From the NCBI GenBank assembly GCA_029338615.1, contig JAQYAS010000001.1, forward strand, positions 1 to 41,738: a DNA stretch of 41,738 nucleotides, written 5' to 3'. Made by a program: the position numbers and the translations under genes. Position 1 is the stretch's first letter, and each line of letters starts with the position of its first letter. The notes under the pieces are model-generated. The model ran no database searches, had not been told where the DNA came from, and saw nothing but the letters and a program-made list of their open reading frames with translations. The stretch comes from Clostridiales bacterium. GTDB lineage: Bacteria > Bacillota > Clostridia > Lachnospirales > Lachnospiraceae. Shown here one piece after another: positions 1 to 41,738 of the stretch.

Positions 1-570
1 GAACTGGACAGGCTGTTTTCCTCTCTCTACGAGGATAAGGTCATGGAGCGTATTACCGAGCGGAATTTTGAGATGATGTCGGGGAAATACCAGAAAGAGC
101 AGCTTGAAATTGAAGCAAGGCTGAAAGAGGTGACGGAAACGCTCAATGACAGCTATGAGAAATCGCAGGGCGTGAGGGACTTTCTATCCCTAATCCGCAA
201 CTATCAGGGGCTGAAAGAGTTGGACGCAACCATCATAAACGCACTCATAGACAAGATACTTGTTTCGGAACGTGAGAAACTTGCGGACGGGACAGTAAGG
301 CAGGAAATCAAGATTTACTATAAATTCATCGGCTTTGTCGGTGAATTACATATCACACCCACAAAGCGGTGGACGGCGTTAAAGCCTAAGAATTGTACGG
401 TGTGCGGTGTTGAATACGTCCCCAGCTCTGGAATATCAAAGTATTGTCCCGCTTGTGCTAAGAGGATACAGAGGGAGAAATCAAACGAGAGCAAACGCAG
501 GAGTAGGGAGAGGAACCGAAGGGCATGTATTGAACTGTCCGCAAAAAATGACCGACTGATGTGGACTTCC
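1..570 (+). mobile_element. Right end of an integrated element; junction estimated at about 555-575
   Basis: The recombinase gene abuts, with no spacer, a truncated chromosomal membrane-protein gene. In the second frame a stop at 557-559 is followed immediately by residues that fit the YczE-like family (IIPTDLFPREL...). This places the element/chromosome boundary between roughly 555 and 575. The other end lies outside the window, so the size and cargo are unknown. A recombinase at the extreme edge of an element, reading outward into the attachment site, is the usual arrangement for this family. The exact crossover dinucleotide cannot be read without the other junction. Confidence 0.6.
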
Positions 571-609
571 AATCATCCCGACAGACCTTTTCCCAAGAGA
601 GCTGTCTGA
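1..609 (+). CDS. Large serine recombinase (Tn4451/TnpX-like), C-terminal part, 5' end outside window
   Basis: The frame is open from base 1 and ends at a TGA at 607-609, so only the last ~200 residues are present. What is visible is a coiled-coil/helical segment rich in Glu and Lys, then the 'DATIINALIDKILVSE' region typical of the DUF4368 tail of large serine recombinases, then a Cys-rich zinc-ribbon-like stretch (CTVCG ... YCPAC) followed by a basic segment. Such proteins excise and insert conjugative or mobilizable elements through a catalytic serine located in the N-terminal part not seen here. The last ~15 residues (after about base 560) appear to be encoded by the target gene rather than by the element, because the other frame there matches a YczE-like protein. 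The resolvase family is clear; the exact subfamily is inferred. Confidence 0.85.
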   Translation, partial: ELDRLFSSLYEDKVMERITERNFEMMSGKYQKEQLEIEARLKEVTETLNDSYEKSQGVRDFLSLIRNYQGLKELDATIINALIDKILVSEREKLADGTVRQEIKIYYKFIGFVGELHITPTKRWTALKPKNCTVCGVEYVPSSGISKYCPACAKRIQREKSNESKRRSRERNRRACIELSAKNDRLMWTSNHPDRPFPKRAV

Positions 610-865
610 GATTATATCGGCAAAATATTCCAAGGTTAAGATTTCGTTTGATGTGATCTGCCTTGCAACGACAGCTGCCATGACAGGTTTTATCCTCGAT
701 CATATCTATGGTCTGGGAATCGGCACAGTCCTAGCTGCCTTCACCATGGGCAAGGGAATCGCCATAGTTGGAAATGTCATGGACAAGCATGTTACAATAG
801 CTCCATACATAACAGCACACATTAAGCACCTCGGCACCCACAAGGCCCAGTATGCAGGACACTAA
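572..865 (+). pseudogene. 3' remnant of a YczE/YitT-like membrane protein gene interrupted by the element
   Basis: Frame 2 from about base 560 to the TAA at 863-865 has no start of its own at its natural N-terminus and reads as the end of an integral membrane protein: 'PTDLFPRELSEI', a helix around 'ICLATTAAMTGFIL', and the conserved 'GLGIGTVLAAFTMGKGI' loop. These features fit the C-terminal third of YczE/YyaS-like (DUF6198) proteins, whose function is not known. The N-terminal part must lie on the other side of the inserted element. A GTG at 653 could in principle start a 70-residue peptide, but no convincing ribosome binding site precedes it. The family call is from pattern recognition. 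Confidence 0.65.
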
Positions 866-883
866 GAACAAATTCAACACAAA

Positions 884-941
884 AAAGAACCGCCTGAGAG
901 AATCACATTCAAATTACAGATTTTCTCAAGCGGCTCTTTTT
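884..941 (+). terminator. Rho-independent terminator after the YczE-like remnant
   Basis: An imperfect stem (arms about 886-904 and 919-937, around AGAACCGC / GCGGCTCT) is flanked by A-tracts on the left and T-tracts on the right, so it can work in both directions. It probably ended the transcript of the interrupted gene. Confidence 0.75.
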
Positions 942-956
942 ATATCCCCACGACCA

Positions 957-1147
957 GGCACGTAGATAAAAAATAACCATATATATGCCAGTCGGTAGTG
1001 ACGGCAACCGAGCTTCAACGCTTCTTGCCGCATCGGAGATCCGCAACGTCCTTATCGCGGTCGGAGATGCGTGCAGATAGAAGCAAGTTGAAGCGACAGT
1101 TGCCAAACGTGACTGCATATATATGGTTATTTCTTTATCTGTGTGCC
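957..1147. repeat. 191-bp imperfect inverted repeat (MITE-like or long-hairpin element)
   Basis: The first ~30 bp (957-987) and last ~31 bp (1115-1147) are near-perfect inverted copies: GGCAC..AGATAAA, AAATAACC and ATATATATGC match with one indel. Complementarity continues inward in blocks (GGCAAC, GCTTCAAC, GCTTCT, CGCATC) nearly to the centre, so the whole piece could fold as one long interrupted hairpin. It contains no credible gene. It lies 10 bp past the flavodoxin stop codon, so that operon's transcript would run into it. No clear target-site duplication is visible and no second copy was found in this window. Confidence 0.7.
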
Positions 1148-1156
1148 GTCCGTCGC

Positions 1157-1588
1157 CTACGCATTTGCCAGCTGCCGTCCAAGCTCCTTACACTCCTCAA
1201 GGCCTTCTGCGTCAGGTGTCTCATGGCACATAAGTCCGGCTCCACCTACGAGTTCTGCGCCTGCTGACTGCATTCTCGCCTCCCAGTCGCGCATCCACTC
1301 GCCATCTCCCCAGCCGTATGAACCGAAGAGTGCGATCTTCTTGCCTGCCGCAAATCCCTCAACCTCAGCAACAAATGGCTCCATCTCAGCCTCCTCAAGC
1401 ACCTCGGCTCCCATAGCCGGGCATCCAAGTGCAAACACCGACTCATCCTTGAGTTCATCCGGTGTGATGTTGCTTACAAATACTACCTCAGCTTCCTTTC
1501 CGGCCTCTCTCACACCGTCTGCGATAGCCTCCGCCATCATCTGTGTATTTCCGCCCTGTGTCCAGAATACGATATTAATTTTGCTCAT
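1157..1588 (-). CDS. Short-chain flavodoxin
   Basis: A 143-residue protein of the size of short-chain flavodoxins. The N-terminal FMN phosphate loop reads 'WTQGGNTQMMA' (family form T/S-x-T-G-N-T), then comes 'LGCPAMGAEVLEE' (60s loop) and 'FGSYGWGDGEWMRDW' (90s loop region). It is a cytoplasmic electron carrier that replaces ferredoxin, typically when iron is scarce. The ATG has a GGAGG site 7 bases upstream. It is the second gene after the DUF3793 gene (88-bp gap, no separate promoter seen) and probably shares its operator-controlled promoter. The loop Gly-Gly in place of Thr-Gly is slightly unusual. Identification is firm; its redox partner is unknown. Confidence 0.93.
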   Translation of the reverse strand: MSKINIVFWTQGGNTQMMAEAIADGVREAGKEAEVVFVSNITPDELKDESVFALGCPAMGAEVLEEAEMEPFVAEVEGFAAGKKIALFGSYGWGDGEWMRDWEARMQSAGAELVGGAGLMCHETPDAEGLEECKELGRQLANA

Positions 1589-1676
1589 AATAATCCTCCT
1601 TATGAAATTATATGTTATAGAGATTTTCCCTATACATCCTTGTAAACAGTGTTTAACTGCATCTTTCCATATACTT

Positions 1677-2351
1677 CTACGCCGCGTTTCTACTCGCCGT
1701 GTACATCCCCATGATATCTCTCATATGCAGTCCATTTGAAAGAAACTGGATAAGTCTCTCTTCCGCACATTCAAATATATGAAATGTTCTCCGCTTTGAT
1801 TCAGCATCCTCATACACCTTCCAGTAACCGGAACAAAGTGCATTTCTGCCACTTTGCCGAATAAAACCCTCCACATCCTCCGGTGGGTATCCCAGCAGCA
1901 AGCCCATCTCGTGTGGAAACCACTCCTTGCCAAGAGCTCCATCGCCACAAGCCATATCTTCCTGTACCGGTTGTTTCGAGGTGAATCTTCCTCTGCTCTT
2001 TAAGTACTGCTGATATTTTTCACGGAACTCAGCGAGAATCTCAGAAAGCTCCATGTCCGCATATCCCAGCTCAGACATAAGTCTTTGCACATCATCCCTC
2101 TGAACAAATGCCCTGAGCTTTGCCGCATTGTAGATAAATACATTTACCCTGCCACAGGTTGCTCCCAGTGTGTACATACATATATCACTGTCCTTCAGTA
2201 TCTCCACCATCTGACGATATCCGCTGAGTTCTATGTTCAGAAGATTTGACACCTTGACGCCCGTTATCACTGGTGCACACTGAAGTGCCATCTGAAGTTC
2301 CACGTCACCGAGCTCCATGCCCTTCATGATCTCCCATGTATTTTCACTCAT
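1677..2351 (-). CDS. DUF3793 family protein
   Basis: A 224-residue soluble protein that fits the DUF3793 family of Clostridia: N-terminal 'LQMALQCAPVITGVKVSNLL', a central 'YNAAKLRAFV' segment and the 'EMGLLLGYPPEDVEGFI' motif, with 'CSGYWKVYED' afterwards. The biochemical role of the family is not established; members are often found beside flavodoxin or iron-related genes. Here it is first in a two-gene operon with flavodoxin, behind a strong promoter and a 16-bp palindrome resembling DtxR/MntR-type boxes, which suggests a role under metal (probably iron) limitation. The ATG has GGAGG at a proper distance. Confidence 0.85.
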   Translation of the reverse strand: MSENTWEIMKGMELGDVELQMALQCAPVITGVKVSNLLNIELSGYRQMVEILKDSDICMYTLGATCGRVNVFIYNAAKLRAFVQRDDVQRLMSELGYADMELSEILAEFREKYQQYLKSRGRFTSKQPVQEDMACGDGALGKEWFPHEMGLLLGYPPEDVEGFIRQSGRNALCSGYWKVYEDAESKRRTFHIFECAEERLIQFLSNGLHMRDIMGMYTASRNAA

Positions 2352-2380
2352 ACAAAACCTCCTTGTGACAAATAGGTTTG

Positions 2381-2396
2381 GTTAGCCTTGTCTAAC
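2381..2396. promoter_or_regulatory. Palindromic operator upstream of DUF3793-flavodoxin (DtxR/MntR-like box)
   Basis: The 16-bp sequence GTTAGCCTTGTCTAAC has perfect 5-bp arms (GTTAG/CTAAC) and near-symmetry in the middle. It lies just downstream of the -10 box, where bound repressor would block initiation. It resembles the TTAGG..CCTAA-type sites of DtxR-family metal repressors. Assignment to iron or manganese is inferred from the flavodoxin downstream. Confidence 0.55.
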
Positions 2397-2406
2397 TCTA
2401 GTGAAA

Positions 2407-2435
2407 ATACTACATGATTCCTCCCCGAACGTCAA
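2407..2435 (-). promoter_or_regulatory. Sigma-A promoter of the DUF3793-flavodoxin operon
   Basis: On the minus strand TTGACG (2435-2430) and TAGTAT (2412-2407) are separated by exactly 17 bp. Transcription would start about 2400, immediately before the palindrome at 2381-2396. Confidence 0.7.
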
Positions 2436-2471
2436 TAACCCGGAGTGAGACATTTTCTCACTCCGGGTTAT
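2435..2471. terminator. Hairpin terminator between the ABC operon and the DUF3793 operon
   Basis: A perfect 16-bp stem (2435-2450 with 2456-2471, ATAACCCGGAGTGAGA and its complement) with a 5-base loop. It lies after the last gene of the leftward ABC operon. Poly-T tracts are weak on both sides. Its distal base overlaps the -35 box of the next promoter by one base. Confidence 0.65.
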
Positions 2472-2493
2472 CTTGTTGATTAAAAATATACAT

Positions 2494-2682
2494 TTATAAA
2501 TTCTGCTTTATCATCGTCCTGCGTGGCTCTTTATTTCCGCCTGTTACCATATTGAGCAGCCGCCACACACCATATGCACAGATTCCACACACAGCCACAG
2601 GTACAAGGAGCACTACTATGACTCCTGTGCAGACTCCTGTAACCAGGTATCTAAACCATTTCATCACATCACCATTCCTCAT
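2494..2682 (-). CDS. Small membrane protein, unknown function
   Basis: About 62 residues with one strongly hydrophobic helix (around 'GVIVVLLVPVAVCGICAYGV') and a basic tail. I choose the second ATG (2682) because the GGAG is only 2 bases from the first ATG (2688) and 8 from this one. It follows the ABC permease by about 50 bp on the same strand and precedes the terminator, so it is probably the last gene of that operon. I do not recognise a family; it could be an accessory subunit or a spurious frame. Confidence 0.5.
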   Translation of the reverse strand: MRNGDVMKWFRYLVTGVCTGVIVVLLVPVAVCGICAYGVWRLLNMVTGGNKEPRRTMIKQNL

Positions 2683-2732
2683 CCTCATATCTCCTGTCGT
2701 TTCACGCGCGCATTCATATTACAGCATATCGC

Positions 2733-3503
2733 CTATAAGCTGATCTTCTTAGTAAGCAGTGTCGCACTTCCTATATAACTGCCGATCATGCATACAACAT
2801 AGAGAATAAGCTGCGGTATGTTCTTATACATCGCGTCAAGCATAGTCTCCACCTGCACGTTCTTCCCAAGGTGCGGAAGCTTGTATGCTATGTAGCTCAC
2901 CAGCACATAAAGAGCCACAAAAAGTATAAAGCTGACAACGCCCTTTATCTTCTTATTCTGGAGCACTGTGGAAGACAGTGACACTGCGAGGTACGCTATG
3001 GTGATCATTGTATAGAATTGAATAAGTGCTATTGCTATAAACCCTGCAACATTTGCAATGACACTTCCTATTGATAATCCTCCTGTCCCCAGAATATCAT
3101 CCAGCATAAGCTCAACGCCAGCTACACCGCCGTTATGTGACTTAAGCAGGTTATAATCAACAACTATAAGCAGTCCAAGAAAGGCCACAAGTGTCGCACC
3201 GGTGAGCAGGATTGAAAGCAACTTTGCACCGATAATCTTGTAATTTGAAATTGGCGTCATAAACACCATATACCCAGTCTTGTTCTTCAGATCCTGACTG
3301 TATATTATCACACCATATATCAAGACGAACATAAACGAAGCCCAGCCTCCCATCACAAGGAAGGTGATACCAAGTCCTGCTAACAGATTTTTTTCTGCAA
3401 ATATTCCAATCACGAACAGCAATTCTGCTGCCGCAAGAGCCGTTATAACCACCAGAAGTGGAAATATTCCACGTCTGTATTCATATTTCATCATCTTTAA
3501 CAT
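2733..3503 (-). CDS. ABC-2 type transporter permease (YtrC/D-like)
   Basis: A 256-residue polytopic membrane protein with about six hydrophobic segments and no signal peptide. The loop 'SQDLKNKTGYMVFMTPISNYKIIGAKLL' is the conserved cytoplasmic segment of ABC-2 permeases, where the coupling helix meets the ATPase. It follows the ATPase gene by 24 bp in the GntR-ATPase-permease operon. By analogy with ytrABC-like operons the exporter is probably involved in the response to cell-envelope stress or peptide antibiotics. The substrate cannot be read from sequence. Confidence 0.85.
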   Translation of the reverse strand: MLKMMKYEYRRGIFPLLVVITALAAAELLFVIGIFAEKNLLAGLGITFLVMGGWASFMFVLIYGVIIYSQDLKNKTGYMVFMTPISNYKIIGAKLLSILLTGATLVAFLGLLIVVDYNLLKSHNGGVAGVELMLDDILGTGGLSIGSVIANVAGFIAIALIQFYTMITIAYLAVSLSSTVLQNKKIKGVVSFILFVALYVLVSYIAYKLPHLGKNVQVETMLDAMYKNIPQLILYVVCMIGSYIGSATLLTKKISL

Positions 3504-3527
3504 AATATCTATCTCTCCTTCATCTAA

Positions 3528-4214
3528 CTATGCATATATTTCCTTATACATATCAACTATCGACTTGCCCCTGTTCACTCGCAGCTCCTCTGCATCACCC
3601 TGAAGCACACAGGTGCCATTCTTGATAAAGAATGCGTGATCCACGATCCTCTCAAGTTCATCCACAAGGTGGCTTGACATGAGTACGGCTGTGTCATCCG
3701 ATATATTCCGGACAATCGTGCTGATAATCTTCTCCCTAGCTATGATGTCTATTCCGTTCAGTGGCTCGTCCAGCATGACGATCCTGCTGTCTCTGGACAA
3801 AGTCACCGCTATCTTGAGCTTTGCCAGCATTCCTGAAGACATGCTCTTCGCCTTCTGATCCGGATTCAGCTCCATCTCAGCAAGCAGTCCCATGTATTTG
3901 TCATAGTCAAAGTCATCAAAGAAATCTTTGTAATACTTTCCTATGTCCTTACAGTTCATATATCCGAAGAAGAATGCCTCCGTCGGCATATACGCTATGT
4001 CTTTCTTTGACCTGTATGTCATAGGCACTCCATCTATTGTGATAGTTCCTGAATCCGGCTTGACCAGGCCGGCTATGATCTTCATAAGTGTTGACTTTCC
4101 ACTTCCATTCGGACCGAGCAGCGCATATATGTGTCCCGGCTCAATCTCCAGTGACAGGTCGGATATGGCTGTGGTCGTGATATATTTTTTAACCAGATGT
4201 TCGCATTTTAACAT
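3528..4214 (-). CDS. ABC transporter ATP-binding protein (YtrB-like)
   Basis: A 228-residue single nucleotide-binding domain. Walker A is GPNGSGKST at about residues 34-42, the signature region is 'SMSSGMLAKLK' (124-134; a relaxed LSGGQ typical of the YtrB-type exporters) and Walker B is 'RIVMLDEPLNGID' (144-156), followed by the H-loop in 'LMSSHLVDELE'. It powers the adjacent ABC-2 permease at the inner face of the membrane. It starts 4 bp after the GntR regulator stop, so translation is probably coupled. Confidence 0.9.
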   Translation of the reverse strand: MLKCEHLVKKYITTTAISDLSLEIEPGHIYALLGPNGSGKSTLMKIIAGLVKPDSGTITIDGVPMTYRSKKDIAYMPTEAFFFGYMNCKDIGKYYKDFFDDFDYDKYMGLLAEMELNPDQKAKSMSSGMLAKLKIAVTLSRDSRIVMLDEPLNGIDIIAREKIISTIVRNISDDTAVLMSSHLVDELERIVDHAFFIKNGTCVLQGDAEELRVNRGKSIVDMYKEIYA

Positions 4215-4218
4215 TGTA

Positions 4219-4605
4219 TCATTTCCCTTCTCTTTTATTACTTCTTACTTCCTTCTCAAAGTGTTCTTTTAGCAGTTCAAGGATCTCGTCCTGTGAAAAC
4301 CCCATACCGGTGAGCTGTTCATCAAAGCTCTGTATGATTTCCTCTATTCTCTCCTTTTTCAGGTCGTCTATGACCTTGTCATCCTCCGTCACAAATGTTC
4401 CTATTCCACGTCTGGTATAGGACAACCCCATAGACTCCATCTCGCTGTAAATCCTCGCTGCAGTATTCGGATTTATCTGGTATTCTATGGCAAGTTCTCT
4501 TGATGACGGAAGCTTAGATCCCAAAGGCAGTGTGCCCGCTATGATCTTCTGCTTTATATCCTCTATGACCTGAAGATATATGGGGATATTCGTCTTAAAT
4601 TCCAT
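4219..4605 (-). CDS. GntR family transcriptional regulator, YtrA subfamily
   Basis: A 129-residue regulator with an N-terminal winged helix ('PIYLQVIEDIKQKIIAGTLP', 'LPSSRELAIEYQINPNTAAR', 'RRGIGTFV') and only a short C-terminal dimerisation helix, the layout of the YtrA group rather than FadR or HutC types. Such proteins repress their own ABC operon and release it under envelope stress. The ATG at 4605 is preferred over an in-frame GTG at 4608 because it is better spaced from the GGAGGAGG site. The inverted repeat over its own -10 box fits autorepression. Confidence 0.9.
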   Translation of the reverse strand: MEFKTNIPIYLQVIEDIKQKIIAGTLPLGSKLPSSRELAIEYQINPNTAARIYSEMESMGLSYTRRGIGTFVTEDDKVIDDLKKERIEEIIQSFDEQLTGMGFSQDEILELLKEHFEKEVRSNKREGK

Positions 4606-4650
4606 CACACACCTCCTCCTTGTATGCTGTCTAGCTCCGCTGTACCTCTG

Positions 4651-4689
4651 TACTAGTTGAATAGTACACTAGTATCATAGTGTTGTCAA
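4651..4689 (-). promoter_or_regulatory. Promoter and probable YtrA-type operator of the GntR-ABC operon
   Basis: The minus strand has TTGACA (4689-4684) and TACTAT (4666-4661) with a 17-bp spacer. An inverted repeat TACTAGT-N10-ACTAGTA (4651-4657 and 4668-4674) covers the -10 box and the end of the spacer, the expected position for autorepression by the GntR protein encoded next. Confidence 0.7.
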
Positions 4690-5074
4690 CTGTATTTTTA
4701 AATAAAGCATATTTTTTTAGTTTTTTGTCATCTAGATAGTAACTCATGCATCCGGTCATCTCGTCATTTTTGCTTATTGCCCACAGTTTATCTCATATGC
4801 AATGTTTTCCCTCGTTATCCCAACAACCACCAGCAAATTCACACAAACGAAATTTCTAGCAAGCCTTAAGCACCGGCGCCCTCAGTTCACATACACTCAC
4901 ATATAGCTTCTCAACTCTGTCCGTCCCTATATATTTTCCGAATTTATCCGTCTCGATCCCAGATGGGATCACCCCAAAAACGGATAGCTATCTGTCATTG
5001 ATTGATTATCATTTTCACAAAAGTTTCTCGGATATTCCTGGGTGAATTTCTTGACAATTTATTTAGAAAACTCC
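4690..5074. other. Intergenic region, no gene recognised
   Basis: No frame here has a start, ribosome site and plausible protein. The only structure I see is a short palindrome (GATCCC at 4955-4960, GGGATC at 4965-4970) with no T-tract. The stretch separates the leftward ABC operon from the rightward tRNA gene. Confidence 0.5.
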
Positions 5075-5103
5075 TTGCATTTTTTTCAGAATCTTCTTAT
5101 ACT
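5075..5103 (+). promoter_or_regulatory. Promoter of the tRNA-Pro gene
   Basis: TTGCAT (5075-5080) and TATACT (5098-5103) with a 17-bp spacer, 26 bp before the mature tRNA. Confidence 0.65.
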
Positions 5104-5129
5104 ATTATGGCAGTGTTGATAAACACTAT

Positions 5130-5203
5130 CGGTGCGTGGCTCAGCTTGGTAGAGCGCTTCGTTCGGGACGAAGAGGTCGTGGGTTCGAATCCCGTCGCAC
5201 CGA
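5130..5203 (+). tRNA. tRNA-Pro (anticodon CGG)
   Basis: A 74-nt cloverleaf: acceptor CGGTGCG pairs with CGCACCG, D arm GCTC/GAGC, anticodon stem CTTCG/CGAAG with loop TTCGGGA (anticodon CGG, reads CCG), T loop TTCGAAT. The discriminator base is A and CCA is not encoded. A run of T follows directly. Confidence 0.95.
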
Positions 5204-5365
5204 TTTTTTTTGTATTCTTTTTTATATTTCACAGATATACTTTAGCAAATTTGAGTATAAAACTCCTGTTCACTGTCCATACTCTATTTAGAAGAAAATC
5301 CACATACTGCCAGGCAGTCACCAGTTTTTTCAGACAGATTCATAATTTCAGGAGGTATACAGTAC

Positions 5366-6943
5366 ATGTCAAATATGTTTTGTTTTCAGTGTCAGCAGAC
5401 AGCGGGGGGATCCGCATGTATCAATACCGGAGTGTGCGGCAAGCAGCCATCCACATCTAATCTACAGGACGAGCTTGTGTGTGAGCTTATAAAACTTGCA
5501 GAACTCTCAAAAAATGAGAATAAACACAGCGCGGTCGCCGACAGACTTATCATAGACGGTCTTTTCACAACCCTGACAAATGTAAACTTTGACGACAATG
5601 CAATAAAAGAATTTATGGGAAGGGTTAAAAACGAGCAGAACAAGATCAGCAGACCTGAGGCTGAAAAGATACAGGTGATCGACCTATGGGATGGTGACAC
5701 GGATATAGTATCCTTGCGTTCCACCCTGCTGTTTGGACTCAAGGGTATGGCGGCATACGCCCATCACGCCATGAATCTCGGCTACACAGATAATGAGGTT
5801 CTGAAATGGTTCTACAAGGGACTATGCGAGGTTAACAAGGAGCACAGCGTCACCGAATGGATAGAACTCATCATGGAATTTGGCCAGATCAATTTCAAAT
5901 GCATGGAGCTGCTGGACAAAGCCAACACTGAATCATTTGGCAATCCTGTGCCTACTAGAGTAAATGTTGACATCAAAAACGGGCCATTTATCGTGGTCTC
6001 CGGTCACGACCTGAACGACCTGTCACAGCTCCTTGAGCAGACTAAAAAGACAGGAGTAAATGTATATACCCACTGCGAGATGCTGCCTGCGCACGGCTAT
6101 CCGGAGCTTAACAAATACCATAATCTGGCGGGCAATTTCGGAACCGCATGGCAGAGCCAGCAGACGGAATTTGAGAACATACCCGCACCGGTGCTCTTTA
6201 CCACCAACTGTCTCATGCCGCCAAGACCGAGCTACAAGGACAGGATCTACACCACATCAGTCGTGGGTTATGACGGCATGGTTCACATCTCAGGTACAAG
6301 AGCAGGGAAGAAAGATTTTACCCCTCTGATCAAGCACGCACAGAAGCTTGGCGGCTATGAACACGACAGGAGCATGAGCGGCATAAACGGCGGTCATATG
6401 CTGACGACCGGATTTGGACACAGCGCGGTTCTGTCACAGGCTGGTAAGATCATAGACGCCATCAATGCAGGACATGTCAAGCACATTTTCCTCGTTGGAG
6501 GCTGTGACGGCGCACATCCGGGACGCAACTATTACACCGAATTCGTAAAGCAGACTCCGATGGACACCCTTGTCCTCACCCTCGCCTGCGGCAAATACCG
6601 TTTCAACGATCTCGACCTCGGCGAAATCGACGGGATTCCAAGAATACTCGACATGGGTCAGTGCAACGATTCCTACAGTGCCATCAAGGTCGCTTTGGCT
6701 CTGGCAGATGCATTTCATTGCAGCATAAACGACCTCCCACTCACCCTTGTGCTGTCATGGTACGAGCAGAAAGCCATCTGTATCCTTCTCACCCTGCTGT
6801 CGCTGGGCGTGCGCAACATGTATATCGGCCCGACACTGCCTGCGTTCATGTCTGAGACTGTGATTAAATATCTGGTGGAAAATTATAAGCTAAACCCGAT
6901 CACTGCTCCTGAACAGGATATGGATGCGATACTGAAACGTTGA
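5366..6943 (+). CDS. hcp: Hydroxylamine reductase (hybrid-cluster protein)
   Basis: A 525-residue protein of full length for class I prismane/hybrid-cluster proteins. The N-terminal cubane ligands are C6, C9, C18 and C24 (CFQC ... ACINTGVC). Hybrid-cluster ligand regions follow: 'SGHDLNDL', 'THCEMLPAHGYPEL', 'FTTNCLMPP', 'GGCDGAHPGRNYY' and 'LACGKYRFN'. The enzyme is cytoplasmic and reduces hydroxylamine or nitric oxide, protecting anaerobes from nitrosative stress. AGGAGG lies 10 bases before the ATG. It stands alone after the tRNA gene with a 162-bp leader; I could not assign a convincing promoter or HcpR site. A weak palindrome (6942-6960) overlaps the stop. Confidence 0.96.
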   Translation: MSNMFCFQCQQTAGGSACINTGVCGKQPSTSNLQDELVCELIKLAELSKNENKHSAVADRLIIDGLFTTLTNVNFDDNAIKEFMGRVKNEQNKISRPEAEKIQVIDLWDGDTDIVSLRSTLLFGLKGMAAYAHHAMNLGYTDNEVLKWFYKGLCEVNKEHSVTEWIELIMEFGQINFKCMELLDKANTESFGNPVPTRVNVDIKNGPFIVVSGHDLNDLSQLLEQTKKTGVNVYTHCEMLPAHGYPELNKYHNLAGNFGTAWQSQQTEFENIPAPVLFTTNCLMPPRPSYKDRIYTTSVVGYDGMVHISGTRAGKKDFTPLIKHAQKLGGYEHDRSMSGINGGHMLTTGFGHSAVLSQAGKIIDAINAGHVKHIFLVGGCDGAHPGRNYYTEFVKQTPMDTLVLTLACGKYRFNDLDLGEIDGIPRILDMGQCNDSYSAIKVALALADAFHCSINDLPLTLVLSWYEQKAICILLTLLSLGVRNMYIGPTLPAFMSETVIKYLVENYKLNPITAPEQDMDAILKR

Positions 6944-7066
6944 GTATATCACTTATACTCTCCGCCATATCCGCATTTATCCCTATAGCTTTGTTCCCAA
7001 GACTTTCCGGAATCACAGCTTGATCGAGATTTAACCTGATAAGCGTTATGTTATCGTGTTCTCTTG
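6944..7066 (-). other. Start of the decayed region; small unassigned frame
   Basis: A 56-codon frame on the minus strand (ATG at 7070, stop at 6900, overlapping the hcp 3' end) contains 'NITLIRLNLDQAVIPESLG' and looks protein-like in composition. I recognise no family. Because it runs into hcp on the opposite strand it is more likely a remnant than an intact gene. Confidence 0.25.
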
Positions 7067-7348
7067 TCATTTTCTCAAAAGGAAAGCGGATATGGGCAAA
7101 CTTCCTACCATCGTCATGGCTGTGTTATTTGTCGTGATTCCTCTGTATATCGCCACGCCAAGTCCACCGGCGCCAATGAATGATGCTATACCGGCAAGCG
7201 CTATCGTCATTGTCACCATGTTCCTGATTCCAGAGATTATGACCGGCATCGCGAGTGGAAGCTTGACTTTGAATAAGATCTGCATTCTTGTGCTTCCCAT
7301 GCCCTTCGCCGCCTCGAGAATGTTATCATCCACATTTCTTTTAACATG
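7067..7348 (-). pseudogene. Remnant of a glycine betaine/choline-type ABC permease (OpuAB/OpuCB/ProW family)
   Basis: About 90 codons read as the core of an osmoprotectant permease: '[20 protein letters not shown]' is the EAA loop that contacts the ATPase, followed by '[20 protein letters not shown]' and '[14 protein letters not shown]'. Everything before the EAA loop is missing (an in-frame TAA lies directly upstream at 7349-7351) and the last transmembrane part is replaced by an unrelated tail after 'TMVGSL'. With both ends lost and no partner ATPase or binding protein nearby, it cannot encode a working permease. Confidence 0.75.
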
Positions 7349-7389
7349 TTATATCCTCCTTAAACTTTATCCTGTGAATTCGGTTTCTT

Positions 7390-7730
7390 TCACAATTTCC
7401 TCACCGCATTTACCGGGCACTCCTCAAAGCACAATCCGCAGTGCAGACAGTGGGTATGATTTATCACAAAATCCTTAATACACTTCTGCGGGCAGATCCG
7501 CTCAGCCTTATCATCTGATATTCTCTGTTCATGCCCGTCACCGCAACATTTCCATCACGCATGAGCTGCGCGTAAAAATCCTTGCCCCTTGCCATGCAGA
7601 AATAAACTTTCTCTCCTTCCACCAGCATTATGTCTATTATCCTTATCTGTGGCATGCCCTTGTCATCCACCGTGGCAAATGCCACATCCTTTATCTCCCT
7701 GAGTATCTGCAGGCATCTCTCTGTGTTCAT
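7390..7730 (-). pseudogene. PNPOx-like flavin protein with C-terminal ferredoxin domain, internal deletion and frameshift
   Basis: The N-terminal half starts well (GGAGG, then ATG at 7730) and reads as a pyridoxamine-5'-phosphate-oxidase-fold protein: 'ILREIKDVAFATVDDKGMPQ', 'YFCMARGKDFYAQL'. After 'YQMIRLSG' the frame goes off. In another frame the sequence resumes as a 4Fe-4S domain, 'RICPQKC' then 'HCLHCGLCFEECPVNA', ending at 7390. Intact relatives have about 100 more residues between the two parts, so the gene has lost its middle and the two ends are out of frame. The domain identities are clear; the deletion is inferred by comparison with the family layout. Confidence 0.75.
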
Positions 7731-7819
7731 TGCTTTACCTCCTCGTCTTTTTCTTATCTCTTAAGCACTATTCTATAAGAGGTTTTCTATTAAAAAAAGT
7801 ACACACAATATTGTGGTGT

Positions 7820-7837
7820 AGTTACCTGAAGGTTACT
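7820..7837. promoter_or_regulatory. Candidate HxlR-type operator upstream of the PNPOx remnant
   Basis: The 18-bp near-palindrome AGTTACCTGAAGGTTACT lies about 90 bp upstream of the PNPOx start. The half-site AGTAACC recurs at 8637-8643 just before the HxlR remnant. The link to HxlR is inferred from this shared half-site and the nearby remnant. Confidence 0.35.
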
Positions 7838-7873
7838 ATTGCCGAAAATCAAGGCAAAACCGAAAGAATGGCA

Positions 7874-7909
7874 CAAAAAATGACCACACCTCATACGAAG
7901 TATGGTCAT
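7874..7909 (-). terminator. Terminator of the toxin-antitoxin unit
   Basis: On the minus strand ATGACCATAC pairs with GTGTGGTCAT around a 10-base loop and is followed by TTTTTTG. It lies 20 bp after the ParE-like stop codon. Confidence 0.8.
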
Positions 7910-7929
7910 CTAATAAATCGTTATATTAC

Positions 7930-8232
7930 TCAGATATTTCTTTCCTGATACTGAACGGTTACTATATATACTCTATTTTTTTCCTTATCAATCTTGAATA
8001 TTACGATGTAGTTATCTACTATCCGTTGCTTATATCCTTTTCCAGCAAATTGCCCAACCAAACGATCCTGATGTGATTCAGGCAATTGTTCAAGTAATTT
8101 TATCGCATCCCATATCCTATCCGTTTGTCCCTATGCATTCTCCGGGGACATCTTCTCAAGCGCTATATACGCATATATGTCATCGATATCACGAAAGGCT
8201 CTGGGATATAAGATTACGCTATATTTATCCAT
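7930..8232 (-). pseudogene. ParE/RelE-type toxin with one in-frame nonsense codon
   Basis: The frame from ATG 8232 to TGA 7930 encodes a 100-codon ParE-fold toxin: 'MDKYSVILYPRAFRDIDDIY', then after the break 'DRIWDAIKLLEQLPES' and 'GYKQRIVDNYIVIFKID', ending in the usual 'VYIVTVQYQERNI'. Codon 34 is TAG (8133-8131), one base from AAG (Lys) or CAG (Gln); the rest of the frame is intact. The ATG overlaps the antitoxin stop by 8 bases, as in working ParDE/YefM-type pairs. The toxin is therefore probably dead by a single recent change, unless the TAG is read through. The family normally poisons gyrase (ParE) or cleaves mRNA (RelE). Confidence 0.85.
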
Positions 8233-8488
8233 AGTATTTTTTGTTCAGCCTTTCTATAGCACTGTCTACCGATATCAGTTCAGCCCCATTCTCTACTTCT
8301 TTTTCAGCTTCATAGATTGCCTGATCGATCCTGTTGATCTGTGCAAATTTTTCGTACAGCTCTGCACTCATTACAACTAAATCACTATATCCATTTTTTG
8401 TAATAAAAATAGGCTCCTGTTTCTTATGAGCTAATTCTGAAATCTCACTTGTATTTCTCAAATCTCTAATTGGCATAATAGTTGGCAT
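8225..8488 (-). CDS. Type II antitoxin, Phd/YefM family
   Basis: About 87 residues. The N-terminal 'MPIRDLRNTSEISELAHKKQ' and 'EPIFITKNGYSDLVVMSAELYE' are the classic DNA-binding Phd/YefM fold; the C-terminal helical part (from about residue 50) normally wraps the toxin. I choose the ATG at 8488, with AGAGGTG 7 bases before it, over the longer frame starting at 8515. It is followed by, and overlaps, the broken toxin. The palindrome at 8519-8538 is the likely autoregulatory operator. The antitoxin looks intact and could still neutralise related toxins. Confidence 0.88.
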   Translation of the reverse strand: MPTIMPIRDLRNTSEISELAHKKQEPIFITKNGYSDLVVMSAELYEKFAQINRIDQAIYEAEKEVENGAELISVDSAIERLNKKYYG

Positions 8489-8518
8489 GATCAACACCTC
8501 TCTTTCTTGTGTCATTAT

Positions 8519-8538
8519 TGTGGCATAATTATGTCACA
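8519..8538. promoter_or_regulatory. Palindromic operator of the antitoxin-toxin unit
   Basis: A 20-bp near-perfect palindrome with arms TGTGGCATAA / TTATGTCACA (one mismatched pair) ends 31 bp upstream of the chosen antitoxin start. Phd/YefM antitoxins repress their own operon by binding such sites. I could not fix the -35/-10 boxes with confidence. Confidence 0.6.
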
Positions 8539-8701
8539 CTGTAAATGTATAATCTTATGTCAACTGTCACCCCAATATGCGCATTCATATTATAAAACTA
8601 GTGCATTTATAGTATGTATGGTATAATCCGCCTATAAGTAACCAAAAGAAACTATTGGATTTTATAACCCTATTAAATATTTTTATCAAAAGGTAATTAT
8701 T

Positions 8702-8808
8702 ATGAGCGACAAATGGAAGGTTCTCAGACTGAACTCGGTCAGAGTCTCCAGCCTGTGCTTGATGCAATGAGAAACTGGGGCGAAGATTATAAAAGCAAGA
8801 ATGCCTGA
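8702..8808 (+). pseudogene. Remnant of an HxlR family regulator (internal deletion)
   Basis: From ATG 8704 the frame reads 'MSDKWKVLR', which fits the start of the winged helix of HxlR proteins (G/SDKWKVL). A few bases later another frame reads 'TELGQSLQPVLDAMRNWGED', the typical C-terminal dimerisation helix of the same family, ending at 8808. The ~60 residues of wing and recognition helix in between are missing and the ends are out of frame. It has the same type of damage as the PNPOx-ferredoxin gene nearby. Confidence 0.65.
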
Positions 8809-8834
8809 AAACAACTCTGTTATATATACAGCAA

Positions 8835-8866
8835 GGGCTGACTACTCTGTTTAGAGCAGTCAGCCC
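8835..8866. terminator. Hairpin downstream of the coiled-coil protein gene
   Basis: GGGCTGACT pairs with AGTCAGCCC, with a further CTCT/AGAG pairing inside after one mismatch. It lies 8 bp past the end of the leftward three-gene operon. There is no strong T-tract on either side, so termination strength is uncertain. Confidence 0.55.
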
Positions 8867-8874
8867 AATTATTG

Positions 8875-9165
8875 TCAGCCGACAATTTTGTCTAATTCCC
8901 GTTTAACCTTCTCAAGCTCTGCATTATAGTCTGCCAGATGTCTCTTCTCCTGCTTTATCCTATAAACATAATTGCTGGTATCCTGGGATGTTCCTTTCTC
9001 CTCCTGACGGCAGTGAACATACATTGGTATCTCTTTTGCAGCTATCTTTTTCTCGGACTCAGAGATCAAATTCTCTGTATCCCGGATTTTCGCCGTGAGC
9101 TGCTCTCTGCGATACTCACCACCTATTTCTTCATCTAACTTTTTCTGTGATACCGACAAATGCAT
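8875..9165 (-). CDS. Small coiled-coil protein, unknown function
   Basis: A 96-residue, highly charged, cytoplasmic protein with almost continuous heptad-like helices ('REQLTAKIRDTENLISESEK' and 'RIKQEKRHLADYNAELEKVK'). A GGAGG precedes the ATG, and the gene starts 12 bp after the histidine kinase stop, so it is the third gene of the two-component operon. I do not recognise a family. Position suggests an accessory or target of the signalling system, but that is only inference. Confidence 0.65.
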   Translation of the reverse strand: MHLSVSQKKLDEEIGGEYRREQLTAKIRDTENLISESEKKIAAKEIPMYVHCRQEEKGTSQDTSNYVYRIKQEKRHLADYNAELEKVKRELDKIVG

Positions 9166-9177
9166 ATATCTTCCTCC

Positions 9178-10899
9178 TTATTTCCTGAATATCAATCTCA
9201 CTTCAACCCCGTCATCGACATTCTTCATCTCACAGTCAAATCCATGTCTGTCCATGATGGTCTTGACGATCGAAAGTCCAAGTCCGGTGCCCTTATGTCC
9301 GTGACGGCTATTGTTCCCCTTGACAAATGGCTTCCACACATTTGTCAGTGTGTCCTTATCAATCGGTTCGCAGGAATTGACAAATGACACTTCTTTGTCA
9401 TAGAGCTCCACCGTGATGTGTCCGCCGCCAGTCACATACTTCACAGCATTGTCCATGATATTCTTTATCGCCTGATTCATAAGCGTCTCGTCTGCATGTA
9501 CTGTGCAGACACCATTTACCTCAATGGATACATTCTTAGCTTTTATCCTCTCGGCATACTCCTCTGCCACTGAATTTACGATAGCAGTGATATCCACATC
9601 AGTCTTATGAAGCTTAGTGTTCACATCCTCAGCCTTTGCCATATCTAGAATCGATGCTATCTGGGTATTCATCTGGTGAACTTCATTGATTATGTTATCT
9701 GTGTAATGCCTGTTCTTCTCCAGATTGGTTCCATCCCGCAGGTTCTCTGCATTGAGCTGGATAACCGCAAGGGGACTCTTCAGATCATGAGCCATGGCAT
9801 TGGATGTTGTACGTCTGTACTGCTCCATGTCGTAAGCCGACAAGTATGTCTTATACATGGCATAGGCAATTGCAAGTGAAAGTATCACGCACAGAACAAC
9901 TATACCCGCCCAAGTGCATATCATAAGCACTCCAACCAGAGATTTCCAGATATTTGTATGGAAGTCTGAAACGATATAATATCCATTGCCCAGATCAGAC
10001 ACCTCAGTGGTGTGGTGTCCAAAGCCGCATTTATATTCTTTTTCGGCATACCCCTGAACGCCATCAGAGTCTGCCTCTGAGGCAGCATCTATCAGCTCAT
10101 CCACATTCTCATATTCATCAATGTCTGCACAGTATAAAGATCCCCCGACTATATTTAACGATATCTTAAACCCCTTTGACATATCAAGTCTTACATAACC
10201 ATCAGGAATAGTGTCATTAGTCACTGTATATACCGTATAGTCATCTTTAAATTCGGTTGTCCCGTCTTCTTCTGTCACCAGAAAATCTTCATCACAGTCG
10301 ATATAAGTATATTTCCCAACCCAATAATTGTTACCCTTGACATATATCTCCAGGGGCTGCATACCTCCGGCCGAGGGAACTTTATACATTTCCTTGAACA
10401 TCTCCCTGTCCTCTTCAGGTGTACATGAAAGGTAGTAAGTTTTTCCATCCGCATCATCTATGCCCATAAATACATGCTCTCCAGTTGATGCAACCTTTGA
10501 AGTACTTCCATCGGCATCCCTGTGATACACTGCCAGCACGCCGTCTTCCGAATCCAAATCACCTATCACAGCGAGGCGGGCCATCGAACAATAATATTCC
10601 ATCGTTCCGGCAAATGCGTTCTCAGCTGTCTGAAATTCATAATCCACAGCTTTTTCCGCTTTGCCATCTGCCGCATTTCTAAAATTCTTCGCAGCCTCCT
10701 GCTCAGCTGTATTGACTACTTTATCAAGATGCTCCTTTGCATTGTCCACACTGTTGTTATACATTGAGATAAGCATCTCAGTCACTATTGCTCCCAGCAC
10801 TGATACTGCCAATATAAATGGCACAAACACCTTCAGGAAAAACATGCCGAACTTCTGTTTCTTCCAGTACATTTTTACTTCTGATCTCTTTTTACTCAT
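9178..10899 (-). CDS. Sensor histidine kinase
   Basis: A 573-residue membrane kinase. A transmembrane helix at about 22-44 and a second at about 319-350 enclose a ~275-residue extracytoplasmic sensor domain. The H-box is 'AMAHDLKSPLAV' with the phospho-accepting His371, then N-box 'NQAIKNIMDNAVKY', and 'KGTGLGLSIVKTI' (G2 box). There is no HAMP domain visible between the second helix and the H-box. It lies 51 bp after its response regulator. The acidic sensor domain has no family I recognise, so the signal is unknown. Confidence 0.92.
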   Translation of the reverse strand: MSKKRSEVKMYWKKQKFGMFFLKVFVPFILAVSVLGAIVTEMLISMYNNSVDNAKEHLDKVVNTAEQEAAKNFRNAADGKAEKAVDYEFQTAENAFAGTMEYYCSMARLAVIGDLDSEDGVLAVYHRDADGSTSKVASTGEHVFMGIDDADGKTYYLSCTPEEDREMFKEMYKVPSAGGMQPLEIYVKGNNYWVGKYTYIDCDEDFLVTEEDGTTEFKDDYTVYTVTNDTIPDGYVRLDMSKGFKISLNIVGGSLYCADIDEYENVDELIDAASEADSDGVQGYAEKEYKCGFGHHTTEVSDLGNGYYIVSDFHTNIWKSLVGVLMICTWAGIVVLCVILSLAIAYAMYKTYLSAYDMEQYRRTTSNAMAHDLKSPLAVIQLNAENLRDGTNLEKNRHYTDNIINEVHQMNTQIASILDMAKAEDVNTKLHKTDVDITAIVNSVAEEYAERIKAKNVSIEVNGVCTVHADETLMNQAIKNIMDNAVKYVTGGGHITVELYDKEVSFVNSCEPIDKDTLTNVWKPFVKGNNSRHGHKGTGLGLSIVKTIMDRHGFDCEMKNVDDGVEVRLIFRK

Positions 10900-10950
10900 A
10901 ATCTATTCCCCCAATATCCATAATCCTCATGCCTTGCGGCATCGCTCCCA

Positions 10951-11631
10951 TCAATCCATCCTGTATCCCTTTGCAAATAATGTCTTGATCTTTTTACCCG
11001 ACTCTCCAAGTGCCTGGCGAAGTTTCTTGATGTGGTTATCAACTACCCTGTCGCTGCCCTCATAATCATAGCCCCACAGCCTGACCAGAAGGTCATCCCT
11101 TGTGATAAGCATTCCTCTGTGCTCCATAAAGTACTTCAGCATGGCATATTCCTTCGGTGCAAGCCTCACCTCTTCCCCGGAGACGTATACCTGAAGCCTG
11201 TCCGGATAGATCACGATATCATACGCCTCTATGCTGCTCTTCTTCTCCCACAGCCCCTTGCTTCTTCTGAGGAATGACATGATCTTTGCAGAAAGCTCCG
11301 CCATGGAAAACGGCTTCACCACATAGTCATCGCAGCCTATGTCATAGCCATACAGTCTGTCCTCCTCCCTGCCCCGTGCAGTCAGAAAAATGACAGGCAC
11401 ATAACTCTTTGCCCTGATGGCCCTGCATATCTCAAATCCATCTGCCCCCGGAAGCATGACGTCCAGCAGCACCAGATCGTATTCGTTCTCATACACAAGC
11501 TCCAGTGCCTTGTCTCCGTCATCAGCCCAGGTAAAACAGGTCTCATATTCTGCTTCCGCGCCGTTCATATAGTCCATTATCCCCTCTGCTATCTTCTGCT
11601 CATCCTCAACTAGCAATATGTTATACTTCAT
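10951..11631 (-). CDS. OmpR/PhoB family response regulator
   Basis: A 226-residue regulator. The receiver domain has the acidic pair in 'LLVEDEQKIAE', phospho-acceptor Asp57 in 'LVLLDVMLPGADG', Thr in 'VIFLTARG' and Lys in 'YVVKPFS'. The C-terminal winged helix shows 'VRLAPKEYAMLKYFMEHRG' and 'GSDRVVDNHIKKLRQAL'. It is first in the operon with the kinase and the coiled-coil protein. Four 11-bp direct repeats upstream are good candidates for its own binding site, because OmpR-family proteins bind tandem direct repeats of one helical turn. Confidence 0.94.
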   Translation of the reverse strand: MKYNILLVEDEQKIAEGIMDYMNGAEAEYETCFTWADDGDKALELVYENEYDLVLLDVMLPGADGFEICRAIRAKSYVPVIFLTARGREEDRLYGYDIGCDDYVVKPFSMAELSAKIMSFLRRSKGLWEKKSSIEAYDIVIYPDRLQVYVSGEEVRLAPKEYAMLKYFMEHRGMLITRDDLLVRLWGYDYEGSDRVVDNHIKKLRQALGESGKKIKTLFAKGYRMD

Positions 11632-11720
11632 ATTCCCTCCCCGTGGCAGCTTTGCATTCTGTATACCTCACGGCGCCGTGCCACTCTATGTAAATCATCG
11701 ATATCTAAGATTCTGAACAC

Positions 11721-11779
11721 AGTATACTTCAAACTTATATCCTTTTTATATCCTTTTTGTATCCTTTTGCATGCTTTTT
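11721..11779. promoter_or_regulatory. Tandem 11-bp direct repeats (response-regulator box) between the two-component operon and the LRR gene
   Basis: TATCCTTTTT occurs at 11738, 11749 and 11760 (last base G), and a degenerate ATGCTTTTT ends at 11779, giving four copies at exactly 11-bp spacing. On the minus strand a TATACT -10 box (11726-11721) sits directly beyond them, so the repeats cover the -35 position of the regulator operon, as in pho-box activation. On the plus strand they end 9 bp before the -35 box of the LRR gene. They could thus serve both divergent promoters. Confidence 0.6.
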
Positions 11780-11788
11780 ATAAACAGA

Positions 11789-11817
11789 TTGACCTTTATC
11801 GCTCACAAAATTATAAT
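11789..11817 (+). promoter_or_regulatory. Promoter of the LRR/Ig-like surface protein pseudogene
   Basis: TTGACC (11789-11794), 17-bp spacer, perfect TATAAT (11812-11817), 25 bp before the start codon. The promoter looks fully functional although the gene behind it is broken. Confidence 0.75.
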
Positions 11818-11842
11818 TTTTATATATGAAAAAGAGGAGCCT

Positions 11843-13220
11843 ATGTCTATGAGGATAAGAAAATTATTGCAAGCAGTTTTCATTGCTGCAGCACTGACTT
11901 TGACGATCCCTGTCTCTATCTATGCCGCAGAGGATGATAACCAGACCGGTCTTATACACTGTGTCTATATCCCGGATACAATTGATAACTATGTCGTTGG
12001 CCGTATCGAAGCCAAAGCATTTTATGAAGACACAACCATGCGAAAACTGAGTTTGCTGGGCGGACTTACCAGCATTGGAGACAGTGCCTTTTATAATTGT
12101 CAGCAATTAAAAGAGATATAGTTTCCTGATAAATTAAAGACAATTGAAAGCCATGCATTTGCAAACTGCGACTCAGAACTGACACTTGCATGGCCGGCAA
12201 ATATCACCAGGATTCCAGATCACGCATTTGATACATCTTATGGCCTTGAGGAGATTCAGATTCCGGATACAGTTACATCAATTGGCACACGTGCTTTTTA
12301 CAACTGTCATAGTCTCACTTCTATCCATCTTCCGGACAGTCTGACTGAGATAAAAGAAAGTGCCTTTGAAGCATGCAGCTTAATTTCGGATATTACACTA
12401 CCAGACAGCCTGCAATATATTGGAGACTACGCATTCAACGACGCTTTGAGGAATGTAAGTCTGAAGATCCCATCTACTGTAAAAGAGATCGGGAAGCGGG
12501 CATTTTACAGGAGCGTAACCCCAGCATATGGTGGATACCTGTCGCTGATTGTTGAACCTAGCAGTTATGCATACGACTACGAAAAAAAGAACGCCTTATC
12601 CATGGATCTGGGTGAAACTACTATCCTATACACAACCTGCATGAATGGTGATCACGACTGGCGCGTCATCGTCGATAAGGAACCTACATGTACAGAGCCA
12701 TGAACAGACACATCTATTGTGTGAATTGTAATTACTCCAGAGCAGAAGCTGTGATATATGTGGATTAACCGAAACCCGCAAATATGGGAAAAAGGTCACC
12801 GCGACAATGCGTGTCAATGTGACAGCCATCACATTGAACACAGGCCAGAGCTCAAGCAGACTGAAGGTTACAGGTTTTCAGACAGGGGACAGTGTCAGGG
12901 CATTGACATCTGGCAACAGCAGGATCGTGAAAGTTACTGGAAAACCCAATGGAACCTGCGTTCTGACCGCCGGCAAGGTAACAGGCAAAACCACCATTGC
13001 CATCACTATGAAGATCTGCCTTAAGCGCGGCAAGAGCTATCTGCTGAAACCGGTTCTCACACCTTCAAACAGCACTGAGAAAAAGACATATACTTCCAGG
13101 AATAAAAAGGTGGCAACTGTAAATGCTACAGGAAAAATCATAGCTAAAGGAAAAGGAACCACCACCATAACAGTAAGATCCGGCAAGATATCTGCCAGAT
13201 GCAAAGTTACAGTAAAGTAA
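11843..13220 (+). pseudogene. Secreted leucine-rich-repeat (BspA-like) and Ig-like domain protein, broken
   Basis: From ATG 11843 (AGGAG upstream) it encodes a signal peptide ('MSMRIRKLLQAVFIAAALT', cleavage after 'IYAAED' region), then BspA-type leucine-rich repeats ('SIGDSAFYNCQQLKEI', 'SIGTRAFYNCHSLTSI', 'YIGDYAFND'), a 'HDW...KEPTCTEP' linker, and two Big2-like Ig domains with tail 'KGTTTITVRSGK'. The frame is broken by TAG at 12119-12121 (one base from CAG), by a shift near 12695-12705 after 'TCTEP', and by a further shift before 12807 where the Ig part resumes. Intact relatives are surface proteins for adhesion or substrate contact. Three lesions make it a clear pseudogene. Confidence 0.85.
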
Positions 13221-13223
13221 ATA

Positions 13224-13256
13224 AAGTGGACGGGGGATTCTATCCTCCGTCCACTT
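13224..13256. terminator. Bidirectional terminator between convergent units
   Basis: AAGTGGACGG..GGA pairs with TCCTCCGTCCACTT around a 5-base loop. It lies between the end of the LRR pseudogene (13220) and the end of the Dlt-like operon (13270). Confidence 0.75.
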
Positions 13257-13269
13257 ATGTGTTTTATAT

Positions 13270-14298
13270 CTAGTTGTTGGATACCGTCCCCTCGGATTGC
13301 TGTGCCTCCAGCGACACAGTCTCTCCGGACATATACTTCACATAATCCAGATAGTCATTATTCCAGTCCGCATACTTTTCTGAATGTCTCTTATCCTTAA
13401 AAGAATAATTCTCTGAAATATATTTTCCAAGATAGGCGCTTACCTTCTCTGCGCCCTTGCAGTTAAGATGTCTTCCGCCATCCCTCGTGTCGGTGCTCCA
13501 GTCAATAGCATAATCACCCTTGAGCGTATTCATATCGACAAAATCAATATTCTTGGCCTTAGCATACTTAATCATGGCATTGTGCCTTGCATAATTCCAC
13601 GACTTCGCCGTTGGAGTCTCCATGAACATGATCTTGATTCCATTATCCCTGCATTTATCTATAAGTTTGTCGAGAAGCACTTGGGAAATCTCCGGGATAT
13701 TATCTGTCTCCTTCGTATTTATAGTCTGAGCCATCCTGGTCTCCCCCATGAACGGCTTGACCTCCATGCTGAGATACTGTCCTCTTGAGGCTGATCTGTA
13801 TGTGTAGTCCCTGGCACCGAACATGTCCGAAATACTCATGCTCTTCCACCTGTTGTGGTACTGTGCAAGAGGCAGATACTTATATGCCAGATTCTTCAGA
13901 TTGTTCTCCACCTTTTTCAATGTCGTCTTGCCTGTCCAGAGCATATTCACATCGAACACCACCAGCTTTGGCTTCTGACATGTGAGCACTTCATCCAGAA
14001 GGTTGGATGCCCCGGTCACATTCTGGAATCCCTCAGCCGCCACATATGTTGGAATTCCATACTTATTCCATATATACATAGGAGAACATGCGCTGTAGGC
14101 ATTGCTGTCTCCAAGTATAAGTACTTCTATTGAATTCCTTGGCTCACCATAAAATCCCCTTGCATTTGAATTGGTTATCCCGCTTCCCGGATCACTCCGT
14201 TTTGGAATAAATGCCACTCCAAGCACATTTATAAACATGGCAAAAATCAGGCCAAAAGCCACAATCTTCACAATGTTATGTTTACTTTCTTTATTCAT
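13270..14298 (-). CDS. Membrane-anchored SGNH hydrolase-like protein (DltD/AlgJ-like), copy 1
   Basis: About 342 residues: one N-terminal membrane helix (about 10-30), then an extracytoplasmic SGNH fold. The catalytic motifs are GDSN at about 63-66 (nucleophile Ser65) and 'DGGRH' at about 273-277 (Asp and His). I choose the ATG at 14298, spaced 7 bases from AAGGAT, over 14307; it overlaps the stop of copy 2 by 8 bases, so translation is coupled. It is last in the ligase-carrier-MBOAT operon. In comparable systems such proteins complete transfer of acyl groups to, or remove them from, an extracellular polymer. It is clearly paralogous to the next gene ('NARGFYGEPRNSI' and 'VVFDVNMLW' in both). 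The substrate is unknown. Confidence 0.8.
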   Translation of the reverse strand: MNKESKHNIVKIVAFGLIFAMFINVLGVAFIPKRSDPGSGITNSNARGFYGEPRNSIEVLILGDSNAYSACSPMYIWNKYGIPTYVAAEGFQNVTGASNLLDEVLTCQKPKLVVFDVNMLWTGKTTLKKVENNLKNLAYKYLPLAQYHNRWKSMSISDMFGARDYTYRSASRGQYLSMEVKPFMGETRMAQTINTKETDNIPEISQVLLDKLIDKCRDNGIKIMFMETPTAKSWNYARHNAMIKYAKAKNIDFVDMNTLKGDYAIDWSTDTRDGGRHLNCKGAEKVSAYLGKYISENYSFKDKRHSEKYADWNNDYLDYVKYMSGETVSLEAQQSEGTVSNN

Positions 14299-15322
14299 GC
14301 TCATCATCCTTTATCCCATTTTCAATCTGATCATCATTTGGAAGATATATTTTTCCCTTTCTTACATATCTTTTATATTCTTTGTAACACACATTCCAGT
14401 CACTGTACTCCACATTTTCTTTTTTATTATCAAATGTATAATTCTCTGCTATATATTTACCAAGATAAGCTGTAACCTTTTTTGCACCATATACATTCAT
14501 ATGCATACCGCCATCCTTGGTGTCTTCTTTCCAGTCTATCTTGTACTTTCCGTCCATCATATTGAAATCAATGAATTTCAACTGATTCTTCTCTGCATAT
14601 TTCTCCATGGCTACATGTCTTGCATATGTCCAGGATGTCGCTGTAGGCGTTTCTATCAGCAAAACCTGTATATCATTGAGTTCGCACTTCTTCAGTAACT
14701 CTTCAAAAAAGTACCTGGTAACCCATGGTATACAATCAGTATCATCCGTCTTTTTCATCGGATCATCGCCTGTATAAGGTTTTACACATCTGCCAAGCCT
14801 CTGACCTCTTGTCTTTGAGCGGAATGTATAATTCTTTTCTTTGAAGCTGTCCATAAGCTGCAAATTTTTCCATCTGTCATGATACTTCACAACAGGCACA
14901 GCCTGCCCAAGCATGCTGTTAATGCAATCTTCCATTCTCTGTACATTACTGTCTCCAGACCATAACATATTGACATCAAATACCAGAACCTTAGGCGACT
15001 GGCATTTGAGCATTTCATCGAGCAAATTTATCGCTCCCACAATAGTCTGATTACCCTCAGCTGCAACATATGAAGGTATGCCATATTTTTCCCATATAAC
15101 CATCGGTGAGTATGCACAATATGCGTTACTGTCTCCCATCACCACAAGATCTATAGAATTCCTGGGTTCTCCATAGAAACCTCTTGCGTTCGGATTGGCC
15201 ATTCCACCTTCACTGTCACTTGTCTTAGGTATGAACATCTGACATAACACCATCATAACGGCTGCAAATATCAGCACAAATACTGCCGCTTTAAGCAGCT
15301 TTTTTATGTTACAAACTTTCAT
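14291..15322 (-). CDS. Membrane-anchored SGNH hydrolase-like protein (DltD/AlgJ-like), copy 2
   Basis: A 343-residue paralogue of the neighbouring gene with the same layout: membrane helix at about 10-30, 'NARGFYGEPRNSI', GDSN at 63-66 (Ser65), 'ETPTATSWTYARH' and 'KDGGMHMN' with the Asp-His pair near 271-275. Both copies keep the catalytic residues, so neither looks like a decaying duplicate, and they differ most in the middle (about 125-200), where partner or substrate specificity may lie. GGAG precedes the ATG. It follows the MBOAT gene by 33 bp. Confidence 0.8.
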   Translation of the reverse strand: MKVCNIKKLLKAAVFVLIFAAVMMVLCQMFIPKTSDSEGGMANPNARGFYGEPRNSIDLVVMGDSNAYCAYSPMVIWEKYGIPSYVAAEGNQTIVGAINLLDEMLKCQSPKVLVFDVNMLWSGDSNVQRMEDCINSMLGQAVPVVKYHDRWKNLQLMDSFKEKNYTFRSKTRGQRLGRCVKPYTGDDPMKKTDDTDCIPWVTRYFFEELLKKCELNDIQVLLIETPTATSWTYARHVAMEKYAEKNQLKFIDFNMMDGKYKIDWKEDTKDGGMHMNVYGAKKVTAYLGKYIAENYTFDNKKENVEYSDWNVCYKEYKRYVRKGKIYLPNDDQIENGIKDDEHE

Positions 15323-15355
15323 TAAAACTCCATTCTCTTCCTTGTTGACATTTAC

Positions 15356-16945
15356 CTAGAACTGCGCATATATAAATCCTGCAACTTCATATCCCTTGCC
15401 ATACGCACCAAGTATTATCACACTGAAAAGCAACACATAATATACTGCCCATCTGAGCACTATATTTCTCGAAGCAATCTCCTCCCTAATCTGATGGCCT
15501 TTTTCCTTATACAGACCCACAATGAGTAGAATAAGCGTTCCTGCTGCAAGTACTGCAAAATCTGCTATATCAAGTTTAATTCCGAGAAGTGTTCCATCAG
15601 CTATATCATCCAGTGAAAAGCCCTTGAACATTGACACAAACATATGTCCAAACACTGCGAGATCGTCTGCTCGGAACATGAGCATTCCCACATTCACAAA
15701 CAGGAAAGTCCTGACCACCTGGAGCAGTCTGTATACCTTTCCCTGACGGTCAACATGCATTTTTCCATACAGCCTCTTGAAAAGAGGCTCCGTGAGAAGT
15801 CCGATTATCATGATCGCCCAGTAATACAGACCATACATAACGTATTTCCAGCTTGCGCCATGCCATATACCTGTTCCAAACCATACTATAAACATAGCTA
15901 TTGACATTGGAACAAATGTTGCAAAGAAGGAGTTCATATGCTCCCTCGTCTTCTTACTCAACTTCACAAACGATTTCGACAGCGAAACTGAATAGAATAC
16001 ATAATCCTTAAACCATGCCCCCAGAGTCATATGCCATCTTCTCCAAAACTCACTTACAGTCTTTGATATAAATGGCTGGTTAAAGTTCTCCGACAGCCCA
16101 ATGCCAAACATCTGGGCACTTCCCCTTACAATATCCATACATCCTGAAAACTCTGCATAAAGCTGGAGTGTGTACAGCAGCATTCCCATTACAACCGGAA
16201 GGCCCGTGTAATCAGCATAATTATTGAATATCTGATTAACATACATATTTGCGCGGTCAGCAATTACTATTTTCTTGAAAAATCCCCAAAGTATGAGCTG
16301 AAGCCCCATAGTCATATTCTTGTAGTCAAATTTGTGTCCTTCGTACATCTGATCCGCAACCAGATCAAATCTTGCGATAGGTCCCTCAACTATATGCGGG
16401 AAAAATGCCAGAAACAGTGCTACCTTACCGAAACTGTCAGAAGCCCTGTATTTGCCTCTGTAGACATCAACTATATAACTCACAGCAGAAAGTGTGTAGA
16501 AAGATATTCCAAGAGGCATCATTCTCTGATACATTGGGTTTTCTATATTTATATGCAAAAGGCTCAGAATATCAGTAAATACCTGTCCAAAGAAAACTGA
16601 GTATTTCAGGAATACCAGTATTCCCACATTCACAAGGACAACGCACACACATATACATTTCTTCTGCCATCCTATGAGTGCCTTGTACTCTTTTTTGTTC
16701 TCCTTCGGAAGTGCCTTTCTGGCCATGTTATAACCATCATCTATTTTATTTATAAGCAGACCGCCCACATATATGGTCAACGAACCAAACAATATGAACA
16801 GAGTATACTTACCTGAATTGATAAAATAAAACAGATAACTGAAGGTCAACAGCACCTTCCATCTGTGCTTAAGGGGCACAATATTGTACACAATAAATGA
16901 TCCGAGCAATATAAATACCAGATACGATATCGACGTGTATGACAT
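15356..16945 (-). CDS. MBOAT family O-acyltransferase (DltB/AlgI-like)
   Basis: About 529 residues with ten or more hydrophobic segments. The MBOAT signatures are present: 'SFYTLSAVSYIVDVYRG', 'FFPHIVEGPIARF', 'SEFWRRWHMTLG' (His near 305) and 'WHGASWKYVMYGLYY' with the near-invariant His at about 362. The length and 'EFWRRWH' form are closer to AlgI-type alginate O-acetylases than to the ~400-residue DltB. The enzyme passes an acyl group across the membrane to an extracellular acceptor; here the donor is likely the carrier protein next to it. The ATG at 16945 fits GGAGG better than an in-frame GTG at 16954. Confidence 0.88.
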   Translation of the reverse strand: MSYTSISYLVFILLGSFIVYNIVPLKHRWKVLLTFSYLFYFINSGKYTLFILFGSLTIYVGGLLINKIDDGYNMARKALPKENKKEYKALIGWQKKCICVCVVLVNVGILVFLKYSVFFGQVFTDILSLLHINIENPMYQRMMPLGISFYTLSAVSYIVDVYRGKYRASDSFGKVALFLAFFPHIVEGPIARFDLVADQMYEGHKFDYKNMTMGLQLILWGFFKKIVIADRANMYVNQIFNNYADYTGLPVVMGMLLYTLQLYAEFSGCMDIVRGSAQMFGIGLSENFNQPFISKTVSEFWRRWHMTLGAWFKDYVFYSVSLSKSFVKLSKKTREHMNSFFATFVPMSIAMFIVWFGTGIWHGASWKYVMYGLYYWAIMIIGLLTEPLFKRLYGKMHVDRQGKVYRLLQVVRTFLFVNVGMLMFRADDLAVFGHMFVSMFKGFSLDDIADGTLLGIKLDIADFAVLAAGTLILLIVGLYKEKGHQIREEIASRNIVLRWAVYYVLLFSVIILGAYGKGYEVAGFIYAQF

Positions 16946-17015
16946 AATTTTCACTCCTCCAGTATTTTTTGGCAGCAGTCTGTTTCTGCCATCTTACACT
17001 ATCTGTATCAGGCTT

Positions 17016-17243
17016 TTATTCGTCTTCAAGTCTCTGGATCATATCGTATATCGTCTGAACCGTCTTGAAGTTCTCAGGTGTGATATCAACAGGGGAAATG
17101 TCTACGTCAAACTCGTCGCTGAGCTGAAGCACCAGCGTAACCATCGTGATGGAATCCAGCACGCCATGTCCTATAAGATCTGTCTCGTTCTCATAATCAA
17201 CTCCAGGTTTTACCTCATTTAAAATCTTTAATAATTCTTCCAT
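17016..17243 (-). CDS. dltC: Acyl/D-alanyl carrier protein (DltC-like)
   Basis: A 75-residue acidic four-helix carrier. The 4'-phosphopantetheine site is Ser31 in 'GVLDSITMVTLVLQLSDEF'. GGAG lies upstream of the ATG. It sits between the ligase and the MBOAT gene, matching the A-C order of dlt operons. It holds the activated residue as a thioester in the cytoplasm for delivery to the MBOAT protein. Whether the cargo is D-alanine or another acyl group is set by the ligase and is not proven here. Confidence 0.85.
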   Translation of the reverse strand: MEELLKILNEVKPGVDYENETDLIGHGVLDSITMVTLVLQLSDEFDVDISPVDITPENFKTVQTIYDMIQRLEDE

Positions 17244-17327
17244 AATCTCATATCTCCTTATAATAAAAATTTTCTACATATTATAATTTTCACGGCAATA
17301 CCGGCGCAGCACATAAAGTGAATTTCA

Positions 17328-18917
17328 TTAGTGCTGCGCATATTCCGCCTTCAGTCTCTTCCTGTCTATCTTGCCATTTGCATTGTGAGGCATGCTTGTC
17401 ACCCTGACAAAGCGATTCGGCTCCATATAGTGTGGAACCCTTTTCTGGAATGCTTTAAGCAGTTCCGTCTCATCCTTCTTTTTGCCCTCATATATGAACA
17501 GGATCTTGTCTGCTGCATCATCATATACACAGGCATAGCTTCTTATACCGTCTATAGCTCCCGCTGCCGCCTCGATCTCACCGAGCTCTATGCGGTAACC
17601 CATGTGCTTGATCTGATAGTCCTTGCGGCACACATAGACCAGCTCGCCGTATCTGTTGTACTTCACCAGATCACCGGTCTTGTAGACCAGCTCTGGATAG
17701 TTCGGATTGAGCGGATTCTGGACAAATGCCTCCCGCGTCTTCTCCGCATTTCCGAAGTAGCCCAGAGCCACAAATGAACCTCTGGCATAGAGCTCCCCCT
17801 CCCGGCTGAAGCCCGTCTCAGGATTGATCTCCGGTGACACCTCCCTGCCGTTCTCATCAAGAACGAACACATCACAGTTGTTGCACGCACGCCCCATCGG
17901 CAGCGGCTCGTCATCGGCAAATTTTCTGTCCACCACATAATATGTACATATGTCGGTCGTCTCTGTTGGGCCGAACAGATTGGCATACATGGCATCCGGC
18001 AGATTCTGTATCCAATAGTTAAGCGGCTTTGTCGGCATCACTTCTCCGGCAAACAACACCTTCTTAAGCTCGGGGAGCTGCGCGTACTGGAACAGCTTGT
18101 AATTTGCAACGATCTGCAATGCCGATGGCACCCAATATATCGTGTTGATCCTGTATGTATTCATGAATTCCATAAGCTTCATAGGGAAGGTGAAATACGC
18201 CTTCGGTATGATGTACAGCGTGGCTCCATTCTTCAGTGTGCTGTAAAGATCCGATACCGACATACTGAAGTAGAATGGTGTCTGGCTTCCGAATATCGTA
18301 TTCTCGTCTATACCAAATGCCTCCGTGTACCAGTAGGTGTAGGATATCACATTCCTGTGTGATACCACAGCGCCCTTGGGAACTCCTGTCGAACCTGATG
18401 TAAAAAGCGCATACACAGGATCAGTGTCTATAGTCCTTTTTCTGACTGTCTCAAGCGCTGACTGATCAGCTTCTGCATCCAGCTCGTCAAGATTCAATAT
18501 CCTGAACACCTCGTTGGTCTCAGCATCCTGTCCCTGACATCCATCAGCCTGCACATCACGACTGTTCAGTTCCTGTGCCTTCTCCATATGCCCGGTGTCA
18601 GTCACGACTGCGACCGGCTTCAATGTTCCAAGTATCGACTCAGCTCTGGACGCCGGCATCTCCGCATCCAGTACCACATAAAAGTTGCCGCTGTAGACAA
18701 CGCCCATGTATGCTGCGACACTCTCCGGCTTCTTGTCCAACAGCACAGCCACAGGCTTATTCTTATCGCCATCCGTCTTTTCATATATCCATGCACCGAT
18801 CTGTCTGGAAAGCTTCACCATCTGACCATATGTGAGTCCGCCGTTCTCATCGGCAACCGCCAGCTTATCCGGATATCTTAAAGCCGAATTCTCTATAAAT
18901 TCCAATATATTTTTCAA
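17328..18917 (-). CDS. dltA: Amino-acid (D-alanine-type) carrier protein ligase, DltA-like
   Basis: A 529-residue AMP-forming adenylation enzyme. Core motifs: 'LFTSGSTGVPKGAVVSHRNV' (171-190), 'NLFGPTETTDICTYYV', 'YKTGDLVKYNRYGELVYVCR' and C-terminal 'NANGKIDRKRLKAEY' with the catalytic Lys. It loads the carrier protein encoded next. The start codon is TTG at 18917: GGTGG lies 6 bases upstream and no ATG fits. Between about 120 and 160 there is a loop rich in Asp, Glu and Gln. Two candidate promoters lie upstream. The DltA assignment rests on the motifs and on the gene neighbourhood; a related amino-acid specificity is possible. Confidence 0.82.
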   Translation of the reverse strand: MKNILEFIENSALRYPDKLAVADENGGLTYGQMVKLSRQIGAWIYEKTDGDKNKPVAVLLDKKPESVAAYMGVVYSGNFYVVLDAEMPASRAESILGTLKPVAVVTDTGHMEKAQELNSRDVQADGCQGQDAETNEVFRILNLDELDAEADQSALETVRKRTIDTDPVYALFTSGSTGVPKGAVVSHRNVISYTYWYTEAFGIDENTIFGSQTPFYFSMSVSDLYSTLKNGATLYIIPKAYFTFPMKLMEFMNTYRINTIYWVPSALQIVANYKLFQYAQLPELKKVLFAGEVMPTKPLNYWIQNLPDAMYANLFGPTETTDICTYYVVDRKFADDEPLPMGRACNNCDVFVLDENGREVSPEINPETGFSREGELYARGSFVALGYFGNAEKTREAFVQNPLNPNYPELVYKTGDLVKYNRYGELVYVCRKDYQIKHMGYRIELGEIEAAAGAIDGIRSYACVYDDAADKILFIYEGKKKDETELLKAFQKRVPHYMEPNRFVRVTSMPHNANGKIDRKRLKAEYAQH

Positions 18918-18955
18918 TATTTACCACCTTTTTTCTTTCTTTCAAAATCGAATTG

Positions 18956-18985
18956 ATTATATGCCCCTCTCCATTTGTAATTCAA
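18956..18985 (-). promoter_or_regulatory. Proximal candidate promoter of the Dlt-like operon
   Basis: Minus strand TTGAAT (18985-18980) and TATAAT (18961-18956), spacer 18 bp, about 40 bp upstream of the TTG start. Confidence 0.5.
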
Positions 18986-19096
18986 CTTAATATACCTTTA
19001 GCAGCCTTAATTATAAGTAAGAATTATTACAATAGAATTACATATGTTAAGGCGAGGTAAATGCATTCCCATCACAAACTCATGTTACATCTGGAG

Positions 19097-19125
19097 AGTA
19101 TAGAGATCTGCTGTTTAATATTCAA
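19097..19125 (-). promoter_or_regulatory. Distal candidate promoter of the Dlt-like operon
   Basis: Minus strand TTGAAT (19125-19120) and TATACT (19102-19097), spacer 17 bp. It would give a leader of about 170 nt, in which I see no clear riboswitch or terminator. Confidence 0.5.
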
Positions 19126-19154
19126 TCAGATAAACATTTAAGAAAATATTAAAT

Positions 19155-19199
19155 TAATAAAAAAGAACCATACCGCACCCCATTGCACGATATGGTTCT
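19155..19199 (-). terminator. Terminator of the biotin-carboxylase/YcsF operon
   Basis: Minus strand AGAACCATATCG pairs with CGGTATGGTTCT and is followed by TTTTTTATTAATTT. It lies 29 bp after the stop of the methionine-gamma-lyase-type gene. Confidence 0.85.
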
Positions 19200-19227
19200 A
19201 CCAACAAAGCTCAGCACTGTATGTGAT

Positions 19228-20406
19228 TTATTTTTTGAGCAGGTTGAGCGCCTGATCAAGATCCTCTATGAGATCATCCGCATCCTCAATTCCCACAGAG
19301 AGTCTAACCTGTCCATCGAATATGCTCACTGCATGTCTCTGCTCAGGTGTCATATCAAAGTGGCTCATCGTCGGCGAATGCTGGATAAGTGAATCAACAT
19401 TTCCAAGACTTGTGGCAAGGCTGAATACCTTTACGTTGTTCATGACTGTTCTGACCGCATCCACACCGCCCTTGATGTCGACACTCATCATACCGCCAAA
19501 TCCGCGCATCTGCTTTTTCGCCACCTCGTATCCCGGATTGTCCGGAAGTCCCGGATAATATACCTTATCCACCATATCATGCTGCTGGAGGAACTTCGCA
19601 ACCTTCATTGCGTTGTCGCAATGCTTCTCCATGCGGACTGCCAGCGTCTTGAGTCCATTGACCAGCTGCCATGCACCAAATGGATCCAGTACCGCACCAA
19701 AGCACTGAAGGAACGGCATCCTGCATCGATCCATGAGCTCCTTTGGTCCAGCGATCACACCTGCTGTCACATTGCCATGTCCACCTATGTATTTGGTTGC
19801 TGAGTGAACTACCACATCCGCCCCAAGCTTCAATGGATTCTGCAGATATGGGGATGCAAATGTCGAATCCACCACCAGCTTTATTCCATCATATTCCTTG
19901 AGCATCTTTGATATCTCCTGAATGTCAGATATCTTGAGCACAGGATTTGCCGGGGTCTCCACATACACAAGTGTTGTGTTTGGTCTGATGGCTGCCTTTA
20001 TTGCATCCACATCTGTTGTATCAACAATGGAATACTCTATTCCAAATGAAGGAAGTATCTTCGTAAATAACGCAAATGTACATCCATAGATCACATCTCC
20101 AAATATAATATGGTCGCCCTGCTTTATAAGCGACATCACCGCTGTGGATATAGCACCAAGTCCGGAGGCGGTTCCCACCGCGTCCTCACCGCCCTCCAGA
20201 TATGCTATCTTCTCCTCAAATTCCCTGACGGAAGGATTGCCAAAACGGCTGTATACATACCCCTTATCTATGTGCTGGTTAAGATATACCGCCGTATCAA
20301 AGTCCGGAAGTATAAATGTTGAGGTCTGATATATAGGTGCCACATGGCTGCCTGTAACCGGATCTACGTATCTCTTTGCATGAATTACATCTGTTGAAAT
20401 TCCCAT
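19228..20406 (-). CDS. Methionine gamma-lyase-type PLP enzyme (Cys/Met metabolism family)
   Basis: About 392 residues. The PLP lysine is in 'HSATKYIGGHGN' (Lys about 205), with 'SRFGNPSV', 'LVVDSTFASPYL' and 'SLGNVDSLIQHSP' all typical of the cystathionine/methionine lyase family. The 'DVIYGCTFALF' segment has the Cys found in methionine gamma-lyases where cystathionine enzymes have Gly, so the preferred call is L-methionine to methanethiol, 2-oxobutyrate and ammonia. The ATG at 20406 is spaced 8 bases from GGAGG; the upstream ATG (20412) is too close. It follows the APC permease by 26 bp and is last in the operon. Confidence 0.82.
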   Translation of the reverse strand: MGISTDVIHAKRYVDPVTGSHVAPIYQTSTFILPDFDTAVYLNQHIDKGYVYSRFGNPSVREFEEKIAYLEGGEDAVGTASGLGAISTAVMSLIKQGDHIIFGDVIYGCTFALFTKILPSFGIEYSIVDTTDVDAIKAAIRPNTTLVYVETPANPVLKISDIQEISKMLKEYDGIKLVVDSTFASPYLQNPLKLGADVVVHSATKYIGGHGNVTAGVIAGPKELMDRCRMPFLQCFGAVLDPFGAWQLVNGLKTLAVRMEKHCDNAMKVAKFLQQHDMVDKVYYPGLPDNPGYEVAKKQMRGFGGMMSVDIKGGVDAVRTVMNNVKVFSLATSLGNVDSLIQHSPTMSHFDMTPEQRHAVSIFDGQVRLSVGIEDADDLIEDLDQALNLLKK

Positions 20407-20432
20407 TATCATTTCCTCCTATTATAAAAGTG

Positions 20433-21770
20433 TTATTTGTTCTCCACTCTGTCTATATGCTTTGCAGAGTAGAGGAAGTAGAACAATATTATCAAAACCA
20501 CCAATATCACACTCGGTATAAGCGCTTTTATATTGCCGGCATACAGTGCTATAAAGAGCACGATACAACCCACAAATGCAAGCGGATATGTGAGTTTTCT
20601 GAGTGGCATATGCCAGCACAGATTCTCCCATTCCTTTGGATATTTCTTCTTATACAGACAACTGCTCGTGAGGCATATGGTCATGTTGAGTGCACCACAC
20701 ACGCTTCCCAGCGTACATACTGTATTGTAGAATTCCGCAAGAGCTCCACCTAAACTGCCGATAACCGCTATGATTATGGCTATGACCGCAGAGAACAGAA
20801 CCCCGAACCATGGATTTCCCTTCTTATCTGTCTTTGCAAATATCTGTGGGATGGCTTTTTCCTTTGCCATTCCTCGGAGAAGTCTTGATGCACAGAACAC
20901 CTCGCCTATCAGACATGTCACTGCTGCGATCCATGCTCCAAGGTTGATTATAAAACCTGCCCATTTGCCAAATACCATAGATGCCGCCGTGGTAAATGGT
21001 GATTCCATGGCGCCATACTCTGTGTAGCTAACCATACCAACCAGGACTACTATTGCCAGTGTGTATATTCCGATGAATGTGACAAATGCCCAGAACATAG
21101 CCTTAGGGAATGTCTTGATATTCTTTACCTCATCACCTGCTGTGAGAAGCGCCAGAGGTCCCATATATGCATATATTCCCATTCCTATGGCCGCCCATAT
21201 TCCCTTGCCGCCAAATGGGGAAAATGGCTTGTAATTTGCCGGATCGATCTTGCCTGTGAATATACCTGCAAATATAAACACGATCATTATTCCTACCAGT
21301 ACCGCCACCAGTACAAGTTGCACTGTTCCGGTTATCTCACCACCTAGCAATGCTATTGCGGTAACTACAATGATGATTACAAGAGTCCAGATGATTGCTG
21401 ATACCTGCTCACTGTCACCAATTACATAGAACGAATTTGTAAGACTTCCCGCCGCAATGGACACGGAGCCGAAGAAAATGACGTTCATACCGACATATGC
21501 CAGACCAGTGAGCGCTCCAACAGCCGGACTTATTACCTCCTTACTCCAGTGATATATGGATCCTGCTCCTGGCATCGCAACAGCCAGTTCGCATACTGCC
21601 ATACATATAAGCATGATGAGCACACCCGATATAAAATAGGCAAGTGCTGCGGCAGGACCAGCCGCCTGTGCCGCCTGTGACACAAGAAGGAATATTCCAT
21701 CGCCCACAACAGCACCCACTCCCAGTGCCCAGATCTGCCAGAAATTCAGTTTCTTAGATTTGTTTTCCAT
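20433..21770 (-). CDS. APC family amino acid permease
   Basis: A 445-residue membrane protein with about 12 hydrophobic helices. The first helix carries 'GVGAVVGDGIFLL', the substrate-backbone-binding break of APC transporters (family form G-x-G-x-I/V-G). Further family traits are 'AMPGAGSIYHW' and 'GDEVKNIKTFPKAMFWAF'. It imports an amino acid or related compound by cation symport or exchange. It starts 58 bp after the YcsF-like gene and runs into the lyase gene, so it probably brings in the substrate of one of those enzymes. The substrate cannot be assigned. Confidence 0.88.
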   Translation of the reverse strand: MENKSKKLNFWQIWALGVGAVVGDGIFLLVSQAAQAAGPAAALAYFISGVLIMLICMAVCELAVAMPGAGSIYHWSKEVISPAVGALTGLAYVGMNVIFFGSVSIAAGSLTNSFYVIGDSEQVSAIIWTLVIIIVVTAIALLGGEITGTVQLVLVAVLVGIMIVFIFAGIFTGKIDPANYKPFSPFGGKGIWAAIGMGIYAYMGPLALLTAGDEVKNIKTFPKAMFWAFVTFIGIYTLAIVVLVGMVSYTEYGAMESPFTTAASMVFGKWAGFIINLGAWIAAVTCLIGEVFCASRLLRGMAKEKAIPQIFAKTDKKGNPWFGVLFSAVIAIIIAVIGSLGGALAEFYNTVCTLGSVCGALNMTICLTSSCLYKKKYPKEWENLCWHMPLRKLTYPLAFVGCIVLFIALYAGNIKALIPSVILVVLIILFYFLYSAKHIDRVENK

Positions 21771-21828
21771 ACTACATCTCTCCTTTTCTTTTTGTTTTTA
21801 TTTAAACAAATCCGAAAAAAGCGATTTG

Positions 21829-22581
21829 TTAAAATCTGACAACATCTACTCCCGCATCCTCAAGACCACCGCGAAGCACCCTCAGTATCTCCAGACTGTT
21901 CGGAACATCCGAATGCAGACACAACACCTTCGGGGCGATCGGGAACTGCTTTCCATCAACACTTAGATATTTATTGTCAAGGACCATGGAAAGCGCCTGC
22001 TTCAGTATCTTCTGAGGATCCATCAGCGCCTTGGTCCTTGTTATGATCATGTGTCCATCCGAATCGTATTCCAGATCCGGGTATCCGACTGCTGCCACCC
22101 GTAGACCTTCCTTCTCACAGAGCTCTGCCAGCACATTTCCCGCCTCTATCACCAGATACATGTCCTTTTTGAAATCCTTAATGGCATCCATGAACACCCT
22201 GGCAAAGCTTTCATTTTCTGACACAAGCGGATCCATCACACCATGTGGACTCACATGCGTTATCTCCCCCCCTGCCTTTTTCACAAATGCATCCAGAGCT
22301 CCGAACTGGTACATCAGATCACAGTACAGCTCATCCTCGCTTATCTGCAGCATCCTTCGTCCAAACCCCTGTCTGTCAGCAAATCCCGGATGGGCACCTA
22401 TGCTCACTCCATTTTTCACCGCCAGCTCCACAGAGTTACGCATCACCACGGGATCTCCCGCATGGAAGCCGCATGCAAGATTGACCGATGTCAGGTATGG
22501 CATCAGAGCAGCTTCATCACACAGCCGGTAACATCCAAAGCCCTCCCCCATGTCAGCATTCAATATTATCTCCTTAGCCAT
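21829..22581 (-). CDS. pxpA: LamB/YcsF family hydrolase (PxpA-like), divergent
   Basis: About 250 residues, standard family length. Conserved: 'LNADMGEGFG' (7-16), 'NLACGFHAGDP' (34-44) and 'GAHPGFADRQGFGRR' (62-76). PxpA hydrolyses the lactam ring of 5-oxoproline together with PxpBC and ATP. Two otherwise very conserved places differ here: 'HVKPHG' is 'HVSPHG' (Ser111 for Lys) and 'CLHGD' is 'CLHSD' (Ser224 for Gly). The partner subunits are also urea-carboxylase-like, so the substrate may not be 5-oxoproline. The start at 22581 follows GGAAG and lies 6 bp upstream of the preceding gene's last base. Confidence 0.82.
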   Translation of the reverse strand: MAKEIILNADMGEGFGCYRLCDEAALMPYLTSVNLACGFHAGDPVVMRNSVELAVKNGVSIGAHPGFADRQGFGRRMLQISEDELYCDLMYQFGALDAFVKKAGGEITHVSPHGVMDPLVSENESFARVFMDAIKDFKKDMYLVIEAGNVLAELCEKEGLRVAAVGYPDLEYDSDGHMIITRTKALMDPQKILKQALSMVLDNKYLSVDGKQFPIAPKVLCLHSDVPNSLEILRVLRGGLEDAGVDVVRF

Positions 22582-22586
22582 GAACA

Positions 22587-23579
22587 TCACTTCCTTTCTA
22601 TACATCCATCGCCTTCAAAGATCAGGTTCTGCCTGCGCCTCAGTTCATTTGCATCCTCCTGGGTTGCATATATGAATCTGATCTTATCCCGTCCCGGGAA
22701 TATCTGTCCCATCTTCCATACATCTGCATACACGACCGATATAGCACATATCAGGCCGCCACATGTAGGAGCTTCAACAGGGAACATGATAAGTGTGTCT
22801 CCACTTACATTTATGCCACCCGGGCCCGGATACCCGTGATCCGTGATATTGGACGGATGACCTCCGGCTGCCGCTCTGTCTGGGTTCCATATTGGTTTCG
22901 GCCCCTTCAATCTGATTCCTGCCCTGTCACAGAACATCTGGGCTTTATACTCACTCTGATATATCTGCTCCATGCCCTCATCAGTTATAAAATCAGGAGC
23001 TGCATCAGGTCCCGGCATGGCATGAAATTCCCACGTGTCGGTCATTTCCGGAATATATTCACTCTTTATGCGGCATCCGATACTGTCGCGGTTTTTGTCA
23101 GTGACAGCTCCCGGAGCCAGCTGATCACCCTTTTTCAGCTTTCTTCCGTCAAATCCGCCAAAGCTGCCATAGACCGCCGTGGCCTTGCTACCCAGATATT
23201 CCTGCGCATCCATGCCTCCTGTCATCATGAGATAAGTTCTGAAGCCTCTGGTTGTCGGTAGCATCTTTCCTGTCCTGAAAACATCACCGGCTTCGACGTG
23301 GACTGCCTCATATGGCGGAATCTGTATATCATTTACATAACCTTCTATGGTAGAACCCCCATATGCTATAACCGACTCCTCCTCGAACTCCAGCGCAAAT
23401 CCTCCTCCGGCGATCTCTATCCCTGCCTCGTTCAGATCATTTCCCAGCACCTTGTTGAGAAGCCTCGCCGTATAGTGATCCATGAAGCCTGAATGTGATA
23501 TTCCCACATCTTTATATCCTGTTCTTCCATACAGATCCTCGATAATGGACTGTATTCCTGCTGAAATAACCCTGGCCAT
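22587..23579 (-). CDS. Biotin-dependent carboxyltransferase subunit, AHS2 type (PxpC/urea carboxylase-like)
   Basis: About 330 residues of the allophanate-hydrolase-subunit-2/PxpC family. The N-terminal 'YGRTGYKDVGISHSGFMD' (17-34) matches the urea carboxylase form (Y-x-GR-x-GY-x-D-x-G...SG-x-MD) better than the PxpC form (TVQDGGR). It goes on with 'LNKVLGNDLNEAGIEIAGGG', 'YLMMTGGMDAQEYLGSKAT' and 'PGGINVSGDTLIMFPVEAPT'. Together with the AHS1-type gene 12 bp upstream it should form the carboxyltransferase that moves CO2 from biotin to a nitrogen of the substrate. The ATG at 23579 is preferred over GTG 23588 because of GGAGG spacing. Confidence 0.82.
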   Translation of the reverse strand: MARVISAGIQSIIEDLYGRTGYKDVGISHSGFMDHYTARLLNKVLGNDLNEAGIEIAGGGFALEFEEESVIAYGGSTIEGYVNDIQIPPYEAVHVEAGDVFRTGKMLPTTRGFRTYLMMTGGMDAQEYLGSKATAVYGSFGGFDGRKLKKGDQLAPGAVTDKNRDSIGCRIKSEYIPEMTDTWEFHAMPGPDAAPDFITDEGMEQIYQSEYKAQMFCDRAGIRLKGPKPIWNPDRAAAGGHPSNITDHGYPGPGGINVSGDTLIMFPVEAPTCGGLICAISVVYADVWKMGQIFPGRDKIRFIYATQEDANELRRRQNLIFEGDGCIERK

Positions 23580-23591
23580 ATCATCCACCTC

Positions 23592-24587
23592 CTACACCTG
23601 TCTAAGTGTCTTCTGCGCATCTCTCTGTTTTCTCTGCAGCTCTTCGAGTTCACTCTCGTGGGCGACGTACTCCTTCAGCCAGTCATCCACGCTGAACACT
23701 ATATCCTCTGTCCTGTAATCCCACTCGCCTCTGTCAACCTGCTCATATATACTGTCAAGCTCCTCCTCCGACACTTCATAATACTGGATTATATCCGTAG
23801 GTCTGATGAAAGCCGGACTACTCTGGAATGCCGGATGCACCGGTCTGGCCCTGAATATTGGAGCCGTCCTGCCGATGAGCTGACAGCCTCCGCTGGACTC
23901 CACTCCGAATATGGTCATGCAGTAATCCGCCAGATCAACTGTTCCCTCCGGAGTCCATGTTCTTGCCGGATTATATTTGGGGCAGGCAAGGGCCGATGCC
24001 GGATCAAGTGGATAACAGAATGGAAGTCCCGGGAAGAATCCCACCATGGATGTGAGCCAGCCTGTTCCAAGAAATCTCCGCTTCAGCTCCTCAACCGTAA
24101 GCCCGTTGTAGGCCGCTATGTATTCCAGATTGCTTCCATCCTTACAGTAGAATGCATCCGGATTTACCTCTTTCACATATTTGTCAATGGAGCGCCTTAC
24201 CAGGCTGTGGTCAAATGTTAGAGGCAGATACAACTTCCTGGCATTTATCACCTGTCCATACACATCAGGAAGCGCGGTCTCCACAGCAGATATCTCTTCT
24301 ATGAGAACATCAACTGATAATGTGAGAGGATCAAACTCATACAGTACCGACTCGCTTCCGGGTACTGTCTCTATGAGTCCTGATATATTTCTGTCTCTCA
24401 TCCGTCCATTTATGATGATCACCCTGAGACTTCTAAGGATTATATCCTTTATCGTCTTATTGGATGAAGCCTCATTATTGCCATACACAACCTCCAGGAA
24501 TCCATCGCCGGCCTGTCTGAACACTATCTCCGGACACCCCGGTCTTCCGGGTATTCTCTTAAGCACCGGATCATATTTACTCTTCAT
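23592..24587 (-). CDS. Biotin-dependent carboxyltransferase subunit, AHS1 type (PxpB/KipI/urea carboxylase-like)
   Basis: About 331 residues, roughly 100 longer than ordinary PxpB/KipI. 'LPLTFDHSLVRRSIDKY' (121-137), 'KYNPARTWTPEG' (204-215) and 'GGCQLIGRTAPIF' (233-245) are signatures of the urea carboxylase CT domain rather than of PxpB. The C-terminal tail (265-331, 'VSEEELDSIYEQVDRGEW') also resembles the segment between CT and BCCP domains in urea carboxylase. So this looks like one piece of a split urea-carboxylase-like enzyme. The ATG at 24587 has GGAGG 8 bases upstream and overlaps the PucR-type gene by 11 bases. Confidence 0.82.
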   Translation of the reverse strand: MKSKYDPVLKRIPGRPGCPEIVFRQAGDGFLEVVYGNNEASSNKTIKDIILRSLRVIIINGRMRDRNISGLIETVPGSESVLYEFDPLTLSVDVLIEEISAVETALPDVYGQVINARKLYLPLTFDHSLVRRSIDKYVKEVNPDAFYCKDGSNLEYIAAYNGLTVEELKRRFLGTGWLTSMVGFFPGLPFCYPLDPASALACPKYNPARTWTPEGTVDLADYCMTIFGVESSGGCQLIGRTAPIFRARPVHPAFQSSPAFIRPTDIIQYYEVSEEELDSIYEQVDRGEWDYRTEDIVFSVDDWLKEYVAHESELEELQRKQRDAQKTLRQV

Positions 24588-25776
24588 GATCACTACCTCC
24601 TTCTTGTCCAAATATTTTCTCGGCTATAATCGCCATTTCAAGATTTGTTCTGTCCATCCCCTTAAGGGTGTTATCTGTCAGTAGCTCCTTTATGAGCTGT
24701 ATTCTCTTATTTACTGTATTCCTGTGGATATGCATCTGATCTGCCACCTGCTTCACACTGCAGTTGCATTCAAAATATCTGTCCAGCGTCTCAACAAGCC
24801 CGGCGTCATTGTCCCTGTCATATCGCACCAGTGCTCCCAGCTGTCTGTCCACGAATCTGTGTACATACATGTCATCTCTTGTCGTGAATAACAGCTGGTA
24901 TATTCCTATATCCTCAAATCTCACAAGCTCCTCACCATCCATGCGGGCCTTTCTGACTGCAGCAAATGCTGCATAATAGCTCTGACTGATATACGCCAGC
25001 CCATCCACCTGCTCTCCAACACCGATTCTGGTGACCACACCGACATGATGTCTCCTGAGCATCTTTGTAAATGACATCATGACCTTGCACACGATCTCAT
25101 CATCCACATCCTTTAGGATGACCACCTGATATTGTCCCATCTGAAATGATGCATACACTCCAAGACTACGGAGTGCATATATGAGGAATCTGTTCCATTC
25201 CCTGATCTTCTGAAGTTCTATATACTGCCGCTTGTCCTCCGCATACAGAACAATGCATGTATAAGCAGCATCAAATCTGAAGCCCTGCTGTCTGAGCAGC
25301 TGCTCATGGTTGTCTATCCTCGCCTTACCCGACAGGACTGCAGCAAATACTTTATTTACTGTATTGCTGACATTTCTGTCCCTCTCTATCTCTGATATGT
25401 ATTCTCTCTGGAGTTCTCCGACTCTTGTTGTATCTCTCATATGTATAAGTGGAAAATTGAGAGAATCACAACAGCTCACCACCTCCTGCGAGCTGAACCT
25501 GTCAACATCCGTAGTGACTACCATCAACCCACAACTGCCCATGTCTGCCAGCTTCCGTATAAGCGCTGTTTCGTCATCGCGTCCTATCATTGCCGCTGAT
25601 GTCATCACCAGGCATCTCTCGTACGCCGACTCCGGATCCTCATCGGGAAGCTCTGCCATGCTCTCTATCCTCAGAGCCCAGTCTATGATGTTGTTGAGTC
25701 CAAGACTTCCCGCCAGAAGCTCAAGGCCATATTCTTCATAGGTGTTGCTGTATATCTCCTTGAGTCCAACCGCCAT
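24577..25776 (-). CDS. PucR family transcriptional regulator
   Basis: A 399-residue regulator: N-terminal PurC/PucR regulatory domain ('YGLELLAGSLGLNNIIDWAL', then 'CCDSLNFPLIHM'), a central GGDEF-like region ('VGVVTRIGVGEQVDGLAYIS', 'SYYAAFAAVRKAR'), and a C-terminal helix-turn-helix 'CSVKQVADQMHIHRNTVNKR' typical of PucR/CdaR proteins. Members usually activate catabolic genes for purines, ureido compounds or sugar acids in response to the substrate. It lies inside the operon, between birA and the carboxyltransferase genes; its start codon shares one base with the birA stop. It is probably a pathway-specific activator of this operon. Confidence 0.85.
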   Translation of the reverse strand: MAVGLKEIYSNTYEEYGLELLAGSLGLNNIIDWALRIESMAELPDEDPESAYERCLVMTSAAMIGRDDETALIRKLADMGSCGLMVVTTDVDRFSSQEVVSCCDSLNFPLIHMRDTTRVGELQREYISEIERDRNVSNTVNKVFAAVLSGKARIDNHEQLLRQQGFRFDAAYTCIVLYAEDKRQYIELQKIREWNRFLIYALRSLGVYASFQMGQYQVVILKDVDDEIVCKVMMSFTKMLRRHHVGVVTRIGVGEQVDGLAYISQSYYAAFAAVRKARMDGEELVRFEDIGIYQLLFTTRDDMYVHRFVDRQLGALVRYDRDNDAGLVETLDRYFECNCSVKQVADQMHIHRNTVNKRIQLIKELLTDNTLKGMDRTNLEMAIIAEKIFGQEGGSDHEE

Positions 25777-26534
25777 CAGATATAGCCTCCTTCCCCTCTC
25801 AGACTGATCTCGCCCGCATACACATCATGAATCCTTCCATCATCCTTCAGCACACATAAGCTGCCATCATTGTTAAGGTGCTCTATTACTGCCTTTTCAC
25901 TGAAATCCCCGCGGGTGAGTCTTACTACATCCCCCATCCGGATCAGGCATTGCTCTATCTCCTCTCTGTATCTGCCCAGGCCGTCAGATTCCATACACAC
26001 TGGATATACACTCTCCAGTTCTTCCAATACAGAACTGAGCAGAAGCCGGGTATCAAACTGCTTTTTCTCGAGAATATACATAGATGACGCTTTATCTTTA
26101 AGATCCTCATGGAACACTCTCTGATTTACATTTATCCCAAATCCTATAACCAGAATGTTCTCACCGTTGACCTCGTGATATTCCGCCAGTATTCCACATA
26201 TTTTTCTATCGCCCGCAATGACATCATTGGGCCATTTTATCCATATTGGAGTCTCCATATACAGCTCCATTGCCCTTCTGACCGCAAGTGCTGTCACCAT
26301 AGGCATCACCGCAATCTGTCTGGATGTAATACCGTTCTTTATACCAACGGAACAATATATATTTCCCTCCGGACCGGACTGCCAGCGCCTTCCATGACTG
26401 CCTTTGCCAGATGTCTGCATACCGGCAACGGCTGCTGTTCCATCCGGTGCCCCACGTTTCATCAGACCGAACACCTCATCATTCGTTGATGTGACCGTAT
26501 CGTATATGTGCAGGTTGCTGCGGATATCAATCAT
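25776..26534 (-). CDS. birA: Biotin-protein ligase, monofunctional (no DNA-binding domain)
   Basis: About 252 residues containing only the ligase and C-terminal domains: 'DTVTSTNDEVFGLM', the biotinyl-AMP loop 'QTSGKGSHGRRWQSGPEGN' (family form GRGRxGR), 'IWIKWPNDVIAGDRKICGIL' and 'VIGFGINVNQ'. The N-terminal winged helix of bifunctional BirA is absent, so it should not act as a biotin repressor. It lies directly after the BCCP gene (15 bp) in the operon, which suggests that it is dedicated to that BCCP. The ATG at 26534 is 8 bases from GAGGGA; a GTG at 26543 abuts the site and is less likely. Confidence 0.88.
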   Translation of the reverse strand: MIDIRSNLHIYDTVTSTNDEVFGLMKRGAPDGTAAVAGMQTSGKGSHGRRWQSGPEGNIYCSVGIKNGITSRQIAVMPMVTALAVRRAMELYMETPIWIKWPNDVIAGDRKICGILAEYHEVNGENILVIGFGINVNQRVFHEDLKDKASSMYILEKKQFDTRLLLSSVLEELESVYPVCMESDGLGRYREEIEQCLIRMGDVVRLTRGDFSEKAVIEHLNNDGSLCVLKDDGRIHDVYAGEISLRGEGGYI

Positions 26535-26549
26535 AGGCTTCACTCCCTC

Positions 26550-26768
26550 TCAACAGGTAAGTACTATCATAGGGGAATCAACCTCAAGTTCATCCCACTC
26601 CTCAACCAGTATCTCTTTAACTGTGCCGGTCTTCTCGGATTCACAGCTTATCTCTGTTTTCATACAATTGATAACTGCCAGCTCCTGTCCAACCTCTACC
26701 TTCTGTCCAACCTCAACTACTACTCTTGCTACGAGTCCCGGCATCGTCGCCCTCATTGTGTATTCCAT
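26550..26768 (-). CDS. Biotin carboxyl carrier protein (biotinyl domain) with variant motif
   Basis: A 72-residue stand-alone biotinyl domain: 'MRATMPGLVARVVVEVGQKV' and 'GTVKEILVEEWDELEVDSPM' frame the lysine turn. The biotinylation motif is 'INCMKTEI' (Lys37), where the usual form is E-A-M-K-M-E/M; only Met-Lys is kept. The protein carries CO2 on biotin between the carboxylase encoded upstream and the carboxyltransferase subunits encoded downstream. GGAGG precedes the ATG and the gene starts 13 bp after the carboxylase stop. There is no long N-terminal linker as in fatty-acid-synthesis AccB. Confidence 0.88.
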   Translation of the reverse strand: MEYTMRATMPGLVARVVVEVGQKVEVGQELAVINCMKTEISCESEKTGTVKEILVEEWDELEVDSPMIVLTC

Positions 26769-26781
26769 GATCCATTCCTCC

Positions 26782-28746
26782 TTACGATAAGTTAAATTTC
26801 TTCTTTATCATCTTGGTAAGTACATGCGCTGCCTCATCAACGCTTCCATACAGACTGCTGTCTATCAGGATATCCTTGTTGGTAAAATCTTCACTGTACT
26901 CCTTCGCATAATGCATGGCATAGCTTCTTCTCGCCTCGTCCACCGATGTGATAAGATCCTTAGCTGCCTCCGGCTCTATATGCAGCTCCGTGATACAGTT
27001 CTGAAGTCTCACTTCATATGGTGCATATATGTATATACTGAAGTGATTCCTTACGTTTCTCAGCACATAATCAGAACACCTTCCAACTATGATGCATGAC
27101 TCTTTCCTGGCAAGCTCCAGTATAACTTCGCTCTGGGCTTTGAATATCCTGTCCTGCTCCTCCTCAGGAAGGGTTCCAAGCGGATACTTCATCTTCTCAT
27201 ATGAACCACCCTCTATGCTGTCCATAACCTCATCCGGCTTTATCTCCATGCCACTGTTCCTGACCGCCTGCTCCACGATATCTCTGTCGTAGTACTCTAT
27301 CCCCAGCAGCTCCGCCATCTTACGGGCGATCGGTCTGCCTAGGCTTCCAAACTGCCTTGATATGGTTATCACATAATTCTCAAGACCTATGTTCAGCTTC
27401 TCTCGCTCAAGGAATGCTGTGGTGAAATCTCCGATGACAAAACTTCTGTCTCTCATGATGGCGATCTCCGTCTCTATGGTGTTGGTCACCCCGCCGATCA
27501 CGAATTCCTTCAGTGCACCGAGCATCCTGTCTATGCATTTCTGTCTGTCATCCGCCCTGACTATCAGCTTGCACAGCATCGGATCATAGAAAGGTGATAC
27601 TCTGTAGCCCTCATATAATGCGTGATCCACACGTACATCCCCATCGGATGTATCCGGGAATTTCAGTTCATTTATCACTCCGGGGGCTGGATTGAACGTC
27701 TTTGGATCCTCGGCATATATCCTGCACTCCATGGCATGACCGTTCAGCTTCACATCCTCCTGTGAGATTGGAAGCTTCTCACCTCTTGCTGTCTGTATCT
27801 GAAGCTTCACAAGATCAAGCCCGGTCACTGCCTCTGTCACCGGATGCTCAACCTGAAGTCTTGCATTTATCTCCATAAAGTAATAGCTTCCATCCTGTGC
27901 CCTGAGATATTCAACAGTGCCTGCACCGCTGTATTTCATCTCGCGGATCAGCTTCGAAGTGTATCCATACAGCTTCTTCCTGTCCTCAGATGTCACAACC
28001 GCCGATGGCGACTCCTCTATAATCTTCTGATATCTTCTCTGTATGGAACATTCACGTTCCCCGAGGCACACGACGTGTCCGTGTTCATCCGCCATAAACT
28101 GGACCTCTATATGTCTTGGATTCTGTACGGATTTCTCCACATACACATCCGATGATGCAAATGCCATCTCGCCGATCCTCTGCATACTCTCAAGCTGCGC
28201 CTGTACTATCTCCTCGGACTCGAACGTCTCTATCTTCTGTATGCCCTTTCCACCTCCGCCCTTATCAAGCTTCAGCAGTATGGGAAGTCCTACCTTTCCT
28301 GCAGTCTCATATATCTCGTTTATACTTTTTATAGGCCGTATAGTTCCCGGTGTCACAGGTACTCCGATGGATGAAGCCACATTCCTGCAATAACACTTGG
28401 ATTCAATATTCTTAAGTATATCCGGATCAGGGCCTATCCATTTGGCCCTCGCCTCAGCAACCGCCTCAGCAAATTCTGCGGATTCTGAGAGGAATCCATA
28501 ACCGGGATGAACCGCATCAGCTCCGGTATCCTTCACCGCCTGAATGAGAATATCCATATTCAGGTAACTTTTTACAGGAGCCGATTTTCCAATATAATAA
28601 GTTTCAGTCGCATCCGCCAGATAATGCGCATCCTTGTCCGCATCCGAATAAACAGCAACAGTCTCTATACCCATCTCCTGACATGTGGTGATTATTCTTC
28701 TCACTATCTCACCTCGATTGGCTATCAGAACTTTCTTTATCTCCAT
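26782..28746 (-). CDS. Biotin carboxylase fused to a cytidylate kinase-like domain
   Basis: A 654-residue two-domain protein. Residues 1-450 form a biotin carboxylase: 'IANRGEIVRRII', 'VHPGYGFLSES', the ATP-grasp glycine loop 'KLDKGGGGKGI' (159-169), 'CLGERECSIQRRYQKIIEE' and the active-site 'MEINARLQVEHPVTE' (291-305). Residues 458-654 match the cytidylate-kinase-like family: 'VITISRQFGSLGRPIARKMA' and 'GIEYYDRDIVEQAVR', then 'IIVGRCSDYVLR'. Its P-loop lacks the standard GKS/T lysine, as often in this family. The two are in one open frame with no stop, start or spacer between them. The carboxylase loads biotin on the BCCP encoded next; the kinase-like domain's role is unknown. It is the first gene of a nine-gene operon. 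Confidence 0.88.
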   Translation of the reverse strand: MEIKKVLIANRGEIVRRIITTCQEMGIETVAVYSDADKDAHYLADATETYYIGKSAPVKSYLNMDILIQAVKDTGADAVHPGYGFLSESAEFAEAVAEARAKWIGPDPDILKNIESKCYCRNVASSIGVPVTPGTIRPIKSINEIYETAGKVGLPILLKLDKGGGGKGIQKIETFESEEIVQAQLESMQRIGEMAFASSDVYVEKSVQNPRHIEVQFMADEHGHVVCLGERECSIQRRYQKIIEESPSAVVTSEDRKKLYGYTSKLIREMKYSGAGTVEYLRAQDGSYYFMEINARLQVEHPVTEAVTGLDLVKLQIQTARGEKLPISQEDVKLNGHAMECRIYAEDPKTFNPAPGVINELKFPDTSDGDVRVDHALYEGYRVSPFYDPMLCKLIVRADDRQKCIDRMLGALKEFVIGGVTNTIETEIAIMRDRSFVIGDFTTAFLEREKLNIGLENYVITISRQFGSLGRPIARKMAELLGIEYYDRDIVEQAVRNSGMEIKPDEVMDSIEGGSYEKMKYPLGTLPEEEQDRIFKAQSEVILELARKESCIIVGRCSDYVLRNVRNHFSIYIYAPYEVRLQNCITELHIEPEAAKDLITSVDEARRSYAMHYAKEYSEDFTNKDILIDSSLYGSVDEAAHVLTKMIKKKFNLS

Positions 28747-28770
28747 CTGTCACGCCCCTTTTCTTTTTTT

Positions 28771-28826
28771 GATAAAACAAAAACAGCGGCAAAGATTGTC
28801 TTTTTAAGGACCTCTTTGTCGCTGTT
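28771..28826 (-). terminator. Intrinsic-terminator-like hairpin at the predicted transcription start of the operon
   Basis: Minus strand AACAGCGACAAAGA (28826-28813) pairs with TCTTTGCCGCTGTT (28795-28782), one mismatch, and is followed by TTTGTTTTATC. It lies between a good promoter and the carboxylase start codon, so nearly all of the ~75-nt leader is this structure. This suggests attenuation, or a stabilising 5' stem. Confidence 0.65.
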
Positions 28827-28832
28827 AGGTGT

Positions 28833-28861
28833 ATTCTAGCATCAAACCAGCATACTAACAA
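28833..28861 (-). promoter_or_regulatory. Promoter of the biotin-carboxylase/YcsF operon
   Basis: Minus strand TTGTTA (28861-28856) and TAGAAT (28838-28833), spacer 17 bp. The predicted start is near 28826, the first base of the hairpin. The remaining upstream bases to 29030 hold no gene that I can see. Confidence 0.65.
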
Positions 28862-29029
28862 CCACTTATAAGCACACAAAAACGCTCATTCTTTGTACAT
28901 TCAGCACACTAGCTTTTCAATTTTTACCGTTATGACTGGTTTATCTTATTTAATTAATCCATATCGACTTGTGGAATTTCTTTTATTCTGTATTCGAAGA
29001 TATTTTCCTTTCAACCACCGGACTTGCCC

Positions 29030-29060
29030 ATGCAAAAAAGAGGCTGGATAACTCCAGCCC
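29030..29060 (-). terminator. Terminator of the fructan utilisation operon
   Basis: Minus strand GGCTGGA-GTTA-TCCAGCC followed by TCTTTTTTG, 43 bp after the fructokinase stop. Confidence 0.88.
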
Positions 29061-29103
29061 CAAGGTTTAAGGAAAAAATTTTATGTGAAAAATATTAATA
29101 CGC

Positions 29104-30069
29104 TTACTTTTCTGCGAGTCTCTCAAGAGCCTCACTCTCTTCCGGGATAGATCTGAGTCCTCCGCGCTTTTCAACGCACAGGCTCGCAACCGCATTCCCG
29201 TATCTTGCACACTCTGCAAGCTCATCTATACTGAACTCCTCCAGTCTCTTATCCGCTCTGACAAGCTGTGATACAAATGCTCCCCAGAATGAATCCCCAG
29301 CCCCCGTCGTATCTACCACATGGCTGACGAATCCGGGAACCTTCCGGCTTCCATCCCTGCTGCATATCAGCACACCCTCACTTCCCAGGGTGACCGCAAC
29401 AAGTCTGACACCGCTTCCCAGAAGATACTCTGCTGCCTCTTCCGGATCGGAAAATGGTGTGAGGAGCGCTGTCTCCTCGTCCGAAAGCTTCATTATATCT
29501 ACAAATGGAAGAATACTCTTCATCCTCTCCATCGCATTTTCTCTGCTATCCCACAGCGGTGCTCTGTAGTTCGGATCATACGATATCACCGCGCCGTATT
29601 TCTTTGCCTCCTTCACCGCCTGAAACGTGGTGGTTCTGGCCGGCTCATCCGTGAGTGAAAGTGAACCTATATGGAACACCTTTGTATCTCTGAGCAGTTC
29701 GGCGTCAACCTCCTTGTAACAGAGCATCGTATCCGCTCCTGGTTTTCTGGCAAATGAGAATTCACGTTCTCCGTTCTCATCCAGAGTGACAAATGCCAAT
29801 GTGGTAAATACCGTATCATCAACCACTATACCTTTTGTCTCTATCCCTGCCTGTTTTGCAGTCTCAACCAGGAAATTGCCGTGCATGTCATCTCCAACTT
29901 TGCCTATGAATGCCGTCTTAAGTCCGGCTTTACCTGCTGCCGTGAGCATATTCACCGGAGCACCTCCGGGATTCTGCTCGAAGAGTTTCATCCCGGAATC
30001 AGTTCTTCCGGCGGGAGTAAAGTCTATCAGGAACTCACCTAGAGCCACAACATCATATTTCTTTTCCAT
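29104..30069 (-). CDS. Fructokinase (PfkB/ribokinase family)
   Basis: A 321-residue sugar kinase. PfkB traits: 'VVALGEFLIDFTPAG', the substrate-side 'NPGGAPVNMLTAAGKAGL' and the C-terminal catalytic signature 'DTTGAGDSFWGAFVSQL' with the catalytic base Asp and anion hole. 'FIGKVGDDMHGNFL' is typical of fructokinases. It phosphorylates fructose to fructose-6-phosphate in the cytoplasm. It follows the GH32 gene by 21 bp and ends the operon, so it handles the fructose freed by that enzyme. GGAGG precedes the ATG. Confidence 0.92.
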   Translation of the reverse strand: MEKKYDVVALGEFLIDFTPAGRTDSGMKLFEQNPGGAPVNMLTAAGKAGLKTAFIGKVGDDMHGNFLVETAKQAGIETKGIVVDDTVFTTLAFVTLDENGEREFSFARKPGADTMLCYKEVDAELLRDTKVFHIGSLSLTDEPARTTTFQAVKEAKKYGAVISYDPNYRAPLWDSRENAMERMKSILPFVDIMKLSDEETALLTPFSDPEEAAEYLLGSGVRLVAVTLGSEGVLICSRDGSRKVPGFVSHVVDTTGAGDSFWGAFVSQLVRADKRLEEFSIDELAECARYGNAVASLCVEKRGGLRSIPEESEALERLAEK

Positions 30070-30090
30070 GTTGGATCCTCCTTGTGAATT

Positions 30091-31569
30091 TTACTTTCCT
30101 GTGATCTCTATGTCATAGAATTCTACTCTTGCATCCTGAGCCAGAAGTCCCGTCTCAAACTCAGGCTTTGCATATATTCTGTATGTGAACGCAACCTGTT
30201 CACCGACAAATACTTCCACCATATCGTGGTCAACGATGATCTTTACATCTATCTCACTGCCTTCTGTTATGTCAAATGTCTTCTCGCACACTCTGACTCC
30301 ATCAGGTCCCGGCTCAGTTGCCGGAGGTACAGCTTGGCAAGACTGAACCCAGAATGGATCAACTCCCATAGGAAGATTTACCAGTGACACTCTCTGCATA
30401 GCCACATCAAACTCAAGGAGCAGGCATCCGCTTGCCTCTTTATCTGACTTGAGTAATATTCCAAAATGGTCATACACCTCTCTAGGCATGATCTTGCACT
30501 TCAGCATATAGCTCTCCTCGCTGTGTCCAAGGAAACCGTATGTACATGTGCTGACTGAATCCATCTCAACCAGTCTGTCTCCGAGAAGTTCTGCATTTCC
30601 GAGGACCGGAATGTAATCCCAATCTACATGTTTCTCAAATACATGCTCATATTCCTTTGGAAGTTTTACATCAAGTCCGCCATCCTCAGTGGCAACAACC
30701 TCATGTGGCACACAGAATGTTCCGCCCCAGTACCACTCGCCTCTGTCACTTCTGTCTGCCCTGTCGTGAGCCCAACCGAAGTAGAAACGTCTGCCGTCAT
30801 CGTCCTGCATGGACTTGGCTGCATAGAATCTTCTTCCGCCTATGCCATCCTTCTTTGGCTTTCTCCAAGGTCCAAATGGTGACTTTGATACTCTGTATAT
30901 TGTGTTTACATATTCTGAGAATCGTGAGTATGAGAGATACCAGTTATCTCCCATCTTGTACATCTCAGGGCACTCAGGACAGTTTGTGTGTCCCGGCGAA
31001 TATATCGGTCCGTAATATTCCCAGTTGACAAGATCCTTTGATCTGTAGAGAACTATACAGCCCCTTCTGGTTATCGGCATATCCAGTCTTCTAGCTGAAA
31101 TAAGGATCCAGTAACATTTGTCTTCCTCATTATAGAAGACATATGGATCTCTCCAGTCAAGTTTCTCGTAAAGCTCTATCATAGGTGTGATGACCGGATT
31201 GGCAGCATCCTTCACCCATGTGATTCCATCCTCACTTGTTGCATGACATATGGTCTGCTGATACTCTGCGGTGAGGCAGTAGCCTGTATAGAACGCATGG
31301 TATTTGCCCTCGCCGTATATAACTGAGCCTGTCCACACTCCTGATGCGTCCGGCTCATCGCCCTCGCCCGGATAGAGTGCTGTAGGAAGCTCCTCCCAGT
31401 GTACCAGATCCTCTGATACACTGTGGCTCCATGTGGTTCTAAGTCTTGCCGGGTACACTGTTGTTCCCGGAGGGGAAGTCAGTGAGAATATATGATATTT
31501 GCCCTCGTGGTAGAAAGGTATTGCATCTCCCGTGGAATCCGCGAAGGACATCTTTCTAAAAATCTCCAT
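30091..31569 (-). CDS. Glycoside hydrolase family 32-like enzyme, intracellular
   Basis: A 492-residue five-bladed-propeller hydrolase with a C-terminal beta-sandwich (from about 330). The transition-state motif 'LDWRDPYVF' (Arg140-Asp141-Pro142) and the acid/base motif 'CPECPEMY' (Glu199-Cys200 context) are canonical for GH32. The nucleophile region is not: instead of WMNDPNG it reads 'ADSTGDAIPFYHEGKYHIF', leaving Asp15 (or Asp11) as the likely nucleophile. It has no signal peptide, so it cleaves imported fructosides (sucrose, short fructans, or unusual fructosides). It lies between the permease and fructokinase genes of the operon. Confidence 0.85.
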   Translation of the reverse strand: MEIFRKMSFADSTGDAIPFYHEGKYHIFSLTSPPGTTVYPARLRTTWSHSVSEDLVHWEELPTALYPGEGDEPDASGVWTGSVIYGEGKYHAFYTGYCLTAEYQQTICHATSEDGITWVKDAANPVITPMIELYEKLDWRDPYVFYNEEDKCYWILISARRLDMPITRRGCIVLYRSKDLVNWEYYGPIYSPGHTNCPECPEMYKMGDNWYLSYSRFSEYVNTIYRVSKSPFGPWRKPKKDGIGGRRFYAAKSMQDDDGRRFYFGWAHDRADRSDRGEWYWGGTFCVPHEVVATEDGGLDVKLPKEYEHVFEKHVDWDYIPVLGNAELLGDRLVEMDSVSTCTYGFLGHSEESYMLKCKIMPREVYDHFGILLKSDKEASGCLLLEFDVAMQRVSLVNLPMGVDPFWVQSCQAVPPATEPGPDGVRVCEKTFDITEGSEIDVKIIVDHDMVEVFVGEQVAFTYRIYAKPEFETGLLAQDARVEFYDIEITGK

Positions 31570-31590
31570 ATTATCAGTCCTCTCTTTCTA

Positions 31591-32610
31591 CTAGTTTGCT
31601 GCCAGTTTCTTCTTCTTGATAAGCTCAAGCTTACCCTTCTGGCCATCAAGGAGTACCGCACATGCAATGATGAGACCCTTGATGATGAGCTGCCAGTATG
31701 ATGACACTCCGATAAGGTTAAGTCCATTTGAGATGATTCCGATGACCATGGCACCAAATACTGTTCCGCTGATTCTTCCCTTACCACCTGTCATGGATGT
31801 TCCTCCAAGTACGCAGGCTGCGATGGCATCAAGCTCATATCCGCTGCCGACTGAAGGCTGTCCTGAGTACATTCTTGAACAGAGTACAAGTCCTGCAAAT
31901 GCTGAGAGAAGTCCTGATATTGTAAACACTATGATCTCTATCTTCTTGATAGGTACACCTGAAAGTCTTGCAGCCTCGCGGTTACCACCTATCGCATATA
32001 CATATGTTCCAAACTTTGTCTTGCTGAGAATGAAGCTGAACAGTATGATGAGCACTATCATGTACACTACAGGAAGTGGGATCACATTGAACAAGTATCC
32101 TGTTCCGATCTCGATGAAAAGTTTGTTTGTGATACGTGTTGACTGTCCACCTGTGTAGACATAAGCTATACCACTTGCTATGTTCATCATGGCCATTGTG
32201 ATGATGAATGCAGGCACTTTGAAGTTAGCAACTATAAAACCACTTATAAAGCCCGCTGCTGTACCAACCAGAAGTCCTGCCACTATGGCAACGCCAAGAG
32301 GAAGTCCCTGATTTACAATGAATCCAACAGTCAGTGTTCCAGACATTGCCACTATGGATCCAACCGACAGATCAATGTGTCCAAGTATTATTATCAGTGT
32401 CATTCCAAGTGCTATGTATGTGTTGATCGATATCTGCCTAAGCACTGATATGATGTTGTTGGTCGTGAGGAACTTGTCCGTGGCAAGCGCTACCGCCACA
32501 CACATGATTATCAAAACCACTATGATTCCTATGTTGCCCTTGACTATGGATGTCAGGGGATTGTTCTTTAATATAGAAGTTGCTTTTGAATTCTTCTTTG
32601 TCTCGCCCAT
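31591..32610 (-). CDS. Sugar ABC transporter permease (RbsC-like)
   Basis: A 339-residue inner-membrane protein with about ten hydrophobic segments. The RbsC/FrcC-type motif 'LSVGSIVAMSGTLTVGFIV' and the cytoplasmic EAA-like region 'GGNREAARLSGVPIKKIEI' are visible, followed by 'GYELDAIAACVLGGTSMTGG'. It forms the channel for the carbohydrate bound by the lipoprotein of the same operon. It begins one base after the stop of the ATPase gene, with GGAGG inside that gene. By gene context the cargo is a fructoside or fructose. Confidence 0.93.
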   Translation of the reverse strand: MGETKKNSKATSILKNNPLTSIVKGNIGIIVVLIIMCVAVALATDKFLTTNNIISVLRQISINTYIALGMTLIIILGHIDLSVGSIVAMSGTLTVGFIVNQGLPLGVAIVAGLLVGTAAGFISGFIVANFKVPAFIITMAMMNIASGIAYVYTGGQSTRITNKLFIEIGTGYLFNVIPLPVVYMIVLIILFSFILSKTKFGTYVYAIGGNREAARLSGVPIKKIEIIVFTISGLLSAFAGLVLCSRMYSGQPSVGSGYELDAIAACVLGGTSMTGGKGRISGTVFGAMVIGIISNGLNLIGVSSYWQLIIKGLIIACAVLLDGQKGKLELIKKKKLAAN

Positions 32611-32611
32611 A

Positions 32612-34111
32612 TTATTCGATACCTCCTGCAGCGTATTTCATTATCTCTTCCTGTGAGAGCTCGTCCTTCGACAGCTTCTTCACCAGTCTTCCGGCTCTGA
32701 CCACACACACGTTGTCGCACATGTTGATGATCTCAGGAAGCTCACTGGATACCATAATTATCGCTATACCTTCCTTTGCCAGTTCATTGATTACTGTGTA
32801 TATCTCAAATTTTGCATTTACATCCACGCCTCTGGTCGGCTCATCCAGAATGAGCACATCCGGCTTGGTTGCAAGCCATTTGCCCAGAACCACCTTCTGC
32901 TGGTTTCCGCCTGACAGGCTGCCCGCCTCAATCTCAGGCGATGCCGCCTTTATTCTCAGTCTCTGTGAATAATGGTCAATTACCTCGCCTCGTTTTCTCT
33001 CACTTATAGCGATTCCATTCATATAGAATCTGAGGGATGAAAGTGTGAGGTTGAATGCCACGCTGTTGCCAAGTACAAGGCCCTGTTTCTTTCTGTCCTC
33101 CGGAACCAGTGCTATGCCTGCCTTGATAGCCTGCATTGGATTCTTGAAGTGAACTGGCTTTCCTCCGAGTATCACCTCTCCCGATGTGAGCCGTGTTGCG
33201 CCAAATATCGCCTCCATGATCTCACTTCGTCCAGCACCTACCAAACCTGAGAAGCCCAGGATCTCGCCCTTATGTACTGAAAAACTTATATCTTCAAAGA
33301 CACCTGTCTGAGAAAGATTCTTTACCTCCAGAGCAGTCTCCGCTTTGTCCATGTCACAGTAATCTCTGGCATAGAAACTCTCCAGATCTCTTCCTACCAT
33401 CATTGCCACCAGCTCGTTCGGGTTGGTCTCAGATGTCTTTTTTGTTCCTACGTATGCACCATCCCTGATAACGGTAACTCTGTCAGATATTCTGAAGAGC
33501 TCCTCCATTCTGTGGGAGATGTAGATTATACTTACCTTTTTCTTTCTGAGATTCTCAATAATCTCAAATAACTGCTCAACCTCCTCATTTGAAAGTGATG
33601 AGGTTGGCTCATCCATTACTATTATCTTGCCGTTGAATGAGACCGCTTTAACGATCTCCACCATCTGCTGCTGTGCAATGGTCAGATTCTCTACTATCGT
33701 GTCTGCCTTTATATTCACACCGAGGGATGATATCATCTCCTCTGCTCTTCTGTTCATCTCTGCAAAGTCCAATGTTCCAAGCTTTGTCCTTATCTCTCTG
33801 CCGAGAAACAGATTCTGTGCCACCGAAAGATATGGAACAAGTACGATTTCCTGATGTATTATTCCTATACCATTCTCTCTGGCGGCCGGAACTCCGTTGA
33901 TCTTTACCTCCTTGCCATTTACCTTGATAATTCCGCTGTCGGGCTGGTAAATTCCACCGAGGACCTTAATCAGTGTGGACTTTCCTGCACCATTCTCACC
34001 GAGCAGTGCGTGTACCTCTCCCAGTTCAAGGGAAAAGTCGATGCCGCTTAAAGCATATATTCCAGAGAAGCTTTTCTTTATCCCTATCATTTCCAGAACT
34101 GTCTGTCCCAT
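32612..34111 (-). CDS. Sugar ABC transporter ATP-binding protein (RbsA-like, two nucleotide-binding domains)
   Basis: A 499-residue double-domain ATPase. The first half has Walker A 'GENGAGKST' near 37-45, 'LTIAQQQMVEIVKA' (signature) and Walker B 'IIVMDEPTSSL'. The second half has the degenerate P-loop 'SGLVGAGRSEIMEAIFG' that marks RbsA/MglA-type proteins, 'GSLSGGNQQKVVLGKWLA' and 'VLILDEPTRGVDV'. It drives carbohydrate uptake through the permease encoded next. It follows the binding-protein gene after a 173-bp gap with GC-rich hairpins, a common way to set binding protein above ATPase levels. Confidence 0.95.
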   Translation of the reverse strand: MGQTVLEMIGIKKSFSGIYALSGIDFSLELGEVHALLGENGAGKSTLIKVLGGIYQPDSGIIKVNGKEVKINGVPAARENGIGIIHQEIVLVPYLSVAQNLFLGREIRTKLGTLDFAEMNRRAEEMISSLGVNIKADTIVENLTIAQQQMVEIVKAVSFNGKIIVMDEPTSSLSNEEVEQLFEIIENLRKKKVSIIYISHRMEELFRISDRVTVIRDGAYVGTKKTSETNPNELVAMMVGRDLESFYARDYCDMDKAETALEVKNLSQTGVFEDISFSVHKGEILGFSGLVGAGRSEIMEAIFGATRLTSGEVILGGKPVHFKNPMQAIKAGIALVPEDRKKQGLVLGNSVAFNLTLSSLRFYMNGIAISERKRGEVIDHYSQRLRIKAASPEIEAGSLSGGNQQKVVLGKWLATKPDVLILDEPTRGVDVNAKFEIYTVINELAKEGIAIIMVSSELPEIINMCDNVCVVRAGRLVKKLSKDELSQEEIMKYAAGGIE

Positions 34112-34175
34112 ATTAAACCTCCAAGTTTCTATATCAGATCATTTGTTGTCTTGCTGTCATTTTTCGGGATTACGG

Positions 34176-34272
34176 CCGGAGATCTCAGATCTCCGGTCTC
34201 TCCCGTATTATATACACCTACGTTGTGTCATGTATGTCCAGCCGGGGGCAGCCCCGTGCTGTTACTGCCGGC
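34176..34272 (-). promoter_or_regulatory. GC-rich stem-loops between the binding-protein and ATPase genes
   Basis: A hairpin CCGGAGAT-N5-ATCTCCGG (34176-34196) and a second complex around 34241-34284 (GCCGG with CCGGC pairs, GGGG-CAG-CCCC). No T-tract follows. They probably protect the upstream mRNA end or partly stop transcription, so that binding protein is made in excess. Confidence 0.55.
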
Positions 34273-34284
34273 TTCGATCCGGCC

Positions 34285-35301
34285 TTACTGCCAATCGTTA
34301 ACTGTCTGCTCAGCCTCATCCTTGAGTACAAGGTGTGAATCAAGATATACCTTCTTCTCGTCGATGGTCGTATCTCCACCTACATACTTCTGTGCTGCGT
34401 TGAATGCATACTCTGCAATCTGTACAGGAACCTGACATGCAACTGCTGTGAACTCACCGTCAATGAGTGCCTGCTTGCCATCTGGTGAAGCATCGATACT
34501 GTACACACCGATCTTACCAGTCTTATTTGCTGCCTTAACTGCTGCTGCAGCGCCGAGTGCTGATGGATCATTGATGCAGAAAAATGCCTGAAGATCTGTG
34601 TTTGCTGTGATGATATCCTCTGCAAGACTCATTGATGCATCAAGTGCAGCCTCGCCATCCTGCTGTGCCACAATATTGAACTTGTCCTTGTTGTCACCAA
34701 GTCCATCGAGGAAACCATTTACACGGTCTACACAGCTCTCATTTGATGGGAAGTCAAGGATCGCAATATCTGCTCCATCCGGATAATCCTTAGCCATCTG
34801 CTCACCTACAAGCTGTCCTGCCATGTATGCATTTGTTCCAACGAACTGTGTTACAAAGTTCTCTATGTCATCCTCGATAACTGCTGTATCTACATTGAAG
34901 ATTGGGATTCCTGCATCTTTGATCTCTGCAAGACCTGATGTGATACCTGCTGAATCAACCGGGATGATGAACACTGCATCGTATCCACTGTTTGCCACGT
35001 CTGACAACTGGCTGAGCTGTGTGTTCAGATCGTAGTCAGGATCAAGACATGTATATGATATTCCGTTCGCATCACAGAGTTCCTTGAGCTTTGCATCTAT
35101 TGAACTCTGGAATGTGTTGTTAAGTGTGTTTGTACAGAATGCAAATGACAGGTCAGATGACTTTGTGCTCTCCTGTTTTGTACCTGACTCAGATGAACCG
35201 CTGCCCGAAGCGCCTCCTGCTCCTGATCCACAACCTGCCAGTAAACCGAGTGACATGCACAGGCACGCACCAACCGCTAATAATTTCTTAATCTTTCTCA
35301 T
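34285..35301 (-). CDS. Sugar ABC transporter substrate-binding lipoprotein
   Basis: About 338 residues. A lipoprotein signal peptide ends in the lipobox LAGC (Cys24), followed by a Gly/Ser linker. The mature part is a type I periplasmic-binding fold of RbsB type: 'GYDAVFIIPVDSAGITSGLA', 'VGTNAYMAGQLVGEQMAKDY', 'AFFCINDPSALGAAAAVKAA'. It captures the carbohydrate outside the membrane. The ATG at 35301 has GGAGG 8 bases upstream; the in-frame ATG at 35331 would put charged residues before the signal peptide. It is the first gene of the fructan operon. Confidence 0.93.
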   Translation of the reverse strand: MRKIKKLLAVGACLCMSLGLLAGCGSGAGGASGSGSSESGTKQESTKSSDLSFAFCTNTLNNTFQSSIDAKLKELCDANGISYTCLDPDYDLNTQLSQLSDVANSGYDAVFIIPVDSAGITSGLAEIKDAGIPIFNVDTAVIEDDIENFVTQFVGTNAYMAGQLVGEQMAKDYPDGADIAILDFPSNESCVDRVNGFLDGLGDNKDKFNIVAQQDGEAALDASMSLAEDIITANTDLQAFFCINDPSALGAAAAVKAANKTGKIGVYSIDASPDGKQALIDGEFTAVACQVPVQIAEYAFNAAQKYVGGDTTIDEKKVYLDSHLVLKDEAEQTVNDWQ

Positions 35302-35373
35302 AATTTTTACCTCCAATATCATGTGTTTCATTTTTGCTAACTCGTTGTCGAAAAACTGTTTATAACCGGTTTT

Positions 35374-35446
35374 ATTTACGTAAAATTTAAACTGTTTTTC
35401 GTCCCTTGCATGTTTTGATGATATATCTTTTGTCGTTTATTGTCAA
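35374..35446 (-). promoter_or_regulatory. Promoter and downstream LacI-type box of the fructan operon
   Basis: Minus strand TTGACA (35446-35441) and TATCAT (35423-35418) with a 17-bp spacer. A box with core TTTACGTAAA (35375-35384) lies about 30 bp inside the transcript, a position where a bound repressor blocks elongation. AACCGGTT occurs at 35364-35371. Confidence 0.7.
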
Positions 35447-35532
35447 TAATCAGTGTTTTACTTTTCGTTTATTCGTCATTGTGCACAAATAACGTTTAAG
35501 TGCGTTATGAGGTTCGCAGATCTTTTATTATT

Positions 35533-35555
35533 ATTTACGTAAATATTTACGTAAT
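35533..35555. promoter_or_regulatory. Paired upstream LacI-type boxes
   Basis: Two adjacent palindromic boxes, TTTACGTAAA (35534-35543) and TTTACGTAAT (35546-35555), at 12-bp spacing. They lie about 160 bp from the downstream copy at 35375-35384, with the promoter in between, which would allow looping by a LacI-type tetramer or pair of dimers. Confidence 0.65.
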
Positions 35556-35600
35556 GTGTCTTGATAATGCAATATGAAGTGTATGATAGGCGTCTGTGTA

Positions 35601-35648
35601 CCAACAAAAAAATCCGCCAGAAAGATACATTTTTCTCTCTGACGGATT
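35601..35648 (-). terminator. Terminator after the LacI-type regulator gene
   Basis: Minus strand AATCCGTCAGAGAGA pairs with TCTTTCTGGCGGATT and is followed by TTTTTTGTTGG. It lies 64 bp after the regulator stop and separates the regulator unit from the fructan operon. Confidence 0.88.
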
Positions 35649-35711
35649 CTTATTAGATAAAAAGATACTATTTCTAACTCTGTCCGACACGGACAAACGA
35701 CAGATGTCATA

Positions 35712-37709
35712 TCATCTCAGACTGTCCGGCATGGACTCATGAAAGATTTCCTTCCATGCAAGCCTGAGCTGTTTTGGCTCAACCTGATACGGCTGGACTC
35801 CCACATACTTTGGAAGCTGTTCTTCACTTACCAGGGATTTGGCAATAACTGCTGCGGCTGCCCTTCCCTGTTCATACGGTCTCTGTGTGCTGAGTCCTCT
35901 GACAATTCCTTCTTCCATACACCTGGCTATGCCATGGTCAAGATCCGTGGTAAATACTGCCACATCCTCCCTGCCAAGCTCCTTGAGTGCCTTTATAGCC
36001 AGAAGTGCCGGGCGATCCCAGCTCACATACATTGCCTCAATTTCAGGATTGGCAGTTATCACGTCCTTGGCTACCTGATATGCATTGGATATCTCTCCAA
36101 AACTCCTGATCGTAACTATGTCAATATCCGGATAACTGTCCTTGATTATTCTCTCGGCGGCGTTATCCCTGACCCTTGTTCCATAGAATGCCGCACCATG
36201 AATAATGAAACCAACCTTATTTTTTTTATTCCCCTTGCAATATTCCCCCAACATTCTTCCTGTGTTTGTTCCGTTCTCCGACTCATTTACCGACACACAG
36301 GACACGTAACTGTTCTTCGACATACCCTCCGGAACATTGCTTATGAACACCAGTTTTGACACCTTGGACAGTTCCTGAAACTTCTCTCTGGTACGGCTGT
36401 CATCCGCCGGGATGGCAATCACCGCATCAGGTTTCTGAAGCCTTATTCCATCGAGCTGTGCATTCTGAAGTTCAGAGTCAAAGTGTGCATCCATAACCGA
36501 CACCACATCTATTCCGAACTGCTCCAGCTCCTCACGTATACCCTTCTCATGAAGCTCCGCCCATGACGTACCTGTGTAATGGAATGATATGGCCACTCTG
36601 AAATGTCCTGCCTTCAGCCTCTGCTTCTCCTCCTTCGTCAGCACCACGGAATCCGGGGCAGCTGCCTTATCTCCAAATGGTCCATTATCCAACATCTTGG
36701 TGGATTTCCTGACAACCAGTTCCACATCGGCATAGCAGTCATGGGATATGGCCGCACCTGTGTTGATCTTCTCAAAAAGCATTCCAACTGCCTTGGTGCT
36801 TAAGCCCTTCACATCTCTTCTGATTATGGTAAGCGGAGGATATGTAAGTTCCGACCAGCTCTCATCACCAAACCCAACCACAGATATCTCTCCCGGACAG
36901 TCGATTCCCATATCTCTCAGCGTCTTCATGAGATAGAGCGTTATTCTGTTGCCTCCCGCAATAACTGCGGTCGGCCTGTATCTGCGGAGCGCCTTCTGGA
37001 TGACTAGCATGCAGTCATCCTCGCCATTTTCCAGGGTCACATCCACTATATTCGCATCATTTGTATTGATGTTATACTTCTCCAGCGCATTTAAAAAGCC
37101 TCTGGTTCTCTCGTCCTTTGTCGTGCTGTCCGTGCTCTCCCGGAAGAACAGTACATTCTTATGTCCGCTGGACAACAGATAATCCGCACCCTTGAATATG
37201 GCCTCTCGGTCCCTGAACTCAACAGAATCTATTCCCTCACCGAGTATATTTCTCTCCACACAGACAAATGGCATTCCTGACTGTATAAGCTTTGTGTAAT
37301 TGGATGCCACATCACTCACCGGCGCATGTATGATCCCTGCAACCTTCTTATTCACCAGAAGTCCGGCAAGCACCTGCGCCTCCTCCTTGAGATCATTGTC
37401 TGTTATCGCCACAAGGAACTGATATCCCTGCACACTGACAAGCTGCTTCACATAAGCTACCATATCTCTGTATATAGTACTTTCAATGTTTGGAATGACT
37501 GCAACTATCGTGGACTCCCGTCCAACCAGCAGTTTTCTCTCCTTATCAGCTATCTTATTCTGGTATCCCGTCTCTACAATGATCTTCTCTATCTTGTCAA
37601 CAAGCTCCGGCCTGACGTACCTAGTCCTGTTGATGACGTGGGAAACTGTAGCTATGGACACCCCTGCCATCTCCGCTATTTCTTTTATTGTAACCTTGCT
37701 TTTACTCAT
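35712..37709 (-). CDS. LacI family regulator with a second periplasmic-binding-protein domain
   Basis: About 665 residues, twice the usual LacI length. Residues 1-55 are the LacI helix-turn-helix with hinge ('VTIKEIAEMAGVSIATVSHV'). About 62-348 form the normal sugar-sensing domain ('VVGFGDESWSELTYPPLTII' near its end). About 370-655 form a second type I binding-protein fold of RbsB type ('AVIAIPADDSRTREKFQELS', 'GFIIHGAAFYGTRVRDNAAE', 'MYVSWDRPALLAIKALKELG'). No signal peptide or membrane helix is present, so the whole protein is cytoplasmic. The ATG at 37709 fits GAAAGGA. It probably controls the adjacent fructan operon through the TTTACGTAAA boxes. Confidence 0.9.
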   Translation of the reverse strand: MSKSKVTIKEIAEMAGVSIATVSHVINRTRYVRPELVDKIEKIIVETGYQNKIADKERKLLVGRESTIVAVIPNIESTIYRDMVAYVKQLVSVQGYQFLVAITDNDLKEEAQVLAGLLVNKKVAGIIHAPVSDVASNYTKLIQSGMPFVCVERNILGEGIDSVEFRDREAIFKGADYLLSSGHKNVLFFRESTDSTTKDERTRGFLNALEKYNINTNDANIVDVTLENGEDDCMLVIQKALRRYRPTAVIAGGNRITLYLMKTLRDMGIDCPGEISVVGFGDESWSELTYPPLTIIRRDVKGLSTKAVGMLFEKINTGAAISHDCYADVELVVRKSTKMLDNGPFGDKAAAPDSVVLTKEEKQRLKAGHFRVAISFHYTGTSWAELHEKGIREELEQFGIDVVSVMDAHFDSELQNAQLDGIRLQKPDAVIAIPADDSRTREKFQELSKVSKLVFISNVPEGMSKNSYVSCVSVNESENGTNTGRMLGEYCKGNKKNKVGFIIHGAAFYGTRVRDNAAERIIKDSYPDIDIVTIRSFGEISNAYQVAKDVITANPEIEAMYVSWDRPALLAIKALKELGREDVAVFTTDLDHGIARCMEEGIVRGLSTQRPYEQGRAAAAVIAKSLVSEEQLPKYVGVQPYQVEPKQLRLAWKEIFHESMPDSLR

Positions 37710-37742
37710 ACAGCATCCTTTCTCCCTTGTAAGCCACATACA

Positions 37743-38723
37743 TCAGTTCTGCCAATTGATATTCTCCCCCTGGATAAGAGGGTATCTGGCAAGCTCTGCG
37801 CCGTCCAGATTCTCCCTGTTCATATCCACTGCATTTATCTGATGACCCTCATAGGTATTGTAATAGTATATTCCCTTGTCAGCATTGCAGCAGGATGTGT
37901 ATATGGTTATCTCATATTTATCAGGCGCAACCTCACAGCAGCCCCTCTGCTGATCCACAGAGCCAAGTATGTGAAAGAACTGGCTTACACTCTGAGCCTC
38001 AGAATCCGCAGGCAGACTGTTCTGCTTCACAAATGCCACCCTGGCAAATCTCGACGTGGACGACAGATCCCCCGGAAGTCCTATGGCTCCCATGCCGCGG
38101 CTGTAAGTGACAAGCCCAACCTCAGGTGCAAATGTGTTCACAGGCTGCTTCGGTGACAATCCCATATACTGATTGAGCAGGAACATCTGCTGAGGAAATG
38201 GCGGGTTGTTCGTGAGAACCCCAACCGGATTCTCATACACATGAAGTCCATCCGCCGTGCACTCCACTGTGATAGCACCATTTCTGTCCGCAATGATCCA
38301 GTGGAGCTGCGCTGTAGGAAGCTGCTCGGAAAACGGTGTTCCTGTCAGGTTCATCCTATCCAGTGCCACCCTTGCCTCACCTACACTGGCACAGCTTCCG
38401 AGTATCCATGGAATAAACTCATACTGGGCTACATTGTCCCTGTCTTCACTCTCATCAGCTTCCTGATACACTGCATTTCCAACGAAATTCAGGCCTGCCA
38501 TTCCAAGCCCCTTCTCATTTATAGCATCATAGTAGAGAGGATAGCCACCCGCCACATGTGCCATTCCTATCATGGCATAATGGCTGTCCTTCCTGCCCAT
38601 ATATCTGAATTCAAACGGGTAATTTCTCGGAGTCACGGTAATCTCATCGCCGTACGAGAATTCATAATCCAGTGTTCTTCCAAAATAGAAATCCTTTGTC
38701 TTATACGTCGCCGCTGTACACAT
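37743..38723 (-). CDS. Choloylglycine hydrolase family protein (bile salt hydrolase or penicillin V acylase type)
   Basis: A 326-residue N-terminal-nucleophile hydrolase. The catalytic set is complete: Cys2 (after Met removal), Arg16 and Asp19 ('FGRTLDYE'), Asn79 ('GLNFVGN'), Asn172/173 ('VLTNNPPF') and Arg225 ('GLPGDLSSTSRFARVAF'). The enzyme cleaves amide bonds, in gut bacteria typically of glycine- or taurine-conjugated bile acids; there is no signal peptide, so it acts in the cytoplasm. The GLPGD-SS-SRF form favours bile salt hydrolase over penicillin acylase, but that is not decisive. It lies 31 bp after a GNAT gene and 33 bp before the LacI-type gene. GAAAGGAG precedes the ATG. Confidence 0.87.
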   Translation of the reverse strand: MCTAATYKTKDFYFGRTLDYEFSYGDEITVTPRNYPFEFRYMGRKDSHYAMIGMAHVAGGYPLYYDAINEKGLGMAGLNFVGNAVYQEADESEDRDNVAQYEFIPWILGSCASVGEARVALDRMNLTGTPFSEQLPTAQLHWIIADRNGAITVECTADGLHVYENPVGVLTNNPPFPQQMFLLNQYMGLSPKQPVNTFAPEVGLVTYSRGMGAIGLPGDLSSTSRFARVAFVKQNSLPADSEAQSVSQFFHILGSVDQQRGCCEVAPDKYEITIYTSCCNADKGIYYYNTYEGHQINAVDMNRENLDGAELARYPLIQGENINWQN

Positions 38724-38754
38724 ATTTGTCTCCTTTCAAATCTACACAGATAAT

Positions 38755-39183
38755 TTATATCATCATCTCGAAGCCATAACAGCTCTTTTCAAATCCATAG
38801 TGTTCGTAGAAGCCATGTGCCCCTGTCCTCGGAAGTCCGGAATCAAGGGTGATGGCCTTGCATCCCCTCTGCTTCGCAAGCTTCTTTGCATGATCCAGGA
38901 GTGCCACACCATATCCCTTGCCACGGTCCTCCTCTCTTGTTATGAGACTTGACACATAGCATGTGGGCCCCGACATCCAGAATGTATTGAAATAGTCTCC
39001 ATGGCACATGCCTCTGCAAATGCATTCATCCCATAATAAAAACGCAAAGCTGCATTCGTCATTTATGACGTCCATATATACTTTGCGTATTTCTTCCCTG
39101 TCATATGTATTATATGTCCATAATTTCTCTATAAAATCAAATACAATATCAAAATCCTCTGCTGTCGCTTTTCTGATCTCCAT
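38755..39183 (-). CDS. GNAT family N-acetyltransferase
   Basis: About 142 residues. 'MEIRKATAEDFDIVFDFIEK' is the usual GNAT start, 'CYVSSLITREEDRGKGYGVA' holds the acetyl-CoA pyrophosphate loop (R-G-K-G-Y-G), and 'TLDSGLPRTGAHGFYEHYGF' is the conserved C-terminal motif. The ATG at 39183 with AAGGAG upstream is chosen; a longer frame to 39282 would run through a palindromic intergenic repeat. The acceptor is unknown. Close spacing suggests co-transcription with the choloylglycine hydrolase and the LacI-type regulator. Confidence 0.88.
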   Translation of the reverse strand: MEIRKATAEDFDIVFDFIEKLWTYNTYDREEIRKVYMDVINDECSFAFLLWDECICRGMCHGDYFNTFWMSGPTCYVSSLITREEDRGKGYGVALLDHAKKLAKQRGCKAITLDSGLPRTGAHGFYEHYGFEKSCYGFEMMI

Positions 39184-39209
39184 AATTATATTCTCCTTTC
39201 CGTTGAACA

Positions 39210-39279
39210 CCAGCCATGCAAAATTTGCCTTCGGCAAATGGCTGGCGCTACATGTCAAGTTTTCACAGAAAACTTGACA
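39210..39279. repeat. Double palindromic intergenic element in the GNAT leader
   Basis: Two hairpins in series: CCAGCC..ATTTGCC-TTC-GGCAAAT-GGCTGG (39210-39245) and a perfect 12-bp stem TGTCAAGTTTTC-ACA-GAAAACTTGACA (39253-39279). They lie 27 bp upstream of the GNAT start codon. The compact double-hairpin form suggests a dispersed repeat, but there is no second copy in the window. The rest of 39280-39469 is AT-rich, with a direct repeat ATTATAAAATATC near 39350 and 39400 and no gene. Confidence 0.55.
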
Positions 39280-39469
39280 CATCCCTGCCGAACCTCAGTC
39301 CACTTAAACTGACTTTGCACCATCAACTAAATTACAGCCAGTGCTTACATTATAAAATATCAAAGTGATTATTAACAGACCGCCACCCATAAATTTATTA
39401 TAAAATATCCCAGGAAATACTTCGGCAATACTTACATGACTTTTTGTCGCTTTTTCCTAATTTTTTTAG

Positions 39470-39475
39470 TATAAT
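39470..39475 (+). promoter_or_regulatory. -10 box of the GH13 gene
   Basis: TATAAT, 34 bp upstream of the start codon. No good -35 box at 16-18 bp is visible, so the promoter may need an activator. Confidence 0.45.
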
Positions 39476-39509
39476 GTAAATGCCAATTTAAAAAAATGGA
39501 GGGATAACT

Positions 39510-41273
39510 ATGGCATGGTATGATGAGGCAGTATTTTATCACATTTATCCATTGGGACTTGCGGGAGCCCCTAAACAGAACGACTACGGTGAGCCTGTTC
39601 ACCGCTTAAACACCCTGCTTCCATGGGTGGATCATATAAAGGAGATTGGCGGTTCAGCACTGTACATCGGACCACTCTTTGAGTCAGTCGGACACGGCTA
39701 CGAGACTACAGATTACAAGAAGCTCGACTCCCGTCTCGGAACAAATGAGGACCTGACAGCATTTGTGGCTTACTGCCACGAGCAGGGCATAAAGGTCATC
39801 TTCGACGGAGTGTTCAACCACACAGGCCGTGACTTCTTCGCATTCAAGGACATTCAGGCAAACAGAGAGAATTCACAGTACAAGGACTGGTACTGCAATG
39901 TGAATTTCTGGGGCAACAACGAGTACAACGATGGTTTCTCATACGACAACTGGGGAGGCTACAATCTTCTCGTCAAACTGAACCAGAGAAATCCTGCCGT
40001 TGTTGATTACATCTGCGATGTGATCCGTTTCTGGGTGAGCGAGTTCGATGTGGACGGAATCAGGCTTGACGCGGCGGACGTTCTTGACTTTGATTTCATG
40101 AAGGCACTGCGCCGCACAGCAAATGAAGTGAAGCCGGATTTCTGGCTCATGGGCGAGGTCATCCACGGCGACTACAGCCGCTGGGTAAACGGCGAGACTC
40201 TTCACAGCGTCACCAACTACACACTTCACAAGGCTCTGTACAGCGGCCACAATGACCACAACTATTTTGAAATCGCGCACACTGTAAGACGTCTCCAGAA
40301 CATGGGAACATTAAAGCTCTACAACTTCGTAGACAACCATGATGTGGAGCGTATCTATACAAAGCTCACCAATAAGGCTCATTTTGCACCTGTACATGTA
40401 TTGCTCTACACTCTTCCGGGTGTGCCTAGCATATACTACGGTTCAGAATTTGGCATTGAGGGACGCAAGGAATATGGCTCTGACGACAGCTTAAGACCAG
40501 CTCTCAATATAGAAGATTACAAGGATTCAGTAAAAACTAACCCTTGCACAGCACTCATCGCCGCACTCGGCAAGGTACGTCAGGCCGTTCCTGCACTGTC
40601 ATATGGCAGCTACGATGAGCTGATGCTCACCAACAGACAGTTCGCATACGCGAGGGATCTTGACGGAACACGTGTCATCGTGTCAGTTAACAACGACGAT
40701 GCACCAGCCGGAATGCACCTTGCAGCAGGAAACTGCGCAGCGTATGTCGGTACCCTGTCAGGCGAGAAGGTATCTGTACAGGATGGCCACATCAACATAA
40801 CCCAGCCTGCAAACAGTGGCGAGATCTGGGTACCTGAGGGAACAGACCTGAATGTCAAGCCGGTTAAGGTGGAGACTAAGGTTGAGAGCAAGACTGAGAG
40901 CGAAGCTAAGACCAACACAGAAGATAAAGCAGCATCTGAAACAGCTACCGATGCAAAAGGCAATAAGGAAGCTGAACCAAAGATAGAATCCAAAGAATCC
41001 AAAGACATTGTGACTGCTACAGAATCTGCAGATGCTAAGAAAAACACAACCGATACTGAGAAGAATATTTCTGCCGCCGACACCCCGGTTGATCCAGAAG
41101 CCATCACAGTTGACTGGAGCAAGTCTCCGGAATCCATGACTGTTCCTGAGCTTCAGGCTGCTATCCTGGCAAAGCTTGCAGGCAACGGACCTGTTGATGC
41201 GCAGATGAAGAAGACTGTCACTGACAACATCTGGCACGACTCGCTTGTGAACTGGCTGAAGAGCTTCAGATAG
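39510..41273 (+). CDS. Alpha-amylase family (GH13) enzyme with low-complexity linker and C-terminal tail
   Basis: A 587-residue protein. Residues 1-~370 are the GH13 barrel: 'FDGVFNHTG' (region I), 'DGIRLDAADV' with nucleophile Asp187, 'WLMGEVIHG' with acid/base Glu216, and 'FVDNHDVERI' with Asp278. A beta-domain runs to about 445. Then follow ~75 residues of Lys/Glu/Thr/Ser/Ala repeats (453-527) and a ~45-residue helical tail ('MTVPELQAAILAKLAGNGPV'). There is no signal peptide, so it probably acts in the cytoplasm on maltodextrins or glycogen-like glucans. GGAGGG lies 6 bases before the ATG. It is transcribed alone between its -10 box and a strong terminator. Exact specificity is unknown. 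Confidence 0.9.
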   Translation: MAWYDEAVFYHIYPLGLAGAPKQNDYGEPVHRLNTLLPWVDHIKEIGGSALYIGPLFESVGHGYETTDYKKLDSRLGTNEDLTAFVAYCHEQGIKVIFDGVFNHTGRDFFAFKDIQANRENSQYKDWYCNVNFWGNNEYNDGFSYDNWGGYNLLVKLNQRNPAVVDYICDVIRFWVSEFDVDGIRLDAADVLDFDFMKALRRTANEVKPDFWLMGEVIHGDYSRWVNGETLHSVTNYTLHKALYSGHNDHNYFEIAHTVRRLQNMGTLKLYNFVDNHDVERIYTKLTNKAHFAPVHVLLYTLPGVPSIYYGSEFGIEGRKEYGSDDSLRPALNIEDYKDSVKTNPCTALIAALGKVRQAVPALSYGSYDELMLTNRQFAYARDLDGTRVIVSVNNDDAPAGMHLAAGNCAAYVGTLSGEKVSVQDGHINITQPANSGEIWVPEGTDLNVKPVKVETKVESKTESEAKTNTEDKAASETATDAKGNKEAEPKIESKESKDIVTATESADAKKNTTDTEKNISAADTPVDPEAITVDWSKSPESMTVPELQAAILAKLAGNGPVDAQMKKTVTDNIWHDSLVNWLKSFR

Positions 41274-41353
41274 TTTTTGAATATGCTTATTTTCCTATAA
41301 AGACACATCATGTGGCTCAGGATACACAATTTTTATCTTTTTTATCAAAAAAT

Positions 41354-41405
41354 GAGCTAAAAGGTACAACGCCAATAAATTTTGTACCTTTTAGCTCGTT
41401 TTTTG
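41354..41405 (+). terminator. Terminator of the GH13 gene
   Basis: A perfect 16-bp stem GAGCTAAAAGGTACAA / TTGTACCTTTTAGCTC followed by GTTTTTTG, with an A-tract on the other side, so it may also serve leftward transcripts. 41406-41516 holds no gene. Confidence 0.92.
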
Positions 41406-41516
41406 TCTACAGATATAATTATTGTAATTATTTTCTGCTAATTATACAGAAAGATAAAATTACTTGTTATCCACCTACAGAATATGCATGCTTTCACTCT
41501 GAATGCAAACTAACAT

Positions 41517-41738
41517 CTACTGCTCTCTGAACTCGATCTCGCCGGTAGCAGCATCCATACCATCCACAATGGCAAGTGACTCAAGGTGATAACCAAGATT
41601 CCTAATAACCTGTCCGCCTGTCTGGAATCCCTTCTCAACTGCGATTCCGATACCCTCAACGCTTGCGCCTGCTGACTTAACTATAGAGATAAGTCCCTGA
41701 AGGGCACATCCATTTGCAAGGAAATCATCTATGATAAG
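41517..41738 (-). CDS. xpt: Xanthine phosphoribosyltransferase, C-terminal part (5' end outside window)
   Basis: The last 73 codons of the gene are present, ending in TAG at 41519-41517. '[20 protein letters not shown]' is the PRPP-binding motif of the phosphoribosyltransferase fold, followed by '[21 protein letters not shown]' and '[10 protein letters not shown]', the pattern of Xpt. The enzyme salvages xanthine to XMP. The start, any purine riboswitch and neighbouring genes lie outside the window. Confidence 0.88.

Follow-up and report, generated by a model that had tools for sequence, protein, structure and literature searches.

A split biotin carboxylase operon with urea-carboxylase-type carboxyltransferase subunits and a PxpA-family protein, predicted to open a lactam ring

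Introduction

Urea and guanidine carboxylases are single chains of the order BC-AHS2-AHS1-BCCP, in which a biotin carboxylase (BC), the carboxyltransferase (CT) parts AHS2 and AHS1 and a biotin carrier (BCCP) are joined. According to available excerpts of two sources, Lys1605 of the yeast enzyme KlUC (PDB 3va7) is the likely general base (PMC5770610), and a substrate-site Asn marks urea carboxylase and an Asp guanidine carboxylase (PMC12186494). That certain genomes encode the CT as a split gene pair was remarked upon in 2011, with the pair described as unstudied (excerpt of PMC3199775).

In the 5-oxoprolinase PxpABC a PxpA-family hydrolase accompanies a CT pair, PxpB and PxpC, with Pfam domains CT_C_D and CT_A_B. 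The accessible part of PMC8453981 reports PxpA as the likely lactam hydrolase of this enzyme, and gives lactam carboxylation as one of three mechanisms proposed for the caprolactamase CapAB. In Aspergillus nidulans, lamA and lamB are under AmdR together with gatA and gabA, i.e. lactam genes are co-regulated with omega-amino-acid genes (excerpt of PMC8016842). The portions available of PMC13274462 and PMC8683493 had no bearing on biotin. No biotin-dependent lactam hydrolase of the type described below was found in the titles and abstract openings searched, a coverage to which most subscription papers do not belong.

Here we compare with these systems an operon from a Clostridiales bacterium of the family Lachnospiraceae (assembly GCA_029338615.1, contig JAQYAS010000001.1). 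The whole stretch of DNA analysed, 41,738 nucleotides, is hereafter referred to as the window.

Results

Layout of the operon

Nine tightly spaced minus-strand genes were located at positions 19228-28746. All are open frames, and each has a Pfam match above the curated cut-off. The packed set given in the original prediction (BC, BCCP, ligase, PucR regulator, both CT subunits, YcsF protein, permease and PLP enzyme) was thereby recovered in full. Spacing within the operon ranges from a 35-base overlap (11 bases with a later AHS1 start) to a 58-base gap. The features are as follows:

29061-29040, minus strand: terminator-like hairpin
26782..28746, minus strand: biotin carboxylase fused to a cytidylate-kinase-like domain, 654 aa (Pfam Biotin_carb_N, CPSase_L_D2, Biotin_carb_C and PF13189)
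26550..26768, minus strand: BCCP, 72 aa (Biotin_lipoyl, 55.8 bits, cut-off 22.1)
25776..26543, minus strand: biotin-protein ligase (BPL_LplA_LipB; TIGR00121, 148.6 bits, cut-off 83.1)
24577..25776, minus strand: PucR-type transcription regulator (PF07905, PF17853 and PF13556; PucR and HTH_30)
23592..24611, minus strand: AHS1 CT subunit (CT_C_D; likely start 24587)
22587..23588, minus strand: AHS2 CT subunit (CT_A_B)
21829..22605, minus strand: YcsF/PxpA-family hydrolase (LamB_YcsF, PF03746, 259.6 bits)
20433..21770, minus strand: APC-superfamily permease (Pfam AA_permease_2)
19228..20412, minus strand: methionine-gamma-lyase-like PLP enzyme (Cys_Met_Meta_PP, PF01053, 479.3 bits)
19164..19199, minus strand: terminator-like hairpin 3' of the operon

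The AHS1 gene probably starts at ATG 24587 rather than at TTG 24611, since the family consensus begins there. The Pfam name LamB_YcsF presumably refers to lamB of A. nidulans. With none of the 25 NCBIfam models listed did the gamma-lyase-like protein reach the cut-off, the best result being 481.1 of 666. Eleven terminator-like hairpins were counted in the region, against a mean of 4.9 in shuffled sequence. At gathering score, neither a guanidine riboswitch nor another RNA family was detected near the operon; the window's one RNA-family hit was a tRNA (5130-5203).

The CT subunits resemble those of urea carboxylase

Both CT subunits scored higher with urea carboxylase than with 5-oxoprolinase models (AHS2, 268.9 bits versus 138.3 for PxpC; AHS1, 196.9 bits versus 40.9 for PxpB), and yeast urea carboxylase 3va7 is the top PDB match of each. 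The cut-off of the NCBIfam model for single-chain urea carboxylase, 1303.85 bits, was not reached by AHS2, AHS1 or BC (469.0 bits) as separate proteins. Scores with PxpB and PxpC models also stayed below cut-off (TIGR00370, 40.9 of 145.55; NF045499, 138.3 of 500; TIGR00724, 211.5 of 230.2).

Lys212 of AHS1 aligns with KlUC Lys1605. This column holds Lys in 17/17 split urea-carboxylase-like rows and 78/78 fused rows, and Arg in 21/21 classical PxpB rows; a closer AHS1 alignment has Lys in all 45 rows. Lys was also found in locus L133, whose AHS1 lies at the extreme start of its contig and had been assigned to PxpB by default. AHS2 has the Asn in GGINVSGD and the HPSN loop, as in urea carboxylase. 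The substrate-site column, which we take to be position 1330, is Asn in the window and in 15/15 split rows and Gln in 20/20 PxpC rows. Guanidine carboxylase was ruled out by the same residue, which is Asn and not Asp. A GFxPG motif, common to AHS1 and PxpB, is present in 14/14 members of the window-type clade and GDVYLGxP in none of them; the latter motif was found in 71/79 fused rows and in all three split rows without PxpA.

In a 65-row CT tree, in which 17 rows are unusual in composition and three are long, the window and 12 relatives of several phyla form a 13-row clade (support 96/87) apart from fused urea carboxylase and from PxpBC, which lies across a 100/100 branch. Loci L062 and L080 grouped with the fused enzymes, and L072 was left out as too short. 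The original prediction of urea-carboxylase-like CT subunits distinct from plain PxpBC had been built on the AHS1 motif KYNPARTWTPEG and the AHS2 motif YGRTGYKDVG...SGFMD. Both motifs were found, the catalytic Lys and substrate Asn are retained, and in the phylogeny that had been suggested as a check the subunits fall outside PxpB/PxpC. By sequence, then, the CT subunits are not PxpB/PxpC.

PxpA and gene neighbourhoods

The PxpA protein, the predicted ring-opening subunit, passes the NCBI 5-oxoprolinase PxpA subfamily model NF003814 (259.7 bits, cut-off 226). Position 178 is Arg in 13/13 classical rows and Leu or Val in 14/14 window-type rows (Leu178 in the window), and position 189 is Arg in classical rows and mostly Glu in the window type. 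The window protein also carries the changes K119S and Y125D, reading SPHGVMD where classical proteins have KPHGALYN or a near form. The 14 window-type PxpA proteins form one group (100/100), the branching of which mostly mirrors that of the CT subunits. Genome G021 has an unlinked PxpA, which branches where the CT of that genome does.

A PxpA gene is found close to the CT pair in the window and in 13 of the 14 fetched window-type loci. No allophanate hydrolase was found in any of these 14 loci or among the genes of the window operon. Fused urea carboxylase loci have the reverse content, with PxpA in 0/73 and allophanate hydrolase in 62/73. The idea that the YcsF protein replaces allophanate hydrolase holds across the fetched window-type loci. 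PxpA is missing from the split loci L062, L072 and L080, which we count against the lactam-opening scheme proposed below; the contigs of L072 and L080 stop right after AHS2, and that of L062 continues. Also counted against it is the presence of BC in 8/14 and BCCP in 8/14 fetched window-type loci, several of them on short contigs; L053, at 18 kb, has BCCP and no BC. BC and BCCP are found as well in 4/13 classical PxpABC loci, all taken from the window's own family, so biotin genes extend beyond the window clade. Some loci encode biotin supply: the window, L138 and L140 have a biotin ligase gene, and BioY follows PxpA in Thermomicrobium roseum.

GABA transaminase (TIGR00700, cut-off 506.65 bits) was detected near L139, L140 and L059 with 503.3, 503.7 and 547.0 bits, and in L059 a gene resembling succinate-semialdehyde dehydrogenase (SSADH; 560.4 bits, cut-off 646.35) adjoins PxpA. 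The window's own operon contains no GABA genes. Homologues of the permease (80, 51 and 45%) follow PxpA in L138, L053 and L054, and copies of the gamma-lyase, 89 and 86% identical, lie within the operons of L138 and L052. The operon is more than a chance grouping, its core genes being found together again in further genera and phyla.

The biotin carboxylase carries a kinase-like domain

The BC part of the 654-aa fusion covers residues 1-450. It is followed by a Cytidylate_kin2 domain (PF13189, residues 459-631, 148.8 bits, cut-off 28), which the original prediction had omitted and which matches PDB 3hdt with an E-value of 8.5e-20. The same fusion was found in 43 further proteins, two with a shorter N-terminus. 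GGGGKG, RR[YF]QK, EINARLQVEH and ECR[IV], which we take to be the catalytic motifs of biotin carboxylase, are present in 44/44 aligned fusions. The BC domain scored higher with AccC (540.3 bits) than with urea carboxylase (469.0 bits), a further point counted against a urea-carboxylase-type system acting on lactams. It is the sole BC found in the window's genome.

The Walker A pattern of cytidylate kinases is GxxxxGK[ST]. Its lysine is absent from the fused domain, which reads GSLGRPIARK in the window, and from the stand-alone Cytidylate_kin2 copies among those listed. Our guess is that the fused domain controls the carboxylase; a literature search for the pair returned no report of a nucleotide-kinase-like domain controlling a biotin carboxylase. 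BCCP, whose PDB relatives are mostly BCCPs, carries CMKTE with Lys37 as the predicted biotinyl site. The TIGR00121 match of the ligase spans 11-249 of 255 residues, and the protein apparently has no N-terminal DNA-binding part.

Distribution

Carriers are patchily distributed. A near-full-length split match was obtained in 5/299 genomes drawn from the family, the window's own included. In draws from the order (295 genomes) and the phylum (398 genomes), searched at E 1e-25, the other matches were fused enzymes (3 and 2, respectively) and one fragment, G565/L133. The BC fusion was seen in 1/391 genomes of a class draw, with at most three candidates scored among the matches listed, and in 0/11 genus mates of four carriers. 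An AHS1 scan of genome_contigs, a sample rather than a census, gave the best 80 of 572 relatives, mostly fused urea carboxylases. One viral_contigs scan by two peptide patterns yielded no viral relatives.

Discussion

From the gene content, residues, phylogeny and neighbourhoods observed we infer every chemical step and substrate of the following scheme. The operon probably combines a split BC, urea-carboxylase-type CT subunits and PxpA into a system that opens a lactam ring via transient N-carboxylation. BC would carboxylate biotin on BCCP, consuming ATP and bicarbonate, and AHS1 and AHS2 would transfer the CO2 onto the ring nitrogen, with Lys212 as the likely base. Carboxylation would weaken the amide, allowing its hydrolysis by the PxpA protein, and the resulting N-carboxy amino acid would then release CO2. 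Like this scheme, CapAB opens a lactam in an ATP-dependent manner with a role for bicarbonate, but it belongs to a different protein family and has no biotin.

The GABA transaminase near three relatives and the SSADH-like gene beside one point to 2-pyrrolidinone, which these relatives would likely convert to GABA. In the window, whose operon has no GABA genes, the gamma-lyase and the K119S and Y125D changes suggest another substrate than in these relatives. It is probably a different lactam, with the permease as its predicted importer, and the product may feed the gamma-lyase, a predicted downstream step. Cycloserine-, canaline- and amino-lactam substrates were considered for the window lineage and dropped as unsupported. 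Of the lactam or ureido compound originally envisaged, the lactam is favoured by the GABA-related genes near relatives; the ureido compound is the less favoured of the two.

The locus could instead encode a true split urea carboxylase that degrades urea or another ureide, with PxpA in the place of allophanate hydrolase. It belongs to the same CT family as KlUC, retains the urea-type Asn, the catalytic Lys and the HPSN loop, has BC and a biotin carrier, and the loci lack allophanate hydrolase. Yet its parts are separate proteins of a separate clade with GFxPG (14/14) rather than GDVYLGxP (0/14), the partner is a family reported, in the excerpt available, as likely lactam hydrolase (PMC8453981), and GABA transaminase occurs near three relatives, with an SSADH-like gene in one. 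We regard this explanation as unlikely. In a further alternative the gamma-lyase would act first and free a urea-like leaving group, e.g. out of an amino acid of the canavanine or albizziine type, for activation by the carboxylase. It draws on the presence of the lyase in the operons of the window, L138 and L052, where its 86-89% identity exceeds that of the CT genes. However, no lyase was seen in L053, at 18 kb, nor in farther loci (several on short contigs, L054 included), and PxpA is left unexplained; we consider this alternative very improbable.

An ordinary 5-oxoprolinase PxpABC, with adjoining biotin genes merely accessory as in some PxpABC loci, would account for a PxpA above its subfamily cut-off beside a CT_C_D/CT_A_B pair, for GFxPG in both AHS1 and PxpB, and for BC and BCCP in 4/13 classical loci. 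We consider it distinctly unlikely: PxpB and PxpC models fall far under cut-off (40.9 of 145.55; 138.3 of 500), every classical row compared lacks the Lys and Asn signatures, and the Arg of classical PxpA at 178 (13/13) and 189 is replaced by Leu/Val (14/14) and mostly Glu, respectively.

Beyond this operon, we see as evenly balanced the proposal that a third CT branch of the urea carboxylase family, with members in several phyla, acts as a biotin-dependent lactamase that moves CO2 from biotin onto the ring nitrogen of chemically inert lactams, the N-carboxy product then being passed to a PxpA-type hydrolase dedicated to it, and that in Clostridia and spirochaetes the carboxylase is gated by a fused nucleotide-sensing kinase-like domain.

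If lactam opening as predicted for the operon is true, it would represent a biotin-based route and a separate kind of enzyme. A clade whose members are now named 5-oxoprolinase subunit, allophanate hydrolase subunit or urea carboxylase would gain a function, and database labels like 5-oxoprolinase or allophanate hydrolase would be wrong. A relationship between PxpABC and urea carboxylase would be suggested, the clade sharing PxpA and GFxPG with the former and Lys, Asn and biotin with the latter. The uncharacterised Cytidylate_kin2 domain would acquire its first testable context, and the clade could supply enzymes for pyrrolidone- and nylon-type lactams.

Gene content of the operon and host genome

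Nine packed genes contain, as the original prediction had stated, the complete parts of a biotin enzyme together with genes for a YcsF protein, a PucR regulator, a permease and a PLP lyase. Terminator-like hairpins are found at both ends of the run:

19228-28746, minus strand, in order of transcription: biotin carboxylase (BC)-cytidylate-kinase-like fusion, biotin carrier protein (BCCP), biotin ligase, PucR, AHS1, AHS2, YcsF/PxpA, APC permease, methionine-gamma-lyase-like PLP enzyme

The flanking genes, a PfkB sugar kinase (29104-30069) and an AMP-binding enzyme (17328-18917; nearest models amino-acid adenylation and DltA), are apparently unrelated to the operon. A search of the window's genome (completeness 92.8%) found one BC, the operon's own, and the sole other biotin domain found adjoins oxaloacetate-decarboxylase beta- and gamma-type genes. 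No biotin carboxylase match was detected in the four genus mates searched. The genome belongs to the same family as G021, whose contig also appears, as comparison locus L052, under an uncultured Butyrivibrio record (Lachnospiraceae).

The BC-kinase fusion recurs in 43 further proteins (53-98% identity over the searched domain), two of them with a shorter N-terminus. Among the sources identified by name are Clostridium ljungdahlii, C. ragsdalei, Diplocloster and Treponema, and the nearest fusion may come from the window's own species. Four BC motifs are kept in 44/44 aligned fusions. No classical Walker A lysine is present in the fused kinase-like domain or in the printed stand-alone copies. 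In loci L148, L158 and L160 a stand-alone copy is found no more than about 5 kb from a PxpA gene. Our guess is that the fused domain controls the carboxylase. In listed proteins P0044-P0049, P0053, P0057-P0070 and P0075, precomputed Pfam domains show Cytidylate_kin2 on the same polypeptide as transporter domains (NhaC-type and PF00999 antiporters, MatE, APC permease, ABC permeases); the domain may serve more generally as an appended regulatory module.

Affinity of the carboxyltransferase

The claim that the carboxyltransferase is of the urea carboxylase type rather than plain PxpBC is supported by profile scores, residues and phylogeny. AHS2 scored 268.9 bits to urea carboxylase versus 138.3 to PxpC, and AHS1 196.9 versus 40.9 to PxpB, all below whole-protein cut-offs. 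Yeast urea carboxylase was the top PDB match for both subunits. Its Lys1605 is described as the likely general base, and K1605A as causing severe inhibition (PMC5770610). This column holds Lys in 17/17 split urea-carboxylase-like rows and 78/78 fused (single-chain) rows, and Arg in 21/21 rows of PxpB from classical 5-oxoprolinase; outside these 21 is L133, a row with Lys that was placed with PxpB by script default and whose AHS1 lies at the extreme contig start. A second column, the urea/guanidine-discriminating position (1330), has Asn in all 15 split rows, Gln in all 20 PxpC rows and, among 77 fused rows including yeast, 51 Asn, 24 Asp, one Ile and one gap. Asn versus Asp is reported to tell urea from guanidine carboxylases (PMC12186494). 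The printed split rows contain the HPSN loop known from urea carboxylase, and the printed PxpC rows lack it. GFxPG, shared with PxpB (20/20 rows), occurs in 14/14 rows of the window's clade together with KYNPxR, as in urea carboxylase; a closer AHS1 alignment of 45 rows has GFxPG in 43 and KY[NS]PxR in 45. By its motifs the clade is a mosaic, PxpB-like in GFxPG and urea-carboxylase-like in KYNPxR.

A tree of both subunits (65 rows) was rooted on PxpBC, with the midpoint on the same branch; the program warned of unusual composition in 17 rows and of three long rows. Classical PxpBC is set off by a 100/100 branch, with the window's subunits outside it. The window's clade (13 rows, 96/87) contains Lachnospiraceae, other Clostridia, Dehalococcoidia, Thermomicrobiales, Chloroflexi and Actinomycetes. 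A third group (100/100) joins split rows L062 and L080 to the fused urea and guanidine carboxylases. The mean path from the window is 4.69 to this third group versus 6.02 to PxpBC.

The PxpA partner

A YcsF protein in place of allophanate hydrolase, also predicted, agrees with the fetched loci, a sample and not a census. PxpA was present in 13/14 loci with split pairs related to the window's and allophanate hydrolase in 0/14, versus 0/73 and 62/73 for fused loci. Classical loci, picked for PxpB and all from one family, have PxpA in 13/13. In the exception, L052, PxpA sits on a separate contig, L148, where it is followed (9118-18410) by Cyclase-family, ketopantoate-reductase-like, stand-alone cytidylate-kinase-like, branched-chain-type ABC transporter and class III aminotransferase genes. 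Of the 14 loci, 8 yielded a BC and 8 a BCCP; many of the contigs are short, but L053 (18 kb) has BCCP without BC.

PxpA was not found in split loci L062, L072 and L080, of which the last two stop right after AHS2 and L062 continues; in each of the three, GFxPG is replaced by GDVYLGxP, the motif of urea carboxylase. The L062 pair (979-3894) adjoins a biuret-amidohydrolase-like gene (278.1 bits, cut-off 370).

Four of the 13 classical loci (L156, L157, L161, L162) have their own BCCP and BC between PxpC and PxpA, even though the catalytic lysine is missing from classical PxpB rows. On a Thermomicrobium roseum plasmid (L168, 1036-12466) the carboxyltransferase-PxpA set is followed by biotin transporter BioY and preceded by a xanthine-dehydrogenase-family set and a sugar-type ABC transporter.

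In a PxpA tree, 14 proteins of this type, the window's included, form a 100/100 group versus 13 classical ones. Their branching largely mirrors the carboxyltransferase tree; the unlinked L148 PxpA falls beside the window and L138, matching the position of its carboxyltransferase. Position 178, which lies between two invariant residues, Asp177 and Tyr180, carries Leu or Val in 14/14 of this type and Arg in 13/13 classical proteins, and Arg189 occurs in 13/13 classical rows and no row of this type. Replacement of both arginines suggests a substrate that lacks the 5-oxoproline carboxylate or whose carboxylate would be held differently.

Predicted reaction and substrates

Relatives are named allophanate hydrolase subunit 1, urea carboxylase, 5-oxoprolinase subunit PxpA, or carboxyltransferase domain-containing or biotin-dependent carboxyltransferase family protein; no listed name states the predicted biotin-dependent lactam opening. 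From the observed gene content, residues, trees and neighbourhoods of this operon type, our best reading is lactam N-carboxylation, and we infer each chemical step: CO2 from biotin would be placed on the lactam nitrogen, PxpA would hydrolyse the N-carboxylated lactam, and CO2 would then be lost. For caprolactamase, an unrelated enzyme, ATP-dependent lactam opening and a role for bicarbonate are discussed (PMC8453981).

Three relatives have a GABA transaminase gene nearby: in L139 it separates the BC fusion from AHS1 (TIGR00700, 503.3 bits, cut-off 506.65), in L140 it is on the opposite strand past the PucR gene (503.7 bits), and in L059 it is some 4 kb upstream of AHS1 (547.0 bits, above the cut-off). 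L059 also has an SSADH-like gene immediately after PxpA (560.4 bits, cut-off 646.35), and L140 an iron alcohol dehydrogenase of no clear type. Relatives of these transaminases or of the L059 SSADH at 40% identity or more were absent from all fused and classical loci. Together with the reported co-regulation of Aspergillus lactam genes lamA/lamB with omega-amino-acid genes (PMC8016842), these neighbours point to 2-pyrrolidinone as the lactam in these lineages. The window and its closest relatives, L138 and L052, share the gamma-lyase instead, the L138 and L052 copies being 89% and 86% identical to the window's, and the KPHG lysine of PxpA is missing in the window, L138, L053, L054 and L148; the lactam of these loci and L052 is thus probably different from that of the GABA-linked lineages.
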